Positions 1 through 64,000 of a stretch of DNA of 64,000 bases are shown piece after piece (positions within the stretch are counted from its first letter, which is position 1; each line of letters begins with the position of its first letter). A program made the translations under genes and the position numbers. The notes below the pieces were generated by a model. The model worked only from the letters and a program-made list of their open reading frames with translations, ran no database searches and was not told the origin of the DNA. The DNA comes from Mangrovimonas aestuarii (GTDB lineage Bacteria; Bacteroidota; Bacteroidia; Flavobacteriales; Flavobacteriaceae), in assembly GCF_028767185.1 (NCBI RefSeq), contig NZ_JARACK010000001.1, forward strand, positions 248,001 to 312,000, written 5' to 3'.

Positions 1-1253
1 AAAAGGAATTGGGTGAAGCCAATACACAAACCCTTTTTGACGACATAGAAGTGCCACTACTTAAAGTTTTGGCAAAAATGGAACTAGAGGGCATTAATTT
101 GGATAAACCCTTTTTAGAAAAGCTTTCCCACGAACTAGATAACGACATCAAAAACCTTGAACAGGAGATTTACACCGAAGCTGGAGAAGAATTCAATATT
201 GCCTCTCCAAAACAACTTGGCATCGTCCTGTTCGAAAAAATGAAATTGATCGATAAGCCGAAAAAAACAAAAACAGGACAATATTCAACCTCGGAGGATG
301 TACTTTCCTATTTGGCCAAAGACCACAAAATCATTCAGAATATTCTAGATTACCGTGGACTTACTAAATTAAAGAGCACCTATGTGGATGCCCTACCTAT
401 ACAAGTAGACCCGACCTCAAACCGAGTTCATACAGATTATATGCAAACGGTAGCTGCTACAGGGCGATTGAGCAGTAACAATCCTAACTTACAGAACATT
501 CCAATTCGTACCGAACGTGGTCGCGAAGTTAGAAAGGCATTTATTCCTCGTAATGTAGATTACACCCTTTTAGCTGCGGATTACTCTCAGATAGAGCTTC
601 GAATTATTGCCGCATTAAGTGAAGAGGACCATATGATTAATGCCTTTAAACATGGGGAGGACATTCATGCTTCTACTGCTGCCAAAGTATTCAATGTTCC
701 TATTGAAGAAGTCACAAGAGAACAACGTAGCAATGCAAAAACGGTAAACTTCGGTATTATTTATGGTGTTTCTGCCTTTGGCTTGAGCAATCAAACAGAT
801 TTATCGAGAAGCGAGGCCAAAGAATTAATAGACACGTACTACACCACATACCCTAAACTAAAAGACTACATTGGCAAACAAGTAGACTTCGCTAGAGAGA
901 ATGGTTATGTACAAACTGTTTTAGGACGTAGAAGATACCTTAAGGATATTAATTCTAGAAATGCTGTAGTACGAGGTGCTGCTGAAAGAAATGCAGTAAA
1001 CGCACCTATCCAGGGAAGTGCTGCCGATATCATTAAAATTGCGATGATCAACATCGACAAAAAACTAACTGAAGGCAATTACAAAACAAAAATGCTACTA
1101 CAGGTGCATGATGAATTGGTTTTCGATGCTTACAAACCTGAATTAGAAAAAGTAAAAGCTATGATCAAAACTGAAATGGAAGGGGCCTATAAACTTGCCG
1201 TTCCATTGGATGTTGAAATTGGCATGGGTGATAATTGGCTGGAAGCTCATTAA
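1..1253 (+). CDS. polA: DNA polymerase I, C-terminal polymerase domain (5' partial)
   Basis: This is the 3' part of family A DNA polymerase I, which fills gaps and removes primers during replication and repair. The frame is open from the first codon of the window, so the 5'-3' exonuclease region and most of the proofreading-domain region lie upstream. All three family A motifs are visible: motif A (DYSQIELR), motif B (RSNAKTVNFGIIYG) and motif C (QVHDELVF). The TTG at position 9 is not a real start, because the upstream codons read on in the same frame. A strong hairpin terminator follows 20 bases after the stop. Confidence 0.97.
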   Translation, partial: KELGEANTQTLFDDIEVPLLKVLAKMELEGINLDKPFLEKLSHELDNDIKNLEQEIYTEAGEEFNIASPKQLGIVLFEKMKLIDKPKKTKTGQYSTSEDVLSYLAKDHKIIQNILDYRGLTKLKSTYVDALPIQVDPTSNRVHTDYMQTVAATGRLSSNNPNLQNIPIRTERGREVRKAFIPRNVDYTLLAADYSQIELRIIAALSEEDHMINAFKHGEDIHASTAAKVFNVPIEEVTREQRSNAKTVNFGIIYGVSAFGLSNQTDLSRSEAKELIDTYYTTYPKLKDYIGKQVDFARENGYVQTVLGRRRYLKDINSRNAVVRGAAERNAVNAPIQGSAADIIKIAMINIDKKLTEGNYKTKMLLQVHDELVFDAYKPELEKVKAMIKTEMEGAYKLAVPLDVEIGMGDNWLEAH

Positions 1254-1272
1254 ACCCTAAACTATAAACACA

Positions 1273-1306
1273 AAAAAAACGCTCCTTTAAAGGAGCGTTT
1301 TTTTTC
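1273..1306. terminator. Bidirectional intrinsic terminator
   Basis: A perfect stem with arms ACGCTCCTTT and AAAGGAGCGT is flanked by an A-tract and a T-tract. It lies between the convergent polA and HMA-protein genes and can serve both. Confidence 0.9.
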
Positions 1307-1318
1307 TAATTCGATAAC

Positions 1319-1699
1319 TTACGATTTTGTTGGCTGAGCTAGATTCTCATTTTGATGATCTTCCTGCACTTGTATATCCCTGTACTTACAACAAGCATGA
1401 ACACTATTGTAAGCTTCTTCGGTTGCTATTACCTCTTGGGTATCATGACCAACGGCTGCAACATTGTTTTGAATAGTCTCTAAATTGGTTTTGCGTTCAT
1501 CATAAATCAAACTCAACTGATGAGTATTTACATCCCATACAGCAGATTTCACTCCTTTGGTTTTAATACACGCTTTTTCTATTCTCGATTTACACATTAA
1601 GCACACACCATCTACTTCTACTGTTGCTCTTGCATTCTTATTCTGTGAAAATGCTGTGATTCCAAACAAAAGCATTCCTAAAATCATTAATTTTTTCAT
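1319..1699 (-). CDS. Secreted heavy-metal-associated (HMA) domain protein
   Basis: A 126-residue protein with a signal peptide (about residues 1-19, ending AFSQ) and one HMA fold. The metal-binding loop is C33-L-M-C36 with a further Cys at 44. A second vicinal Cys pair sits near 103-104 (HACCKYRD). HMA domains bind soft metals, usually Cu(I), so this is likely a periplasmic metal-binding or handover protein. It is the last gene of a three-gene minus-strand set, 20 bp after the TonB receptor. The exact metal cannot be read from the sequence. Confidence 0.8.
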   Translation of the reverse strand: MKKLMILGMLLFGITAFSQNKNARATVEVDGVCLMCKSRIEKACIKTKGVKSAVWDVNTHQLSLIYDERKTNLETIQNNVAAVGHDTQEVIATEEAYNSVHACCKYRDIQVQEDHQNENLAQPTKS

Positions 1700-1719
1700 T
1701 TCTTTATCTTTTAAATTGT

Positions 1720-4026
1720 TTAGTTTATTCTATATCTAAGCCCAGCATAATAGTTACTACCATATATTGGGCCGTACACAAAAGTGGTATCAAAATAAGG
1801 TCCAAATGGATTATCTACACCCAATATCGGATTATTTTGTCTCACATTGGTAATGTTTTCACCTCCAAAATAAAACTCTAATTCCGGTGAGAAAACTTTC
1901 GTTATTTGAACATTTAGCGTTCCAACAGTTGGAGAATAATTCCCTAATTGATATTCAACCGGATTGGTTACCATAGATGAGAATCGTTGCTCACCCAACC
2001 AGTTATAAGTTGCATCAAACTTCCATCGTGCCCCATTATCCTTTAAAGATGTTTTAAAGGAAACATTGGCAAATAGTCTATGCTTTGGGGTTAAGGGTTT
2101 TGCCAGCAAGCCATCTAAATACTTTGTTTTCACATCATAGAATTTATAAGCAAGTCTTAAATCCGTATGTTCAAAAATATTATAATTGAACTCTACCTGA
2201 AGGCTATTGGCAAAACTACTCCCTTCTAAATTATAAAATCGTACTGCCTGTGGATTCTCCCAATCCGCGACTACTTGGTTAACGAAATCCGTTCTATAGA
2301 AATCCACCGTCACATCGGCTTGACGTCCCATCAAGTTAAACCCTTGTAGAAACGAAACACCATAGTTCCATGCAATCTCGGGATCCATCCCGTAAATATC
2401 TCCATCAGAATCGAGGAGCTCAATTGTTCGAGAAGTAGCAAACATGTTTTGGTTCTCGGTAAAAATATTTGCACTTCGCTTCCCTCTCCCTAGAGACAAC
2501 CTTAGTGCCGACTTTTCCCATGGCGTGTATCTCATATTCAATCTAGGCGTTAAAAACGCTCCCCAAAGATTGTGATAATCCAATCGTACTCCTGCTACAA
2601 GTGTTATTTTATCCAGGTTATCGTAAGCATATTCAAAAAATCCGCCTACAGATGTTTCCGTTCGTTCGTATCCAGTTTCAATAACCTTTTCGTTATAATG
2701 GTCATAAGTGTAACTAGCTCCTGTTTTAATTTTATGACGAGAATCACTAATAATTGAATTATAAATAGCATTGGCATATACACTATTATGTATAATATCA
2801 TAAACGTTTAATCCAAAATAGGAGTCTTGTTTATGCATACTAAAAGCTCCTTGAAACCCTAAGCTCTGATAAGGGATATTGGGATTCACATATCCCAATT
2901 TTGTTGAGATATCAAGTCTTTGTGTATTGATTTCACTACCCCAATGGTTTGTAGTGAGCTTATCCATCTCTGGATCGAAATCCACTTCACCTGACTGTTT
3001 TTCATCATTCAGTACACGGAAATTCAGGAAACTTACTAGTCCTTTTTCTTTGTTGATATACTGCCAGCGATTCATGGCATTGAGTTGGTTGTACTTTGGC
3101 ATATCCAAAAAACCGTCATTATTAACATCGTGTTCTTGTTGATGGGTATTACCATGAAGATACACTCCCGTACTCCATTTATCATTTAACTCAGCATTGA
3201 AATGCGTGTTCAACTCATAACGCTGATTCATAGCTCCATATACATTTATAAATACTTGGTCGTCACTAATGGGCTTTACCAGTTCGGCATTAATCTGCCC
3301 CGCAATACTTTCGTAACCGTTAACAACACTACCTGTTCCTTTAGTTATCTGAATGCTTTCAACCCAAGTACCGGGAGTAAAACTTAACCCATAGGCTTGA
3401 GCAGCACCACGAACTGTTGGAATATTTTCTGTAGCAATTAAAATATACGGACTCGTCAAGCCCAGCATTTTAATTTGTCGAGACCCTGAAACAGCATCAG
3501 CAAAATTCACATCGATGGAAGGATTGGTTTCAAAACTCTCACTTAAATTACAGCATGCAGCTTTTAAAAGCTCATCACTTGTTACAGTCATAACATTCTC
3601 TGAACTCAGATAATTTTTAACTGTACTCTGTTTACTACTGCTTACTAGAACTTCATTTAATTTGGCAGTGGGATGAAGCACATGTATTATTGACTTTGCG
3701 TTTTTAACTACTAAGGTATCCGTTTTAAACCCCACATAACTTATCACCAACTTATTGTATTCCTTAGCATAGGGCAAGGTAAAGCTTCCATCTATATTGG
3801 TTACCGCTCCTAATTCACTATTGAGCCAATACACGTTGGCTCCAGGTAAAGGAATAGTCATTCCTCCTTCAACCTGCTCCAAGACCTTTCCTTCAATATT
3901 ATCTTGTGAATGGCAAAACCCGCCTAACATTAACAGAATAGTCAATAATAAAAAAGAGGATATTTTGTTAAAACGCACCCCCACAAAAGAGTTACCTACT
4001 GATTCTTTTCTATTTATATATGACAT
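1720..4026 (-). CDS. TonB-dependent receptor with carboxypeptidase-like N-terminal domain (probable metal receptor)
   Basis: A 768-residue outer-membrane receptor. A signal sequence (hydrophobic about 22-38) is followed by a CarboxypepD_reg-like beta domain (about 44-120), a plug (about 135-250) and a 22-strand-type barrel ending in YAGLRYRIN. The plug carries a vicinal cysteine pair at 158-159 (AACCNLSE), unusual for an outer-membrane receptor. It sits between an HYC_CC_PP-type protein and an HMA protein. The shared cysteine chemistry suggests uptake or sensing of a soft metal such as copper, but the ligand is inferred from neighbours only. Confidence 0.88.
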   Translation of the reverse strand: MSYINRKESVGNSFVGVRFNKISSFLLLTILLMLGGFCHSQDNIEGKVLEQVEGGMTIPLPGANVYWLNSELGAVTNIDGSFTLPYAKEYNKLVISYVGFKTDTLVVKNAKSIIHVLHPTAKLNEVLVSSSKQSTVKNYLSSENVMTVTSDELLKAACCNLSESFETNPSIDVNFADAVSGSRQIKMLGLTSPYILIATENIPTVRGAAQAYGLSFTPGTWVESIQITKGTGSVVNGYESIAGQINAELVKPISDDQVFINVYGAMNQRYELNTHFNAELNDKWSTGVYLHGNTHQQEHDVNNDGFLDMPKYNQLNAMNRWQYINKEKGLVSFLNFRVLNDEKQSGEVDFDPEMDKLTTNHWGSEINTQRLDISTKLGYVNPNIPYQSLGFQGAFSMHKQDSYFGLNVYDIIHNSVYANAIYNSIISDSRHKIKTGASYTYDHYNEKVIETGYERTETSVGGFFEYAYDNLDKITLVAGVRLDYHNLWGAFLTPRLNMRYTPWEKSALRLSLGRGKRSANIFTENQNMFATSRTIELLDSDGDIYGMDPEIAWNYGVSFLQGFNLMGRQADVTVDFYRTDFVNQVVADWENPQAVRFYNLEGSSFANSLQVEFNYNIFEHTDLRLAYKFYDVKTKYLDGLLAKPLTPKHRLFANVSFKTSLKDNGARWKFDATYNWLGEQRFSSMVTNPVEYQLGNYSPTVGTLNVQITKVFSPELEFYFGGENITNVRQNNPILGVDNPFGPYFDTTFVYGPIYGSNYYAGLRYRIN

Positions 4027-4147
4027 TGATTATTTTTTAGACATTAAATCGTGTCTTTCATTAAAAAACAAAAGACAATAAACATTAAGCTCTTTTTCAT
4101 CTATACACATAAAAGAAAGAAAGCTATAATTGAATAATGCTAAAAAA

Positions 4148-4555
4148 TCAAATCAGAAAAACTTGGTCCATTAACTGGTGATCGTAAACCAGTTTTGGTG
4201 GAGAATAATCTTTGTGAGGCACCACTTGTTGTGGCAATCCCTCGAATAAATTAATAAAGGAACAAGTAAAGGCTGTTAGAAACAGTTGATGCGATAGATC
4301 TAAATCGTTAAACGATTTTACTGTTAGCTCATCCTGCCCCTGAACTACATCTACTACACTTTTGCAGCAACCTTTTCCCAACATCAGAACTTCGCTGGTG
4401 GTCTCTGGACAGCAAGATTTTGCTTTGGTAAGAATAGCCATATCAATTAATTTATCTCCACAAAAATGCTTTTCCACAGTAAAGAAAACTGTAGAAAGCA
4501 ACACTAATACAGACATAAAAACTGAAAATATGCTATATAACAAATTCGCCTTCAC
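4148..4555 (-). CDS. HYC_CC_PP-family-like small secreted protein
   Basis: A 135-residue protein with one N-terminal hydrophobic segment (about 7-25) and the spaced signature of the Bacteroidota HYC_CC_PP family: HFC at 30-32, CC at 48-49, CC at 63-64 and PP at 119-120. The function is unknown; the five conserved cysteines suggest metal or redox binding. The start is a GTG; no ATG gives the usual leader length before HFC. A TATATTTG element ends four bases before this GTG, so the message may be leaderless. It is the first gene of the metal locus. Confidence 0.72.
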   Translation of the reverse strand: MKANLLYSIFSVFMSVLVLLSTVFFTVEKHFCGDKLIDMAILTKAKSCCPETTSEVLMLGKGCCKSVVDVVQGQDELTVKSFNDLDLSHQLFLTAFTCSFINLFEGLPQQVVPHKDYSPPKLVYDHQLMDQVFLI

Positions 4556-4559
4556 GTGG

Positions 4560-4567
4560 CAAATATA
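4560..4567 (-). promoter_or_regulatory. Flavobacterial -7 element (TATATTTG) before the HYC_CC_PP gene
   Basis: An exact TAnnTTTG match on the minus strand, four bases before the GTG start. No TTG at the usual -33 spacing was seen, so confidence is modest. Confidence 0.4.
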
Positions 4568-4615
4568 AAAAATATTAAATCAGGCACTAGCGCTCCTAAA
4601 CATTTCATTATCCTC

Positions 4616-5044
4616 TCAACTTCTAACCTTATTGTAATAAAACGCTGGCAATAACAGTAGCAGAAAAACTGGCTGGATTAAAAACCTACGGATATTGAAA
4701 AACATATAGTAATCCTCTTGACGCGGATTTAAAACAAAATATAAAAACAAACTAATAAGTACCATATAAGCACCGCTGTAAAACAATGCGGAAAATTTTA
4801 AAATATCCTTCTTTAAAAAAGCGACGTATAATATGCACAATGAAACCAATGTATTTACCACGAATCTTAAGGATGTAAAAATGGTAAGCTTTAACACTTC
4901 CCTTCTCGGGTTATCCATATATAAATAATCACTGTTAAAAAACGCTAAATAGGGATCGTAAAATAGTATGTCCTCAAAGCCCCTAACCAAAACCAAGAGC
5001 CCTATCAGCATCATAAACAAAATAATTCTAACCGACTTCCCCAT
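4616..5044 (-). CDS. Exosortase F system-associated membrane protein
   Basis: A 142-residue polytopic protein with about four hydrophobic helices. It directly follows and overlaps the exosortase gene by 17 bp. In Bacteroidota a short membrane protein of this size next to XrtF is the known exosortase-F-associated family. Recognisable are the early GFEDILFYDPYLAFF stretch and a tyrosine-rich, positively charged C-terminus. Its role is unknown, and translational coupling implies joint function with XrtF. Confidence 0.75.
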   Translation of the reverse strand: MGKSVRIILFMMLIGLLVLVRGFEDILFYDPYLAFFNSDYLYMDNPRREVLKLTIFTSLRFVVNTLVSLCILYVAFLKKDILKFSALFYSGAYMVLISLFLYFVLNPRQEDYYMFFNIRRFLIQPVFLLLLLPAFYYNKVRS

Positions 5045-5588
5045 GACTCTTTCTTAAAAATGAAAACCTGTTTACCCAAATCATCCAAAGCAAAAACATC
5101 ATCCCGTAAATAATCATTGGAAAAATAACGGTATGAAGTAAATCACTTCGCCGAGGATACTCATATAATCCCACAGATAGTATAGCAATCCTTAATAGGT
5201 TTACGACATATAAGAGCACACTTCCTGCAAGAGCATAGATAAATGTCGTTTTCATCTCAGAAGCAAATGCCACAACAAACGATATAAATAGTATAATAAC
5301 ACTCATTGCATTACAGCCCTCAACCACTCTTGCAACATACTTACTATTAACCATCAATTTCAAAGAAGGCTCATCAGGGTGAGGTATAACCTGTGCATCA
5401 TAGCCTAAAACTCTGATTAATATCTCGCTTTGATGTCCTACTGTATTGGTAAGATAGTCTGGAAAATATTTTTGCCCGGAGGAAAAATCCAGATAGAATT
5501 TATAACACAGCGACAAAACGATATATACCAATAAAAAGGTAGCAATAAACTGTATTACCGATTTGTATTTTATAAGGAGCACTTTCAA
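5028..5588 (-). CDS. xrtF: Exosortase family protein XrtF
   Basis: A multi-pass integral-membrane cysteine transpeptidase-like protein of the exosortase/archaeosortase superfamily. The catalytic triad is visible: Cys in VVEGCNAMS (residue 92 from the start chosen here), Arg in NLLRIAI (133) and His in LLHTVIFP (152). The open frame runs 14 codons further up to an ATG at 5630, but that extension contains a TATTTTTG promoter element. The TTG at 5588, giving LKVLLIKYKS, fits the family's usual N-terminus better. The sorted substrate of XrtF is not established, and none is evident in this window. Confidence 0.85.
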   Translation of the reverse strand: MKVLLIKYKSVIQFIATFLLVYIVLSLCYKFYLDFSSGQKYFPDYLTNTVGHQSEILIRVLGYDAQVIPHPDEPSLKLMVNSKYVARVVEGCNAMSVIILFISFVVAFASEMKTTFIYALAGSVLLYVVNLLRIAILSVGLYEYPRRSDLLHTVIFPMIIYGMMFLLWMIWVNRFSFLRKSHGEVG

Positions 5589-5619
5589 ATTGGTTTTAGT
5601 TGAAGTCGTTAAAGTTATA

Positions 5620-5627
5620 CAAAAATA
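5620..5627 (-). promoter_or_regulatory. -7 element TATTTTTG for xrtF
   Basis: An exact TAnnTTTG match on the minus strand, 31 bases before the TTG start at 5588. It lies inside the longer open frame, which argues for the shorter protein. Confidence 0.45.
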
Positions 5628-5650
5628 CATGAGATGTGAAGGCTATTAAA

Positions 5651-5658
5651 TACTTTTG
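5651..5658 (+). promoter_or_regulatory. -7 element TACTTTTG for the GAF gene
   Basis: An exact TAnnTTTG match ending 17 bases before the ATG at 5676. With the opposing element at 5620-5627 it makes this a divergent promoter region. Confidence 0.5.
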
Positions 5659-5675
5659 AAAAAAAGATAAGAGCT

Positions 5676-6131
5676 ATGACATTCGAACATATGAAACCTG
5701 AGATAGAGGCAATACTTTACAATGCTAACAATACTACGGATGATAAATTACTAGCTGTTTGTGAGCTTTTGGAAACCAATGTAGATTATTACAACTGGGT
5801 AGGTTTCTATTTTAGAAACGGCAATAAAGAAGAATTAAAACTAGGTCCTTATGTTGGAGAACCTACAGACCACACCATAATTCCTTTTGGAAAAGGCATT
5901 TGCGGACAGGTTGCAGTTAGCAACGAAAATTTCGTTGTACCAGATGTTAGTGCTCAAGATAACTATATAGCTTGTAGCATTACAGTGAAAGCTGAAATTG
6001 TAATACCAATATTCGTAAACGGTGAAAACATAGGCCAAATAGATATTGACTCAAATACACCTGACCCATTTACAGAAGCTGATGAACGCTTTTTGGAATT
6101 TGTCTGCGCCAAGGTAAGTGAAATTTTATAA
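5676..6131 (+). CDS. GAF domain protein related to free methionine-(R)-sulfoxide reductase
   Basis: A single GAF domain of 151 residues with the family landmarks YNWVGFYF, GKGICG and YIACSITVKAEIVIPI. In the E. coli enzyme three cysteines take part; the two equivalents C76 (GKGICG) and C100 (YIACS) are present. The first redox cysteine is His66 here, and the Asp after the catalytic Cys is Ser. Activity on free methionine sulfoxide is therefore plausible but uncertain; it may instead be a small ligand or redox sensor. It is divergent from xrtF. Confidence 0.75.
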   Translation: MTFEHMKPEIEAILYNANNTTDDKLLAVCELLETNVDYYNWVGFYFRNGNKEELKLGPYVGEPTDHTIIPFGKGICGQVAVSNENFVVPDVSAQDNYIACSITVKAEIVIPIFVNGENIGQIDIDSNTPDPFTEADERFLEFVCAKVSEIL

Positions 6132-6154
6132 CCCCATCACTTAAATTTAAAATA

Positions 6155-7405
6155 CTACATTCCTGTTCTAATAGCTTCAACAGGATCGAGTTTTGAAGCC
6201 GAAACTGCTGGAATGACACCTGAAATAAGCCCTATAAAGGTAGCTAAACTGAACCCTAGAAGCATATTCCACACAGAAAGAACGAACTCAAAATCACCCA
6301 TGACCCCAGTAAGCCCTAGGGTTAACAACCAAACAAGTATTAAACCAACAATTCCACCAATAACAGCCAAAACCACAGCCTCGAAAAGAAACTGAAACAA
6401 AATAAACTTGTTTTTGGCCCCCAAAGATTTTTGAATGCCAATTAAGTTAGTACGCTCCTTTACACTTACAAACATAATATTAGCAATTCCAAAGCCTCCA
6501 ACCAAAAGGGAGAAGCCACTGATGACCCATCCTATTAAATTTAGTGTCTTGATAATACCATTTATTACTTCTGTGAACCCAGAGAGTTTATTAATAAAAA
6601 AATTATCGGGGTCACCGGCTTTTAAACCTCGAAAATTTCTAAACTTTTGTATTAACACCTGCTCAAAAGCAGCAATGTCAACATCTGCTTCTGGCCTGAT
6701 TACAATTGCCCCAGGAACACCATCAGTCCCCCCACTGATAAAACGACGCACAAAATTGGCTGGTACATAAGCCTTTTCGTCTGGGGAATCAAAAAGGGTT
6801 GTACCAAACTTTTTCAGAACACCTATCACCGTCACTTTTCTACCATAAACACGTACTTGCTTACCAATTGGATTGATGTTTCCAAATAGATTTTCAGCTA
6901 AACTATACCCCATAACCATAACAGGTGCTCCAGAATAGGATTCAGCTTCGGTATAAAAACGCCCTTTTTCTACTTTAAGGTCATCAATCACATAAATCCC
7001 ACTGGACACAGGAGTAACATTTACGCTTGCCAAAGTTTTATCTTGATACTTTATGGATTGGTTACTACCAAAAATCACATAGGCAGTAGCCTTAACACCT
7101 GCAATATTTCGACTAATAAACTCATAATCATTGTAATCTGTTTGTGGATAGTTTTCACGCTGCCACCTAGGAACATCGGTAGGGCCAAATGAAAATTTGG
7201 TTAAGTACATAGTGTTTTTATCCAAACCGGAAAGGTCACTCTTAATACTTCTATCAAGCGAATCCACAGCAGCTAAAACAGCAATAATCGAAAATATCCC
7301 AACAGTCACCCCTAACAACGATAAAAAGGTACGCAACTTGTTGTTTCGCAAGGCATTTATTGCAAATGAAAAACTCTCCTTAAACAGACGCCAATACATG
7401 ATCAT
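6155..7405 (-). CDS. MacB/FtsX-like ABC transporter permease
   Basis: A 416-residue permease with the MacB layout. It has an N-terminal transmembrane helix (about 22-43, LSLLGVTVGIFSIIAVLAAV), a large periplasmic MacB_PCD domain (about 50-280) and three C-terminal helices of the FtsX domain ending PVEAIRTGM. Such proteins act with an ATPase as mechanotransmission or efflux systems, or in lipoprotein release. No ATPase gene is adjacent in this window. Two Met codons (7405 and 7399) are equally possible starts. The gene converges with the GAF gene. Confidence 0.85.
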   Translation of the reverse strand: MIMYWRLFKESFSFAINALRNNKLRTFLSLLGVTVGIFSIIAVLAAVDSLDRSIKSDLSGLDKNTMYLTKFSFGPTDVPRWQRENYPQTDYNDYEFISRNIAGVKATAYVIFGSNQSIKYQDKTLASVNVTPVSSGIYVIDDLKVEKGRFYTEAESYSGAPVMVMGYSLAENLFGNINPIGKQVRVYGRKVTVIGVLKKFGTTLFDSPDEKAYVPANFVRRFISGGTDGVPGAIVIRPEADVDIAAFEQVLIQKFRNFRGLKAGDPDNFFINKLSGFTEVINGIIKTLNLIGWVISGFSLLVGGFGIANIMFVSVKERTNLIGIQKSLGAKNKFILFQFLFEAVVLAVIGGIVGLILVWLLTLGLTGVMGDFEFVLSVWNMLLGFSLATFIGLISGVIPAVSASKLDPVEAIRTGM

Positions 7406-7525
7406 AGGGCTGGGGTAATTTCTTGTTCTTACTCAGGTAAAGGTAAGACGTTTTAATCGCTTTTCCGTTACAAAAAAAATCGGAATAAATCCAAAGTGGG
7501 GCTACCTCATTTTAAGCTAATTGAT

Positions 7526-7533
7526 TACTTTTG
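7526..7533 (+). promoter_or_regulatory. -7 element TACTTTTG for purH
   Basis: An exact TAnnTTTG match 23 bases before the purH ATG. No clear -33 TTG was found. Confidence 0.5.
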
Positions 7534-7556
7534 CAACTTAATACAAGACAACAAAA

Positions 7557-9089
7557 ATGAGTAATTCAAAACAAATTAAATCGGCATTAATTTCTGTATT
7601 TAGCAAAGATGGTTTAGAACCTATCGTTAAGAAACTAAACGAGCAAGGTGTAACCATTTATTCTACAGGTGGAACAGAGACTTTCATCAACAACCTTGGT
7701 ATTGATGTAGTACCTGTTGAAGACGTTACTTCTTACCCATCTATCTTAGGTGGACGAGTAAAAACGCTTCACCCAAAAGTATTTGGTGGCATCTTAAACC
7801 GTCAGGATAACGAAAGTGATGTTACTGAATTAGCCGAATTTGAAATCCCTCAAATCGATCTTGTGATTGTGGATCTTTATCCATTCGAAAAAACTGTTGC
7901 TTCTGGAGCAAACCACCAGGATATCATCGAGAAAATCGATATCGGTGGCATCTCATTGATTCGAGCTGCTGCTAAGAACTATGCCGATGTGGTTTGTGTA
8001 TCGTCTGTGAACGATTATGCTGAATTTTTGGATATTATCACAGAACAAGACGGAAGCTTAACAGAAGCGCAACGCAAACGTTTTGCGGCAAAAGCATTTA
8101 ACGTATCGTCTCACTACGATTCAGCTATTTTCAACTACTTTAACGGAACTGAAGATATTTCAGCATTTAAGTTAAGTGAAACTAATGGACAAGTTTTACG
8201 TTACGGAGAAAACCCACACCAAAAAGGATTCTTCTACGGCAACTTCGATGAAATGTTCACTAAACTTCATGGAAAAGAATTAAGCTATAACAACCTATTG
8301 GATGTTGATGCTGCCGTGACGTTAATGAGTGAATTCAAAAGCGACGCGCCTACATTCGCCATCTTAAAACATAACAATGCTTGTGGTATTGCCACTCGCC
8401 CAACTATTAAGGAAGCTTACGCTGCTGCTTTAGCAGGCGATCCTGTATCGGCTTTTGGAGGAATCTTGATCAGTAACACTGAAATAGACAAAGTGACTGC
8501 AGAAGACATCCATGATTTATTCTGTGAAGTAGTTATTGCTCCTTCTTTCTCTGCTGAAGCTGAAGAAATCCTTAAAGGAAAGAAAAACAGAATCCTTTTG
8601 GTTCTTAACGATGTTGAATTACCAAAAATAACAGTAAGAAGCTGTCTAAACGGTGTATTGGTCCAAGATCGCGACAACAAGACCGATACTGTTGAAGAAT
8701 TAACTAACGTAACAAATAATAATCCTACAGATAGCGAGTTAGAAGATTTAATCTTTGCCTCAAAAATTTGTAAGCATACTAAATCGAACACTATTGTATT
8801 GGCTAAGAACAAACAATTGTGTGCTAGCGGAACAGGACAAACCAGCCGTGTTGATGCCTTAAACCAGGCTATCCATAAAGCTGGATCATTCAATTTTGAT
8901 TTAAACGGAGCTGTTATGGCTAGTGATGCTTTCTTTCCATTCCCTGATTGTGTGGAAATTGCAGACAATGCAGGAATTACTGCAGTAATTCAACCTGGTG
9001 GGTCTATTAAAGACCAGTTAAGCATTGATTACTGTAACGAAAATAAGGTGGCTATGGTATTTACCGGAACCCGTCATTTTAAACACTAA
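7557..9089 (+). CDS. purH: Bifunctional AICAR transformylase / IMP cyclohydrolase
   Basis: This enzyme carries out the last two steps of de novo purine synthesis: formylation of AICAR with 10-formyl-THF, then ring closure to IMP. The N-terminal MGS-like cyclohydrolase domain (about 1-145) shows ALISVFSKDG, STGGTETF and GGRVKTLHPKVFGGIL. The C-terminal transformylase domain shows LRYGENPHQKG, KHNNACG and the terminal MVFTGTRHFKH. The 510-residue length is typical. It is a single transcription unit closed by a perfect 13-bp hairpin. Confidence 0.97.
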   Translation: MSNSKQIKSALISVFSKDGLEPIVKKLNEQGVTIYSTGGTETFINNLGIDVVPVEDVTSYPSILGGRVKTLHPKVFGGILNRQDNESDVTELAEFEIPQIDLVIVDLYPFEKTVASGANHQDIIEKIDIGGISLIRAAAKNYADVVCVSSVNDYAEFLDIITEQDGSLTEAQRKRFAAKAFNVSSHYDSAIFNYFNGTEDISAFKLSETNGQVLRYGENPHQKGFFYGNFDEMFTKLHGKELSYNNLLDVDAAVTLMSEFKSDAPTFAILKHNNACGIATRPTIKEAYAAALAGDPVSAFGGILISNTEIDKVTAEDIHDLFCEVVIAPSFSAEAEEILKGKKNRILLVLNDVELPKITVRSCLNGVLVQDRDNKTDTVEELTNVTNNNPTDSELEDLIFASKICKHTKSNTIVLAKNKQLCASGTGQTSRVDALNQAIHKAGSFNFDLNGAVMASDAFFPFPDCVEIADNAGITAVIQPGGSIKDQLSIDYCNENKVAMVFTGTRHFKH

Positions 9090-9113
9090 GATTTAATAAA
9101 AAAAGTAACTAAG

Positions 9114-9150
9114 GTTGGGATATATTAAACCCTGAATATATCCCAACTTT
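9114..9150 (+). terminator. Intrinsic terminator after purH
   Basis: A perfect 13-bp stem (GTTGGGATATATT paired with AATATATCCCAAC) with an 8-nt loop, followed by TTTTATT. Confidence 0.82.
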
Positions 9151-9204
9151 TATTACATTTACAGGATTTAGAAACGAACTTAACCTAATAAACGAATTTA
9201 ACGC

Positions 9205-10233
9205 ATGGGATTTTTTGATTTCCTAACAGAAGAAATCGCCATAGACTTAGGAACAGCCAACACCTTAATTATTCATAACGATAAGGTAGTGGTTGACAGT
9301 CCGTCTATTGTGGCGCGCGACAGAGTATCTGGTAAAATTATTGCTGCCGGAAAGGAAGCTAGTATGATGCAAGGGAAAACCCATGAGAACATCAAAACCA
9401 TTCGTCCACTAAAGGATGGTGTTATTGCTGACTTCGATGCTTCTGAGCAAATGATCAGTATGTTCATCAAAAATATACCAGCGTTAAAAAAGAAACTCTT
9501 CACTCCTGCCCTACGTATGGTAATATGTATTCCTTCTGGAATCACTGAAGTAGAAATGCGAGCGGTTAAAGAGTCTGCAGAGCGCGTTAACGGTAAGGAA
9601 GTTTACTTAATCCATGAACCAATGGCAGCTGCTATTGGTATTGGTGTAGACATAATGCAACCAAAAGGGAATATGATTGTAGATATAGGTGGGGGAACTA
9701 CCGAAATTGCTGTCATAGCCCTAGGGGGTATTGTATGTGATAAATCGGTTAAGATTGCCGGTGACGTGTTCACCAATGATATTATTTACTATATGCGTAC
9801 CCAACACAACTTGTATGTTGGAGAACGTACTGCTGAAAAAATTAAAATCCAAATAGGAGCTGCTACCGAAGATTTGGAAGTTCCGCCAGAGGACATGAGC
9901 GTTCAAGGGCGTGACCTTTTGACCGGAAAACCAAAGCAGGTACAGATTTCATATCGCGAGATTGCTAAAGCATTAGACAAATCTATACTTCGTATTGAAG
10001 ACGCAGTTATGGAAACCCTTTCACAAACACCACCAGAACTCGCTGCCGATATTTACAACACTGGTATTTATTTAGCCGGTGGAGGATCTATGCTTCGAGG
10101 ACTTGATAAGCGACTTTCCCTTAAAACAGATCTTCCTGTTTATATTGCTGAGGACCCACTACGTGCTGTAGTTCGCGGTACAGGAATTACCCTAAAGAAT
10201 TTACCAAAATACAAAAGCGTATTGATTAAATAA
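9205..10233 (+). CDS. mreB: Rod shape-determining protein MreB
   Basis: A bacterial actin homologue that positions the elongation machinery under the inner membrane. The actin-fold ATP-binding motifs are visible: phosphate 1 (IAIDLGTANTLI), phosphate 2 (IVDIGGGTTEIAVIALGG) and the adenosine motif (IYLAGGGSMLRGLD). The length of 342 residues is standard. It is the first gene of mreB-mreC-mreD-mrdA-rodA. Confidence 0.98.
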   Translation: MGFFDFLTEEIAIDLGTANTLIIHNDKVVVDSPSIVARDRVSGKIIAAGKEASMMQGKTHENIKTIRPLKDGVIADFDASEQMISMFIKNIPALKKKLFTPALRMVICIPSGITEVEMRAVKESAERVNGKEVYLIHEPMAAAIGIGVDIMQPKGNMIVDIGGGTTEIAVIALGGIVCDKSVKIAGDVFTNDIIYYMRTQHNLYVGERTAEKIKIQIGAATEDLEVPPEDMSVQGRDLLTGKPKQVQISYREIAKALDKSILRIEDAVMETLSQTPPELAADIYNTGIYLAGGGSMLRGLDKRLSLKTDLPVYIAEDPLRAVVRGTGITLKNLPKYKSVLIK

Positions 10234-10253
10234 TAGAATAAGGAACCCAGCGC

Positions 10254-11075
10254 ATGCAGCAAATCATCAACTTTATTATAAGAAACAAAACGTTTCTACT
10301 GTTTTTGTTTTTGTTTGCTGTTGCTATGGGTTTAACTATTCAGTCGCACAAGTACCACAAGAGTAAATTCATCAATTCTGCTAACGCCTTAAGTGGGGGC
10401 GTTTATAGTACAATGAATAACATTAGTGAATACTTTAGTCTGAGAAAACAGAATGATGTGCTTTCTGAAGAGAATAGCCGTTTGAAGTCATTACTTTATA
10501 ACTCAGAAGAACAAACTGATTCAATACTATTAAACAACGATATTATCGATCCTAGATATGTACTCACTTCAGCTAAAGTATTAAAGAACGGTTACTCCTC
10601 TCCAAATAATGTTTTACTCATAAATAAGGGTAAAAATGATAGTATTAAGCAGGATTTCGGAGTTATAACATCCAAAGGGATATTGGGAATCGTAGATAAT
10701 ACCAGTAATAAATTCTCCACTGTCATTTCAATACTAAACACCGATAGCCGTATTAGCACCCAACTGTTAAAAACCAATCATTTTGGTACCCTAACTTGGA
10801 ATGGAAAATCACCTACCTATGTACAACTTATAGATATTCCAAAAATTGCCCCTGTAGAAGTGGGGGATACAATAATCACTTCAGGCCGTTCAGCTATATT
10901 CCCAAAAGGAATTCATGTAGGAGTTATAGATAGTTTTGAGCTAGATGAAGCGGAAAACTTTTACCTTATTCAAGTAAGACTCTTTAACGATATGACCAAT
11001 GTAGAGCATGTATACGTTATAGAAAATAAAGATGCTATAGAAATCAATACACTATTAAACCCAACAAATGAATAA
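10254..11075 (+). CDS. mreC: Rod shape-determining protein MreC
   Basis: A 273-residue bitopic protein with a transmembrane helix (about 12-28), a coiled-coil stretch (about 55-80, LRKQNDVLSEENSRLKSLL) and the periplasmic beta-domain seen in MreC (KGILGIVDN, STQLLKTNHFGTLTW). It scaffolds the elongasome and activates PBP2. It lies 20 bp after mreB, and its end overlaps the mreD start. Confidence 0.95.
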   Translation: MQQIINFIIRNKTFLLFLFLFAVAMGLTIQSHKYHKSKFINSANALSGGVYSTMNNISEYFSLRKQNDVLSEENSRLKSLLYNSEEQTDSILLNNDIIDPRYVLTSAKVLKNGYSSPNNVLLINKGKNDSIKQDFGVITSKGILGIVDNTSNKFSTVISILNTDSRISTQLLKTNHFGTLTWNGKSPTYVQLIDIPKIAPVEVGDTIITSGRSAIFPKGIHVGVIDSFELDEAENFYLIQVRLFNDMTNVEHVYVIENKDAIEINTLLNPTNE

Positions 11076-11574
11076 TACCATAGCTGCAAATATCGTTCGA
11101 TTTGTAGTATTGGTACTAATTCAGGTATTGGTACTTAACCATGTTAATTTTATGGGGTATATAAACCCATATATTTATATACTTTTTGTAGCAATCTTTC
11201 CTCTGCATACTAATAGATTGCCTCTATTATTTTTTAGCTTTCTATTGGGGCTTACAGTCGATATATTTGCAGATTCAGGAGGTATTCATGCAGCTGCTGC
11301 ACTATGCATTGCTTACATAAGACCCTTGGCCCTAAAATTTTGTTTTGGAACGAGTTATGAGCACCAGACCATTAAGTTTAGTCATGTGGACTTTGCTCCA
11401 AAAATAACTTACTTTACCATATTAACTTTTATCCACCATTTCATTCTATATTTATTAGAATTTTTTAACGTTTCTCAGATAATTTTAATACTTCAAAAAA
11501 CGTTATTTTCGGGCATTTTTACTATAATAGTGTGTATACTCATAACCATTTTGTTTAGCAGAAGCACCAAATGA
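11068..11574 (+). CDS. mreD: Rod shape-determining membrane protein MreD
   Basis: A 168-residue hydrophobic protein with five or six membrane helices and the family feature LLGLTVDIFADSGGIHAAA near the middle. It starts inside the end of mreC and overlaps the following PBP2 gene by ATGA. MreD is part of the elongation complex, and its position in the operon supports the call. Confidence 0.92.
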   Translation: MNNTIAANIVRFVVLVLIQVLVLNHVNFMGYINPYIYILFVAIFPLHTNRLPLLFFSFLLGLTVDIFADSGGIHAAAALCIAYIRPLALKFCFGTSYEHQTIKFSHVDFAPKITYFTILTFIHHFILYLLEFFNVSQIILILQKTLFSGIFTIIVCILITILFSRSTK

Positions 11575-13430
11575 GACATTTTCTATTATTTTTCTCAATA
11601 ATTGCCGTCGGTTTAATATTCATTTCCCGATTGTTTTATCTTCAGGTATATAGTGGCGAATCACTAAACCTATTAGAGGATAACGCTATTCGAAAGGTTT
11701 ATGATTATCCAAAACGTGGGTTCGTATACGATCGAAATGGAAAACTCCTGGTATCTAACCAGCCATCCTATGATGTGATGGTTATCCCAAGGGAAGTTAA
11801 ACCATTAGATACTACTGAATTTTGTAATCTATTGAAAATAGACAAAGAAACTTTTAAAAAGAAATTCGTAAAAGCTAAAAATTACTCTCCAAGGCTTCCT
11901 TCTGTGTTTGTAAACCACCTTTCAAAAGAAGATTATGCCGTACTTCAAGAAAAGATGAGAAAGTTTGAAGGTTTCTATATTCAAAAACGATTGCTACGCC
12001 ATTATGAAACTACTGTTGGAGCTAATGTATTGGGTAATATCGGTGAAGTAAATCATTCAAAAATAAAAAACGACCCTTACTATAATATGGGTGATCTCAT
12101 TGGAAAAGATGGCATTGAGATTTCTTACGAAAATGAATTACGAGGTGTAAAAGGGATCAAGTTTATACAAAAGGACCGCTTCAATAGAGATATAGGACCA
12201 TATAAAGACGGTAAGTACGACACCTTACCTCAACAAGGAAAAGACATTACTATTACCATAGATGCTACCCTTCAGGAATATGGAGAAAAACTTATGAAAA
12301 ATAAACGAGGAGGAATTATTGCCATAGAACCATCAAGTGGTGAAATCCTGGCAATGATAACTGCCCCTAGTTATAACCCTAATTTATTGGTTGGTCGAGA
12401 ACGTTCTAAGAATTTCACAAAACTTTATTACGATTCAATTGCGAAACCTCTGTACGATAGAAGCTTATTGGCTATGTATGAACCGGGATCACCATTTAAA
12501 ACATTGAACGCCCTAATTGCACTACAAGAAGGGGTTATTTCTCCAGAAGAAAAAATAACCTGTTATCATGGTTATCGTTATGGAAATCGTTTTATGGGTT
12601 GTCACTGTCCTTCTGGAGCACGTAATAATATGAGACGCGGTATTGAAGTATCTTGTAATGCTTATTTTGCAACAGTTTACCGAAGAATTATTGATAATTA
12701 TGATTCTCCGGCAATTGGAATGGACAAATGGAACAAACATGTAACCAGTTTTGGATTAGGCAACTTCCTTGGTAATGATCTATCTAAAGGTCAACCAGGA
12801 AAAATCCCTGATGCAGAGATGTACGACAGTTGGTATGGTCAAAATCGTTGGTATACAACCTTTACTATTTCCAATGCCATTGGTCAAGGTGAGGTACAAA
12901 CTACACCTATACAACTCGCTAATATGACGACTGCTATTGCAAATCGTGGTTATTATTATACACCTCATATTATTAAGTCTATTGAAAACGATACAATCCC
13001 AAAGAAATACACTGTTCCAAATAAAACAACAGTAGCTGAGGAAAACTTCTATCCAGTTATAGAAGGCATGCACGATGTATTCCGATGGGGAACGGCTAAA
13101 AATTTAAAATCCCCTGGGATTGAAATTTGTGGTAAAACAGGTACTGCCGAAAACTTTATAAAAATAGATGGTAAGCGTATGCAGCTTACCGACCACTCCA
13201 TTTTCATAGCTTTCGCTCCAAAAGACAACCCAAAAATTGCTTTGGCAGTATTTGTTGAAAACGGTTATTGGGGAGCTCGCTATGCTGGACGCATTGCTAC
13301 TTTAATGATTGAAAAATACATTAAAAGAGAAATCACCAGAACCGACTTAGAAGAGTGGATTTTGTCCCATAGCCTAGAAGAGGAATATGAAAAACCTTAT
13401 TCAGGCAAACCATTTTTAATTAACCAATAA
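11571..13430 (+). CDS. mrdA: Penicillin-binding protein 2 (elongasome transpeptidase)
   Basis: A class B PBP of 619 residues with a membrane anchor (about 5-22), a dimerisation domain (YPKRGFVYDRNGKLLVSN) and a transpeptidase domain. Active-site motifs: SPFK at 307-310 (nucleophile Ser307), SCN at 361-363 and KTGT in ICGKTGTAEN. Between the first two lies a Cys/His group (C331, H333, C344, H345, C346). E. coli PBP2 has a zinc site in the equivalent region, so metal binding here is a reasonable inference. Start and stop overlap with mreD and rodA. Confidence 0.96.
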   Translation: MRHFLLFFSIIAVGLIFISRLFYLQVYSGESLNLLEDNAIRKVYDYPKRGFVYDRNGKLLVSNQPSYDVMVIPREVKPLDTTEFCNLLKIDKETFKKKFVKAKNYSPRLPSVFVNHLSKEDYAVLQEKMRKFEGFYIQKRLLRHYETTVGANVLGNIGEVNHSKIKNDPYYNMGDLIGKDGIEISYENELRGVKGIKFIQKDRFNRDIGPYKDGKYDTLPQQGKDITITIDATLQEYGEKLMKNKRGGIIAIEPSSGEILAMITAPSYNPNLLVGRERSKNFTKLYYDSIAKPLYDRSLLAMYEPGSPFKTLNALIALQEGVISPEEKITCYHGYRYGNRFMGCHCPSGARNNMRRGIEVSCNAYFATVYRRIIDNYDSPAIGMDKWNKHVTSFGLGNFLGNDLSKGQPGKIPDAEMYDSWYGQNRWYTTFTISNAIGQGEVQTTPIQLANMTTAIANRGYYYTPHIIKSIENDTIPKKYTVPNKTTVAEENFYPVIEGMHDVFRWGTAKNLKSPGIEICGKTGTAENFIKIDGKRMQLTDHSIFIAFAPKDNPKIALAVFVENGYWGARYAGRIATLMIEKYIKREITRTDLEEWILSHSLEEEYEKPYSGKPFLINQ

Positions 13431-14707
13431 TGTATAGAGAGAGTACGAAGCACTATAATTTCGATTGGATTACAATATTACTTTTTATGCTCCTTGTTGG
13501 CTTTGGATGGTTCAACATTCTCTCTGCTTCCCATACTGGTGATACGGTAGACTATTTTGATTTTTCACAACCGTATGGAAAGCAACTGGTTTTTATTCTG
13601 CTAACATTAGGGCTGATAATTTTAATACTCTCAATAGAAGCTAAATTTTATGAACGGTTTTCAAGCATAATTTATCTTGCCGGCTTATTACTTTTGGCTG
13701 GACTTTTTCTATTTGGGAAGAACGTTAACGGAGCAACCTCATGGTATGCAATAGGGAGTTTTACTATTCAACCAAGTGAATTTGCAAAAACAGCCACAGC
13801 TCTTGCCATGGCCAAATACATAAGTGACCTTCAAACAGACTTAAAAAATTTTAAGGACCAGCTTCGCGCTTTTGCAATTATTGGTATTCCTGCAATATTA
13901 ATATTGCTTCAAAATGATGCTGGGAGTACCTTAGTCTATGCTTCATTCTTTTTTGTGTTATATCGTGAAGGGTTACCCAAAATATATCTTAACTTAAGTG
14001 TTATGGCTGTTGTGCTAGCCATTTCATCTCTAAAATTTGGAACAATAGCCACAGCTATAATTACAATCATCTTGGTCTTTACCAATTACTATATGAAAAA
14101 ACGTAAGCCAACAATAATTCAACCTATAGTGACAACTATACTTTCTATTGGTTTGGCTTTTGGGGTTCAATTCTTTTACAAACATGTATTGCAGCCACAT
14201 CAACAGGATAGGATTAGTTTATGGCTCCGTTTGGAAAAAGACCCTGCAAAGATTGCAGAAATGCGACGAAGCATTCTATATAACCTATATGAAAGCGAGA
14301 AAGCTATTAGCTCTGGAGGACTAACAGGAAGAGGCTTTATGGAAGGAACACGCACAACAGGTAAGTTTGTTCCAGAACAACATACCGATTATATTTTTAG
14401 TACTGTTGGCGAAGAATGGGGATTTTTAGGTAGTACCTTGGTCGTTATACTTTTTGTATTGCTACTTTTACGAATCCTTCATTTGGCAGAGCAGCAAAAA
14501 TCACAATTCAGTAGAGTTTATGGCTATAGCGTAGCCTCTATTTTCTTTTTTCATTTCCTTATCAATATAGGTATGGTTATGGGATTAATACCAACTATTG
14601 GTATACCACTACCTTTTTTTAGCTACGGAGGCTCAGGTCTTTGGGGTTTTACTATTTTGCTTTTTATTTTTGTTAAGTTAGATTCCAATAAAATTAATGA
14701 GTGGTAA
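13430..14707 (+). CDS. rodA: SEDS peptidoglycan polymerase RodA
   Basis: A 425-residue polytopic SEDS glycosyltransferase that polymerises lipid II with PBP2. Family landmarks are visible: NGATSWYAIGSFTIQPSEFAK (conserved W and QPSEFAK), LLQNDAGS, the extracellular VPEQHTDYIFSTVGEEWGFLG and the final PLPFFSYGGSG. The start ATG shares one base with the mrdA stop (TAATG). No strong terminator was seen after it. Confidence 0.97.
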   Translation: MYRESTKHYNFDWITILLFMLLVGFGWFNILSASHTGDTVDYFDFSQPYGKQLVFILLTLGLIILILSIEAKFYERFSSIIYLAGLLLLAGLFLFGKNVNGATSWYAIGSFTIQPSEFAKTATALAMAKYISDLQTDLKNFKDQLRAFAIIGIPAILILLQNDAGSTLVYASFFFVLYREGLPKIYLNLSVMAVVLAISSLKFGTIATAIITIILVFTNYYMKKRKPTIIQPIVTTILSIGLAFGVQFFYKHVLQPHQQDRISLWLRLEKDPAKIAEMRRSILYNLYESEKAISSGGLTGRGFMEGTRTTGKFVPEQHTDYIFSTVGEEWGFLGSTLVVILFVLLLLRILHLAEQQKSQFSRVYGYSVASIFFFHFLINIGMVMGLIPTIGIPLPFFSYGGSGLWGFTILLFIFVKLDSNKINEW

Positions 14708-14914
14708 ACACTTTAAAATAAGTTTAGTGTAGCTACTGTATCAAATTACTTTTTGAATACTAATTACAATTTCGAAGTTATTACCAATAAGCCTATTCAT
14801 TCTACCCCCTAAAACACGAGACACGCAAAAACCTAAATAGCAACCTGTTACAAAATAGTCTTCAATTGATTTTATGTATATTTATAATACTAAAAGCTAT
14901 TAACCAACCATAAA

Positions 14915-15733
14915 ATGAAGACAATCAAACCAAAAAACCGTGTTATTGCCCTTTTTATTTTCCTCCTGTTTTCAATTCAGTTATTTTCACAAGAATCACA
15001 AGAACCTTCAAGCGCAGATGCTTTGGCTCAAAAGCTTCAAAATCCAGTTTCGGATTTAATCAGTGTACCTTTTCAGGGAAATTTTGATTTTGGTGTTGGC
15101 CCAAATGATGGCACTCGAATAACAACCAACATCCAACCAGTTATTCCACTGAGTATTAGCGAGGATTGGAATCTTATCGCTAGGGTAATTCTACCTGTAG
15201 TTTACCAAAATGATGTATACGGTGATAGCGGCAATCAATTTGGGTTGGGTGATATTGTGGCAAGTGGATTTTTCTCTCCTAAAGAACCTAGTTCTGGAGG
15301 AATAATTTGGGGGGTAGGTCCAGTTTTGCTTATTCCCACCGGTACTGATCAATTATTAAGTTCCAAAAAGTTTGGATTAGGACCAACAGCCGTAATCCTA
15401 AAACAAGCTGGTTCCATAACCGTCGGGGCATTGGCCAATCACATTTGGTCTGTAGCCGGAGATAGTGATCGTACAGATGTCAACGCCACTTTTTTACAAC
15501 CTTTTGTTGCAAAAAATTTTGATGGGGGCTATGCACTTGCTTTAAATACTGAGCTTACTCAAAATTGGGAGTCGGATAGCACTATCGGTTTTTTTCACCT
15601 AGTTGGATCTAAAATTGTTCCAATTGGTTCTCAGCTTACCCAAGTCTTTATTGGTCCTCGTATTCCTTATGGGGGTGGCAATACAACCGATTGGGGGTTT
15701 CGAGCCGGAATAACACTACTGTTTCCTAAATAA
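14915..15733 (+). CDS. Outer-membrane barrel protein, phenol-degradation MetA-like family
   Basis: A 272-residue secreted protein with a signal peptide (about 1-26, ending LFSQ) and a barrel of the type often annotated as transporter or MetA-like (Phenol_MetA_deg). Typical landmarks are LQNPVSDLISVPFQGNFDFG, GLGDIVASGFFSPKE, GPVLLIPTGTD and the C-terminal WGFRAGITLLFPK. The substrate is unknown. It is a monocistronic gene 207 bp after rodA. Confidence 0.78.
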   Translation: MKTIKPKNRVIALFIFLLFSIQLFSQESQEPSSADALAQKLQNPVSDLISVPFQGNFDFGVGPNDGTRITTNIQPVIPLSISEDWNLIARVILPVVYQNDVYGDSGNQFGLGDIVASGFFSPKEPSSGGIIWGVGPVLLIPTGTDQLLSSKKFGLGPTAVILKQAGSITVGALANHIWSVAGDSDRTDVNATFLQPFVAKNFDGGYALALNTELTQNWESDSTIGFFHLVGSKIVPIGSQLTQVFIGPRIPYGGGNTTDWGFRAGITLLFPK

Positions 15734-15915
15734 ATTTCATTTTACTTCAATTTACTTATACAGAAAATTGTCATGAAATATAAATTATGATGATACTATT
15801 CTGTCCAATCTGATTCTAGGTTTTTTTCCTAGATAATAGAGTGTTTCAAAAGAATTTGACAGTATTTAAATGAGTAGGTTGATTTTTAAAGAACAACCAT
15901 TTAAAAGAGAAAATT

Positions 15916-16569
15916 ATGAAAGCTAAAATCACTCTCATCGTTATTAGTATTATGGCAACATTACCCCTATTCTCTCAAGAAATAGAAATCTCATTTTACG
16001 GTAATTATGTCTTCGATGACAGCTTTGACTCCTATTTTGATAGAGGAGCTTATTACGATGGTAAGATAAAAGGGGGGGGCCAATGGGGTGTGGGTGCAGA
16101 ATACTTAGCTCATGAGTATACAGGTGTTGAACTGATTTACATAAGACAGGATACTAGTTCCCCTACCTATTACCAATTTTACGATAGCTATTTTCCACAG
16201 GGTCAATTCACAGAGTTTGATTTAGCTATAAATTACATTATGCTTGGTGGTGTACGCCACTATAGAAAGCAAAACTCTCCAATTGAAGGTTTTGGAGGTT
16301 TAATGGCAGGAATGGTCATAGCCAATATTGACAACCCAGACAATGGAAACAACGATAGTACTACCAAATTTAGCTGGGGTGCAAAATTGGGGCTTACTTA
16401 TTGGGCTTCATCAAACTTTGGAATAAAATTACAGACTCAACTACTATCTGCTGTACAAGCCATGGGCGGAGGCCTTTACTTTAGTGGGTACGGGGTTTCT
16501 ACTGGAGTAAGCTCATACTCGACAATTTACCAATTTAGCTTAGGTGGTGGTATTGTTTTCAAGCCATAA
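15916..16569 (+). CDS. Outer-membrane beta-barrel protein
   Basis: A 217-residue protein with a signal peptide (about 1-20, ending LFSQ) and alternating hydrophobic beta-strands, ending in the aromatic-rich FSLGGGIVFKP typical of small barrels. It contains glycine-rich turns and many tyrosines. The function is unknown. The 182-bp gap upstream holds a small TCTAGG/CCTAGA hairpin but no recognisable promoter box. Confidence 0.68.
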   Translation: MKAKITLIVISIMATLPLFSQEIEISFYGNYVFDDSFDSYFDRGAYYDGKIKGGGQWGVGAEYLAHEYTGVELIYIRQDTSSPTYYQFYDSYFPQGQFTEFDLAINYIMLGGVRHYRKQNSPIEGFGGLMAGMVIANIDNPDNGNNDSTTKFSWGAKLGLTYWASSNFGIKLQTQLLSAVQAMGGGLYFSGYGVSTGVSSYSTIYQFSLGGGIVFKP

Positions 16570-16574
16570 CTAAA

Positions 16575-17321
16575 TTAGTGTTTTAATCTCAACTCTAAAA
16601 ACAAAGGAAATCTTACAGTTAAATCACCTCGCCAGAATAATGTTAACAATTCTATTAAGGGCGGTACAGGGTTTACTTTATTATTGGCTTCTTTATAACG
16701 CTGTACACCTGACCAAGAATTAAGGTAACCATTCAAATGTTCCAAACTCCATAAAGTTTCAACAAATAATTTCTTGGGCATTGGAATTGCATTGAAAGGA
16801 AAATCAATCTCTTTGTAACGATTATCAATATGGCGCCTCTCATCATTCCAATAAGGCTTGATAGTATCTTCATAAAAAAATCTGATGTACTTATCTATCC
16901 TGGGAGAAACCTCCAATAAATCGTAGCCCCATACAGCCAAAAGTCCTCCTGGCTTTAGCACCCTGTCCACTTCTTTAAAAAACGCATCGATATCAAACCA
17001 ATGTATTGCTTGACCAACGGTAATCAAATCGAAACTATTATCCGGAAAAGATGTTTCCTCTGCACGCATTAAGTCATATAATATATTATCACGTTTTTCT
17101 GCCATAGACAATTGACTAGAACTTATATCTGTAGCAATTACATTTTTAAATTGGGTTGACAATGCTACTGCTACCTGCCCGTTACCCGTAGCACAATCCC
17201 AACACCTATCTCTCACCCTAGTATGCCTTAATATAGTATTGTAAAGCTCTTGAGGATAAACTGGCCTGTATTTTTTAAAATACCTAGACTGTTCTGAAAA
17301 TCTATCTTTTATAGGTTTCAC
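16575..17321 (-). CDS. Class I SAM-dependent methyltransferase
   Basis: A 248-residue methyltransferase of the Methyltransf_11 type. The SAM-binding loop is DCATGNGQVAVAL (about 42-54), followed by the acidic strand VIATDIS, the DLITVGQAIHWFD segment and VLKPGGLLAVWG. The AIHWF signature is shared with TAM-like methyltransferases, and the acceptor is unknown. It is divergent from the arsenosugar-type genes. It lacks the spaced cysteines of arsenite methyltransferase ArsM, so that function is not supported despite the location. Confidence 0.8.
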   Translation of the reverse strand: MKPIKDRFSEQSRYFKKYRPVYPQELYNTILRHTRVRDRCWDCATGNGQVAVALSTQFKNVIATDISSSQLSMAEKRDNILYDLMRAEETSFPDNSFDLITVGQAIHWFDIDAFFKEVDRVLKPGGLLAVWGYDLLEVSPRIDKYIRFFYEDTIKPYWNDERRHIDNRYKEIDFPFNAIPMPKKLFVETLWSLEHLNGYLNSWSGVQRYKEANNKVNPVPPLIELLTLFWRGDLTVRFPLFLELRLKH

Positions 17322-17471
17322 ATTAATATATTAGATTAAACTCACTTCTAATGTAATTCATTTCAACGATAACAAAATGAAATTCATTCAACTTAAAATT
17401 ATTGTAAATAAATTCTATCAACTCCGACTGAAAACCATAATTTCACAACTCAATTCAAAAAGATCATACGC

Positions 17472-17807
17472 ATGCAAAAAACCTATTACGACCCAAAAGA
17501 CCTTAAAAAATTTGGAAAGGTTTCTGAATGGAATGAAGAATTGGGAGAAAAATTCTTCGAATATTACAATTCTGTATTCAAAGAAGGAGCACTTTCGGAA
17601 AGGGAAAAATCGCTTATTGCTTTAGCCGTTGCCCATACAGTGCAATGTCCTTACTGCATTGATGCTTACACTGGAGACGGACTTCAACGCGGAATTACCC
17701 GAGAGGAAATGATGGAAGCTGTTCATGTTGCGACAGCTATTCGCGGTGGCTCTTCGTTAGTTCATGGCGTGCAAATGATGAACAAAGTTAAAAAGTTGGA
17801 AATGTAA
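17472..17807 (+). CDS. Arsenosugar biosynthesis-associated peroxidase-like protein (CMD/AhpD fold)
   Basis: A 111-residue carboxymuconolactone-decarboxylase/AhpD-type protein with the redox motif CPYC (residues 57-60, HTVQCPYCIDAYT) and a downstream AVHVATAIRGG helix. Members next to arsS genes are annotated as arsenosugar-biosynthesis-associated peroxidase-like proteins. The CxxC suggests thiol peroxidase or reductase activity. It is the first gene of the plus-strand cluster, 56 bp before arsS. An overlapping longer frame starting at 17377 is out of frame and discarded. Confidence 0.82.
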   Translation: MQKTYYDPKDLKKFGKVSEWNEELGEKFFEYYNSVFKEGALSEREKSLIALAVAHTVQCPYCIDAYTGDGLQRGITREEMMEAVHVATAIRGGSSLVHGVQMMNKVKKLEM

Positions 17808-17863
17808 ACTGATACACAATAAGAAATATGATTCCTTAAAACGTTTCAATTCAAAGCAGAGAA

Positions 17864-18919
17864 ATGGCCTTAAAATCATTACATAAACGACATAGTATTT
17901 TGGCAGATTCCCAAGAACAACTAAAGTTCCTATCCAATGGTGTTTTTGCTAATGGTGAGCTTCCCACATTTAAAGACAAGCTAAAACAATGTGGCCTTGC
18001 TCCACTCCGCTCCAGACAACTTGAAATTCTTCAAATAAATTTGGGTTATATGTGCAACCAAGTGTGTGCCCATTGCCATGTTGATGCAGGACCTGACCGA
18101 AAGGAAATCATGACCAAGGAAACTATGGAGCAATGCCTGGAAGCCATAAAAAAAACCAATGCACACACCTTAGATCTTACCGGTGGTGCACCTGAGATGA
18201 ACCCCAATTTTCGTTGGTTTGTTGTAGAAGCCAAAAAAATTGGAGTTGACGATATAATTGTAAGATCTAATCTAACTATCATCACTTCCAATAAAAAATA
18301 CCACGACCTACCGGAGTTCTTCAAAAAAAACAATGTTCATGTAGTTTCTTCTATGCCCCATTGGACAAAATGCAAAACTGATAACCAGCGTGGCGAAGGC
18401 GTATTCAATAGATCCATCGACGCTTTATTGCGATTAAATAAGGTTGGTTATGGCATGTCTGACTCTAACTTAAAATTGGACCTGGTATATAATCCATCTG
18501 GTGCCTTTCTTCCAGCTAATCAAACGCAATTGGAAAAAGAGTTTAAGCATGTGCTTCAAGAAAAATACAACATTCATTTTAACAACCTCTTTACAATTAC
18601 CAATCTCCCTATCAGTAGGTTTTTGGATTTTTTAATTGCCTCAGACAATTATGAAGAATATATATACGAACTCGTAGAAGCTTTTAATCCTGCTGCAGTA
18701 ACCAACGTAATGTGTACCAATACTCTATCTGTTGGTTGGAATGGTCAGCTTTACGATTGCGATTTCAATCAAATGCTCCAACTTACAGTAAAGAGTCCCA
18801 TAAAGCATATTTCTCAATACAACAAAACCGTTTTAAATAACCGGGATATTGCCATTTCCCAACACTGCTACGGGTGCACTGCTGGAGCAGGAAGTAGCTG
18901 CCAAGGAGCTGTTGTTTAA
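17864..18919 (+). CDS. arsS: Arsenosugar biosynthesis radical SAM protein ArsS
   Basis: A 351-residue radical SAM enzyme. The 4Fe-4S motif is C64-x3-C68-x2-C71 (CNQVCAHCHVDAGP). A Cys-rich tail is visible as MCTNTLSVGWNGQLYDCDF and HCYGCTAGAGSSCQG (Cys 335, 338, 346). This layout and tail are diagnostic for the ArsS family. The family is linked to attaching a 5'-deoxyadenosyl group to dimethylated arsenic on the way to arsenosugars. Some homologues are selenoproteins; here the positions are ordinary Cys. The neighbouring phosphorylase and glycosyltransferase fit the pathway. Confidence 0.88.
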   Translation: MALKSLHKRHSILADSQEQLKFLSNGVFANGELPTFKDKLKQCGLAPLRSRQLEILQINLGYMCNQVCAHCHVDAGPDRKEIMTKETMEQCLEAIKKTNAHTLDLTGGAPEMNPNFRWFVVEAKKIGVDDIIVRSNLTIITSNKKYHDLPEFFKKNNVHVVSSMPHWTKCKTDNQRGEGVFNRSIDALLRLNKVGYGMSDSNLKLDLVYNPSGAFLPANQTQLEKEFKHVLQEKYNIHFNNLFTITNLPISRFLDFLIASDNYEEYIYELVEAFNPAAVTNVMCTNTLSVGWNGQLYDCDFNQMLQLTVKSPIKHISQYNKTVLNNRDIAISQHCYGCTAGAGSSCQGAVV

Positions 18920-18939
18920 ATTACCTATCAATATAAACC

Positions 18940-19563
18940 ATGCCTGATAAAAACACAAAATCACTATTAATAATATTTGCAAAGCACCCAGAATTGGGTC
19001 AGGTAAAAACCCGTTTAGCCAAAGAGATTGGACCCGAATCAGCTTTAACCATCTATGACCAATTACTGAACCACACCAACCAAATCACAAAAGAGCTTAA
19101 CGTTGACATTAGAATTTGTTATTCTGGCTCATCTTCTAAAAATAGAATTGAAACTTTTGCAGATTACCAACACAAACCCCAACAAGGAAATGATTTGGGC
19201 GAACGCATGAAACATTCCTTTAAAGAGGCTTTAACCGAAGGCTACCAAGAAATCATTTTAATAGGAAGCGACATATTTGAACTACAAGCCAATCACATAA
19301 AAAAAGCATTCCAAAGCTTAATTACCTGCGATGTTGTCCTTGGTCCTTCTAAAGATGGAGGCTACTATTTGATAGGAATGAAAAACCTGATCCCTAATTT
19401 ATTCGAAAACAAGTTGTGGAGCACCAAAACAGTTCTTAGGGATACATTATCAGATTTACAGGGAGAAGCTGTATTTTTGTTAGAAGAACTTAATGACATA
19501 GACTCTCTCGATGACCTTAAATCTTGTCCGTCATTATATAATTTCTTAGATAACCATGATTAA
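18940..19563 (+). CDS. TIGR04282-type (DUF2064) arsenosugar-associated glycosyltransferase
   Basis: A 207-residue GT-A-fold nucleotidyl/glycosyl transferase-like protein with the landmarks FAKHPELGQVKTRLAKEIG, QGNDLGERM, LIGSDIFEL and VLGPSKDGGYYLIGMK. Proteins of this family recur beside arsS radical SAM genes. The donor and acceptor are not known. By context it may process the ribose-1-phosphate-like arsenical released by the next enzyme. It starts 20 bp after arsS and overlaps the phosphorylase gene by 8 bp. Confidence 0.82.
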   Translation: MPDKNTKSLLIIFAKHPELGQVKTRLAKEIGPESALTIYDQLLNHTNQITKELNVDIRICYSGSSSKNRIETFADYQHKPQQGNDLGERMKHSFKEALTEGYQEIILIGSDIFELQANHIKKAFQSLITCDVVLGPSKDGGYYLIGMKNLIPNLFENKLWSTKTVLRDTLSDLQGEAVFLLEELNDIDSLDDLKSCPSLYNFLDNHD

Positions 19564-20368
19564 ATATATAGAAGAAACTACCGCCTATTTGCGGGACAAA
19601 GGATTTGAAAATCCCGAAATAGGAATCATATTGGGAACTGGATTAGGGCAATTACTCGAGCATGTAGAAATCATCAAAGAAGTTAGTTATAATCACATCC
19701 CCAACTTCCCTACCGCAACCGTAGAATTTCATAAGGGAAAATTAATCTATGGGAACCTTGAAGGTAAAAAAGTAGTGATTATGCAAGGACGTTTCCATCT
19801 TTACGAGGGGTATACACTTCAGGATGTTACCTACCCTGTAAGAATTATGGAAAAATTAGGTATAAACACATTACTAATTTCCAATGCCTCAGGAGCTGTC
19901 AACCTCAACTATAAAAAAGGCGACCTTATGGTGTTAGATGACCATATTAACCTTCAAGGCAGTTCTCCTCTAGCTTTTAAAGGAGTTTCGCTATTAGGTG
20001 AGCGCTTTGCCGATATGAGTCAACCTTACAATATATCAATTAATACTCGCTTTAAGGAAATTGCAAAAGACCACAACATTACCCTCCACGAAGGTGTTTA
20101 TGCCAGTATGTTAGGCCCTCAGCTAGAAACCCGAGCAGAATACCGCATGCTTAAGATTATAGGTGCCGATGCTGTTGGGATGAGTACCGTTCCAGAAGTA
20201 ATCGTAGCTAATCATTTAAATTTAAAAGTAGCTGCCGTATCTGTACTTACCGACGAATGCGACCCTGACAATTTACACCCTGTAAACATTGAGGAAATCA
20301 TTGGTATTGCCAAGAAAGCAGAACCTAAAATGATTACGCTATTTAAAGAACTTATTAAGAATTTGTAA
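19556..20368 (+). CDS. Purine-nucleoside phosphorylase
   Basis: A 270-residue trimeric-type PNP that cleaves purine nucleosides with phosphate. Visible motifs are GIILGTGLGQL (phosphate-binding loop), VVIMQGRFHLYEGY, the LISNASGAVN segment, YASMLGPQLETRAEYRML and the purine-binding GADAVGMSTVPEVIVANH. It is translationally coupled to the TIGR04282-type gene. In this setting it could remove adenine from an arsenical deoxyadenosine made by ArsS, as well as serve purine salvage. The enzyme call is firm; the pathway role is inferred. Confidence 0.93.
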   Translation: MIKYIEETTAYLRDKGFENPEIGIILGTGLGQLLEHVEIIKEVSYNHIPNFPTATVEFHKGKLIYGNLEGKKVVIMQGRFHLYEGYTLQDVTYPVRIMEKLGINTLLISNASGAVNLNYKKGDLMVLDDHINLQGSSPLAFKGVSLLGERFADMSQPYNISINTRFKEIAKDHNITLHEGVYASMLGPQLETRAEYRMLKIIGADAVGMSTVPEVIVANHLNLKVAAVSVLTDECDPDNLHPVNIEEIIGIAKKAEPKMITLFKELIKNL

Positions 20369-20427
20369 TCCTCAATCTGTTGTGTTTAAAGTCGTTTTTC
20401 GACAAAATATAGATGAACTCCATTTGC

Positions 20428-20443
20428 TGTAACATATGTTACA
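20428..20443. promoter_or_regulatory. Perfect 16-bp palindrome TGTAACATATGTTACA, operator candidate
   Basis: The sequence equals its own reverse complement. The TGTAAC-N4-GTTACA geometry matches binding sites of CRP/FNR-superfamily regulators in general. It lies 21 bp upstream of the TATTTTTG box of the following gene, where a class II activator would sit. The regulator is unknown. Confidence 0.5.
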
Positions 20444-20464
20444 ACTACTACCCAGCATACTGTT

Positions 20465-20472
20465 TATTTTTG
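20465..20472 (+). promoter_or_regulatory. -7 element TATTTTTG ahead of the hydroxylase-like gene
   Basis: An exact TAnnTTTG match ending four bases before the ATG. If used, the transcript would be nearly leaderless. Confidence 0.42.
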
Positions 20473-20476
20473 AATT

Positions 20477-21364
20477 ATGGAAAAGTACATCGATATAATA
20501 GCTAATTCTTATAGTGGGTACCTCAATTATTTAAAACAATTACTTCTGTTTAAGTATCATTGGGATAACTACTTTTATGGATTGATCATAATTTCACTAG
20601 TCGTTTGGTTATTGGAAATAAAATTTCCTTGGAGAAAGAATCAACCTATATTCAGGAAGGATTTTTGGTTGGACACCTTTTACATGTTTTTCAACTTTTT
20701 CCTTCTTAACCTCATTGTCCTAATAGCACTTTCCAATACCACTGCCGAAATATTCAACGATATTCTTGATGTGGTTGGACTTTCTGTTTCCAGTTTCCAG
20801 TTGTTCGATGTCGACAACATGCCACGTGCATTAGGGCTTTTTGTATTTTTTATAATTTCAGATTTCGTACAATGGAATACACATCGCTTATTACATAAAA
20901 TTCCATTCCTTTGGAATTTCCATAAGGTACACCACAGTGTAAAACAAATGGGGTTCGCTGCCCACTTGCGCTACCACTGGATGGAACCTGTTGTTTATAA
21001 ATCGTTATTGTATATCCCTATCGCTATCATTGGAGGTTTCGATGCTCAGGATGTTGCCATTGTTCACTTTTTTGCTATTACTATTGGTCATCTTAACCAT
21101 GCTAATTTAGGATGGGACTATGGTATTTTGAAATACGTTCTCAATAATCCGAAGATGCATATCTGGCACCATGCCAAAGCCCTCCCTCAAAATGTAAGAT
21201 ATGGTGTAAACTTTGGACTAACACTAAGCCTTTGGGACTATATTTTTAAAACCAATTATATTCCCCATAACGGAAGGGATATAGAATTGGGGTTTGAAGG
21301 CGATGAACAATTTCCGAAGGATTTCATAGGTCAGGAACTATACCCGATTTCCAAGAAGGATTAA
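20477..21364 (+). CDS. Sterol desaturase / fatty acid hydroxylase superfamily protein
   Basis: A 295-residue membrane di-iron oxygenase-like protein with several hydrophobic helices (about 33-48, 64-86, 117-132, 172-187). The histidine ligand boxes are HRLLH (136-140), HKVHH (149-153), NHANLGWDYG and HIWHH (228-232). The superfamily hydroxylates or desaturates lipid chains, ether lipids or carotenoids; the substrate cannot be told. It starts a second transcription unit after the arsenosugar genes and probably reads into the MerT-like protein and the glycosyltransferases. Confidence 0.88.
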   Translation: MEKYIDIIANSYSGYLNYLKQLLLFKYHWDNYFYGLIIISLVVWLLEIKFPWRKNQPIFRKDFWLDTFYMFFNFFLLNLIVLIALSNTTAEIFNDILDVVGLSVSSFQLFDVDNMPRALGLFVFFIISDFVQWNTHRLLHKIPFLWNFHKVHHSVKQMGFAAHLRYHWMEPVVYKSLLYIPIAIIGGFDAQDVAIVHFFAITIGHLNHANLGWDYGILKYVLNNPKMHIWHHAKALPQNVRYGVNFGLTLSLWDYIFKTNYIPHNGRDIELGFEGDEQFPKDFIGQELYPISKKD

Positions 21365-21376
21365 AAACACGACACC

Positions 21377-21811
21377 ATGAAAAGCGAGCAAGCACCCAAC
21401 ACATTCAAATGGGCATTAAAATTTGCCACTACTGCAGGAATTGCAGGGATTTTGTGTTGTGTTGCTCCTGCTGTTTTATTCATGTTAGGATTGATGGGCG
21501 GTATTTACGCAATTTCGTTTGCCGATTTTTTCTATGCCGAGAATGGTTCTGCCGGTTTAGGTTCTTGGATATTGCGAATTATGGCTGCTATTATTGGACT
21601 TTATGGTATTTATCTGTTTAGAAAAAAACAAAACCAATGTAGTATCGACCCAAAACGAAAACGAAAGAACTTCATTTTAGTCACCCTACTAATTATTGTT
21701 CTTGGGGTTGGAATTTACCTAACTTTGGAAACATGGTCTTCCTGGTACTTTGATAAATACATTGTACCGGCTCAACAGGAAGAATATAAGCAAATGCAAC
21801 AAAATCAATAA
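21377..21811 (+). CDS. MerT-like three-helix membrane protein
   Basis: A 144-residue protein with three hydrophobic helices (about 19-50, 63-81, 99-117). The first carries a vicinal cysteine pair (CC at 27-28 in GILCCVAPAVLFMLGLMGG), and a single Cys88 sits in the basic loop before helix 3. This reproduces the plan of mercuric transporter MerT (CC in helix 1, cysteines in the helix 2-3 loop). No clear fold-level homology can be claimed by eye. It lies 12 bp after the hydroxylase-like gene. Soft-metal or arsenical transport is an attractive inference next to arsS. Confidence 0.6.
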   Translation: MKSEQAPNTFKWALKFATTAGIAGILCCVAPAVLFMLGLMGGIYAISFADFFYAENGSAGLGSWILRIMAAIIGLYGIYLFRKKQNQCSIDPKRKRKNFILVTLLIIVLGVGIYLTLETWSSWYFDKYIVPAQQEEYKQMQQNQ

Positions 21812-21837
21812 TCCAAAAAGTTTGAACTCCACTTACA

Positions 21838-22530
21838 ATGACTCGAATTTCTGTCATCATTCCCGCTTTTAATGAAGAACACGCCATAGGTAAAGTCATC
21901 AAGGATATTCCCAAATCTGTTCAAGAAATCATAGTTGTAAATAATGGTTCTATAGACAATACGGCATTAGTTGCCCAAAAGGCTGGTGCCACTGTACTAA
22001 CAGAACCCAGAAAAGGATATGGGTATGCATGCCTTAAAGGAATAGAACATATTGGGAAGCAATCGGAGAAAACGGATATTGTTGTTTTTCTGGATGGAGA
22101 TTATAGTGATTACCCTGAAGAATTATCTAAACTAATCAAACCTATAGTAAATGACAATATAGATTTTGTAATAGGCTCGAGAGTAAAACGACTACGTGAA
22201 GGTGGTGCTATGACACCTCAACAAGTCTTTGGAAATTGGCTCGCGACTAGCTTAATGAATAAAGTGTTTGACGCAAACTACACTGATCTTGGTCCATTTA
22301 GAGCTATTACTTATGATAAGTTATTAGCGATAAATATGCAGGACAAAACATACGGTTGGACTGTAGAAATGCAATTAAAAGCCCTAAAGCACAAACTTAA
22401 ATATATCGAAATCCCTGTTCGATACAAATGTAGAATTGGAGAATCTAAAGTCTCTGGAACGGTAAAAGGCACCATAATGGCTGGCTACAAAATATTGGGT
22501 TGGATATTAAAATACAGTATTAGCAAGTGA
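21838..22530 (+). CDS. GT2 glycosyltransferase, polyprenyl-phosphate glycosyl transferase type
   Basis: A 230-residue GT-A enzyme of the dolichyl-phosphate-mannose synthase type, without C-terminal membrane helices. Motifs are VIIPAFNEE, IIVVNNGSIDNT, the metal-binding FLDGDYSDYP, DLGPFRAI and GWTVEMQLKAL. Such enzymes load a sugar onto a polyprenyl phosphate carrier. That product could feed the GT-C enzyme two genes downstream. It overlaps the next gene by GTGA. Confidence 0.85.
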   Translation: MTRISVIIPAFNEEHAIGKVIKDIPKSVQEIIVVNNGSIDNTALVAQKAGATVLTEPRKGYGYACLKGIEHIGKQSEKTDIVVFLDGDYSDYPEELSKLIKPIVNDNIDFVIGSRVKRLREGGAMTPQQVFGNWLATSLMNKVFDANYTDLGPFRAITYDKLLAINMQDKTYGWTVEMQLKALKHKLKYIEIPVRYKCRIGESKVSGTVKGTIMAGYKILGWILKYSISK

Positions 22531-24017
22531 TTTTAGACATAATCATATTAGCCATTTACTCCTTATCTCTGCTGTTTATTTTTCTTTATTCACTTTCTCA
22601 GCTAAACCTTTTAATCAACTACCTCAAAGCAAAGAAATCTCCAGAAACATCTCTCGAATTGGATTTAAAGAACCTAAATTCACTTCCTCAGGTTACCATT
22701 CAGCTCCCTGTTTATAATGAACTTTATGTGATGGACCGCTTATTGGACAATATTGCCTTGATAGACTACCCAAAAGACAAACTTGAAATCCAAGTGTTAG
22801 ACGACTCTACGGATGAGTCTGTTCTGCTAACAGCCCAAAAAGTTGGTATACTAAAGAGAGACGGCCTGGATATAAAGCACATACGTAGAAAAAACAGAAA
22901 CGGATTTAAAGCTGGTGCTTTAAAAGATGGATTAGCAATTGCCAAAGGAGAATTTATAGCCATATTCGATGCTGATTTTCTCCCCAAGTCAGATTGGTTA
23001 AAACAAACGCTCCCTTACTTTAAAAATGACAAAATCGGAGCTGTTCAGACACGTTGGGGACATATCAATCGCAATTATTCATTACTCACCAAAGTTCAAG
23101 CTTTTGCACTTGATGCCCACTTTACATTGGAACAGGTTGGAAGAAATGCAGCCAATCATTTTATCAACTTTAACGGTACTGCAGGTATATGGAGAAAAAC
23201 ATGCATCGAAGATTCTGGAAACTGGAATAGTGACACTCTTACAGAAGATCTTGACCTTAGTTATAGAGCACAATTAAAGCAGTGGAGAATAAAATACTTA
23301 GAAAATGTTGTAACCCCTGCTGAATTGCCCGTGGTAATAAGTGCTGCAAAAACTCAACAATTTAGATGGAATAAAGGTGGAGCCGAAAACTTTCGGAAAA
23401 ATATCATAGCTGTTTTGCAATCTAAAAACGTTTCTACTTCAACAAAACTTCATGCATTTTTCCATTTGCTTAACAGCACCATGTTTTTTAACGTGTTGAT
23501 TATTGCCCTATTAAGCGTCCCCCTACTTTATATAAAAAGTAATCACCCTTCTTGGGCTCCTTACTTTAACAGTTTGGGGTTCTTATTCATCAGCACTCTT
23601 ATTTTTTTTATCTGCTATTGGACCATGTATAGAACTATATACGGAAAAACCATAAAACACTTTTTTAGGTTTTCCGGAATGTTTTTAAGTTTCTTTACAA
23701 TAGCAATGGGATTTTCACTCCATAATTCAATTGCTGTATTAGAAGGTCATCAGGGTAAAAAGAGTCGTTTTATACGAACTCCAAAATTCAATGTGAGCTC
23801 AAATACCGATACTTGGAAAGGGAATAAGTATTTATCTCAAAACCTGTCGTTCACTGTAATCTTGGAGGGATTGTTAACACTATACTTTGCCTTTGGTTTA
23901 TACAGTGCCTTTGTTGTTAAATCTGGAAGTGGCGACTTTGGGTTCATTCTGTTTCACCTCATGTTATTTTTAGGGTTTGGTTTTGTATTTTTTAAGTCCA
24001 TTAGAACTAAAGCATGA
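22527..24017 (+). CDS. Membrane GT2 glycosyltransferase (cellulose-synthase-like)
   Basis: A 496-residue processive-type GT2. It has an N-terminal helix (about 2-26) and a cytosolic GT-A domain with LPVYNELYV, VLDDSTDES, FDADFLPK, TEDLDLSYRA and the QxxRW box QQFRW. Four C-terminal helices follow. It starts at a GTG that overlaps the previous stop (GTGA). The sequence resembles bacterial ceramide- or diacylglycerol-type glucosyltransferases as much as polysaccharide synthases, so the product may be a glycolipid. Confidence 0.85.
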   Translation: MILDIIILAIYSLSLLFIFLYSLSQLNLLINYLKAKKSPETSLELDLKNLNSLPQVTIQLPVYNELYVMDRLLDNIALIDYPKDKLEIQVLDDSTDESVLLTAQKVGILKRDGLDIKHIRRKNRNGFKAGALKDGLAIAKGEFIAIFDADFLPKSDWLKQTLPYFKNDKIGAVQTRWGHINRNYSLLTKVQAFALDAHFTLEQVGRNAANHFINFNGTAGIWRKTCIEDSGNWNSDTLTEDLDLSYRAQLKQWRIKYLENVVTPAELPVVISAAKTQQFRWNKGGAENFRKNIIAVLQSKNVSTSTKLHAFFHLLNSTMFFNVLIIALLSVPLLYIKSNHPSWAPYFNSLGFLFISTLIFFICYWTMYRTIYGKTIKHFFRFSGMFLSFFTIAMGFSLHNSIAVLEGHQGKKSRFIRTPKFNVSSNTDTWKGNKYLSQNLSFTVILEGLLTLYFAFGLYSAFVVKSGSGDFGFILFHLMLFLGFGFVFFKSIRTKA

Positions 24018-25378
24018 GAGCACTAAAAGTTCAAAAAAAACATTGGTTACTCATTTTGATTGGAGTGCTCACAGCCCTTTTGTACCTTCTTTTTGCATAT
24101 GACTTAGAAAGAGCCAATTTTATTAAACTGATATCGGTGTATTCTGGGTTATTCATACTGTCTGTATTTCTTGTAAAGTATAATAAGGACAATTTTAAAG
24201 TATTAGCTGGACTGGCACTTTTTTTTAGGTTTCTGTTCCTTTTTGCCATACCCAACCTTTCCCAAGATTTTTATAGATTCATTTGGGATGGAAGTGTGAT
24301 TTTAGAAGGATTTAATCCTTATTTATATACTCCGGATAGTCTTATTTCTAATGGAAAGCTCCCTATCATTCAATCCCAAACATTATATAACGGTATGGGA
24401 GGTTTAAGCTCTGGAAACTATACAAATTACCCTCCATTACACCAACTCATATTTACAGTAGCTGCTCTAATCTCCGGAAAGAGTATTCTAGGTTCGGTAA
24501 TTGTAATGCGACTATTCATTATTCTGGCAGATTTGGGAATACTATACTTCGGAAAGAAACTTTTAGATCAGCTCAATCTTCCAATGTATTCCATTTTCTT
24601 GTATTTGCTAAATCCCTTAATTATAATCGAGCTTACTGGAAATCTTCACTTTGAAGGCATTATGGTTTCCTTCTTAATCATTTCACTTTATTTTTTAAAC
24701 AAACACAAAACCAAATTATCGGCAATAGCACTATCATTTTCGGTATTGGTTAAGCTTATTCCATTAATGTTCTTACCTTTCTTTATACTAAAACTAAATA
24801 AAAAGAAAAGGCTTGGCTTTATTACTACTTTTCTATTGGTTAGCACCCTAGCCTTCATACCATTTTTCTCTTTTGATTTTACAGTTCATTTTATAGAAAC
24901 CGTAGGACTTTGGTTTAATAAGTTCGAATTTAACGGAAGCATTTATTATTTAGTTAGAGTAATCGGCTTCAAACTTTTAGGGTATAACATTATTGGAACT
25001 TATGGTTTTGTAATGGTTATTATTACTGTTCTGTTCATAGGAGTGTATTTGATTAAAAACATGCACAACACTTCAACACAACAAATCATTAATGGCTTGT
25101 TGATCTGCCTGTCTGTTTATTATTTTTTATCAACAACCATTCATCCATGGTACATTGCTACTTTAATAGCACTTACCGTATTTAGTAAATATAGGTTCCC
25201 TTTGGTTTGGAGTTTTACAATAATGCTAAGTTATTATGCCTATGGGAAAATAGGCTTTAGGGAAAATCTTTGGCTAATAACCTTAGAGTATGTTCCGGTT
25301 TTCGGATTTTTCGTTTATGAAGTAGTATTAAAAAAACAGCTTGGCGATGAACAAATCGACAACCTCAACAAGAATTAA
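24014..25378 (+). CDS. GT-C mannosyltransferase-like membrane protein
   Basis: A 454-residue protein with about twelve hydrophobic helices. Near the N-terminus is the GT-C signature DFYRFIWDG...GFNPY (about 92-110), typical of polyprenyl-phosphate-sugar-dependent mannosyltransferases. It overlaps the preceding gene by ATGA, so it belongs to the same operon. The preceding DPM-type GT2 could make its lipid-linked donor. Its 3' end overlaps the convergent DUF155 gene by 51 bp. Confidence 0.8.
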   Translation: MRALKVQKKHWLLILIGVLTALLYLLFAYDLERANFIKLISVYSGLFILSVFLVKYNKDNFKVLAGLALFFRFLFLFAIPNLSQDFYRFIWDGSVILEGFNPYLYTPDSLISNGKLPIIQSQTLYNGMGGLSSGNYTNYPPLHQLIFTVAALISGKSILGSVIVMRLFIILADLGILYFGKKLLDQLNLPMYSIFLYLLNPLIIIELTGNLHFEGIMVSFLIISLYFLNKHKTKLSAIALSFSVLVKLIPLMFLPFFILKLNKKKRLGFITTFLLVSTLAFIPFFSFDFTVHFIETVGLWFNKFEFNGSIYYLVRVIGFKLLGYNIIGTYGFVMVIITVLFIGVYLIKNMHNTSTQQIINGLLICLSVYYFLSTTIHPWYIATLIALTVFSKYRFPLVWSFTIMLSYYAYGKIGFRENLWLITLEYVPVFGFFVYEVVLKKQLGDEQIDNLNKN

Positions 25379-26107
25379 GATGATAATAATCCATTCCAGT
25401 TTACTGCTTTCCTTATGATCCATAATATCCTTGAACAGTTCAAGATTTTCCTTAATAATTTCAATTCTATCCTGAATTAGGTGATAGCGATCCTGCAAAT
25501 CGAATGCCTGACGCAGATCGATATTCAATTTATTCAATTGTTCATTTTCCCAAGTAATCGCAGGTGCATCAAAAATGTAGAGGTTTTCTGAAATTCTATT
25601 TTTAATATTCAGGGTTTTACCAATAAACCGTTTTAACTTATTACCTGAAATATCCAATTTTCCCTTACTTTCAAGATATTGGGTATGTCCATTGGTTTCA
25701 GTTAATAATTTTTCAGTTATTTCAGAATAGCGATCCAAAGCTACAGATTGAGAAGCATTTAGCATTACCAAGCGTAACATTTCGGGATTCATCTCTGGTA
25801 GAATAACACTCTCAAACTGAACCTTCATTAAATTAGGTTGAATAACCACCTCTATTTCTTCCGATAGTTTTTCAGAAAAATACTCACGGCAAAGAGGTTT
25901 AATGGCTTCTAAGGCAGTTTCTATCTCAGCATCGGACAGATTAAAAAAGCTTACAATTCCATATTGAAAAATATAGATAAACTTCTGTTGTGATATTTGA
26001 TAGAACAATTCGTCACTATCAAAAAAAAGCAACTCCCAACTAAGTTGAGACTTGCTTTGCTTTAAGTTTATAGCACTTGCTACTTGATAAGCTACAACTT
26101 TGTACAT
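25328..26107 (-). CDS. RMD1/YagE (DUF155) family membrane-anchored protein
   Basis: A 259-residue protein of the RMD1/Sif2 (DUF155) family. It is a mixed alpha/beta body with FIYIFQYGIVSFFNL early and the helical LYIFDAPAITWENEQL...LRQAFDLQDRYHLIQDRIEIIKENLELF segment. A single C-terminal membrane helix follows (about 238-257, WIIIILILVEVVDLFIAKLF). The function is unknown in bacteria; yeast relatives act at mitochondria. It lies 5 bp after the VOC gene and is probably co-transcribed with it. Confidence 0.82.
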   Translation of the reverse strand: MYKVVAYQVASAINLKQSKSQLSWELLFFDSDELFYQISQQKFIYIFQYGIVSFFNLSDAEIETALEAIKPLCREYFSEKLSEEIEVVIQPNLMKVQFESVILPEMNPEMLRLVMLNASQSVALDRYSEITEKLLTETNGHTQYLESKGKLDISGNKLKRFIGKTLNIKNRISENLYIFDAPAITWENEQLNKLNIDLRQAFDLQDRYHLIQDRIEIIKENLELFKDIMDHKESSKLEWIIIILILVEVVDLFIAKLFF

Positions 26108-26112
26108 AAGAT

Positions 26113-26526
26113 TTAGGAACTAAACACTTCGTTCTCCTTTTTAAAACTTTTAAACTCCAGCATATATCCGTTGGGATCTTTAATAAAAAACGACAAATGT
26201 TCCCCTGGTTGTTCCTTTAAGAAAGTTGCTTGGGTAACAACTTCCAAGTCTCCGTCACTTAAACGAGCATAGATTTCTCCCCAAGTTTTCACATCTATTA
26301 TTACTCCAAAGTGAAATGAAGGCAATATCTTTCCTTCAAACACATAATTGGGGTTATTAAAATCGAATTTTCCTGCTTTGGTAAAGGTTATTTGATGTCC
26401 AAACAAATTAACGTCCATCCAATTATCATCATGGCGGCCTATCGAAGCTCCAATATGCTTAGTATAAAAAGTTTTTGTAGCCGAAATACTTTGACAAGGT
26501 AACGAAAGATGAAACAATGATGCCAT
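26113..26526 (-). CDS. VOC (glyoxalase/bleomycin resistance-like) family protein
   Basis: A 137-residue vicinal-oxygen-chelate protein with two beta-alpha-beta-beta-beta modules: FHLSLPCQSISATKTFYTKHIGASIG at the start and FFIKDPNGYMLEFKSF at the end. His6 and the terminal Glu of MLEFK are at usual metal-ligand positions. The substrate is unknown. It is upstream of and close to the DUF155 gene. Confidence 0.85.
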   Translation of the reverse strand: MASLFHLSLPCQSISATKTFYTKHIGASIGRHDDNWMDVNLFGHQITFTKAGKFDFNNPNYVFEGKILPSFHFGVIIDVKTWGEIYARLSDGDLEVVTQATFLKEQPGEHLSFFIKDPNGYMLEFKSFKKENEVFSS

Positions 26527-26620
26527 AGCTAAATGATTTAAAATTCCTCTATGTAAAATACTAAATATTCGTCAGATTTTTTCTAAATAGACATAAAAAG
26601 TTATGGCATCAATACTAGTA

Positions 26621-26917
26621 TTACTCTTCTGAGTCTCCTTCTTTTATCTCTTCAAAACTCACATCATTATCTTCGCCACTATCATCATCTTCTTCGTCCT
26701 CTTCCACATAATTTTCCATAGCCTGCACTAAACGCACACCTACCTTTACAAGGTAAATTGTGTCTTCAGTTCTCACTTCTACAGCCTCTACAATTTCGTT
26801 CTTGGCATTCTTAAAGGAAATGATATCTGTATCATCGTACCCGTCAGGGAATTTGTCTACCAACAAATCCAAAATATCATCATTCAATTTTTTATAATCT
26901 ACAATTACTCTTCTCAT
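26621..26917 (-). CDS. Conserved acidic hypothetical protein in polyamine operon
   Basis: A 98-residue protein with an ordered N-terminal half (MRRVIVDYKKLNDDILDLLVDKFPDGY) and a strongly acidic tail from about residue 70 (runs of E and D). No catalytic motif was recognised. It lies 12 bp after the DHS-like gene and appears to be the last gene of the polyamine operon. An acidic protein beside polycation synthesis could be a binding or regulatory partner, but that is speculation. Confidence 0.7.
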   Translation of the reverse strand: MRRVIVDYKKLNDDILDLLVDKFPDGYDDTDIISFKNAKNEIVEAVEVRTEDTIYLVKVGVRLVQAMENYVEEDEEDDDSGEDNDVSFEEIKEGDSEE

Positions 26918-26929
26918 GTTAATAGAGGG

Positions 26930-27904
26930 TTACATATTTAACAAGTAGGCAAAAATTAGAGGAGCAACAATGGTGGCATCACTCTCAATAATATATTTGG
27001 GTGTATCTATATCCAATTTACCCCAAGTTATCTTTTCGTTTGGGACTGCTCCAGAATACGACCCATAACTAGTTGTAGAGTCACTAATCTGGCAGAAATA
27101 ACTCCAGAATGGTGTATCGGTACGTTCCATATCCTGATACAACATCGGCACTACACAGATAGGGAAGTCACCTGCAATACCACCTCCTATTTGGAAGAAT
27201 CCTATTCCGTTTTCAGAATTATCTGTATACCAATCGGCAAGGAAGGTCATATATTCGATCCCCGATTTCATGGTACTGGCCTTTAATTCACCCTTAAGAA
27301 CATAGCTGGCAAAAATATTCCCCATAGTACTGTCTTCCCACCCTGGAACAACGATAGGTAAGTTCTTTTCTGCAGCAGCATACATCCATGAATCCTTAAT
27401 GTCTATTTCGTAATACTCTTCCAACACACCCGAAAGCAACATTTTGTACATAAACTCGTGTGGAAAATAGCGTTCTCCTTTATCCTCTGCATCCTTCCAA
27501 ATTTTATAAATATGCTGTTGCAAACGACGGAATGCTTCCTCTTCTGGAATACAGGTGTCTGTTACACGGTTTAATCCTTTCTCCAACAAATCCCATTCTT
27601 CCTGAGGGGTTAAATCACGATAGTTTGGTACGCGTTTGTAATGTGAGTGTGCCACAAGATTCATGATATCCTCTTCTAAGTTAGCTCCTGTACACGAAAT
27701 GATTTGCACCTTGTCCTGACGGATCATTTCTGCAAAAATCTTTCCCAATTCAGCAGTACTCATTGCTCCTGCCAATGACACCAACATTTTAGCCCCATTG
27801 TTCAGTTGATCCTCATAACCCTTTGCTGCATCAACCAATGCCGCGGCATTGAAGTGCAAATAGTATTTCTCTATAAAGTTTGTAATTGCTCCTTTAGTAT
27901 TCAT
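26930..27904 (-). CDS. Deoxyhypusine synthase family protein (bacterial, unknown product)
   Basis: A protein of about 324 residues from the Met chosen here; three further Met codons upstream extend it to 27916. Family landmarks are AGAMSTAELGK, CTGANLEEDI, PGWEDSTMGNIF, GGGIAGDFP, YGSYSGAVPNEKITWGK and ESDATIVAPLIF. In eukaryotic DHS the imine-forming lysine follows the GGG motif (GGGVVKHH); here GGGIAGDFPICV carries no lysine. Bacteria lack eIF5A hypusine, so a polyamine substrate is likely. It follows agmatinase with an overlap. Confidence 0.85.
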   Translation of the reverse strand: MNTKGAITNFIEKYYLHFNAAALVDAAKGYEDQLNNGAKMLVSLAGAMSTAELGKIFAEMIRQDKVQIISCTGANLEEDIMNLVAHSHYKRVPNYRDLTPQEEWDLLEKGLNRVTDTCIPEEEAFRRLQQHIYKIWKDAEDKGERYFPHEFMYKMLLSGVLEEYYEIDIKDSWMYAAAEKNLPIVVPGWEDSTMGNIFASYVLKGELKASTMKSGIEYMTFLADWYTDNSENGIGFFQIGGGIAGDFPICVVPMLYQDMERTDTPFWSYFCQISDSTTSYGSYSGAVPNEKITWGKLDIDTPKYIIESDATIVAPLIFAYLLNM

Positions 27905-28832
27905 CTTCATCATCAATTTTTATGTTATTATGCTTAACACCGTTACTTTCGTAAGCTAAATCATCTTCATCACCCACTTCATTCTCTTGGAACTTATAAC
28001 TCAACATTTTGTAGTAAAGTTTTGCAGCCAAGAAATCTGATGCTTTTTCATCTCCATTAGGACAAAGCTCAACAATGTCGAAACCAACAACGTTTTTCTC
28101 TTCGAATACCTTACGTAGAAAATCCAAGGTTTCATACCAGAACAAACCTCCTGGCTCTGGAGTACCTGTAGATGGTAAAATTGAAGGATCTAAAGCGTCT
28201 AAATCGAAAGTGATGAATACGTTATCTGTCATTTGCTCAATAGCACGCTCCATCCAATACTCGTCCGTAGCCAACTCATGGGCAAAATACACTTTTTCTT
28301 CGTCCATTACGGTTTTCTCCATCACATCCATAGAACGGATTCCAACCTGGATTAGATTCGTAGTTTGACTAGCCTCGTAAACTGCACAAGCGTGGTTACA
28401 AGTTGTTCCTTCATACGATTTACGTAAATCGGCATGGGCATCGATGTGCAACACTGTTAAATCATCAAAACACTCGTTGAATGCTCTAATGGTTCCGATA
28501 GAAATAGAGTGTTCCCCTCCAAAAAGGGTTACGAACTTGTTCTTCTTAATATATGATTTAGTAGTACGGTGAACAGCTTCAACCATAGCTTCTGGTGAAC
28601 TATTCTCAGTTACTGCATCGGCCAAATACACACCGTGTTTGTATACCTCTGTACCAGTTTCTATATCATAAAGTTCCATATTTTCAGAAGCTTGTAAAAA
28701 TGCTTCCGGACCTTTATCTGCTCCTTTTTGCCAAGTACTTGTTCCATCGTATGGCACCGGAATTAATACTACTTTTGCACGCTCTAGCTTACCATAAGCT
28801 TCCGGGATTCCAGCGTAAGTTCTAGTTTTCAT
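27894..28832 (-). CDS. speB: Agmatinase / arginase family ureohydrolase
   Basis: A 312-residue ureohydrolase that converts agmatine to putrescine and urea. The dinuclear Mn ligands are visible in GGEHS, LHIDAHADLR and FDLDALDPS, with GTPEPGGLFWYE downstream. The agmatinase call is preferred over arginase because the gene overlaps the upstream arginine decarboxylase by 11 bp. An acidic C-terminal tail beyond the catalytic domain extends over the start of the DHS-like gene. Confidence 0.93.
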   Translation of the reverse strand: MKTRTYAGIPEAYGKLERAKVVLIPVPYDGTSTWQKGADKGPEAFLQASENMELYDIETGTEVYKHGVYLADAVTENSSPEAMVEAVHRTTKSYIKKNKFVTLFGGEHSISIGTIRAFNECFDDLTVLHIDAHADLRKSYEGTTCNHACAVYEASQTTNLIQVGIRSMDVMEKTVMDEEKVYFAHELATDEYWMERAIEQMTDNVFITFDLDALDPSILPSTGTPEPGGLFWYETLDFLRKVFEEKNVVGFDIVELCPNGDEKASDFLAAKLYYKMLSYKFQENEVGDEDDLAYESNGVKHNNIKIDDEDEY

Positions 28833-30222
28833 CGTAACCTAAAATTTTAAGTAAATCTTCACTTTTTTGTTGTTCTTTAAAAATTCTCGTTGTTATGTTT
28901 CCGTTATCATCTTTATCGATAAGGATATGTTTTGGTGACGGAATCAGACAGTGTTGCAAACCTCCAAAACCTCCAATGGTTTCCTGATAGGCTCCCGTAT
29001 TGAAAAAACCAATATACAGCGGTTTGTCTTTATTGAATTTAGGCAAATAAATGGCATTCATATGTTGCTCACTGTTATAATAATCATCACTATCACAAGT
29101 AAGTCCGCCTAGTAAGACACGCTCGTAAGTTTCGTGCCAACGGTTCACTGGCAGCATAATAAAACGTTTGTTAATTGCCCAAGTATCCGGAAGGGTTGTA
29201 ATGAAAGATGAGTTAATCATGTTCCACTTCTCCCTGTCGTTTTGTTGTTTTTGATAGAGCACTTGATAAATAGCTCCACCACTTTCACCTACGGTAAAAC
29301 TACCGAACTCAGTAAAGATGTTTGGCACATCTACACCTGCTTCGTTACAAGCCGTTTGAATTTGGTTAACAATCTCCTCTATCATGTATTCATAGTCATA
29401 ATCGAATGCCAAAGAGTTCTTAATTGGGAAACCTCCACCAATATTCAGACTGTCTAAAGTAGGACACACTTTCTTTAGATTAATGTACACCTTCAAACAC
29501 TTCAACAATTCGTTCCAATAATAGGCATTATCACGAATTCCTGTATTAATAAAAAAGTGCAACATTTTAAGTTCTACCTGATCGTTTTCCTTGATTTGAT
29601 TGTTATAAAAAGGAACAATATTTCGGTAACCAATACCCAAACGCGATGTATAGAACTCAAACTTTGGTTCTTCTTCCGAAGCGATACGGATACCCACCTT
29701 GAATTTACCTTTTATCTCTGAGGTTAACAGACTCAACTCCTCATAATTATCTATAATAGGAATACAATTGTCGTGTCCGCTATTAATAAGGCGAGCTATA
29801 TTGGTTACATACTGTTCACGCTTGAACCCATTACAAATTACATAAGTATCATTGGTAATCTTGCCATCCTTTTTTAGCTGCTCTACAATATCGATATCGA
29901 AAGCCGATGATGTTTCAATATGGATATCATTTTTTAAAGCTTCGTTAAGAACATGTTTAAAATGGCTACTTTTTGTACAGTAACAGTAATGGTATTTCCC
30001 CTTGTAGTCAAGCTTCTCAATAGCGTTGCCAAACCAGTTTTTAGCTCTATTGATGTTGTTTGAAATTTGAGGTAAATAGGTAAACTTTAGTGGCGCTCCA
30101 TAAGTTTCTATAAGTCCCATAAGATCTATACCATGAAAGCGCAAATAACTATTATCTAGCGTAAACTCTTCCTGAGGAAAATAAAAAGTTTGATTGATTA
30201 AATCAATATATTTTGTATTCAT
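28822..30222 (-). CDS. speA: Biosynthetic arginine decarboxylase (fold III, PLP-dependent)
   Basis: A 466-residue alanine-racemase-fold decarboxylase making agmatine from arginine. The PLP lysine lies in YCYCTKSSH (about residue 83). The glycine-rich phosphate loop is LNIGGGFPIKN, and the C-terminal domain includes GLTCDSDDYYN and GFFNTGAYQE. It is shorter than the E. coli SpeA type (about 630), as is common in Flavobacteriaceae. The agmatinase gene is directly downstream. Diaminopimelate or other substrates are less likely given that neighbour. Confidence 0.9.
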   Translation of the reverse strand: MNTKYIDLINQTFYFPQEEFTLDNSYLRFHGIDLMGLIETYGAPLKFTYLPQISNNINRAKNWFGNAIEKLDYKGKYHYCYCTKSSHFKHVLNEALKNDIHIETSSAFDIDIVEQLKKDGKITNDTYVICNGFKREQYVTNIARLINSGHDNCIPIIDNYEELSLLTSEIKGKFKVGIRIASEEEPKFEFYTSRLGIGYRNIVPFYNNQIKENDQVELKMLHFFINTGIRDNAYYWNELLKCLKVYINLKKVCPTLDSLNIGGGFPIKNSLAFDYDYEYMIEEIVNQIQTACNEAGVDVPNIFTEFGSFTVGESGGAIYQVLYQKQQNDREKWNMINSSFITTLPDTWAINKRFIMLPVNRWHETYERVLLGGLTCDSDDYYNSEQHMNAIYLPKFNKDKPLYIGFFNTGAYQETIGGFGGLQHCLIPSPKHILIDKDDNGNITTRIFKEQQKSEDLLKILGYDEN

Positions 30223-30303
30223 TATTAAATGTTTGTATGATTTTAACTAAAAAAAGCACAGCCTCTATATGAAGATTTGAGGCAACAAATAATAATGACA
30301 GTA

Positions 30304-30474
30304 TCAAACCTGAATCTGTACCTGAGTAGTAGGTACAAAACCAAAGTCATGCTGACGTAGGGTAAGCTTGTCTACGGAAGCTAGCTTTAAAATTCGGTCA
30401 CTTACACGGTAAGCAGCTTTTGAATATGACTTCCTGATTTTCAAAAGCCCGAACATAGAAACATATCTCATCAT
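30304..30474 (-). CDS. Unannotated 56-codon small ORF ahead of the polyamine operon
   Basis: This is a short basic protein starting MMRYVSMFGLLKIRKSY and ending TTQVQIQV, with no Cys and no membrane helix. An in-frame TAG three codons upstream fixes the start at one of two adjacent ATGs. Codon use looks like that of neighbouring genes, and the reading frame has no rare-codon clusters. It ends about 80 bp before the speA start on the same strand, so it could be a leader peptide or small regulator of polyamine synthesis. No family was recognised. The rest of the 324-bp gap holds only AT-rich sequence. Confidence 0.5.
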   Translation of the reverse strand: MMRYVSMFGLLKIRKSYSKAAYRVSDRILKLASVDKLTLRQHDFGFVPTTQVQIQV

Positions 30475-30546
30475 GTTCAGCTACTTTGCTGATACAAATG
30501 AAGTACATTTTTTTTAAAAACAAATGCTTTTTATATTATTTTTTAA

Positions 30547-31392
30547 TTAAAGCATTTTAAGCGTATTCACCTCTTGCTGAGACAAATGCTTCCAGTGACC
30601 ACGTGGTAAATCTTTTTTTGTAAGGTGACCTATAGCAACACAATCTATCCTAATGATATCGTATTTAAGGTAATCGAAAATGGTACGAAGAATGGTATTA
30701 CCCGTATTTTTTATTTTAAGACCAATTTCCTTTTTAGGAGCTCCATCGATATAACTAATCTCTTGTACAGCAACTAACTTCCCATCAATTTTCAGACCTT
30801 CCTCGATACGCTTTAGGTCTTCAAATTTCAGGTTTTTATCCAATTCAATGTGGAATAATCGAGACACACCGTTTTTAGAGTTCGTGAATTTCTTCATTAT
30901 GTCGTCATCATTTGTAAACAACAACAAACCTGTAGAATTTCTCCCTAATCTACCGATAGGTTTAATTCTGGCAGTAGTAGCATTAGCTACCAAATCCATT
31001 ACTGTACGTCCTTTGGAATCACTTGTAGTAGTTGCGAAGCCCTTGGGTTTATTAAGCAAGACATAGGTTTTAGGCTCTGGATTGATACGCGCACCATCAA
31101 AACGAACGTCATCTTCCAACTTTACTTTATATCCCATTTCGGTGACCACTTTACCGTTAACAGTAACCGAACCTATAGATATATGCATATCGGCTTCACG
31201 TCGTGAACACACACCAGAATTGGCGATATACTTATTTAGCCTGATACCATCAGAAGCTTGCTTCTCTGTCTTCGACGGTGTTTGTTTCTTTTTAACAGGC
31301 GCATTCCCTCTTGCATAACTCTGGTTGCGTTCATTATTACGTCCACGTCCCGAAGTTTTTCCTTTTTTATTGCTGCCTTGTTGTCTGCTCAT
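30547..31392 (-). CDS. RluB/RsuA-family 23S/16S rRNA pseudouridine synthase-like protein
   Basis: A 281-residue protein. A basic low-complexity N-terminus (about 1-48) precedes an S4 RNA-binding domain (IRLNKYIANSGVCSRREAD, about 50-110) and an RsuA-type catalytic domain. The usual GRLD catalytic motif reads GRLG at 147-150 (PIGRLGRNSTGLLLFTND), so the universally required aspartate is Gly150. The C-terminal DCVAIGHLTKKDLPRGHWK is conserved. It may be an inactive RNA-binding paralogue, or use another acid. Confidence 0.85.
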   Translation of the reverse strand: MSRQQGSNKKGKTSGRGRNNERNQSYARGNAPVKKKQTPSKTEKQASDGIRLNKYIANSGVCSRREADMHISIGSVTVNGKVVTEMGYKVKLEDDVRFDGARINPEPKTYVLLNKPKGFATTTSDSKGRTVMDLVANATTARIKPIGRLGRNSTGLLLFTNDDDIMKKFTNSKNGVSRLFHIELDKNLKFEDLKRIEEGLKIDGKLVAVQEISYIDGAPKKEIGLKIKNTGNTILRTIFDYLKYDIIRIDCVAIGHLTKKDLPRGHWKHLSQQEVNTLKML

Positions 31393-31470
31393 TTTAAGTA
31401 ATTTATTTGCTGTAAAGATAATGTAATAATATGGATCATTCCCAAAAGTTATGGTGTATCCTATAAAAAC

Positions 31471-31499
31471 AAAAAGCTTCTCAAAAAATGAGAAGCTTT
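31471..31499 (-). terminator. Intrinsic terminator of tRNA-Leu
   Basis: An 11-bp stem AAAGCTTCTCA/TGAGAAGCTTT with an A5 loop. On the minus strand it is followed by TTTTTGTTTTT just past the tRNA 3' end. Confidence 0.78.
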
Positions 31500-31507
31500 A
31501 AAAGAAT

Positions 31508-31592
31508 TGGTGCGGATGAAGGGAGTCGAACCCCCACGCCTTGCGGCACTAGATCCTAAGTCTAGCGTGTCTACCAATTCCACCACATCCGC
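31508..31592 (-). tRNA. tRNA-Leu (anticodon UAG)
   Basis: An 85-nt class II tRNA read on the minus strand. It has acceptor GCGGATG/CATCCGC, anticodon stem CTAGA/TCTAG with loop CTTAGGA, a long variable arm, T-loop GTTCGACTC and an encoded CCA. The anticodon TAG reads leucine CUN codons. Confidence 0.96.
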
Positions 31593-31610
31593 TAGTGCTC
31601 TTAAGCGGTG

Positions 31611-31639
31611 CAAATATACACAATGTTTTTAATATTCAA
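31611..31639 (-). promoter_or_regulatory. tRNA-Leu promoter (TTG-N18-TATATTTG)
   Basis: On the minus strand TTG, 18 bases, then TATATTTG, followed by CACCGC. The same TATATTTGCACCGC string precedes one tRNA-Asp copy, and the other differs by one base. Confidence 0.7.
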
Positions 31640-31671
31640 ACTTCTTTTCAAAAAATTTGTTTTCCTTTTTG

Positions 31672-31679
31672 TACTTTTG
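31672..31679 (+). promoter_or_regulatory. -7 element TACTTTTG for the M20 peptidase
   Basis: An exact TAnnTTTG match 21 bases before the ATG at 31701. It decides that start over longer in-frame extensions that run into the tRNA promoter. Confidence 0.5.
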
Positions 31680-31700
31680 AATCAAACACAAATAAAGCTT

Positions 31701-33089
31701 ATGGAAAACATACAATCTTATGTCGCCGAACATAAAGAACGCTTTCTAAATGAACTCATCGACCTACTCAAAATCCCATCTATTAGCGCTGACTCAGCTT
31801 ATTCTGGGGATGTAAAGAAAACCGCTGAAGCAGTAAAAACCAGACTTGAAGAAGCTGGTTGTGACCATGTGGAAATCTGTCCTACAGCAGGTCATCCAAT
31901 TGTTTATGGCGAAAAGATTATCGATAAAAATTTACCAACGGTATTGGTTTACGGTCACTACGATGTCCAACCGCCGGATCCATTAGACCTTTGGACTTCT
32001 CCTCCATTTGAACCTGTTATAAAAAATACCGAGTTGCACCCAGATGGTGCCATATTCGCTCGTGGAGCTTGTGATGATAAAGGGCAAATGTATATGCACG
32101 TCAAGGCTATGGAGTTTATGACTAAAACCAGCCAACTGCCTTGTAATGTAAAATTCATGATAGAGGGCGAAGAGGAAGTTGGTAGCGCCAACCTTGCCAC
32201 TTTTGTTAAGGAAAACAGGGAAAAACTAAAAAATGATGTTATCCTGATTTCCGATACCGGGATGATTGCAAAAGACACCCCTTCAATTACTACAGGACTT
32301 CGTGGATTAAGCTATGTAGAAGTTGAAGTGACTGGGCCAAACCGAGACCTACATTCTGGATTGTATGGTGGTGCCGTAGCTAACCCCATCAACATACTAT
32401 CTAGGATGATAGCATCACTTCATGATGAAAACAACCATATTACTATTCCTGGCTTTTATGATAAAGTAGAAGAACTCACCAGAGAAGAACGAGATGCTAT
32501 GGCTAAAGCACCGTTTTCTTTAGACGCCTACAAAAAATCAATCGACATTGGAGATGTATATGGTGAAGCTGGATACACAACTAACGAACGTAACTCTATT
32601 CGCCCAACTTTAGATGTTAATGGTATTTGGGGAGGTTACATTGGTGAAGGAGCCAAAACAGTATTGCCAAGTAAAGCTTTTGCAAAAATATCAATGCGTT
32701 TAGTACCAAATCAAGACTGGGAAGAAATCACCCAATTGTTCAAAACACATTTTGAAAGTATCGCACCAAAGAGCGTACGCGTAAAAGTAACACCTCATCA
32801 TGGTGGCCAAGGATATGTAACTCCAATCGAAAGCTTAGGCTACCAAGCTGCATCTAAAGCTTATCAAGACACCTTTGGAAAAACTCCCATCCCCCAAAGA
32901 AGTGGAGGAAGTATTCCAATCGTTTCCTTATTTGAGCAAGAGCTTGAAAGTAAAACCATTTTAATGGGCTTTGGATTGGATAGCGATGCCATCCACTCCC
33001 CTAATGAACATTTTGGTGTTTGGAACTACTTGAAAGGTATTGAAACAATACCTTATTTTTACAAATACTTTACAGAATTATCAAAATAA
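31701..33089 (+). CDS. M20-family zinc dipeptidase
   Basis: A 462-residue metallopeptidase of the M20 family (dipeptidase/CNDP type). Zinc ligands are in VYGHYDVQPPDP, GACDDKGQ and EGEEEVGS (catalytic Glu and ligand Glu), with a dimerisation domain after RDLHSGLYGGAV and a late His in DAIHSPNEHFG. The frame stays open 31 codons upstream, but that part covers two promoters and the tRNA-Leu leader. Met at 31701 (MENIQSYV) matches the family's N-terminus. It is cytoplasmic; the substrate is probably small peptides. Confidence 0.92.
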   Translation: MENIQSYVAEHKERFLNELIDLLKIPSISADSAYSGDVKKTAEAVKTRLEEAGCDHVEICPTAGHPIVYGEKIIDKNLPTVLVYGHYDVQPPDPLDLWTSPPFEPVIKNTELHPDGAIFARGACDDKGQMYMHVKAMEFMTKTSQLPCNVKFMIEGEEEVGSANLATFVKENREKLKNDVILISDTGMIAKDTPSITTGLRGLSYVEVEVTGPNRDLHSGLYGGAVANPINILSRMIASLHDENNHITIPGFYDKVEELTREERDAMAKAPFSLDAYKKSIDIGDVYGEAGYTTNERNSIRPTLDVNGIWGGYIGEGAKTVLPSKAFAKISMRLVPNQDWEEITQLFKTHFESIAPKSVRVKVTPHHGGQGYVTPIESLGYQAASKAYQDTFGKTPIPQRSGGSIPIVSLFEQELESKTILMGFGLDSDAIHSPNEHFGVWNYLKGIETIPYFYKYFTELSK

Positions 33090-33090
33090 G

Positions 33091-33116
33091 AAAAGCCGCT
33101 CAAATGAGCGGCTTTT
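33091..33116 (+). terminator. Intrinsic terminator after the M20 peptidase
   Basis: The complementary arms AAAAGCCGCTCA and TGAGCGGCTTTT lie immediately after the stop. The 279-bp gap that follows is AT-rich with no gene seen. Confidence 0.8.
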
Positions 33117-33395
33117 AGATTTAAAAACCTCACCAATAACATATTACACAGAACCCCATACAAAATACTTCTCGAGTACTTATATTGGAGTAATAACCTC
33201 AAAAAAAAACACAACAAACTACAAAACAACCACTTACAAGGGAATTAAACTTTTTTTCCAATTATCAGAAAGATATATAACACTTAAAACGTAGCTTTAC
33301 GCCTTCAAAACTAACTAATTACTAATTATCAAATCGCAGTTTTGTTACGTCTTAATGGTTAAATAGAGTAATAGAATTGCCTCAAACACTACCGT

Positions 33396-34682
33396 ATGAA
33401 AAAATTATTATTGGGAGTAATTTTTTGCGCAGGTTGTTATGGGTATGCACAAGACAACAATGCAGAAATTACAACGAATGAAACTACTTCTAAAAGTACA
33501 AATTTGTACAACAAATGGTCTATCGATTTAGGAGGTGGACTGCACAAACCAATTAGGCCATTTGCAGATGGCTACCAAACAGGAACCTTATCTCCTTGGC
33601 AAACTTCCCTTGGAGTTCGATATATGTTTAGTGAAAGCTTTGGTCTTCGTATCGATGGGGGCTACAATAAAATTGAAAATAGTGACAACAGTAAAAAATT
33701 TGAAACTAACTATTACCGCACAGACATAGAAGGAGTTGTAAACTTAGGCAGCATTGCTGGTTTTAGAACTTTCTCTAACCGTTTTAACGTTCTATTGCAC
33801 GCAGGTGTTGGCGCCTCATTTATTTACCCAGATTACAATGAGGACGTTGTTGCCTTGGCTATGGGAAAAACCCCAGAATACCAAGACGATACAATGATTA
33901 ATTTTATTGGAGGTATTACCCCACAAATACGATTAGGCAGACAGATTGCATTCTTTCTAGACTTTTCAGCTGTAGGCCACCTGAAACAAGGTGTCAACTT
34001 TGACGGAACAGAGGCTACAGGCTCGAGAGGCTTTGATGGATATATGATTAACACTTCTGCTGGTCTAAATATCTATCTTGGTGGAGCAAGCCGTCATGCC
34101 GATTGGTACTCTAGTTTAGAAGACCTAAAAAAGAAGGTTGAAAAGAATGAAAAACGCATCAACGAAGCTGAACAAACTCTTGAAGCAATAGAAGAAGAAA
34201 TCGCCAAGAATGAAGAAGATCGCGATGGCAATGGAGTTCCCGACCGTATAGAGCAAGGACTTGACAAAAAATACCTTACTAAGGACGATTTTGAAAAGGA
34301 ATTTGACAATGCTATGAAAAACCAAGACAATGCAGCCCTTTACAAAGAGCTTATTGAGATAGGATACACCAATGTGTACTTTAAGTCAAACAGTAGTGAT
34401 CCTGAAAATTTTGATGCCATAAATTTCCTAAGAGTCTATATGTTACAAAATTCAGAGGTTAAGGCAGAGATTATTGGTTATGCTGACGGATCAGGGCAAG
34501 CCAAATACAACAATTGGTTATCTGAAAAACGTGCTAAACGAGTTTATGACATCTTGATTTCATCTGGAATTAGTACCGACAGACTATCTTACAGAGGTGC
34601 TGGAGAAGAAAACACTATCAATCAAGATTCTGTAGACTCACGACGTTTATCAAGACGTGTTGAGTTTAGATTAATTGAATAA
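33396..34682 (+). CDS. OmpA-family outer-membrane/peptidoglycan-linking protein
   Basis: A 428-residue protein. It has a signal peptide (about 1-18), an eight-stranded-type barrel (about 40-230), a coiled-coil/charged linker (about 238-275), a short calcium-type repeat (DRDGNGVPDRIEQ) and a C-terminal OmpA domain. The OmpA domain has the peptidoglycan-binding features NVYFKSNSSDP, GYADGSGQAKYN and LSEKRAKRVYDIL. It anchors the outer membrane to the wall. The barrel is similar to that of the gene at 43380-44030. Confidence 0.92.
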   Translation: MKKLLLGVIFCAGCYGYAQDNNAEITTNETTSKSTNLYNKWSIDLGGGLHKPIRPFADGYQTGTLSPWQTSLGVRYMFSESFGLRIDGGYNKIENSDNSKKFETNYYRTDIEGVVNLGSIAGFRTFSNRFNVLLHAGVGASFIYPDYNEDVVALAMGKTPEYQDDTMINFIGGITPQIRLGRQIAFFLDFSAVGHLKQGVNFDGTEATGSRGFDGYMINTSAGLNIYLGGASRHADWYSSLEDLKKKVEKNEKRINEAEQTLEAIEEEIAKNEEDRDGNGVPDRIEQGLDKKYLTKDDFEKEFDNAMKNQDNAALYKELIEIGYTNVYFKSNSSDPENFDAINFLRVYMLQNSEVKAEIIGYADGSGQAKYNNWLSEKRAKRVYDILISSGISTDRLSYRGAGEENTINQDSVDSRRLSRRVEFRLIE

Positions 34683-34700
34683 TTCTTTATTCAGAATACT

Positions 34701-34729
34701 AAAAAGCCACTCCTAGGAGTGGCTTTTTT
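34701..34729 (+). terminator. Intrinsic terminator after the OmpA-like gene
   Basis: A stem AAGCCACTCC/GGAGTGGCTT with a T9 run. Confidence 0.9.
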
Positions 34730-34853
34730 TTTGAGCCATCATCTACAAAAAAATAGCATTTAAGCGACATTTTTAATTTCACCCAAGCAATTAAAACATC
34801 TTACGTTTTTTAACGTTCTAATTATCAGTCATCAATCAAAAATATCACATATT

Positions 34854-35954
34854 ATGTTAAAACAATTTTTCATTCTTTGTTCGGGAGCAGACAAGGATAT
34901 CGTTGAAAGTTGCTCCAATGGAGAACAAAATAAATACGCAGGTATTGGCGCTACAGTTTTCTTCACCGCCTTAATGGCTACAATTGCATCTGGATACGCA
35001 CTTTATACTGTGTTTTATAACCATTTCACAGCAGTAGTCTTTGGTCTCCTTTGGGGGCTACTTATCTTCAATTTAGACCGCTTTATTGTTTCAACTATAA
35101 AGAAACGAAACAACAAACTTGACGAAACAATACAAGCGCTTCCTAGAATTGTATTGGCCATAATTATTGCAATAGTCATAGCAAAGCCTCTTGAATTGAA
35201 AATCTTTGAAAAGGAAATCGACAGGGCTCTACTTGAAGAAAAAAATAATCTAACGCTAGCCAATCAGGAACAAATTGCTCAACAATTCACTCCTGAAATA
35301 ACGGTTCTTAAAAATGAGATTACACAATTAGAACATCAACTTGCAACAAAAGAGAATGAGGTTAACAACTTGTACAGCACCTATATTGCCGAAGCTGAAG
35401 GCAGAGAAGGAACAAAATTACTAGGAAAAGGTCCTGTTTACAAAGAGAAACGAGATAAGCATGACGCTGCTCTTGCTGAACTGCAGGAACTTAAAACGGC
35501 AAATAAAGAGAAAATAAACAATTTGGAAACATCGATTGCACAACTACAAAGTCAATACAAAAATCAAGTAGCCAACACTCAGCCCGTAATTGATAAATTT
35601 GATGGGCTAATGGCTAGAGTAAATGCTTTAGAAAAACTTCCTTGGCTACCATCATTTTTCATTTTCTTGTTGTTTTTAGCTATAGAAACCTCTCCTATAT
35701 TTGCCAAGCTTCTCTCCCCAAAAGGAGAATACGATTTCAAGCTTGAAGATAAGGAAACAGCTGTAAAAACCGTAGTAGAGCAAAATGTGCATCAACGTAA
35801 AGCACTACTGAATACTGATATGGAAATAAACAACAGGATATATGCAGATATTGCTCAAGAAGAAGAGCTCTACACCTACAAGCGCAAAAAGGCCAGAGAG
35901 CTTATGCAACTCCAGGCCGATGCCTTTTTTAAACAACATAAAAGTAGCTTATAA
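34854..35954 (+). CDS. DUF4407 domain membrane protein
   Basis: A 366-residue protein with two pairs of membrane helices: about 30-50 and 58-76, then about 99-116 and 260-282. They are separated by a long coiled coil (about 130-245, rich in K/E/Q heptads such as LKNEITQLEHQLATKENEV). The N-terminal CSGADKDIVESC and LLIFNLDRFIV match the DUF4407 family. The function is unknown. Confidence 0.85.
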   Translation: MLKQFFILCSGADKDIVESCSNGEQNKYAGIGATVFFTALMATIASGYALYTVFYNHFTAVVFGLLWGLLIFNLDRFIVSTIKKRNNKLDETIQALPRIVLAIIIAIVIAKPLELKIFEKEIDRALLEEKNNLTLANQEQIAQQFTPEITVLKNEITQLEHQLATKENEVNNLYSTYIAEAEGREGTKLLGKGPVYKEKRDKHDAALAELQELKTANKEKINNLETSIAQLQSQYKNQVANTQPVIDKFDGLMARVNALEKLPWLPSFFIFLLFLAIETSPIFAKLLSPKGEYDFKLEDKETAVKTVVEQNVHQRKALLNTDMEINNRIYADIAQEEELYTYKRKKARELMQLQADAFFKQHKSSL

Positions 35955-35962
35955 TACCATAC

Positions 35963-36241
35963 TTATAACAACTTAAGTGTTCTTAGATGCTCATACATAT
36001 CCCTACAGCCAAAACCCGTTATATAGAGTTTTTTCTGTAACTGTCGGGATTGTTTGTACAGATCTTCGAAAGCAGAAACGCCCTCGCTATCAACATTCTC
36101 TAATTCATCAATATTGATAACAATACGATTGTTCCTCTTAAGTATACTTTTAAAATGTGATTGGAATTTTTTCACATTGCTTTTGTTAAGACTCCCCTTA
36201 ACTTCAAACGCTTCGTTGTGGTTCACGATCTCCAGTGCCAT
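35963..36241 (-). CDS. STAS domain protein (anti-sigma-factor-antagonist-like)
   Basis: A 92-residue single STAS domain. The conserved loop reads LENVDSEGVSAFEDLY, with Ser52 at the position phosphorylated in SpoIIAA-type proteins. No kinase or phosphatase partner is adjacent. It converges with the DUF4407 gene with 8 bp between stops. The 211-bp gap upstream holds only a short GGTGGT/ACCACC hairpin. Confidence 0.8.
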   Translation of the reverse strand: MALEIVNHNEAFEVKGSLNKSNVKKFQSHFKSILKRNNRIVINIDELENVDSEGVSAFEDLYKQSRQLQKKLYITGFGCRDMYEHLRTLKLL

Positions 36242-36390
36242 AATTTTTTCAAGTTTGTTCTGTTTGGTTACCTACAAGTTAAGCGCTATTAATCGTTATA
36301 TAAAGGTGGTGATTTTTCAGATAACCACCATATAATTTCGACCAAAAACAGGTTCCTTTGCCGTATGATTTTCAAAGGTTTATATAACAA

Positions 36391-36429
36391 AAAAAGACTT
36401 ACACATTAATATTATGAGTAAGTCTTTTT
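36391..36429. terminator. Hairpin terminator downstream of the yjdM-like gene
   Basis: A 12-bp stem AAAAAGACTTAC/GTAAGTCTTTTT with a 15-nt AT loop, usable from the minus strand. Confidence 0.7.
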
Positions 36430-36452
36430 ACTAAAATTTCATTTAGAATTAA

Positions 36453-37031
36453 CTAAATCTTCTTTACATATTTAGTAAGTATAACAATGTGTTGTCCTTC
36501 CACTTTTCCTTCTATTTGTTCCGGATTATCATGCACTAAAGAAATTCTTCTCACTGCAGTTCCTCGTTTAGCAGTTAAACTAGACCCTTTAACATCCAAA
36601 TCCTTAATCAATACAACACTATCACCATTTTCTAGTACCACACCATTACTATCAAGATGTTTTACCACATCGTCTTCATCAATATGGTCTCCCGAAGACT
36701 TTGCAAATTCCAAAGTTTCATCATCCAAGTACAACATATCTAAAAGATCTTGTGGCCAACCTTCCAAACGCAAACGATTTAACATTCTCCAAGCCATAAC
36801 CTGAACAGGTTTATGTTCACTCCACATACTGTCGTTCAAACAACGCCAATGATTTGCATCAATCTCTTCTGGGTTTTCAATTTGCGTTTTACATGCGTTA
36901 CAAACTAAAATTGATGTATCTAATGTTGAAGAAGTAGCTGGTGGTAATTGTAAAACAGATAGTTTTTCGGAAGCTCCACATAATTCACAACTCTTATTAC
37001 TTCTGGATTGAAGATCTTTTTCTAAACTCAT
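36453..37031 (-). CDS. PhnA/YjdM-family protein with zinc ribbon
   Basis: A 192-residue protein. The N-terminal zinc-ribbon cysteines CELCGA and CNACKTQ (about 15-47) are followed by a middle helical region (MWSEHKPVQVMAWRMLNRL). The C-terminal PhnA/YjdM domain shows GVVLENGDSVVLIKDLDVKGSS and KRGTAVRRISL. Relatives are annotated as alkylphosphonate utilisation proteins, but the true role is unknown and no phosphonate genes are near. It is single-gene, with its own promoter and terminator. Confidence 0.87.
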   Translation of the reverse strand: MSLEKDLQSRSNKSCELCGASEKLSVLQLPPATSSTLDTSILVCNACKTQIENPEEIDANHWRCLNDSMWSEHKPVQVMAWRMLNRLRLEGWPQDLLDMLYLDDETLEFAKSSGDHIDEDDVVKHLDSNGVVLENGDSVVLIKDLDVKGSSLTAKRGTAVRRISLVHDNPEQIEGKVEGQHIVILTKYVKKI

Positions 37032-37050
37032 AATTTTCTTTTATGGACAA

Positions 37051-37080
37051 CAAAAATAAACTAAAATATAGTAGGCACAA
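37051..37080 (-). promoter_or_regulatory. Flavobacterial promoter TTG-N19-TATTTTTG for the yjdM-like gene
   Basis: Both the -33 TTG and the -7 box match consensus with ideal spacing; the box ends 19 bases before the start codon. Confidence 0.65.
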
Positions 37081-37105
37081 GAAATGTTTTTGTTCTAACC
37101 AACCA

Positions 37106-38707
37106 TCAAGAAACAATCGTTTCTTTGGTTAGCTTACCATTGACACGCCTCAAAATACTCAACGGGTTGCCATTTTTTAATGCTTCAGGTAAAAATTTTT
37201 CCGGCCAATTTTGATAACTAATGGGCCTAACCCATCTTCTGATGGAATCTACCCCCACAGCTGTAAATCGGGAATCGGTTGACGCAGGATAAGGTCCACC
37301 GTGAAACATTGCCGAACAAACCTCAACACCTGTAGGCACACCATTGAATACCAATCGCCCAACACGACTTTTAAGAGCATCAACAAGTTGAGCATTCTTC
37401 ATCACTTCATCATCCTCTGCGATTATTGTTCCTGTGAGCTGTCCCTCCAACCTTCGAATTAATGTTTCCATTTGATCCACAGAACAGCACTCAACAATAA
37501 TTGCATATGGCCCAAAAACTTCTTGATGTAAAATTGGATTATTCAAAAATACATCACCATCTACCTTCACCAAAACTTGTCGCGCATAATTTACTGGTAT
37601 ATCGCCATCAAACCGTTCTATTACTTCCACACCTTTTTGAGACAAAGCCTTTGAAGAATTAAGTTCATAGGACCTCTTAATATTAGGATGCAACATACTC
37701 GTGGGAGCTACTTTAGTTAACTTGTTTGCCAGCTCAGACTTAAATGACTCCAAAACATCTCCTTTAATACTTAGCAACAATCCGGGATTAGTACAGAACT
37801 GCCCCGTATCTTGAGTCATTGAAACCGTTAACATGTCAGTTATTTCGCTTTGCCTATTTTCGATAGCTTTAGGCATAAGAACTATAGGATTAACACTACC
37901 CATTTCGGCAAAAACAGGAATGGGTTCCTCACGTTTTGCAGCCAAATCAAACAAAGCTCTCCCTCCTTTTATACTTCCTGTAAAACCTACAGCTTTTACT
38001 CCTGAGTGTTTCACAAGATTAACACCAACATCAATACCACTACTGTTAAGATTTGAAAACACTCCATTGGGCATTGCTGTTGCTTTGGCCGCATTAATAA
38101 CCGCCTTAGCTACCATTTCTCCAGTTCCTGCATGCATAGGGTGCGATTTTACTATAACTGGACAACCTGCAGCTAAAGCTGCCGCTGTATCTCCTCCTGC
38201 TGTAGAATAGGCCAAAGGGAAATTGCTGGCTCCAAAAACTACTACTGGACCAAGAGGTACAGACATTTTTCTTAAATCGGGTTTTGGCTTAGGCTTTCTA
38301 GCTAAATTACCAGTTTCGATCGTAGCGTCTATCCAAGAGCCATCGGCCACCAAATCTGCAAAATTCTTCAACTGAAAAACAGTTCGCGTCCGCTCTACCG
38401 CAGCACGCTCTTTTGTTAAGCCAGATTCCAAACAAAACATTTCCAAAAGTGCATCGCCAAGACCCAAAATATTATCCGCGATTGTTATCAAAAACTCTGC
38501 TTTAGCCTTACCTTCAATGCTCTTATATACATTAAACGCCTTTTGAGCCAAAGCAACGGCCTCTTCAACCTCCTCTATCGTTGCCTCGGTAAATACCGTT
38601 TTGTTATTCTCATTTATAATAGGATTAAATGTTCTATACGTCACCATTCCTTTAGCTGATAGAGAGCTACCTAAATAGTTCATCCCGGTGATTAAACTTT
38701 CTTTCAT
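37106..38707 (-). CDS. Alpha-ketoglutaric semialdehyde (2,5-dioxovalerate) dehydrogenase
   Basis: A 533-residue NAD(P)-dependent aldehyde dehydrogenase of the KGSADH branch. Visible are the substrate-pocket FGASNFPLAYSTAGGDTA segment, the cofactor helix GFTGSIKGGRAL, the catalytic Glu in FAEMGSVNP and the nucleophile Cys in DTGQFCTNPG. The family oxidises 2,5-dioxopentanoate to 2-oxoglutarate in hydroxyproline, arabinose or glucarate breakdown. None of those pathway genes is adjacent, so its route here is unknown. Confidence 0.88.
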   Translation of the reverse strand: MKESLITGMNYLGSSLSAKGMVTYRTFNPIINENNKTVFTEATIEEVEEAVALAQKAFNVYKSIEGKAKAEFLITIADNILGLGDALLEMFCLESGLTKERAAVERTRTVFQLKNFADLVADGSWIDATIETGNLARKPKPKPDLRKMSVPLGPVVVFGASNFPLAYSTAGGDTAAALAAGCPVIVKSHPMHAGTGEMVAKAVINAAKATAMPNGVFSNLNSSGIDVGVNLVKHSGVKAVGFTGSIKGGRALFDLAAKREEPIPVFAEMGSVNPIVLMPKAIENRQSEITDMLTVSMTQDTGQFCTNPGLLLSIKGDVLESFKSELANKLTKVAPTSMLHPNIKRSYELNSSKALSQKGVEVIERFDGDIPVNYARQVLVKVDGDVFLNNPILHQEVFGPYAIIVECCSVDQMETLIRRLEGQLTGTIIAEDDEVMKNAQLVDALKSRVGRLVFNGVPTGVEVCSAMFHGGPYPASTDSRFTAVGVDSIRRWVRPISYQNWPEKFLPEALKNGNPLSILRRVNGKLTKETIVS

Positions 38708-38800
38708 AACTTAATATTTATCTAGCATAAATCCTTTAAACACGAAATTAGAAGTATTACTACTTCCCACCAAAGCATAACCATTTAATTCCTTAAAAAG

Positions 38801-38829
38801 AAAAAAGGGATGTTAGAACATCCCTTTTT
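38801..38829 (-). terminator. Intrinsic terminator after the duplicated-domain secreted protein
   Basis: A 13-bp stem AAAAAGGGATGTT/AACATCCCTTTTT just beyond the stop at 38849 on the minus strand. Confidence 0.82.
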
Positions 38830-38848
38830 AAACTAAAATTTACTTGGT

Positions 38849-39664
38849 TTAAATACCATGAATGTAGGTATAAATATAATCCCCGTGCTTTCCTGTAAAG
38901 TACTTGCCCATTTTTTTACCCATTTCCTTTTGAGTCTTTTCATCTGACCATTTAGCCTTAAAAAGTTCATCATTTTTGTCAAGCATAGCTTCCAAATCAG
39001 TAAGGTTATCAAGTAAAAAACCTTCAACAAATTCAGTTCTATCAGATCCCCAAGCATGGGCATTAGGGTAGTAAGCTTTTATTAAATCGTTTTTGAAGAA
39101 CACGTTTTCAATATACATTTTACTTAATTCCTCAAACTCTTTTTGGGAACCGTCATCTGGAAAAGCAAAATGACTTTTTCTAACATAAAGCACCATATCT
39201 TTTGATGGAGGCGAAGCCATAAGTTTTGCATTTGGCATAGTGGCATAAATCTCATCTGAATGATAATCAGAATAGTACCCCATACGTTTTTTTTCAAAAT
39301 CCCCTCTTGCCTTTTCATCCGGCCAAGCCGCTTTTATCAGTTCTTCGTTACGCTCACTAGCTTTACCAATGGCCTCCCAATTAGGATAGCTTTGCACATA
39401 AATAAGCTCAGTGTTATCAGGTGTAAAATAGTGCATATAAAAAGAAGATCCCTGAACGTACTCATTCTTACTAGTTACCTTGTCCTTAAATTCCTTTTCT
39501 ACTGCTTTCCATGTATCCATGTCAAAATTATCATTATTCATGTTCCAATGCATTGTAGTCACAGTAATATACTCAGGGCGTTTATCTTCTTGTGAAAAGG
39601 ATGAAGTAAACATTAAAACCATTGCTAGAATAGCAATATAAACACGATAGCCGACTGTCTTCAT
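38849..39664 (-). CDS. Secreted protein with two tandem copies of a ferredoxin-like domain (unknown function)
   Basis: A 271-residue protein with a signal peptide (about 1-24, ending SFSQ) and an internal duplication. Residues 31-140 and 157-265 align, most clearly as NEELIKAAWPDEKARGDFEKK with NDELFKAKWSDEKTQKEMGKK, each followed by a GYY/KYF and D-IY ending. The size and pattern resemble dimeric alpha-beta-barrel domains fused in tandem. No catalytic residues were recognised. It is a single-gene unit. Confidence 0.7.
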   Translation of the reverse strand: MKTVGYRVYIAILAMVLMFTSSFSQEDKRPEYITVTTMHWNMNNDNFDMDTWKAVEKEFKDKVTSKNEYVQGSSFYMHYFTPDNTELIYVQSYPNWEAIGKASERNEELIKAAWPDEKARGDFEKKRMGYYSDYHSDEIYATMPNAKLMASPPSKDMVLYVRKSHFAFPDDGSQKEFEELSKMYIENVFFKNDLIKAYYPNAHAWGSDRTEFVEGFLLDNLTDLEAMLDKNDELFKAKWSDEKTQKEMGKKMGKYFTGKHGDYIYTYIHGI

Positions 39665-39853
39665 AATATTGAATTTTAAATTAGTATAAGGTTAATTATT
39701 TTTTAAAACTAAAAATCTGGGACACCTCAATACAATTAAGTAAGTCGTAATTATTAAGAAAATCCTTTTTTCGGAATTTCATATAGTTTAAGATAGAAGC
39801 TACACTAAAATACAAAAAATCCTAATACACTAACGCAAAGTTACTTACAAATT

Positions 39854-40231
39854 TTAACGCAATCTTTCTTGCACGTACTTGGGAAGTCCGTTAACTACCA
39901 TTTGATAAGAATGGTCAATTAAAGACTTAAGAACACCATTGGAAAGTTCTCCCTTATAAACTCTAACCGTGTTCCAATGTTTTTTACTCATATGCCACCC
40001 AGATACCACACTCTGGTATGTTGCCCGAAGCTCTAAAGCATATTCAGGGTCGCATTTGAGGTTAATTGACCCTTTGCCCTCTTCCCATCGTTTTAGAGAT
40101 GAAAGCACAAACATTTTTCCCGCAACCTTAAACACCAAAGTATCGTTATCGAACGGAAAGCCTTCCGAAACTTCCTTTTTACTTAAACAGTATTCGCGTA
40201 ATTCTTCGATGTTCATAAAACTTTGCTTCAA
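39854..40231 (-). CDS. MmcQ/YjbR family protein
   Basis: A 125-residue protein of the MmcQ/YjbR fold, with MNIEELREYCLSKKEVSEGFPFDNDTLVFKVAGKMF at the start and YHMSKKHWNTV-type residues (GWHMSKKHWNTVRVY) near the middle. The family is described as having a DNA-binding-like fold of unknown role. It lies 26 bp downstream of the DUF4230 gene and is probably co-transcribed. Confidence 0.85.
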   Translation of the reverse strand: MKQSFMNIEELREYCLSKKEVSEGFPFDNDTLVFKVAGKMFVLSSLKRWEEGKGSINLKCDPEYALELRATYQSVVSGWHMSKKHWNTVRVYKGELSNGVLKSLIDHSYQMVVNGLPKYVQERLR

Positions 40232-40257
40232 TCTTTATTCCAAGATTAAGATTGCTT

Positions 40258-40890
40258 TCATTCGTTTGAAATAGATTTTGGCTCCTTGGAATTGTTCTCA
40301 ATTTCTAAAGCTGAATAATCTAAATTCCAACCTATAGTTTCAACGATATTTTTCATGATCAATATAGCCTCCAACGCTTCCTTTTTGGCTGTTTCCATCA
40401 ATCCACTTTCAGGGATTTTATCCATGATGTGCTTTTTAGCCTCTTGGTTAAGAACAGTTAGATCTTCTGGAGCGAACTTATTGAAAAGACCATCTTTGAT
40501 ATCGTAGTACTTCAAGTCTGGCTCAATGGAAAGCACTTCTGGCTGAGGCATATGCTTTAAACGTATAGTCCTTCTTGCATCATCGGCTTCGATATCCAAT
40601 TTACTTAAATCGTAACCGATATGGGCTTTTGCATTGATAACAATCAACGCCTTTTTTCTACTGTTAACAAGCCCCATTAGCCGCTGCTTGATATTCTCGT
40701 GATGGTAAATTTCGGCAAATTCCCCCTCTACTGTAATTAGCTTGCAAACCGTTTTGATTTTCTCCATGAGAATAACAGATTGAGTTTGAGTAAGCTCTTT
40801 ACTCTTATACTTTCTAAAAAGAGAGAAGACCCAAAGCGCAATAAGAACGCCAAGGATTAAACTCAGAACAGCTACCAATAAATCCTGCAT
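40258..40890 (-). CDS. DUF4230 domain protein
   Basis: A 210-residue protein with one N-terminal membrane helix (about 5-24) and an extracytoplasmic DUF4230 body (ITVEGEFAEIYHHEN, ALIVINAKAHIGYDLSKLD, RTIRLKHMPQPEVLSIEPD). The function is unknown. It lies 21 bp downstream of the cyclase gene and belongs to a run of closely spaced minus-strand genes from 44030 to 39854. Confidence 0.84.
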   Translation of the reverse strand: MQDLLVAVLSLILGVLIALWVFSLFRKYKSKELTQTQSVILMEKIKTVCKLITVEGEFAEIYHHENIKQRLMGLVNSRKKALIVINAKAHIGYDLSKLDIEADDARRTIRLKHMPQPEVLSIEPDLKYYDIKDGLFNKFAPEDLTVLNQEAKKHIMDKIPESGLMETAKKEALEAILIMKNIVETIGWNLDYSALEIENNSKEPKSISNE

Positions 40891-40911
40891 GTTTAGACCG
40901 GTTAAGTGTTA

Positions 40912-41661
40912 CTATTCGGTTGCCTTATACAGCACCGGCTTAGACGGTGATGCATCGTTTTCAAAAGGTGCTATTTGTAAATTTAAGAAATAAGTACCGT
41001 CTTCAACAGTATTGGGGACATAAATAAACTCTGTAATGGTAGCATCTAATCGAACCTTTCCAGAAGTATTCCAAAATGCATTATGCGATAACAGTTTACC
41101 TTCATCCTTTTCTTTATCGACACTTGGCAAATCTACAAGCAAATGCTTAATCCCTTTTTCTCGAAGATATTCGGCAGCTTCTTCCAATAAATAAGGTGGA
41201 TTAGTGTGCGAATACTGCTTGTGTAATTTCTCCTTAGTGTTTGGAAGTGTTCGAATAACGATAGCATCTCGCTTTTTATTTCCTAAGGCGTACTGCAATT
41301 GTTTTTTGGAAATAACAAAATCCCCCTCTATTTTCTCTGGCGGAATCGTTACCAATTCGGCCAAGAAAACAAACGCTTTCAGATTTTGGTTTATGGAATG
41401 AAAATCCTTTGTAATGTGCCCTACACATTCAGTATGTGTTCCATGGGCGTGAGGATTAAATGAAATATTATTGAAATTAGTAGAAGCTCCCGCTTCTACA
41501 CTACCTACCCAATCATCCATAGTCACTGGAGATATAGTAGGTTCATCAACATACCAAGCGTTAACGTTATCTTTTGATGCTCTTAAAGCAATGGAAATAT
41601 CTATGGGTTGGGCAAAGTCTACATCGTACTTTCTAGACCCCACTTGAATTGTTGCTATCAT
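40912..41661 (-). CDS. Cyclase family protein (kynurenine formamidase-like metal hydrolase)
   Basis: A 249-residue protein of the cyclase/KynB-like family. The metal motif is HAHGTHTECVGH (about 91-102), corresponding to the HxGTHxD/E signature. Family features also include DISIALR at the start and KHLLVDLPSVDKE. The substrate is uncertain; aryl formamides and cyclic amides are typical. It lies 12 bp after hemW. Confidence 0.83.
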   Translation of the reverse strand: MIATIQVGSRKYDVDFAQPIDISIALRASKDNVNAWYVDEPTISPVTMDDWVGSVEAGASTNFNNISFNPHAHGTHTECVGHITKDFHSINQNLKAFVFLAELVTIPPEKIEGDFVISKKQLQYALGNKKRDAIVIRTLPNTKEKLHKQYSHTNPPYLLEEAAEYLREKGIKHLLVDLPSVDKEKDEGKLLSHNAFWNTSGKVRLDATITEFIYVPNTVEDGTYFLNLQIAPFENDASPSKPVLYKATE

Positions 41662-41673
41662 AACCCAAATATA

Positions 41674-42798
41674 CTAAATCATAAAAAGGTCTGATGCTAT
41701 TCCATCACACAAAAACTTACCTTTTGCTGTAGTTTTTAAGTACCCTTTTTCAACAATCACAGTAGCATTATCGATATGTTTTTGAGACTGACTTAAAAGT
41801 TGACTCAAAACTGGTTCTCCAAACTCATTCCTAACGAAATCTAACGAAACGCCCCAAACGGTTCTAAGGCCTGTCATGATGTATTCATTGAATCTATCAG
41901 CCAAACTAAGCTCTTCGTATTCACTTGGCAACTTACCTTCCTCAAGGGCTTGAATATATTTTGTATTGTTGGCAACATTCCAACTTCTTACTTTTCCATT
42001 GAATGAATGTGCCGAAGGACCAATACCTATATATGGTTTCCCCTTCCAATACGATGTATTGTGCTTAGAGAAATAGTTGGGCTTACCAAAGTTTGAAATC
42101 TCATAATGCTCCATACCTTTTTTAGCAGTCTCTTCCATCAAAATCACAAAATGTTTTGATGCCAACTCTTCAGATAATGGAGGATATGTTCCTTTTTCAA
42201 TAAAAGTCTCCAAAGCAGTTTTGGACTCAACGGTAAGTGCATAACTCGAAATATGGGGAATACCAAACCCAAATGCTATATCCAAATTTTCTCGCCATTG
42301 TTCTTCTGTCATATCTGGAATACCGTAAATTAAATCGATTGTAATATTATCGAAATAATGGGTAGCCAACTCCAAACAGGCCTGAGCTTCTTTTGCATTA
42401 TGGGCTCGATTCATGGCTTTTAAATGCTCTTCAAAAAAGGACTGAATTCCAATACTCAGTCTATTTACAGGACCTTGGTCAAGCTCTTTGATTTTTTCAT
42501 AGGAAAGATCGTCCGGATTTGCTTCGAGTGTGATTTCGGCAGTTTCTGAAATCTTATAATTAGAATATATGACTTGAAAAATTTCTTCTAATTCCTCTTT
42601 GGTCAGTAGAGAGGGTGTACCTCCACCCAAATAAATTGTTTCTACAGTTATACCTGAAAACTCATTTTTTCTCAGTTCTAACTCCTTAACCAAGGCATGC
42701 ACTAGTGCTACCTTCTTTTTCAGAGATGTTGAAAAATGGAAATCACAATAGTAACAAGCTTGTTTACAAAATGGAATATGGATATAGATACCTGCCAT
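41674..42798 (-). CDS. hemW: Radical SAM family heme chaperone HemW
   Basis: A 374-residue protein (formerly HemN-like). The cluster motif is C11-x3-C15-x2-C18 (CKQACYYCDF). Also visible are YLGGGTPSLL, LEANPDDL, GIQSFFEEHLKAMNRAH, TIDLIYGIP and the C-terminal HemN_C domain with TGLRTVWG. It lacks the second N-terminal element of true HemN, as in HemW. HemW delivers heme in the cytoplasm. It lies 30 bp after ruvC on the same strand. Confidence 0.94.
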   Translation of the reverse strand: MAGIYIHIPFCKQACYYCDFHFSTSLKKKVALVHALVKELELRKNEFSGITVETIYLGGGTPSLLTKEELEEIFQVIYSNYKISETAEITLEANPDDLSYEKIKELDQGPVNRLSIGIQSFFEEHLKAMNRAHNAKEAQACLELATHYFDNITIDLIYGIPDMTEEQWRENLDIAFGFGIPHISSYALTVESKTALETFIEKGTYPPLSEELASKHFVILMEETAKKGMEHYEISNFGKPNYFSKHNTSYWKGKPYIGIGPSAHSFNGKVRSWNVANNTKYIQALEEGKLPSEYEELSLADRFNEYIMTGLRTVWGVSLDFVRNEFGEPVLSQLLSQSQKHIDNATVIVEKGYLKTTAKGKFLCDGIASDLFMI

Positions 42799-42828
42799 GA
42801 GCCAAATTTAGTGCAGATATCTGAGAAA

Positions 42829-43380
42829 TTATCTAATCTTATCCTGATTCTGTTTAACAAAACTTTCCCAACCTGAATAACTTTTACCTACGTCTAAACG
42901 GCCTTGGTTATAAAAATGGCAAACGGCAGCTGCCAATCCGTCTGTTGCATCCAGGTTCTTGGGTAAAGTTTTCAACTTGAGCAGGCTCTGAAGCATTTTG
43001 GCCACTTGCTCTTTACTGGCATTACCGTTTCCAGTAATCGCCATCTTAATTTTTTTAGGGGAGTATTCTGTAATTGTCACCTCTCTAGATAGTCCTGCCG
43101 CCATAGCTACTCCCTGTGCACGGCCAAGCTTTAACATACTCTGAACATTTTTACCAAAAAATGGGGCTTCAATGGCAATATCGTCAGGATGGTATGTATC
43201 AATTAGTTCTATAGTGCGCTCAAAAATGAGCTTAAGCTTTAAATAATGATCTGAGTACTTGGATAAATTTAGTTCATTAAGTTGTAGAAACTGCATTTGT
43301 TTACCTACTATCTTAATGAGTCCGAACCCCATAATGGTGGTCCCTGGATCTATCCCTAATATTATCTTTTCCTCTGGCAT
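42829..43380 (-). CDS. ruvC: Crossover junction endodeoxyribonuclease RuvC
   Basis: A 183-residue Holliday-junction resolvase with the acidic residues in GIDPGT, AIEAPFF and DATDGLAAAVCH. Start choice: the ATG at 43380 (MPEEKIILG) shares one base with the stop of the previous gene (TAATG), a usual coupling. Three further codons upstream (MLL) are possible but less likely. It acts with RuvAB in recombination; ruvA and ruvB are not in the window. Confidence 0.95.
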   Translation of the reverse strand: MPEEKIILGIDPGTTIMGFGLIKIVGKQMQFLQLNELNLSKYSDHYLKLKLIFERTIELIDTYHPDDIAIEAPFFGKNVQSMLKLGRAQGVAMAAGLSREVTITEYSPKKIKMAITGNGNASKEQVAKMLQSLLKLKTLPKNLDATDGLAAAVCHFYNQGRLDVGKSYSGWESFVKQNQDKIR

Positions 43381-44030
43381 TAATAACACTTACACCAATC
43401 GCTTCCAACAGAAATAGAAACTCCTACCGAAGCGGTAACAAGATCTCCCTTTACAGCAAAACCATCTTCAAATGATGAGTTTTTTCTATAGTCTCTTTCT
43501 CCAAAACTATATATATAGGAACCATCCATAAAAACGGTTACCGATCTTGAAACAGCATAATGAAGCTGACCTCCAAATCTCAAGTTTGCAAAATTTTCAT
43601 TATTATCGGCATACTTACCCAATGGCTTTGTAAAGGTGTAACCTGGTCCTATATGAACCGTTGCACTAAAATCCCTTGGCAACATAAACTGAAAAATCTC
43701 TGTTACATCATATACAAAATGCACATTTAAGTTCGTGTAATTGGCTTTAAATTCTGGTGAGGTTTCTGCGTCTAAGTTTTTAAACCTGTTATAACCCAAA
43801 TCGGCTCTTACTCCTATTTTTTCAGTAAACAGGTGCTGAACACCTAATTGAATGGTTGGAAAATTAACATCTTGGGAATAGAACCCATTCGTATAGCCTT
43901 CTCCAAAAGGATGGTTAACTCCTAGGGCTACTTGTAACTTCCATTCGTCCATGGATGCCTGGGCAAAGCCTTGGGCAGTAACAAAAGAAAGAAAGATGAC
44001 TGCTAATAATTGTTTTAAGGTTAAGTTCAT
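43380..44030 (-). CDS. Outer-membrane beta-barrel protein similar to the OmpA-like barrel
   Basis: A 216-residue protein with a signal peptide (about 1-23, ending GFAQ) and a barrel. The segment LGVQHLFTEKIGVRADLGYNRFKNLD parallels LGVRYMFSESFGLRIDGGYNKIENSD in the OmpA-like protein at 33396-34682, indicating paralogous barrels. It ends in VSVGVSISVGSDWCKCY, with two terminal cysteines. It has no peptidoglycan-binding domain and is coupled to ruvC. Confidence 0.78.
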   Translation of the reverse strand: MNLTLKQLLAVIFLSFVTAQGFAQASMDEWKLQVALGVNHPFGEGYTNGFYSQDVNFPTIQLGVQHLFTEKIGVRADLGYNRFKNLDAETSPEFKANYTNLNVHFVYDVTEIFQFMLPRDFSATVHIGPGYTFTKPLGKYADNNENFANLRFGGQLHYAVSRSVTVFMDGSYIYSFGERDYRKNSSFEDGFAVKGDLVTASVGVSISVGSDWCKCY

Positions 44031-44055
44031 TGTAATTGAATAAATGGTTTAATTT

Positions 44056-45021
44056 GTGTTTATGTTAGAGATAACGCACAAAACTAAAAAAATCTTTTTA
44101 GCAACAATGAAATTAATTATCGTTGTTGCTTCTTTTTATTTTATCTATTACAAATTGAAACACAATCAAACAATTACCGTTTCAGTTTTTAAAAAAAGCT
44201 ACACTAAAAGCAATTTATTTTTAAGTAGCAGCCTATTTTCTCTTTTCTCCCTAACAGTACTCAACTGGTTTTTAGAGATTAAGAAGTGGCAGCAACTTAC
44301 ATGGAGCTTTAATGCTATACCTTTCAAAAAAGCAATAGAACAAACACTAGGAGCGTATACCGTCTCATTGTTTACACCTAACCGAATTGGAGAGTATGGA
44401 GCTAAAACATTATATTTTACGAAAGACAAGAAAAAGGAGGCCATAGTAGCTAATTTAATTGGTAATTCGTCACAAATGATTACGACTTTTGGCTTTGGCC
44501 TCCTAGGGTTATTTTTCTACACAAAAAAACATTTACCTCCCATAAACTTCCTAAACTTAAATAGAACTCACTTAATCCTACTCACTGTTATTTGTTTTTT
44601 ATTAATTATATTTTACAAACAAACATTTATTGAGGAATTATTTAAACTAGTTAAAAACACCCCTAAATCCACTTACCATACAACCTTACTCCTATCGGCA
44701 TCAAGATATCTAGTATTTTCATTTCAGTTTTATTTTTTACTTATACTTTTTCACGTTAAAATAGAGTACTCAGTAGCAATGATGGCTATTTCAGTGATGT
44801 ATCTCTTTAGCTCGGTGATTCCATCTTTAGCAATTCTGGATATCGCTATTAAAGGGAGTGTATCTGTATATGTATTTTCACAATTAGGAGTACCAGAAAT
44901 TCCAATACTAAACACTGTTACATCTATATGGATACTTAACAGTGCCTTGCCTGCAATAATTGGGAGCTATTATGTTTTTAAATTTAAACTCCCTTTAAAG
45001 GACAATTTATGTTACTCATAA
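44056..45021 (+). CDS. Lysylphosphatidylglycerol synthase TM region/UPF0104-like membrane protein
   Basis: A 321-residue polytopic protein with about seven or eight helices of the LPG_synthase_TM/AglD-like type. The landmarks are NWFLEIKKWQQL, the conserved TLGAYTVSLFTPNRIGEYGAKTLYF and VIPSLAILDIAIKGSVSVY. Such stand-alone proteins are thought to be lipid flippases or to work with lipid glycosyltransferases. It overlaps the following GT2 gene by 13 bp, supporting a lipid-glycosylation role. Confidence 0.8.
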   Translation: MFMLEITHKTKKIFLATMKLIIVVASFYFIYYKLKHNQTITVSVFKKSYTKSNLFLSSSLFSLFSLTVLNWFLEIKKWQQLTWSFNAIPFKKAIEQTLGAYTVSLFTPNRIGEYGAKTLYFTKDKKKEAIVANLIGNSSQMITTFGFGLLGLFFYTKKHLPPINFLNLNRTHLILLTVICFLLIIFYKQTFIEELFKLVKNTPKSTYHTTLLLSASRYLVFSFQFYFLLILFHVKIEYSVAMMAISVMYLFSSVIPSLAILDIAIKGSVSVYVFSQLGVPEIPILNTVTSIWILNSALPAIIGSYYVFKFKLPLKDNLCYS

Positions 45022-46136
45022 CAGCTACCATTACCTTTATATATATTGGATTGATAGGAAGTTTAATCTATGGTTTTAATATGGTGAAACAACCTATTAT
45101 CACAACAACCACAGAAAAAACAAGTTTTTCAATAATCATACCTTTTAGAAATGAAGCTATTAATCTGCCTCAATTATTGGGTAGTTTGAAAGAATTAAAT
45201 TATCCGCATCAACTTTTTGAAATTATAATGGTTAATGACAGCTCTATGGATAATTCTGAAGCGATTATTTTATCTTTTTCAAATAAAAACCCATCCTTAA
45301 ACATTAAGTTAATTAATAACGAAAGACTATCTCCTTCCCCAAAAAAAGATGCAATAAATACCGCTATCGAAATTGCCGATCACGATTGGATTATAACTAC
45401 TGATGCCGATTGTATTCTACCTATTAACTGGTTAAAGCGATATGATACTTCTATACAAAACCATGAAACTGTTTGTATTGCGGGACCTGTATCGTATTAT
45501 GGGTATTCTAACTTTTTGGAACTGTTTCAAAGTATTGATTTTTTAAGTTTACAGGGAGTAACCATTGGTAGTTTTGGCCTTAATATCCCTTTTATGGCAA
45601 ACGGGGCAAACCTTGCCTATAAAAAATCTACTTTTAAAGAACTAGGTGGGTTTGAAGGCAATACTGATATAGCTAGTGGAGATGATGTATTCTTGTTGGA
45701 AAAGATAACTTCAAAATTCAAAAAATCTGTTTATTATTTAAAATCACGAGACTCAATTGTTATGACCAAACCAGAGAAAACTTGGGTTGGGCTTATAATG
45801 CAAAGAAAACGATGGGCAGCAAAATCTAGTAACTATAATAGTTTTTTTGGTAAATTCAGTGCCTTAACAGTGTTGCTAACAAACAGTTTTTTAGTTTTTT
45901 TGTTTGTATTTTCATGTTTTGGGCTTACTCAATGGAAAGCATTTTCTCTAATTACTATTTCAAAAGTTATTGTTGATTATATCTTAATTAAACGAACCGC
46001 CTTTTTTTTTAATCAAAAACAAATCCTTTCAAGTTACCTTCCCTCAGCAATACTATATCCTTTTTTCTGCTGTTACGTAGGCATATGTTCCTTGTTTTCA
46101 AAATATGAATGGAAAGGACGAACATTTCAAAAATAA
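45009..46136 (+). CDS. GT2 glycosyltransferase with membrane helices
   Basis: A 375-residue enzyme with an N-terminal helix (about 2-22) and a GT-A domain with IIPFRNEAINLPQLL, MVNDSSMDNS, TTDADCILP and SGDDVFLLEK. The QRKRW motif and three C-terminal helices follow. It is coupled to the upstream flippase-like gene. The acceptor is probably a lipid; the exact product is unknown. Confidence 0.85.
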   Translation: MLLITATITFIYIGLIGSLIYGFNMVKQPIITTTTEKTSFSIIIPFRNEAINLPQLLGSLKELNYPHQLFEIIMVNDSSMDNSEAIILSFSNKNPSLNIKLINNERLSPSPKKDAINTAIEIADHDWIITTDADCILPINWLKRYDTSIQNHETVCIAGPVSYYGYSNFLELFQSIDFLSLQGVTIGSFGLNIPFMANGANLAYKKSTFKELGGFEGNTDIASGDDVFLLEKITSKFKKSVYYLKSRDSIVMTKPEKTWVGLIMQRKRWAAKSSNYNSFFGKFSALTVLLTNSFLVFLFVFSCFGLTQWKAFSLITISKVIVDYILIKRTAFFFNQKQILSSYLPSAILYPFFCCYVGICSLFSKYEWKGRTFQK

Positions 46137-46190
46137 CTACTATCTCAGTTTTATTTTTTAGATTTACTTGACTACAACCATATAAACCAA

Positions 46191-47075
46191 ATGAAAAAAT
46201 TTTTTCTCTTCATTGCTGCCGTTCTCTTTAACGGCTATATGTTCTGCCAAAATTCATACATTATAAACAACGAAACCGTAGAGCTGAAAACCGCAGTAGA
46301 TGGTAATATTGATTTACTTTGGAATACAATTGACAGACAATATAGATATTTCATTCGTATTGAAGATGGCTCAATTTCTGAATTAAAAAACACAAAGGGC
46401 ACAGATAAAAAATATCAAGAAGAATATAAATCGGTTTTAAGTAAGGCTACATCCGAAGCAAACCTTTCAACAGAAGATGTAAAACTTACTCTTCCCTCAC
46501 TTAAAAAATATATTGAAGAATACAATGCAACGGTTGACACTAATTTTGTTGTTAATAATGAAAGAGTAAAAATCGCTATGCGTCTTAGTGCTTACGCTGG
46601 GATCACCAATCAACCGTATGTAAACAATCCAGAAAACACCATTGTTCCCTATTTAGGAACTGAATTTGAAGTTTCCGAACATGTTTATATGTCAAAACAC
46701 TCTTTATTCTTCAGACTCAATCATGCTTTCGATTCTAATGAATTTCAATATTCTGACACTCAAATGGAAGTAGGCTACCGCTATCGCTTTTTAAACAGAA
46801 CTAAATTTAATGTTTATGGGAATATAACCATGGCGACCTATACTTTTTCAAAAAGGACTGTAACTTATGAAGACCCTTTTAATTCAGGAACATATGTTTC
46901 TTACGAAGAAAAAGAATCTGGACTTGAAGCCCCTCTAAGTTTTGGTCTGGGAGCAGATTATCGAGTAGGAAAAGGTTTTTTGATGTTTTCTTACAATAAA
47001 ATCATCGCTATTTTTTTGGATAACCAAGGAAATTTCCCTTTGGATTTTACCCTAGGTTATAAGATTAAGCTATAA
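46191..47075 (+). CDS. Secreted protein with C-terminal outer-membrane barrel, unknown function
   Basis: A 294-residue protein with a signal peptide (about 1-19, ending MFCQ), a helical N-terminal part (about 20-120, charged) and a C-terminal half of alternating strands ending FPLDFTLGYKIKL, typical of an outer-membrane barrel. No family was recognised. It follows the GT2 gene by 55 bp and may be co-transcribed. Confidence 0.65.
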   Translation: MKKFFLFIAAVLFNGYMFCQNSYIINNETVELKTAVDGNIDLLWNTIDRQYRYFIRIEDGSISELKNTKGTDKKYQEEYKSVLSKATSEANLSTEDVKLTLPSLKKYIEEYNATVDTNFVVNNERVKIAMRLSAYAGITNQPYVNNPENTIVPYLGTEFEVSEHVYMSKHSLFFRLNHAFDSNEFQYSDTQMEVGYRYRFLNRTKFNVYGNITMATYTFSKRTVTYEDPFNSGTYVSYEEKESGLEAPLSFGLGADYRVGKGFLMFSYNKIIAIFLDNQGNFPLDFTLGYKIKL

Positions 47076-47078
47076 CCC

Positions 47079-47555
47079 CTAATTCATCTGAATGACTATA
47101 GGTAAGGTAAACTGAGTCTTTACCTGTTGCCCCCTTTTAATAGCTGGGTAAATTTTAGGCAAGGCAGATAGACTCTCCTCAATATAGCTCTTCAAGTTCG
47201 GGATTTCAAAAACGGTAAGACTATCACTTTGCATATCCAATAATGTAAGTTGTCCTTTATCAGAAATATCAAACTTTATCCTAATTGTATCATTAATATC
47301 TCGAGTAACAACAATATGTTTTTCTTTTAAATAATCTGCAATATTTGTTGTTAAGGTTTTTTCAAAGCAAGTTTTCCTTTCTGACTGCGACTCTACAGAA
47401 TTACATGTTTCAAACGCAGGATATTCATCAACTTCTTTCCAGTTAAAAGATTGAAGCTCCTCTGTTAGAATATCTTTTGACGAAGTTTTCTCAGTGTTAT
47501 AAAACTCACAAGAACTCAGTAACATTATAAATAACAACAAGCTTATTGGTTTCAT
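47079..47555 (-). CDS. Lipoprotein with TonB C-terminal-like domain
   Basis: A 158-residue lipoprotein with the lipobox LLSSC at about 13-17. The body ends SALPKIYPAIKRGQQVKTQFTLPIVIQM, which resembles the TonB_C ending. The middle VDEYPAFETC is also seen in Flavobacteriaceae TonB-like proteins. There is no membrane helix or Pro-rich linker, so it cannot energise receptors as TonB does. The function is unknown. It converges with the barrel gene. Confidence 0.68.
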   Translation of the reverse strand: MKPISLLLFIMLLSSCEFYNTEKTSSKDILTEELQSFNWKEVDEYPAFETCNSVESQSERKTCFEKTLTTNIADYLKEKHIVVTRDINDTIRIKFDISDKGQLTLLDMQSDSLTVFEIPNLKSYIEESLSALPKIYPAIKRGQQVKTQFTLPIVIQMN

Positions 47556-47666
47556 GATATTTCCTCTTACATTGAAAAGTACAATTTTTAAATGACTTAA
47601 ACAGTGTCACTATCAAACATATTGATATAGGGGTAGTTTTCTTATATAGTAGTAACATTTCTTCTT

Positions 47667-47674
47667 TAACTTTG
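47667..47674 (+). promoter_or_regulatory. -7 element TAACTTTG for the DUF456 gene
   Basis: An exact TAnnTTTG match 20 bases before the ATG. Confidence 0.45.
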
Positions 47675-47694
47675 TCAAACACTAAAACCGATTT

Positions 47695-48204
47695 ATGGAT
47701 ATTTTACTAGCTCTTTCAGGTCTTGTTTTTATTATTCTTGGCATTTTTGGAAGTTTTCTTCCTGTTTTACCAGGCCCTCCACTGAGCTGGGTTGGTCTAC
47801 TCCTTCTTTACCTAACCAAAGCAGTACCAAACAACTGGACACTCTTGGTAATTACATTGGTAATCGCAGTTTTCGTTTTCGCTTTAGACTACGTTATCCC
47901 TGCTATGGGAACAAAGCGATTTGGAGGTACTAAAGCGGGTATGTTAGGTACTACAATTGGGCTTTTAGTTTCAATAATATTCCCTATACTTGGGATATTT
48001 GGCATTATAGTATGGCCATTCATAGGAGCCCTACTCGGTGAACTCATTAACAAAGCAAATTCAAAAACCGCCCTAAAAGCAGCATTTGGCTCTTTTATTG
48101 GGTTTCTTGCCGGCACTTTTTTGAAATTTATTATTGCAATTGTTTATTCAGGTCTTTTTATTAAGGTGTTTTGGGAATTTAAGTCTGAAATATTCACCCT
48201 ATAA
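47695..48204 (+). CDS. DUF456 domain membrane protein
   Basis: A 169-residue glycine-rich polytopic protein with about five helices. Landmarks are LPVLPGPPLSWVGLLLLYLT, DYVIPAMGTKRFGGTKAGMLGTTIGLL and the GxxxGELI segment. The function of DUF456 is unknown. It has its own promoter and its stop overlaps the terminator. Confidence 0.88.
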   Translation: MDILLALSGLVFIILGIFGSFLPVLPGPPLSWVGLLLLYLTKAVPNNWTLLVITLVIAVFVFALDYVIPAMGTKRFGGTKAGMLGTTIGLLVSIIFPILGIFGIIVWPFIGALLGELINKANSKTALKAAFGSFIGFLAGTFLKFIIAIVYSGLFIKVFWEFKSEIFTL

Positions 48205-48238
48205 AAAAACCTTATGGTTGAGGGACCATAAGGTTTTT
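48204..48238 (+). terminator. Intrinsic terminator after the DUF456 gene
   Basis: A 14-bp stem AAAAACCTTATGGT/ACCATAAGGTTTTT with a six-nt loop, starting at the stop codon. Confidence 0.85.
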
Positions 48239-48375
48239 AGGTTGGTTGTCTATCAACAAAATATTTTCGTGAAAGGATTAACTAATTAACTATTGCATTG
48301 TTGATACATTACAAATATAAATAGCACCCATAGAATAAAACTACGGGAAAACCACAAAATTTAAAGCGTTTTTTC

Positions 48376-49074
48376 CTACAAAAACCCTTTTGATTTGGCT
48401 TCTGCGATTAGAGAATCATCTTTGCCATCCTCAACGGCAAAAAGCTGTTTTAAGTGTTTTTTACGCTTTTCAATTGCACTTAAGGACAAGCCTACCTGCT
48501 CTGCCAAATTCTTTGTTTTTTCACCCTGGGAAAGTAGATAAAGAATTTTTCTGTTTTTTTCATCAAGAACAATATCACTCATTACGGTCTTCCTTAAATA
48601 ACTGTTCACCGTTCCACTGTAAAATGGTGGTTTATATAAGATAGCCTGAAATGCGCTGGCCAATTCACTAGAAGTCAAATCACTTTTAATCAAAAAACCT
48701 TCAGGATTCACTGTTTTCAAAATATTATGAATCCTAAATGATTCGTTGAACATCGTGAGTATCACTATTTTTGTTTGAGGAAGGATTTTTCTAGCATAGA
48801 CTGCTAAATCTTCTCCAGAATTTATCTTTCCATCTTTTGTGGGAGGTATTCTGATATCGACAAACAACATATCATACGGCTTATCCATCGCAACCGATCT
48901 ATTGATTAAGGTTACCGACTCATCACAAGTATTTGCTATATCTATTTCAAGATGTTGATGATCCTTTTTGCTAGCCATTAGGGTATTTTGATAGCCTTCT
49001 ATAATCATTGGGTGGTCATCGGTCATTAAAATACGTATGGTTTCAGTCATAGGTTTCTGATTATATAGGGACAT
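48376..49074 (-). CDS. NarL/LuxR-type response regulator
   Basis: A 232-residue regulator. The receiver domain (about 12-140) has acidic pocket MTDDHP, phospho-acceptor Asp73 (LFVDIRIPP) and Lys in LIKSDLT. The C-terminal LuxR HTH (about 172-220) shows LLSQGEKTKNLAEQVGLSLSAIEKRKKHL. The start is either Met at 49074, overlapping the kinase stop, or MTETIRIL at 49050. It is paired with the upstream histidine kinase. Confidence 0.92.
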   Translation of the reverse strand: MSLYNQKPMTETIRILMTDDHPMIIEGYQNTLMASKKDHQHLEIDIANTCDESVTLINRSVAMDKPYDMLFVDIRIPPTKDGKINSGEDLAVYARKILPQTKIVILTMFNESFRIHNILKTVNPEGFLIKSDLTSSELASAFQAILYKPPFYSGTVNSYLRKTVMSDIVLDEKNRKILYLLSQGEKTKNLAEQVGLSLSAIEKRKKHLKQLFAVEDGKDDSLIAEAKSKGFL

Positions 49075-51079
49075 TTACTAAAATTATTGTTCCAGTGCTT
49101 GGGGTTGAATCTATTTGTAGCTCACCTTCAATTTCACTTACTCTAGAGTTTATATTTTTCAATCCAATACCTTTTCTTGCCCGGTTTACATCAAAACCAT
49201 TTCCATCATCTCGAATACTTAACGAAATTACACCTTGACCCAATGTAAAGTCGATAGTTACATGGCTGGCATTGGCATGTTTATATATATTTTGAAGAGA
49301 TTCTTGAATAATCCTATAAAAATGGATTTTGGTTTTATTTGAAACTTCATCCCAAACTATACTATCATTATGATTCAAAGTATACCCTAATTGATATGCT
49401 GCAGTCTGTGTAGAAACAAGATTATCAACAATATCCAAGTATCCAGAACCTGAAATAAAATCTGTGTTAAGATCGTGAGAAATCTTTCTTATTTCATGTT
49501 CAATGTTTTTCAACTCTTCAATATAAACTCCTCTATTTTTTATAGCCTCTTCAGAATTAACCATGTTAAGGCTATCCAAACTTAATCTTGTACCAAACAA
49601 ACGCCCTAAAACACCATCATGTAACTCTTCAGAAATCCTTCTTTTTTCAAGCATTCTGGCCTCATCGATTTTATCTTGCCTAGAAAGCATCAAATTATAA
49701 ATTTCTTCATTAGCCTCTTGCTGTTGCTGACTAAATTGCAGCTGTCTATTTTTTGCTCTTTGAGAAACAATAATGTAAATCAAAACAAAAGTTAAAAGTA
49801 CTCCTACTAAAAGAATGGTTAACCAACTTTTTTCTTTGGATATTTGTTTATTTTTTTGCTCAATCTCTCTTGTCTCATAGCGAATTCTTGCAAACTTATT
49901 CCTCACAGCACGCTCGTTTTGGTGCAGACTATCGTTAAGAGCTATATAATCTTTATAATGCTTAACCGCCAAACTATCATCCTCTATCTTAGACAACAAT
50001 AGTATGGATTCCAATAAATCGTCATTATGATATTGAAGAGAAATATCTTTAGCGGCATAACCATAATAACGAGCAGAATCCTTTTTTCCTTTACTATTAT
50101 AGAATTCAGCCAAGTGTTGATTGATAATTATAGAGTTATAAGTCTCTCCAATACTATCACAAATCCTTAATGCTTTCAAATAAAGCTCAGGTAACTCCAT
50201 TAAATCTCCCATTAAAAATTTAGTATGGGCATAATTATCTAAAACCAAAGCATAAAATGGTGGCCTACGATGCTTAAGCTCTTTATCATCTAAAATTTCC
50301 TTGTAATTAGATGCTGCAATTGCATAGGCTCCTGAATTTTTATAAGCTCTAGCTAAATTATTTTTAGAATTATCAATGGTCTCTAAATTATCTCCATCTA
50401 AGGTTCTCTTTAACTCAAAAGCTTTTAAATGATATTCGATCGATTCTTGAAATTGCTCAAGTTGATCGAAAACCATTCCTAAATTGTTGTATAAATATGC
50501 TTTGACTCTTCTAACTTCATCAGTTTGTCTGACATCTTCAAGCAAGGACAAGGATTCTATTGAAGTAACTTCACTTCCTATAAAATCCTTCTCATTCTTT
50601 TGGACAATAGCAATGCTAAGTAGTACAATAGCCGTATTAAAATTATCTCCTAGTGATTTATATAACTTTTCACTTTTATGATAATAGTAATAAGCGCTAT
50701 CCGTCAAGGGATAGCCCCTATAGTATTTACCTTTAAGAAAATAAGCTTTTGCAAGTGTCGAAGTGTCTTTTAATCGCTTAGCCTTCGTCAATGCTTTTTC
50801 ATTAGCATATCGAAAAGAATCTAGATTCTTTTGCTCCCAATAGATAGTTGACAGCAAAATATCACAACTCAAAAGGTCGCTTTCTGTTCCATATTTTTCC
50901 GCTAGCTTCTTGGCTTTCCAGGTAAAGTCTAAACGTTCTTCCAAGGAATATCTTTTCTCGTTCTTGGCATTAGACAAATACCAATCTAAAGAATCGACTT
51001 TCTTATTTATTGTTTTTTCTTGACCAAAAAGATTGCTTAAAAAAAATAAAGCAAGAATAATGTAGGCAACTCTATTCAA
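49061..51079 (-). CDS. TPR-containing sensor histidine kinase (NarX/HisKA_3 type)
   Basis: A 672-residue kinase. It has a signal peptide (about 1-20), TPR-like repeats in the periplasm (about 70-390) and one membrane helix (about 419-439). A coiled coil leads to the HisKA_3 box RRISEELHDGVLGRLFG, with phospho-acceptor His487. The HATPase domain follows, with FYRIIQESLQNIYKHANAS (N box) and DDGNGFDV...GIGLKNI (G boxes). It is operonic with the regulator. A TPR sensor of this layout is common in Bacteroidota; the signal is unknown. Confidence 0.93.
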   Translation of the reverse strand: MNRVAYIILALFFLSNLFGQEKTINKKVDSLDWYLSNAKNEKRYSLEERLDFTWKAKKLAEKYGTESDLLSCDILLSTIYWEQKNLDSFRYANEKALTKAKRLKDTSTLAKAYFLKGKYYRGYPLTDSAYYYYHKSEKLYKSLGDNFNTAIVLLSIAIVQKNEKDFIGSEVTSIESLSLLEDVRQTDEVRRVKAYLYNNLGMVFDQLEQFQESIEYHLKAFELKRTLDGDNLETIDNSKNNLARAYKNSGAYAIAASNYKEILDDKELKHRRPPFYALVLDNYAHTKFLMGDLMELPELYLKALRICDSIGETYNSIIINQHLAEFYNSKGKKDSARYYGYAAKDISLQYHNDDLLESILLLSKIEDDSLAVKHYKDYIALNDSLHQNERAVRNKFARIRYETREIEQKNKQISKEKSWLTILLVGVLLTFVLIYIIVSQRAKNRQLQFSQQQQEANEEIYNLMLSRQDKIDEARMLEKRRISEELHDGVLGRLFGTRLSLDSLNMVNSEEAIKNRGVYIEELKNIEHEIRKISHDLNTDFISGSGYLDIVDNLVSTQTAAYQLGYTLNHNDSIVWDEVSNKTKIHFYRIIQESLQNIYKHANASHVTIDFTLGQGVISLSIRDDGNGFDVNRARKGIGLKNINSRVSEIEGELQIDSTPSTGTIILVNVPI

Positions 51080-51097
51080 TTATTTTTGGGATTTCCC

Positions 51098-51127
51098 CAA
51101 ATTTACCATAATTTTTAACTGCAACAA
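51098..51127 (-). promoter_or_regulatory. Promoter TTG-N19-TAAATTTG for the histidine kinase operon
   Basis: The box ends 18 bases before the start at 51079. The -33 TTG sits beside the terminator of the upstream small gene. Confidence 0.55.
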
Positions 51128-51129
51128 CA

Positions 51130-51162
51130 AAAAAACCCTTTGCAATTTGCAAAGGGTTTTTT
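51130..51162 (-). terminator. Intrinsic terminator between the small lipoprotein and the kinase
   Basis: The self-complementary run AAACCCTTTGCAA/TTGCAAAGGGTTT is flanked by A and T tracts, immediately after the lipoprotein stop at 51179. Confidence 0.85.
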
Positions 51163-51178
51163 AAAGATCTATTTCTTT

Positions 51179-51331
51179 TTACATTTCTTCATCAACACCA
51201 CCTCCAGTAAATAATTCCTCTGTTTGATTAGTATCTTCTAATACTTCATCTTCGTCAAGATCTTGTTGAACACAAGAAGTAAAAACTGTGAAAAGAAGAG
51301 CTAATAATAAAGTGATTTTTAGGGTTTTCAT
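51179..51331 (-). CDS. Small acidic lipoprotein (50 aa)
   Basis: A 50-residue precursor MKTLKITLLLALLFTVFTSC with lipobox FTSC and a mature part of about 31 residues that is almost all acidic or polar (DLDEDEVLEDTNQTEELF). A longer in-frame ORF to 51415 exists, but its extra 28 residues lack a signal and cover an operator-like palindrome, so the Met at 51331 is chosen. The function is unknown. It has its own terminator. Confidence 0.7.
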   Translation of the reverse strand: MKTLKITLLLALLFTVFTSCVQQDLDEDEVLEDTNQTEELFTGGGVDEEM

Positions 51332-51377
51332 TTTAATTTTATTTATGGTTGATATTAATTTAGTACAAACATTACTA

Positions 51378-51394
51378 GATCGGAATATCCGATC
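51378..51394. promoter_or_regulatory. Inverted repeat GATCGGA-ATA-TCCGATC, operator candidate
   Basis: Perfect 7-bp arms with a 3-bp spacer lie 47 bp upstream of the small lipoprotein ATG, directly upstream of a TAATGTTTG near-match to the -7 box at 51366-51374. A regulator bound here could block or activate that promoter. Confidence 0.45.
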
Positions 51395-51395
51395 G

Positions 51396-51408
51396 AATGA
51401 GGGATGAA
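51396..51408. repeat. Direct repeat copy 1 (AATGAGGGATGAA)
   Basis: A 13-bp exact repeat; copy 2 lies exactly 60 bp downstream at 51456-51468. Both copies are followed by GA-rich then AATT sequence. Confidence 0.6.
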
Positions 51409-51455
51409 TGGACAATTAATTATCCCAGTTAAGTACTGGGCAAACCTTAAATTAA

Positions 51456-51468
51456 AATGAGGGATGAA
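51456..51468. repeat. Direct repeat copy 2 (AATGAGGGATGAA)
   Basis: An exact copy of 51396-51408 on the same strand. Confidence 0.6.
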
Positions 51469-51629
51469 GAGACGAATTGTCTTTCAAAATGGATTAATTA
51501 AAAAACTAAATCATTGTTTAGTTAGTAAGGGAGTACTAATATAATAGGAAAATTCTTTTAAATCAGCTAAAAACCGACAAACAGCTTTATTTTTTCGACA
51601 AATAACATGCTTCGAATTAAAAAAGAAAT

Positions 51630-51654
51630 AATCCCGTACGACTAGCACGGGATC
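51630..51654 (-). terminator. Intrinsic terminator of the catabolic locus (after the SDR gene)
   Basis: A stem ATCCCGT/ACGGGAT with a nine-nt loop, followed on the minus strand by a T-rich run, 33 bp past the SDR stop. Confidence 0.75.
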
Positions 51655-51686
51655 ATTAAACAAAATAAAACTAATAAATCTACAAT

Positions 51687-52457
51687 TTATTGTGCACTCC
51701 AACCGCCATCCAAAGTAAATGTAGAACCTGTTATGGTGGAGGAAGAATCTTTTGCCAATAAAAAAGCCATATCGGCAATGGCCTCAATTGGGACAAATCC
51801 CTTTACTGCTTGCTTTTTTAACATTACTTTAGAAATCACATCATTTTCAGTCATTTTATGAGCCTTAGCCTGATTGGCAATCTGCGCTTCTACTAATGGG
51901 GTTTTCACATACCCTGGACAAATTGCATTGGCAGTAATATTACATGCCGCCCCTTCTAAAGCCAAAACTTTTGTCATACCTATAACACCATGTTTGGCTG
52001 CAACATAAGCAGTTTTATATTCCGAAGCTCGAATACCATGAACTGAAGACACATTAATTATTCTTCCAAATTTCTGTCTCTTCATATACTTCCATGCATT
52101 CTTTGAGGAATAAAAAACTGAATTCAAGTTTATATCTATTATTTGCCTGTATTTATCTTCGGGAAAACAATCTACTGGCGAAACATACTGAATACCCGCA
52201 TTATTAATAAGAACATGTAATGCTCCAAAAATTTCAACTGTATTTCCCACCAACTTTTCAATACTCAGAGGATCTAATAAATTAGCGTTAGAAAATGCCG
52301 TTCTAACATTGTAGACGTCACCGATACGTTGTGCTATTTTTGCGCCATCAGTTTCCAAACCATGAAACATAATATTGTACCCATGTTTGGCAAAGTGCTC
52401 GGCTATTCCAAGACCAATACCACTGGTACTTCCGGTAATTAAAGCTACTTTATCCAT
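51687..52457 (-). CDS. 3-hydroxybutyrate dehydrogenase-like SDR
   Basis: A 256-residue classical short-chain dehydrogenase. It shows TGSTSGIGLGIA (cofactor loop), NNAGIQ, catalytic Ser in NVSSVHG and Tyr-x3-Lys in AYVAAKHG. The sequence NAICPGYVKTPLVEAQI and the TGSTFTLDGGWSAQ ending are characteristic of D-3-hydroxybutyrate dehydrogenases. It would oxidise 3-hydroxybutyrate to acetoacetate. It is the last gene of a seven-gene minus-strand locus and overlaps the hydrolase gene by 8 bp. Confidence 0.87.
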   Translation of the reverse strand: MDKVALITGSTSGIGLGIAEHFAKHGYNIMFHGLETDGAKIAQRIGDVYNVRTAFSNANLLDPLSIEKLVGNTVEIFGALHVLINNAGIQYVSPVDCFPEDKYRQIIDINLNSVFYSSKNAWKYMKRQKFGRIINVSSVHGIRASEYKTAYVAAKHGVIGMTKVLALEGAACNITANAICPGYVKTPLVEAQIANQAKAHKMTENDVISKVMLKKQAVKGFVPIEAIADMAFLLAKDSSSTITGSTFTLDGGWSAQ

Positions 52458-53232
52458 TTCTTAAAAATTTATAAAGTTCCCTATTGAACAGATTGGGCTG
52501 GTCCATAAGTACACCATGTCTTGAATTGGGAATAATAGTCAGAATTGCATTGGGCATATTATTTACATAAGTTTTTTTTAATTCTACAGGAGTATAATCC
52601 ATATCTGATGCAATCACCAATGTTCTAGACTTAATATCTTTGATTTTTTCTCCCATCCCCCAACTCATTAAGGTTACAAAAGAATTTAAATAAGCATTGT
52701 AATCATTCTGCTTACACCTAAGTTCAAAGGCATTTCTAAGCTCTTCCTGTCCATGTTCAGGAAACATATTATAAGCTATTTTTTCTGCCAGAGTATCCAA
52801 CCCCTGTTCTCGCAACATTTTTGTACGAGATGCCAACATTTCCTCCCCTATACTTCCCAAATCATTAAAATCTGGTCCACTATTAACTATAACCAGATTC
52901 TCTATAATTTCAGGAAAGTCGAAAGCCAATTGAAAGGCAATAGCTCCCCCCATAGAAAAACCAACAACAGTTACTTTTGCGATACATAAATGGTCCAAAA
53001 GTTGTTTAATATCCTGGGTCATATATGGTACACCATAATTCTCAGAAGGCTTAGACGAATTACCATGCCCTCTCAAATCTACCGTTATTACCTTGTACTC
53101 TTTTGAAAAGAAAGGGACTTGTTCGTCCCAATCTTTTTTTGTTGATCCTAAACCATGCAGGAGTAAAAGAGGGTCTCCATCTCCTACCAACTCATAGTCT
53201 AGGTCAATGTCATTAACTTTTAACAATGGCAT
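52450..53232 (-). CDS. Cytoplasmic alpha/beta hydrolase
   Basis: A 260-residue alpha/beta-fold hydrolase without a signal peptide. The oxyanion HGLGST, nucleophile elbow GFSMGGA (Ser about 94), acid in VIASDMDYTP and His in SRHGVLMDQP form the expected triad. The size fits small ester, lactone or oligomer hydrolysis. It lies between the TonB receptor (13 bp gap) and the SDR, so it probably cleaves the imported substrate into hydroxy acid units. Confidence 0.88.
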   Translation of the reverse strand: MPLLKVNDIDLDYELVGDGDPLLLLHGLGSTKKDWDEQVPFFSKEYKVITVDLRGHGNSSKPSENYGVPYMTQDIKQLLDHLCIAKVTVVGFSMGGAIAFQLAFDFPEIIENLVIVNSGPDFNDLGSIGEEMLASRTKMLREQGLDTLAEKIAYNMFPEHGQEELRNAFELRCKQNDYNAYLNSFVTLMSWGMGEKIKDIKSRTLVIASDMDYTPVELKKTYVNNMPNAILTIIPNSRHGVLMDQPNLFNRELYKFLRNG

Positions 53233-53245
53233 ATTCTAAGCAGAC

Positions 53246-55732
53246 TTAAATTTTAGCTTTTTGCTTATTGAAGAAATTAATATTGTATTTCAATTCCAAG
53301 GACACAAGCGTTCCTATCGTAGGAGAACCAACAAATTCTCTAATATCTGCATTAAACAAGTTGGTCACATTTGCTCCTACGGTTAAATTCTCCTTAATAT
53401 TATACCCAAGATTCATATCTACTGTGAACCCTCCTAACGGCCCATAGTTCCAAGACCTTCCATTTTGAGCGTTCTCAATAACGTCATTAACACCATCACC
53501 ATTTAAGTCCTGAGTTTCTGCAGCCACATAAATTCCAGAGAAGAAATCGTAATCCTGAACCCATCGTCCATAAAGAGAACCAAAGAACTTCTTACTTGTG
53601 TAATGAACCCCTAATTTAACCTTGTTTGCAGGTGTATTGATAGGCAGCTCTGATTCTAAGACTTGCCCATCTAAGTTCCCGTCGTTCTTTGGATCGTTTT
53701 TATCCAAATCCCTTCCAAAGTAAGAGTAGTTTGCAGATGCCCTAAACGCATTTGTGAAATAGTAATTCAAACCTATATCTATACCATAAGTATCCACCTT
53801 ACCGAAATTTTGATAAGTTAAAATAAAAGAACCATCGGAACCTGGAACCACATCACCAATTGGTTGGTCACCAACTTGTGTTACGGTTACTCCATTAGCT
53901 GCATCGGTAATAGCTCTTAATGGACTTATAAAATTTTCAGACATATTATAATAGGCGTTGGCATCTAAGAACAATTTATCTGCAATTTTACCTTTGTAAC
54001 CCAATTCAAATGTACTAATAGACTCAACCTCAAGCGGATCTACTTTAGAACCATTAGACAAGGTAAAGCCTTCACCGTTACCAATAATTAACCCCCCAAA
54101 TAAATTTCCTTTTAAATTTAGTATGGACGGTACTGCCATTCCTTGCCCATAGGTCATTCTTATTTGACCGCTACCCAGGTTTTTTGTAATGGCCGCTTTA
54201 GGAAGGAAATTAGTACCATAAAGGTCATGGTTATCTATTCGTGCCCCAAATAAGACGCCAAATCCCGTTTCTTCAAACTTATACTCTGTTTGAGCATAAA
54301 AACCAACTTGACCAATATCTATCCCCCCTTCATCAAGCAAATAGGTTCCTTTAGAGTCGGCCATATCCAATTGATATTGCGCTCCCGTAGTTAAATAGAA
54401 GCTATTCCAATTATTATTGTACTGCAACTCAGAATTAAAACGTTGTGAGGCATCTTTAAACACAGCCCCCCTAGGAATAGCAACTCCCGTGCCAGGCCCT
54501 GTAGGGAACCATTGTTCTGTGTACGATCGCTCTAAAGCCTCTTCTTCTGAAAAACCATTGTTTATAAAAGACACATAATTTTGTGTCCTTTGGTTTATTG
54601 CATAAGTATCGTCAGTATTACTCCAAGTGTAATAAACGTTGGCAAACAAATGCTTTGATGTATATTTTAATTGTGCAACATCTATACTCCAATCTTTAAT
54701 TTGATTTCTTCCAGCATTAGTCACGGCTAAATTATTATTGTTGCTATGACCATAATAACCAACTACTTCAGATTTTTCGCTAGGTTTAAAGTAAATACTA
54801 CCTCCATACTTTTGAGTATTGAAATCCCTATCTAGCTCCAATTCCTTATACGACTCAGTTCCAACATAAACCGTATCTACATAATCGAAATCTTCTCCTT
54901 GCGATCTTTCAAAATGAACCTTATATGCCCATTTATCGTTTATTACTTGAGCATGTCGCATTCTGGCTGTTATCACACTTTGATTTCCTCCCCCAACAGC
55001 AAAAGTGGTTCCTTCCGATGTTCTAGGATTTTTTGTTCTTGTGCTTACCAATCCATTATGTGCGTTAGGACCATAAAGGGTTCCATTAGGGCCTAATAAA
55101 ATTTCTACTTGTTCAACATCATCAGCTGTAACCGTCGAAAAAGTTCCCATAGGAAGCCCCGTAGCTATTAGGGTTGAAAGCCGATCGTCTGTAACCTGAA
55201 GATTTTTGGAGTTAAAAGCTGAGTTAAAACCTCTAATATTTAATCCGGTCCCCAAAACCCCTGTTCTAACAAAATCAACTCCTTTTTGTGAAGCGGCTAA
55301 TTCTCCTAAATTAAACCCTACATGTTCATCTATCTCCTGAGAGGTAATAACAGCTACTGTTGAAGGGACCTCTGTTATTTTTTGGGGTTTCTTTCCCGCA
55401 GAAATTACTATTTGCGACAATTCGCTAGCAGACTCATTTAATACAACGGAAACACTACTAGTTTGGTTAGCTTCTACAATAACAGATTGGGTAATTGTTT
55501 CAAATCCAATATAACTAAAGGTTAACTCATGAGTTCCAACAGGTATATTGGTCATGAAAAATTTTCCGTTAAAATCGGAAACTACTCCTTTGTTTAGGTC
55601 TTTAATTTGGATATTTGCCCCAGCTACAGGAACATCATTGACATCTAAAGTCAATCCTTCAATACTACCTGTTTCCTGTGCCAGGACTAAGGCTGACACT
55701 AAAAACAGTATTAGAGAAAAAATATTCTTCAT
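53246..55732 (-). CDS. TonB-dependent receptor of the catabolic locus
   Basis: An 828-residue receptor with a signal peptide (about 1-18), a CarboxypepD_reg-like domain (about 22-105), a plug (about 115-240) beginning EVPSTVAVITSQEIDEHVG and a long barrel ending TLVSLELKYNINFF. It resembles siderophore/small-ligand receptors rather than SusC, and no SusD partner is present. By context it imports the ester or oligomer handled by the neighbouring hydrolases. It is separated from the helical-repeat gene upstream by 136 bp. Confidence 0.9.
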   Translation of the reverse strand: MKNIFSLILFLVSALVLAQETGSIEGLTLDVNDVPVAGANIQIKDLNKGVVSDFNGKFFMTNIPVGTHELTFSYIGFETITQSVIVEANQTSSVSVVLNESASELSQIVISAGKKPQKITEVPSTVAVITSQEIDEHVGFNLGELAASQKGVDFVRTGVLGTGLNIRGFNSAFNSKNLQVTDDRLSTLIATGLPMGTFSTVTADDVEQVEILLGPNGTLYGPNAHNGLVSTRTKNPRTSEGTTFAVGGGNQSVITARMRHAQVINDKWAYKVHFERSQGEDFDYVDTVYVGTESYKELELDRDFNTQKYGGSIYFKPSEKSEVVGYYGHSNNNNLAVTNAGRNQIKDWSIDVAQLKYTSKHLFANVYYTWSNTDDTYAINQRTQNYVSFINNGFSEEEALERSYTEQWFPTGPGTGVAIPRGAVFKDASQRFNSELQYNNNWNSFYLTTGAQYQLDMADSKGTYLLDEGGIDIGQVGFYAQTEYKFEETGFGVLFGARIDNHDLYGTNFLPKAAITKNLGSGQIRMTYGQGMAVPSILNLKGNLFGGLIIGNGEGFTLSNGSKVDPLEVESISTFELGYKGKIADKLFLDANAYYNMSENFISPLRAITDAANGVTVTQVGDQPIGDVVPGSDGSFILTYQNFGKVDTYGIDIGLNYYFTNAFRASANYSYFGRDLDKNDPKNDGNLDGQVLESELPINTPANKVKLGVHYTSKKFFGSLYGRWVQDYDFFSGIYVAAETQDLNGDGVNDVIENAQNGRSWNYGPLGGFTVDMNLGYNIKENLTVGANVTNLFNADIREFVGSPTIGTLVSLELKYNINFFNKQKAKI

Positions 55733-55868
55733 AATAAAATAGTTTTCTAAGTTTAGTTATTAGTGTGAGCAATCTATTATGAAATATGAACATCACATAT
55801 TCAAAATTTAAGTAATTCAGATGTGACTTTCTTCCTAAAAAATAAAAAATAAGAGCAAAAACTACTGA

Positions 55869-57311
55869 TTACTGCAGCAAACATTCTTTTTGTTCTAGGT
55901 GAGACTTTAAATTCAAGAATGCATCTGGCAAATTATTCGAAAGGGTGTTGATTACCTGAACCATTAAGTACTTTTGATTAGATGTTGGATTAATAGTATT
56001 AATAGGCTCTTTAATCTCAACCAATAACCTTGAAGAATTTATCTCTCCTTCCATATACCTAGCCAAGGAAATACTCCACGAAATATTAGGAACATAGTTA
56101 CTTTTTTTACGTCTAAAATTCTCTCTCGCCTTTAAATCATAAATTCTGGTTAGTTTAAGAACGTCGTAATACTTCTCTTGAAGGATTAAAACATTTATGT
56201 AAGAAGTAAAGAAATGATGCCATCTGTGATTTAAAACTTCTTCCCTATTAGTTTTTAAAAAATTTTTAGCTAGTGATTCAGCCTCTTCAAAACGCTCGAG
56301 ACCAGCCAGAGCTCTTACTTTATAAGATATATACCCTATTCGATGATGATTATTGTGTGTAGAATCGAAGAGATCCTGATATTCATCCAACAAAGAACAG
56401 GAAAGATCAACTTTTTTATTTCGTAATGTAATTGCCACTAAATTGTTCAAATACATTAAGGTGTCATCATTTCGTTGACGTATGGAGAGAAAACCATAGT
56501 ATTCGGCTTTTTTTAAATCATTATTTTTAGAATGCATTAATACCCTATTGGCGTAATAATTAGACAATAGCCTCCTAGAGTACATTTCGCCTTGACTAAA
56601 AAACAAATCTATTTCATCAAATATCGAAGCTAGTTTTCCCTTTTCATTGTAATTAGTATACATAAAAGTCAGCAAGACAAATGCCTTATAACGATTTTTA
56701 CCATCTATGGATTTGGTACGAAACACTTTAATCAACCATTTTTCCCAATATTTAGTTTCCTTGTCATTAAGTGTATATTGACTGGTAATTTCCCCAGTTG
56801 CCTGGTATAGTCTATCATGGATTAGTTTCGCCTTGTTATAATGACTCTCATAATCACTTAGAAAGCTATTAACAATTTCATGATCCTTATACCTCATTCG
56901 GATTAACAAATAAGATTGGTATTCTTTTGCCAATTCATATAAGTTCTGGAAATAATACTCTATCCCTTCGTAATTAGACAAATACCTCAAAAACTCAACC
57001 TCTTCCTGATAATCAATAGAATCTGTCAAGATTTTTCTTCTCAAATTTAGTAATGAGACAATAGCGCGATCAACATCTATATCACTTAACTTACGCTCTA
57101 TCCAAGTCTTTATGTAGGTATATTTTCTTTTATCTATCGAAACATCAAACTTTTCTGTTTCATCCTCGGATACTGCATTATTAATTAACTTTTTAAGAAT
57201 TTGATTTTTTTCAAAATCTGTGATATTGCTTTCTAATGACGCAAGATACTTAGCCTCATTTGGCAATAACGACCTGCTAAACTCCGTGAATTTTTTCAGC
57301 TTGACTTTCAT
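55869..57311 (-). CDS. Helical-repeat protein of unknown function in the catabolic locus
   Basis: A 480-residue all-alpha protein without signal peptide or membrane helix, rich in Tyr, Lys and Leu. TPR-like helix pairs run from about residue 200 to 460 (for example NDLKKAEYYGFLSIRQRNDDTLMYLNNL and LERFEEAESLAKNFLK). No DNA-binding or catalytic motif was seen. It begins 2 bp after the secreted hydrolase gene, so it is translated with it. It could be a scaffold or a regulator; no family was recognised. Confidence 0.75.
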   Translation of the reverse strand: MKVKLKKFTEFSRSLLPNEAKYLASLESNITDFEKNQILKKLINNAVSEDETEKFDVSIDKRKYTYIKTWIERKLSDIDVDRAIVSLLNLRRKILTDSIDYQEEVEFLRYLSNYEGIEYYFQNLYELAKEYQSYLLIRMRYKDHEIVNSFLSDYESHYNKAKLIHDRLYQATGEITSQYTLNDKETKYWEKWLIKVFRTKSIDGKNRYKAFVLLTFMYTNYNEKGKLASIFDEIDLFFSQGEMYSRRLLSNYYANRVLMHSKNNDLKKAEYYGFLSIRQRNDDTLMYLNNLVAITLRNKKVDLSCSLLDEYQDLFDSTHNNHHRIGYISYKVRALAGLERFEEAESLAKNFLKTNREEVLNHRWHHFFTSYINVLILQEKYYDVLKLTRIYDLKARENFRRKKSNYVPNISWSISLARYMEGEINSSRLLVEIKEPINTINPTSNQKYLMVQVINTLSNNLPDAFLNLKSHLEQKECLLQ

Positions 57312-57313
57312 CC

Positions 57314-58258
57314 CTAAAAACTTTCAATAAACTTCGTTAACAAAGCATTTACTTCAGCTGGTTTCTCAAACTGCACAAAATGACCGGCTTTTTCTACAAG
57401 AGCAGTTTGAGCATTTGGAATAATGTCCCCCGCCAACTCGGCAATTTCTTTGGTGGTCATCTTAGGGTGCAGATACTTGTTGGGTATTAAATAATCTTGC
57501 TCTCCAAAAACAACCAATGTTTTTTGACCTATATCAGAAAGACTATTGAAAACGGGATCTGACAACATCCCCCGAACACTACTGCTAATAGCTTCACAAT
57601 GCTGGGAAAAATCTGAGCACGCCCGGATGTTCTTCCTATCCTGAATCATTTTTTCCACATCACCAGGCATTTCATAAAAATTCAACTCATAATTCTTGGC
57701 AATCTGTTCATCTGATGTTTGCATTACGGCATCCTTTCTTATTGCATTTGTCAATAATTGAGATTCTGTTTCGCTAAACTGTTCTATTCCTGCAGGAGCA
57801 ATTAACACCAATTTACTTACATCCTCAGGATAAGTCAAAGCCAACTTCATTGCTGCCTGCCCTCCCATTGAATGACCGACGAGAACCACCTGATTTAAAC
57901 CTAGTTCTGAAATAAACCTATGGATGACTTCCGCAAAAAAAGTTGGAGTATGCTCTGTGTTAACTTTTGAGGATTTTCCAAACCCTGGTAAATCCAAAGC
58001 TACGCAAGAATATTGCTTACTAAGCACCTTTATATTTTTAGACCAAGCATCGGCGTTACTGCTTAATCCATGAACAAATAGAATGGTTTGAGAGTGACTA
58101 CCTTCTTTAATAAAAGAAACCTCCAAGCTATCCAACTTTACAAACCTGGTTTCATATTCATATTCAGAGAGAACTTCCCTCATTCCTGATGCTGTATTTT
58201 GTGAAACTGAAAACAACGAAAACATAAAAAACAAAAGATTTAAAATCGGTTTTTTCAT
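57314..58258 (-). CDS. Exported alpha/beta hydrolase
   Basis: A 314-residue hydrolase with a signal peptide (about 1-20, ending FSVSQ), so it acts in the periplasm or on the surface. The triad is visible as HGLSSNADAW (oxyanion), GHSMGGQ (Ser), FGEQDYLIP (acid) and AGHFVQFEKP (His). A cap region (about 170-225) separates the two halves. It overlaps the acyl-CoA ligase gene by 4 bp. It is likely to make the first cut in an ester before transport. Confidence 0.88.
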   Translation of the reverse strand: MKKPILNLLFFMFSLFSVSQNTASGMREVLSEYEYETRFVKLDSLEVSFIKEGSHSQTILFVHGLSSNADAWSKNIKVLSKQYSCVALDLPGFGKSSKVNTEHTPTFFAEVIHRFISELGLNQVVLVGHSMGGQAAMKLALTYPEDVSKLVLIAPAGIEQFSETESQLLTNAIRKDAVMQTSDEQIAKNYELNFYEMPGDVEKMIQDRKNIRACSDFSQHCEAISSSVRGMLSDPVFNSLSDIGQKTLVVFGEQDYLIPNKYLHPKMTTKEIAELAGDIIPNAQTALVEKAGHFVQFEKPAEVNALLTKFIESF

Positions 58259-59760
58259 ACCTCTATTTTTAGTGAACTATAGTACTGCCTAAGTTTCTTT
58301 CTAGAAACTTTACTCAAACTAGTTAAAGGAATATCTTCCATAACGAATATATGTTTTGGGTGTTTATATCTAGTCATATTCTTCCTCAAATATTCGCGAA
58401 CCCCCTCTACTGTAACACCATTATTTTTTATCTCGATAAATGCAATACCACAATACCCCCATTGTTCATCTTCAACTCCAAAAACCGAAGCCCTAGCAAC
58501 CCCGTCTATTCGCTCTAAAACATCCTCTACTTCTTGTGGATAAATATTTTCTCCCCCAGAGATATACATATCATCTTTACGTCCTTTCAGGTATAAAAAA
58601 CCGTCCTTATCCTCATAAGCTAAATCACCGGTATGCAACCACCCTCCTCTTATCTTATCTTTTGTAGCATTTGAGTTATTCCAGTACCCAGGAGTGACAA
58701 TATCACCCTTAACACATAACTCCCCTATTTCATTGTATTTCACCAATTCATTCTTATCGTTTACAATCTTTACTTCGAGGTAAAAATTAGGTTTCCCTAT
58801 AGAATTGGGCTTTATAAGTGACATTTTATGATGTAATGAAGTTATACTTGGTCCTGCTTCGGTAAGACCATATCCCGGACGAATAAATATTCCTTTTTCT
58901 CTATTCCAATCGGAAACCAGTAACTCATTTACTTTTTCTCCTCCCGAAATAATATACCTTAGTCTGCCTAACGACACTTCTTTATAAACCCTTGATTTTT
59001 GCATCATCTGAAGCATTGTTGGAAGCCCCATAAAAAGAGTCACCTTTTCTTGCTCCATTAACCGAAGGGTTACATCGGGATCAAACTTTGAAAGCATTCC
59101 CACATGCCCTCCTTTATGAAGCAAGGGTGTTATAAAAATATTCCAACCCGATGTATGATAAGGAGGCAATACGTTTAAGGTTGAATCCCTAAAAGTAATC
59201 CCAAGTTGCATGGAAGTATTCAAACTGTTCCAAAACAACATTTTATTTGTATAAACAACACCTTTTGGAGTACCGGTTGTTCCCGATGTATAAAAAATAA
59301 ACAGCGGGTTGTTTTCATTAATATTGTATTCAGGAAAACCGGAAAAGTCACCGCTCAAGTAGAGGCTTTTAAGGCTTTCTATAGTTGCTTTATATTTTAC
59401 ATTATCTCCTAATTCTTCTAGCTTTGTTTTTTGAGCAAGGCTGTAAAACAAAATTTTAGGACTACAATCCCCCCATAATTTCTTTAGATCATTAGATGAC
59501 ATCCTGTAATTTAATGCCACCAAAATAAGCCCTAACCTTTGACAAGCAGAGAACAAAACAATATATTCGGGTCCATGTTCTGCTAAAACAGCTACTCTAT
59601 CCCCCTCATAAAACCCTAGTTTTTGTAACTGAAGAGCTAACCTATTTGCATATAAATGAAGTTGCTCATAAGTATATTTCTCATTATTTGAATAGCACGT
59701 AACTGCAACTTTGTCCGGTGTATAGGCTGCCCATTTACCTATCCAGTCTAATGTATTCAT
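58255..59760 (-). CDS. AMP-forming acyl-CoA ligase (class I adenylate-forming)
   Basis: A 501-residue ligase with the P-loop YTSGTTGTPKG at 157-167, PPYHTSGWN, the A5 region GYGLTEAGP, the hinge LHTGDLAYEDKDGFLYLKGRKDDMYISGGENIYP and a C-terminal Lys in LTSLSKVSRKKL. It activates a carboxylic acid to its CoA thioester. It is much shorter than true acetoacetyl-CoA synthetases (about 650), so the acid may be hydroxybutyrate or another short or aromatic acid. It overlaps both neighbours by 4 bp. Confidence 0.9.
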   Translation of the reverse strand: MNTLDWIGKWAAYTPDKVAVTCYSNNEKYTYEQLHLYANRLALQLQKLGFYEGDRVAVLAEHGPEYIVLFSACQRLGLILVALNYRMSSNDLKKLWGDCSPKILFYSLAQKTKLEELGDNVKYKATIESLKSLYLSGDFSGFPEYNINENNPLFIFYTSGTTGTPKGVVYTNKMLFWNSLNTSMQLGITFRDSTLNVLPPYHTSGWNIFITPLLHKGGHVGMLSKFDPDVTLRLMEQEKVTLFMGLPTMLQMMQKSRVYKEVSLGRLRYIISGGEKVNELLVSDWNREKGIFIRPGYGLTEAGPSITSLHHKMSLIKPNSIGKPNFYLEVKIVNDKNELVKYNEIGELCVKGDIVTPGYWNNSNATKDKIRGGWLHTGDLAYEDKDGFLYLKGRKDDMYISGGENIYPQEVEDVLERIDGVARASVFGVEDEQWGYCGIAFIEIKNNGVTVEGVREYLRKNMTRYKHPKHIFVMEDIPLTSLSKVSRKKLRQYYSSLKIEV

Positions 59761-61244
59761 GACATTACAAACTTTTTATTGAATCCATAAATTAAATAGC
59801 CAATACCTATAGAAAACAATATTCCTATTGCTGCCGAAACTCCAGGGTTATTTACCGGCTCTTGCATATAAGGGGTTAACCTTCCGTAATAAACTCCAAA
59901 ATGGACTACTATAGCTGTTATACTAGCCACAAAAACAGCCACTAATGGCACCTCCTTCAAAAAAACCCCAAAAAACACTGGCACAAATGCTGCAGCAAAA
60001 TAGGCATACACTCCATTCTGTGCAAAAATAGCAACACTTACATCCGGACTTTTAATTTGTTGCCAACTCAAATAAAAACTAACAACCGCCAATGCCACTA
60101 TCACAATTTTATTCACCATTACTGTATTCTTAACAGCACCCTTGAAAATCGGCATCAAAATATCAGATGTAACCGTTATAGATAAAGATTGAATCAAACC
60201 CTCCAAAGTAGATAGTCCAGCAGAAATTAAACCTATAACTATTACCATCCCTATTCCAACCGAAAACTTTGTAACCACATAAGTTGGGACAATTTCATCC
60301 ATTTTTAGGACACTTCCCCCCAAGCTGAGATCCGGAAAAGAAAGCCTCGCATAAAGACCAACTACTACTACCAGAAAAAAAACAGACATAAATGCAATAC
60401 CACTACCCAAATAAAAGTTTATACTTTGTTTATCCTTAAGCAGTAGGGATTTTGTAATGATGTGAGGCTGGCAAACAATAGCTATTCCAATGATTACCTG
60501 AGCAAGGACAATTTCGAAATAGTCCCTAAACAAAAAACTCTCCTTATTGGTTGGAGTAACTAGGTTGGGGTCTATTTCAGACAAACGACTCATTAGTCCT
60601 GAAATTCCATTTTCAAAATATTCCGACCCAGATGAAATCAGAATGATAGCTACCACAAACATTATCAGCGCCTGAATGGTATTTGTATACACCATGGAGT
60701 TTGCCCCACCAAACATCATATAACCAAAAACAAAAAATGTCAAACCAAGAAGGACATAAAAAGGATCTACATTTAATGATTTAGAAATAACCTGGGTAAT
60801 TCCAACATTAATTAAAACTATGAAGGTAATGAGCAGCAATGCGATTATACCGAAAAAAAAAGAAAACCTCTTACTATTATATCTACTACCTATCCACTGA
60901 GCCATGGTATTCGCTTTTACAACATTACCATATTTAGCAAAACCTTTGGTAAACAGTATTAATGAGACAAAAATGGCTATAGGCATTACAACTGCAAATG
61001 AAATCAATCCTGACACTCCATACAAAGCAATAAAACCTGGGTTTATAATGAACGTTGCTGCACTTGTCATAGAAGCAGCTAAAGACAAACCTACAACCCA
61101 AGAAGGAAACCCAATATTGCCAATAGCATAATCGGAAAGACTTTTGGCTCTTTTAGCCCCTCGCACTACAAACAAGAGAATAAGTGAAGCATAGCAAATC
61201 AAAAGTATCCACATATATGACACCCAATCATTAGAAGCAATCAT
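59757..61244 (-). CDS. Sodium:solute symporter (SSS family)
   Basis: A 495-residue protein with about 13 hydrophobic helices. SSS signatures are visible: SLAASMTSAATFIINPGFIALYG early, FGGANSMVYTNTIQALIMF and GLISAGLSTLEGLIQSLSI. Members take up monocarboxylates, sugars or amino acids with Na+. It is the first gene of the minus-strand locus and would bring the released acid across the inner membrane for the ligase and dehydrogenase. Confidence 0.93.
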   Translation of the reverse strand: MIASNDWVSYMWILLICYASLILLFVVRGAKRAKSLSDYAIGNIGFPSWVVGLSLAASMTSAATFIINPGFIALYGVSGLISFAVVMPIAIFVSLILFTKGFAKYGNVVKANTMAQWIGSRYNSKRFSFFFGIIALLLITFIVLINVGITQVISKSLNVDPFYVLLGLTFFVFGYMMFGGANSMVYTNTIQALIMFVVAIILISSGSEYFENGISGLMSRLSEIDPNLVTPTNKESFLFRDYFEIVLAQVIIGIAIVCQPHIITKSLLLKDKQSINFYLGSGIAFMSVFFLVVVVGLYARLSFPDLSLGGSVLKMDEIVPTYVVTKFSVGIGMVIVIGLISAGLSTLEGLIQSLSITVTSDILMPIFKGAVKNTVMVNKIVIVALAVVSFYLSWQQIKSPDVSVAIFAQNGVYAYFAAAFVPVFFGVFLKEVPLVAVFVASITAIVVHFGVYYGRLTPYMQEPVNNPGVSAAIGILFSIGIGYLIYGFNKKFVMS

Positions 61245-61453
61245 TGATTATTTTTTAATGTTTTAACAAATAAAAAAAATAAAAAATAAAATACTACACC
61301 AACACAAAACAATATCAATGCGACTTTTACGAAAAACTAATAAAAAACAAAGAAAACCCTAGAATTAAGCCACCACAGACAAGTACGACTTTAATAAAAA
61401 AGATAATCTAAAAAGTTTTGAGTGAATAAAGAATAAAAATAGATTTTTCAATA

Positions 61454-61485
61454 AAAAAAGCCTCAAGTAAACTTGAGGCTTTTTT
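61454..61485 (-). terminator. Terminator of tRNA-Asp copy 1
   Basis: A 15-bp stem AAAAAAGCCTCAAGT/ACTTGAGGCTTTTTT with a two-base central gap, directly past the tRNA 3' end on the minus strand. Confidence 0.85.
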
Positions 61486-61593
61486 GCAATTTTGCGGTCT
61501 GGACGGGATTCGAACCCGCGACCCCCTGCGTGACAGGCAGATATTCTAACCAGCTGAACTACCAGACCGTTTCATTATTGCCGTGCAAATATA
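61478..61593. repeat. 116-bp direct repeat, copy 1 (tRNA-Asp unit)
   Basis: It is identical to 62791-62906 except at 61582 (C versus G). It runs from the 3' arm of the terminator through the tRNA to the last base of the promoter -7 box. Confidence 0.9.
61495..61568 (-). tRNA. tRNA-Asp (anticodon GUC), copy 1
   Basis: A 74-nt tRNA with acceptor GGTCTGG/CCAGACC, anticodon loop CTGTCAC, T-loop GTTCGAATC and discriminator G. CCA is not encoded. The mature sequence is identical to copy 2. Confidence 0.97.
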
Positions 61594-61612
61594 TAACTTT
61601 TTTTTTAACCAA
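61586..61612 (-). promoter_or_regulatory. tRNA-Asp copy 1 promoter (TTG-N16-TATATTTG)
   Basis: The box lies 17 bases before the tRNA 5' end and is followed by CACGGC (one base different from the other tRNA promoters). Confidence 0.65.
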
Positions 61613-61744
61613 AAAGAAATCACACAACACATATTTAAAGCAACATTAAATAAACTGCATTTATCACCTTTCAATAATCATATTAGCACCCTTCAATTAT
61701 TCATTTAAAACATTAGACAAATCAAAACCCAAAAACATAATTAC

Positions 61745-61775
61745 TTGATTACAAGCTACTTAATTTGTAAATTTG
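61745..61775 (+). promoter_or_regulatory. Promoter TTG-N20-TAAATTTG for the lipoprotein gene
   Basis: A full match to the flavobacterial consensus (TTG, 17-23 bases, TAnnTTTG). It leaves a leader of about 100 nt before the ATG at 61881. The rest of the 61594-61880 gap is AT-rich without other features. Confidence 0.6.
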
Positions 61776-61880
61776 CAGAATTATTACTACGCAGCTCTCA
61801 AATTCTTTTATTCCCTACTTCATTGTAATGTAGCCAAACTACACTACTAGTTAACTCAATATTAACCAAAAACAAAAATT

Positions 61881-62525
61881 ATGAAACTCAAAATGCACAT
61901 TTTCGTTTGCTTTACGGCAGCTTTTCTTTTTGCCTGTCAACCAAACTCTATCGACTCTACTCAAGAAGTAATAACCACTCAAGAGCAACAAATTACCAAT
62001 TCCGAAAATAGCAACAGAGGCATCTCTAACGCTCCTGAGCAGTCAGGAATTTATGTTATTCGCACAGAATTAGAATTCTTTTTTTGGATTTTCGACTATG
62101 AACAAGGCCTTTCTTTAATTGCAGGAATCGATGTTCCTGCTCTTTGCAACGGAGATCCCAACTCATTTAGTATACAACCTCTTCAATTAGTCGACTTGCC
62201 ATCTAGTAGCCTTGGAGCTGTAGGTTTAATTCAAGGTAACACTCAAGCCTATGTATTTCAAAACATTGACGATGATCCATCAATTTGTGATTACTTCACC
62301 AACAACCCTATTCTAGCCCAAGGTACGGTAGAATTTATTTATACAGACAATGATTTCTTTGGATCTCAAAGTAATAGACGAAATGCCTTTGGCGTAATAT
62401 TTCATGGCCAACTATATAACCAAAACAATGAGTTAAAAACACTTAATGCAAAACTTAAAATTATTTGGGATCCTGATGAGGATATCTCTGAGGCCTTATT
62501 TATAGATTCAATATTACTAAATTAA
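61881..62525 (+). CDS. Lipoprotein of unknown function between the tRNA-Asp copies
   Basis: A 214-residue lipoprotein with lipobox FLFAC at about 15-19, then a Gln/Thr/Ser-rich linker (about 20-55) and a compact C-terminal domain (about 58-214) with two conserved-looking cysteines (PALCNGD and PSICDYF) that could form a disulfide. No family was recognised. It has its own promoter and lies alone between the two 116-bp repeats. Confidence 0.7.
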   Translation: MKLKMHIFVCFTAAFLFACQPNSIDSTQEVITTQEQQITNSENSNRGISNAPEQSGIYVIRTELEFFFWIFDYEQGLSLIAGIDVPALCNGDPNSFSIQPLQLVDLPSSSLGAVGLIQGNTQAYVFQNIDDDPSICDYFTNNPILAQGTVEFIYTDNDFFGSQSNRRNAFGVIFHGQLYNQNNELKTLNAKLKIIWDPDEDISEALFIDSILLN

Positions 62526-62768
62526 GTATACATAGAAAAAAAAACTAAGACATATGTTTTCACAGTGTTTTTAGTATTTTAAAGGATTTAAAAACACAAT
62601 AAACACAGCTATAAAACAAAAAAGCATCCCCAATTTCAATTAAGAAATAAGGAAAGCTTTCCATTGGTATGTTCCAAAAATAACTTTGGAAGCACTACTT
62701 TTTTCACCTCATTATGAGGCAAAAACAACACAACTAAATTTTCACTACTAATGTAGTTTTATTACGTA

Positions 62769-62798
62769 AAAAAAGCTCCAAGTTATTGGAGCTTTTTT
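62769..62798 (-). terminator. Terminator of tRNA-Asp copy 2
   Basis: A 13-bp stem AAAAAAGCTCCAA/TTGGAGCTTTTTT with loop GTTA. The stem differs from that of copy 1 although the flanking T-tract is inside the shared repeat. Confidence 0.85.
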
Positions 62799-62906
62799 GC
62801 AATTTTGCGGTCTGGACGGGATTCGAACCCGCGACCCCCTGCGTGACAGGCAGATATTCTAACCAGCTGAACTACCAGACCGTTTCATTATTGCGGTGCA
62901 AATATA
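62791..62906. repeat. 116-bp direct repeat, copy 2 (tRNA-Asp unit)
   Basis: It matches 61478-61593 with one difference (62895 G). The offset is 1,313 bp in direct orientation. Confidence 0.9.
62808..62881 (-). tRNA. tRNA-Asp (anticodon GUC), copy 2
   Basis: The mature sequence is identical to copy 1. Anticodon loop CTGTCAC; no encoded CCA. Confidence 0.97.
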
Positions 62907-62928
62907 CGCGCCTTTTTTAATATCCCAA
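62899..62928 (-). promoter_or_regulatory. tRNA-Asp copy 2 promoter (TTG-N19-TATATTTG)
   Basis: Consensus spacing; TATATTTGCACCGC is shared exactly with the tRNA-Leu promoter. Confidence 0.7.
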
Positions 62929-62961
62929 ATCTTTCTCAACCTTTTTTAATTAAAATTTTGA

Positions 62962-63891
62962 TTAAACAAATCGCCTACGCTCTATCATGTACGTTGTCAA
63001 TATGTTATCAAAGTCTTTATTTATATCAGCCTCAACATATTTTATTTTGTACTGGCTGCATTTAAGCTTTAAGGCTTCAAAGTAATTATTAACTTCCTTA
63101 TGATAACCATCCCTAATATTATCTGAATAAAGATCAATATGCTCACCTGTTTCCACATCCACAAAACGTTTTGGGATGTTATCAAAATTAAACTGAAGCT
63201 CTCTTTGGGAATCGTAGACATGAAACAAAATAACCTCGTGTTTATTATATTTTAAATGTCTTAATGCCTCAAAAAGTTTATCTTGATTAGTCCCTGGTTG
63301 AAACATATCAGTAAACAGGAAAATCATAGACCTTCTGTGGATTTTCTCTGCAATATGATGGAGGTATGTAAAAGTATCGGTTGTGTTGTTTTGAGGAGTA
63401 CTTTCTATCAAAGAACCCAATTGGTTTAATAACATTTGATGATGGCGTTCACTCCCTTTCTCTGGAGCATAATAATCATACCCATCACTATATACACTTA
63501 AGCCTACAGCATCTCGCTGCTTCTTAAACATGTACATTAAACAAGCTGCAGCTAAAACCGAAAAACCTATTTTATTTAGACTCTCTAAAGTAAATTTATT
63601 TACCATAGGATAATGCATAGAACTACTATTATCAACTATGATGTGACACCGCAAATTTGTTTCTTCATCATACCTTTTAGTATAAAGCTTGTCTGTTTTG
63701 GCAAATAGTTTCCAGTCAATATGGCGAGTACTTTCTCCAGAATTATAAATTTTATGTTCAGCGAATTCAGCCGAAAACCCATGAAAAGGACTTTTGTGCA
63801 TTCCGGCAATAAACCCTTCCACAACCTGTTGAGCTAACAATTCAAGTTGTTTAAACCCTCCTGTTCTATTTAGTTCTTGCTTTAAGTTCAT
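62962..63891 (-). CDS. DUF58 domain protein (vWA-like)
   Basis: A 309-residue soluble protein of the DUF58 family. The early YNSGESTRHIDWKLFAKTDKLYTKRYDEE block is the family hallmark, followed by a vWA-like domain with MIDAS motif DNSSSMHY. DUF58 proteins usually work with a MoxR-type AAA+ ATPase encoded upstream. Here a terminator and the end of another gene lie upstream, so a MoxR partner is not visible. Confidence 0.9.
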   Translation of the reverse strand: MNLKQELNRTGGFKQLELLAQQVVEGFIAGMHKSPFHGFSAEFAEHKIYNSGESTRHIDWKLFAKTDKLYTKRYDEETNLRCHIIVDNSSSMHYPMVNKFTLESLNKIGFSVLAAACLMYMFKKQRDAVGLSVYSDGYDYYAPEKGSERHHQMLLNQLGSLIESTPQNNTTDTFTYLHHIAEKIHRRSMIFLFTDMFQPGTNQDKLFEALRHLKYNKHEVILFHVYDSQRELQFNFDNIPKRFVDVETGEHIDLYSDNIRDGYHKEVNNYFEALKLKCSQYKIKYVEADINKDFDNILTTYMIERRRFV

Positions 63892-63905
63892 AAGTCTCTA
63901 AACTA

Positions 63906-63936
63906 AAAAAGGTTCGCCATTACAGCAAACCTTTTT
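63906..63936 (-). terminator. Terminator of the gene entering from the right edge
   Basis: A stem AAAAAGGTT-x-GC/GC-x-AACCTTTTT with a 7-nt loop and one internal mismatch, followed by T's on the minus strand. Confidence 0.65.
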
Positions 63937-63959
63937 ACATTTCTTTATAGTACTTTGAA

Positions 63960-64000
63960 TTACAACAAAGAATCCAATGCTTCTTTATAAGACGTTTTAG
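63960..64000 (-). CDS. C-terminal end of an unidentified gene (5' part outside the window)
   Basis: The minus strand reads KTSYKEALDSLL then TAA, in a frame open to the window edge and followed by a terminator hairpin. Only 12 residues are visible, too few to name it. Confidence 0.45.
   Translation of the reverse strand, partial: KTSYKEALDSLL

Follow-up and report, generated by a model that had tools for sequence, protein, structure and literature searches.

The 64,000-nucleotide stretch of Mangrovimonas aestuarii DNA analyzed here (the window) contains a seven-gene operon that probably serves to scavenge (R)-3-hydroxybutyrate in ester form. The likeliest substrates are short 3-hydroxybutyrate oligomers derived from the PHB of other bacteria; these would be taken up, cleaved and oxidised, and a regulator binding the AAAGTCACAC motif would control the genes. 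In the proposed pathway, a TonB receptor would carry the esters across the outer membrane, an exported hydrolase would cleave them in the periplasm, an SSS symporter would import monomers, or short esters, across the inner membrane, and a cytoplasmic hydrolase would complete the cleavage. A short-chain dehydrogenase (SDR) would then convert (R)-3-hydroxybutyrate to acetoacetate, which would be activated to acetoacetyl-CoA by a CoA-transferase encoded elsewhere and/or by the ligase of the operon, and a thiolase would split the acetoacetyl-CoA. The regulator, for which a TPR protein is the best candidate, would bind the AAAGTCACAC sites upstream of two promoters and switch the operon on.

Seven open reading frames lie on the minus strand from 61244 to 51687, almost without gaps. 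In order, they encode an SSS-family Na+/solute symporter (59757..61244; Pfam SSF, 2.9e-31, with solved SSS relatives), an AMP-forming acyl-CoA ligase of the ANL superfamily (58255..59760; 501 aa; Pfam AMP-binding, 7.9e-79), an exported alpha/beta-hydrolase with a Q-rule signal peptide (57314..58258), a protein with a predicted TPR superhelix and an N-terminal helical domain (55869..57311), a TonB-dependent receptor with a carboxypeptidase-regulatory-like N-terminal domain (53246..55732; Pfam), a PcaD-like cytoplasmic alpha/beta-hydrolase (52450..53232) and an SDR of the D-3-hydroxybutyrate dehydrogenase type (51687..52457). Both hydrolases were assigned by Pfam/NCBIfam and by alignment of orthologues. 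Neighboring frames overlap by 4, 4 and 8 bp or are spaced by 2 and 13 bp, and a single larger gap of 136 bp precedes the receptor gene. A sequence scan placed a terminator-like hairpin of 13 pairs after the SDR gene, at the operon end (51627..51657, minus strand), and a feature search placed a tRNA-Asp (61494-61568) upstream of the operon. A sequence-only reading had reported these seven same-strand genes and named their families, and Pfam and NCBIfam agree with it for every gene. The arrangement supports a single transcription unit. A scan for sigma-70-type promoters gave no excess over shuffles.

The gene-order comparison proposed in that reading was performed with 35 loci (the locus of the window plus 34 more). 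Gene order and content were kept in Mangrovimonas, Winogradskyella, Arcticiflavibacter, Flavobacterium and further genera, and the order was also kept in another family of the same order. The receptor gene was present in 34 of the 35 loci, and the ligase gene was kept in every copy, including those that bear a CoA-transferase. A sister version of the locus (variant 2) was also found, in which a FabG-like SDR and a KASIII-like protein without the condensing His and Asn replace the dehydrogenase and the cytoplasmic hydrolase; the helical protein and an AAAGTC motif are retained. Across genera, no partner gene recurred in the 35 loci beyond the seven genes, the gene for the CoA-transferase and the KASIII of variant 2, so that the grouping goes beyond chance.

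The SDR scored 317.4 bits against TIGR01963, the NCBI model for 3-hydroxybutyrate dehydrogenase, and thus passed the curated cut-off of 307.05; its orthologue in locus L049, from the other family, scored 338 bits. The best solved relatives are D-3-hydroxybutyrate dehydrogenases. The catalytic tetrad N110/S138/Y151/K155 is invariant in 26 orthologues, as are the pocket residues Q90, H140, K148 and Q192, which align with Q94, H144, K152 and Q196 of the P. fragi enzyme (1wmb), with which S138 and Y151 were aligned as well. In the P. fragi enzyme, Q94, S142, H144, K152, Y155 and Q196 belong to the tetrad and the substrate pocket. The conserved pocket and the score of 317 against 307 bits bear out the earlier label of a 3-hydroxybutyrate dehydrogenase-like SDR, and a genuine enzyme of the D-3-hydroxybutyrate dehydrogenase type is supported at the level of sequence.

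Four Flavobacterium loci and L049 have the gene for subunit A of a 3-oxoacid CoA-transferase directly after the SDR gene, with the subunit B gene nearby; this enzyme would activate acetoacetate, the product of the SDR. The genome of the window encodes elsewhere a 3-oxoacid CoA-transferase pair and three thiolases that exceed their cut-offs. The full route through acetoacetate is supported by these genes, both in the five relatives and in the genome itself. The cut-off, the pocket and the CoA-transferase linkage lend independent support to the hydroxybutyrate reading, and the imported substrate would be oligo-3-hydroxybutyrate or another 3-hydroxybutyrate ester. The earlier statement that the seven genes cover every step holds only for a ligase active on acetoacetate, since the genome carries the canonical CoA-transferase and thiolase genes outside the operon.

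The ligase passed no NCBIfam equivalog cut-off among the matches listed, that of acetoacetyl-CoA synthetase or another named CoA ligase included; the best equivalog-type scores were 388 (cut-off 748) and 373 (cut-off 650). The candidate substrates are acetoacetate, 3-hydroxybutyrate and, in a mixed ester, the second acid. Beside a CoA-transferase route, the ligase would be redundant unless it had another substrate, which could mean that the operon handles a mixed ester of 3-hydroxybutyrate and another acid or alcohol; the hydrolases would then free both parts, the SDR would take 3-hydroxybutyrate and the ligase would activate the other acid. The retention of the ligase even where a CoA-transferase lies beside the SDR, so that acetoacetate activity would be duplicated, is consistent with such an ester, as are its nearest solved relatives (fatty-acyl, feruloyl and succinylbenzoyl ligases). 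On the other hand, the loci share no recurring enzyme for the catabolism of a second acid, and the variant-2 ligase sits with the FabG-like SDR and the KASIII-like protein, a context that fits activation of a 3-hydroxy acid. A mixed ester is considered unlikely.

The N-terminus of the exported hydrolase is of the signal-peptidase-I type and fits the Q-rule of Bacteroidetes signal peptides (...FSVS↓Q; PMC5837995), and most orthologues likewise have N-termini ending in ...S↓Q. Given this N-terminus and the lack of any further Pfam domain, the protein, earlier described as exported, is likelier to be periplasmic than secreted and is probably a periplasmic esterase. Residues S130/D255/H293, invariant in 33 sequences, are its probable catalytic triad, and S93, D210/D212 and H239 are invariant in the orthologue alignment of the cytoplasmic hydrolase. 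PHA depolymerases (PF10503; TIGR02240; NF050089) share the alpha/beta-hydrolase fold and the G-x-S-x-G nucleophile elbow with both enzymes, which differ from them in having no substrate-binding domain and in scoring far below the curated cut-offs of TIGR02240 (250.6) and NF050089 (300): 61 and 91 bits for the cytoplasmic hydrolase, and 50 and 101 bits for the exported one.

Esterase_PHB (PF10503) had no match in the genome of the window, although control genomes gave matches. A classical extracellular PHB depolymerase encoded elsewhere was rejected on this ground, and mobilization of the organism's own stored PHB was rejected given that PhaC_N was not found in the genome. The sequence-only reading had noted no classical PHB depolymerase in the locus, and the organism would rely on oligomers made by others. 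That reading, which proposed use of oligo- or poly-3-hydroxybutyrate or a related hydroxy-acid ester, is partly supported: the single transcription unit, the SDR type and the acetoacetate route are backed by the analysis, the imported molecule may be oligo- or poly-3-hydroxybutyrate or another 3-hydroxybutyrate ester, and attack on the polymer itself is unsupported, given the lack of a PF10503 match in the genome.

The hydrolases also bear on whether the substrate is a different hydroxy-acid ester or a lactone, for instance a compound from aromatic ring cleavage or of the beta-ketoadipate type, with the cytoplasmic hydrolase acting as a PcaD-like enol-lactonase. PcaD models are the best match of this hydrolase, the exported one resembles HsaD/BphD, and PcaI/PcaJ also fall within the CoA-transferase subfamily models; however, all PcaD and HsaD scores are far under the cut-offs, a ring-cleavage enzyme recurs nowhere in the loci compared, and the SDR passes the 3-hydroxybutyrate dehydrogenase cut-off, which makes this reading improbable. 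Even less probable, to the point of being very hard to credit, is a receptor and exported hydrolase for uptake of an ester-linked siderophore, serving iron rather than carbon supply. The receptor does match siderophore-receptor models weakly, but its scores are far under their cut-offs, no iron genes recur in the loci compared, and the symporter, ligase and dehydrogenase are carbon-catabolic. For the preferred hydroxybutyrate-ester substrate, the symporter would carry the hydroxy acid, or short esters of it, through the inner membrane.

The motif AAAGTCACAC, common to most relatives, occurs in three copies per operon at fixed positions. All three matches in the 64-kb window lie at this operon on the minus strand: the distal copy AAAGTCGTAC (61383..61392), a putative regulator-binding site, the proximal copy AAAGTCGCAT (61318..61327, with the symporter start ∼80 bp downstream), and a third copy AAAGTCACAT (55821..55830), located by motif search and alignment in the intergenic stretch ahead of the receptor gene. 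The distal and proximal copies are 65 bp apart from start to start, as compared with 65-68 bp in most relatives, and AGTCNYA occurred 50 times in 26 dereplicated regions upstream of the SSS gene, against 1.7 expected. When 28 loci were aligned on the motif, a conserved -7-like box was observed 52 bp downstream from the AGTC core, both for the proximal copy (TTATTTG, 61267..61273, minus strand) and for the third copy (TAGATTG, 55770..55776, minus strand). The Bacteroidetes -7 consensus is TAnnTTTG, and from it we infer a promoter role for the boxes; the TAGATTG box is probably an internal promoter for the receptor, hydrolase and SDR genes. A global regulon was rejected, as the genome showed no excess of single matches (51; reversed control pattern, 71), and no pairs within 100 bp were found among the matches listed in the genome apart from this operon. 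The lack of enrichment of single copies points to an operon-dedicated regulator. The neighboring two-component system at 48376-51079 was rejected for this role, as none of the relatives had a match to it close to the cluster. The sequence-only reading included neither the operator motif nor the likely part played by the helical protein in regulation; the putative operator with its spacing, the sister version and the predicted TPR fold are new here.

The helical protein (480 aa), described before as unknown, has no named Pfam or NCBIfam family of its own, but its fold now appears in a model as a confident TPR superhelix (mean pLDDT 89.9), and weak TPR_12 matches were found in 13 of 26 members. 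Profile searches gave no credible PDB relatives. The model matched Rap of phi105 (VIA Z 17.9; 299 residues, rmsd 5.2) and MalT domain III (Z 17.1), so that its C-terminal three quarters are structurally most similar (Z 17-18) to the TPR superhelices of RRNPP/Rap and MalT-type regulators; in contrast to these regulators, it shows at most ∼10% identity and no recognised HTH, and unrelated TPR scaffolds match at nearly equal Z. The N-terminal 121 residues modelled alone (pLDDT 80.8) gave no HTH match, no Foldseek match under E 0.001, and a best VIA Z of 4.6, which is below the meaningful level for helical bundles. With no DNA-binding fold found there, 16 K/R against 14 D/E in the first 80 residues (not strongly basic), and TPR folds being commonly scaffolds, the chances are evenly balanced that the protein is a scaffold or chaperone and that an unlinked regulator binds the AAAGTCACAC sites. 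On the other side, it is the only gene common to both variants that is neither an enzyme nor a transporter, it pairs in variant 2 with the SDR in a divergent unit with its own pair of AAAGTC sites 77-79 bp apart, and the dedicated regulator indicated by the motif counts also argues against a scaffold. The helical protein thus stands as the best candidate regulator. More speculatively, and with some doubt, it may found a new Bacteroidota activator family that senses a 3-hydroxyalkanoate (or its CoA or ester derivative), binds AAAGTC direct-repeat pairs ∼66 or 78 bp apart and controls TonB-dependent uptake of hydroxyalkanoate esters, with the sister system responding to the same motif but degrading (R)-3-hydroxy acids at the CoA level by means of the FabG-like SDR and a thiolase-type KASIII-like protein.

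PHB is widespread among bacteria as a storage polymer and is also used as a biodegradable plastic; its oligomers could plausibly serve as dissolved carbon. The proposed function, if correct, would reveal a TonB-dependent uptake route for 3-hydroxybutyrate oligomers in flavobacteria, account for a 3-hydroxybutyrate dehydrogenase in a bacterium with no detected PHB synthase or PHB depolymerase, and provide a marker operon for metagenome searches; with a motif at fixed spacing and a TPR protein of no named family, its regulation is accessible to testing. A search of openly licensed papers yielded none linking TonB receptors to 3-hydroxybutyrate or PHB in this group. SusC/D-type PULs of Bacteroidota likewise combine an outer-membrane receptor, an exported hydrolase, an inner-membrane transporter and catabolic enzymes in one operon. 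Unlike them, the present operon has no glycoside hydrolase, its substrate would be a hydroxy-acid ester, and its receptor is a lone one, with no SusD among the seven genes and recurring neighbors and 79 bits against the SusC/RagA-class model TIGR04056 (cut-off 368). In Pseudomonas putida (HbdH PP_3073; PP_2047-2051; AtoAB/AacS), the passages of the published account considered here (PMC13390443) describe the same route, in which an SDR oxidises (R)-3-hydroxybutyrate to acetoacetate and CoA activation then relies on either a ligase or a two-subunit 3-oxoacid CoA-transferase to give acetoacetyl-CoA. Those passages name neither a TonB receptor nor an exported hydrolase, whereas here both would precede catabolism, and the account places the PP_2047-2051 operon under LysR control, whereas the candidate regulator here is the TPR protein.

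The seven-gene locus is real and as described by the sequence-only reading: seven ORFs run on the minus strand of the window from 61244 to 51687, separated by successive overlaps or gaps of -4, -4, 2, 136, 13 and -8 bp. The Pfam and NCBIfam assignments agreed with the families proposed there, namely (5' to 3') an SSS symporter, an ANL ligase, an exported alpha/beta-hydrolase, a helical protein with no family, a TonB receptor, a cytoplasmic alpha/beta-hydrolase and an SDR. A tRNA-Asp gene (61494-61568) lies upstream, and a 13-pair terminator-like hairpin (51657-51627) lies downstream of the SDR gene. Divergent from the tRNA gene, a 214-aa lipoprotein-like protein (61881-62525, plus strand) without a Pfam or NCBIfam match was observed. 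Just downstream of the operon, a TPR-containing sensor histidine kinase and a response-regulator-like protein are encoded on the minus strand (48376-51079); this pair was found beside the cluster in no relative compared and is therefore probably unrelated to the operon.

The genome comprises 2.95 Mb, and the relatives that turned up in searches were Flavobacteriaceae. With the helical protein as query, 17 loci were found in Mangrovimonas, Winogradskyella, Arcticiflavibacter and Flavobacterium; the protein was present in 17 of 299 genomes surveyed in the family. Across the phylum, 345 genomes were sampled and 5 gave a strong match, two further matches being weak fragments. Among 246 genomes surveyed in the order, 4 had a high-scoring SDR of the D-3-hydroxybutyrate dehydrogenase (HBDH) type, each time with the whole cluster. 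The gene-order comparison proposed earlier placed the cluster in several genera: when all ORFs of 35 loci were compared, only the seven operon genes recurred across genera, plus two additions, so that the borders of the locus are clear. The additions were 3-oxoacid CoA-transferase subunits behind the SDR gene (in Flavobacterium and in L049, a locus from another family of the order) and a KASIII-like gene in seven loci of a divergent version. In the Flavobacterium degerlachei locus (L019:9564-12032), the receptor ORF ended at 654 aa while similarity continued to the normal end, possibly owing to a frameshift or stop in that record.

The SDR scored 317.4 bits against TIGR01963 (cut-off 307.05), and its closest solved relatives were D-3-hydroxybutyrate dehydrogenases. 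Its residues Q90, S138, H140, K148, Y151, K155 and Q192 were unvarying in 26 orthologues and aligned with their catalytic and substrate-pocket counterparts in the P. fragi enzyme. The protein is of the 3-hydroxybutyrate dehydrogenase type, as had been claimed, and 3-hydroxybutyrate is likely the intermediate. The SDR product, acetoacetate, would need a CoA-transferase, and one was adjacent in five relatives, the L049 subunits exceeding the TIGR02429 and TIGR02428 cut-offs. In the window's genome, a CoA-transferase pair was found on another contig, and three thiolases exceeded the acetyl-CoA acetyltransferase cut-off. No equivalog cut-off was passed by the ligase among the NCBIfam matches listed; its substrate may be acetoacetate or 3-hydroxybutyrate, or else the other acid of a mixed ester.

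The TonB receptor together with the exported and cytoplasmic hydrolases suggests that the imported molecule is ester-linked and larger than a monomer. Most exported-hydrolase orthologues carried a signal peptide ending before Gln, following the Bacteroidetes Q-rule (PMC5837995); the hydrolase is therefore at least exported, and the periplasm is its simplest site because the receptor delivers there. Its relative in L061, a locus from another family of the class, looked like a lipoprotein. Probable triads, invariant among orthologues, were S130/D255/H293 in the exported enzyme and S93, D210 or D212, and H239 in the cytoplasmic one. Neither a PHB synthase (PhaC_N) nor an Esterase_PHB depolymerase was found in the window's genome, which argues against PHB storage by the classical route and against attack on the polymer by that enzyme class. 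Of the earlier interpretation, the chemistry was mostly right, and the polymer as substrate is left unproven. The substrate that calls for the fewest assumptions is oligomers set free by other bacteria, and the whole picture built on them is reasonably probable.

A sister version of the cluster was found in L033-L037 (same family) and, in a different family within the class, in L060 and L061. These clusters kept relatives of the symporter, ligase, exported hydrolase, receptor and helical protein, except that no TonB receptor was found in the L061 cluster; the HBDH and the cytoplasmic hydrolase were replaced by a FabG-like SDR and a KASIII-like protein. In L061, a 522-aa signal-peptide protein without an assigned family (13423-14991) stood in the receptor's place, and the exported-type hydrolase was present in two copies. 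The KASIII-like proteins kept the Cys of the FabH triad, but Thr replaced His and Tyr replaced Asn, a change that speaks against a decarboxylating condensation. One interpretation that fits is that in the sister version an (R)-3-hydroxy acid would be activated first, then oxidised and cleaved at the CoA level, in contrast to the window-type cluster, where the free acid would be oxidised.

When aligned, the non-coding stretches had almost wholly diverged (mean ungapped identity 0.36 between 26 dereplicated upstream regions) except for AAAGTCACAC, which occurred twice upstream of the symporter gene, near -146 and -80 (the two copies being 65-68 bp apart in almost every locus), and once more before the receptor gene. 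The 26 upstream regions held 50 copies of AGTCNYA, where 1.7 would be expected and the highest count in 1000 shuffles was 7; the gaps before the receptor held 25, where 1.6 would be expected. AAAGTCRYAY had exactly three matches in the window, all in this operon and on the coding strand. At both promoters, a conserved -7-like box (TTATTTG or TAGATTG) began 52 bp downstream of the AGTC core, a geometry that would fit a putative activator site placed ahead of a Bacteroidota-type promoter. In the sister version, L033-L037 carried AAAAAAGTCCAT on the transport-operon side. AAAGTC-type pairs with a spacing of 77-79 bp preceded the unit of SDR and helical-protein genes in four of these loci (L033, L035, L036 and L037) and, outside the family, in L061; a single copy only was seen in L034 and L060. 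Single motif copies showed no genome-wide enrichment, and the site therefore looks local.

The AlphaFold2 model of the helical protein, built with 26 orthologues, was an all-helical superhelix (mean pLDDT 89.9). Foldseek gave no match under E 0.001; VIA-align matched the model to Rap, MalT domain III and LGN-type TPR domains (Z 17-18, identity about 5-10%), and single family members had weak Pfam TPR matches. The modelled fold is thus that of a TPR protein, which does not tell its function. The first 121 residues contain an invariant KRKY...W motif; modelled alone (pLDDT 80.8), they matched nothing credible in the fold comparison. Of the genes shared by the two versions, that of the helical protein alone encodes neither an enzyme nor a transporter, which makes this protein the best candidate for a regulator of the operon, a role to be held tentatively, at slightly under an even chance, given no recognised DNA-binding fold and a near-neutral N-terminal charge.

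All components except the TPR protein are of known kinds; their combination with a TonB receptor and the operator pattern did not turn up in the openly licensed literature searched. In the sister version, where its gene lies next to those of the acyl-CoA ligase and the FabG-like SDR, the KASIII-like protein is possibly a thiolase-type KASIII in hydroxy-acid breakdown. For P. putida, PMC13390443 describes a route from (R)-3-hydroxybutyrate through acetoacetate to acetoacetyl-CoA.
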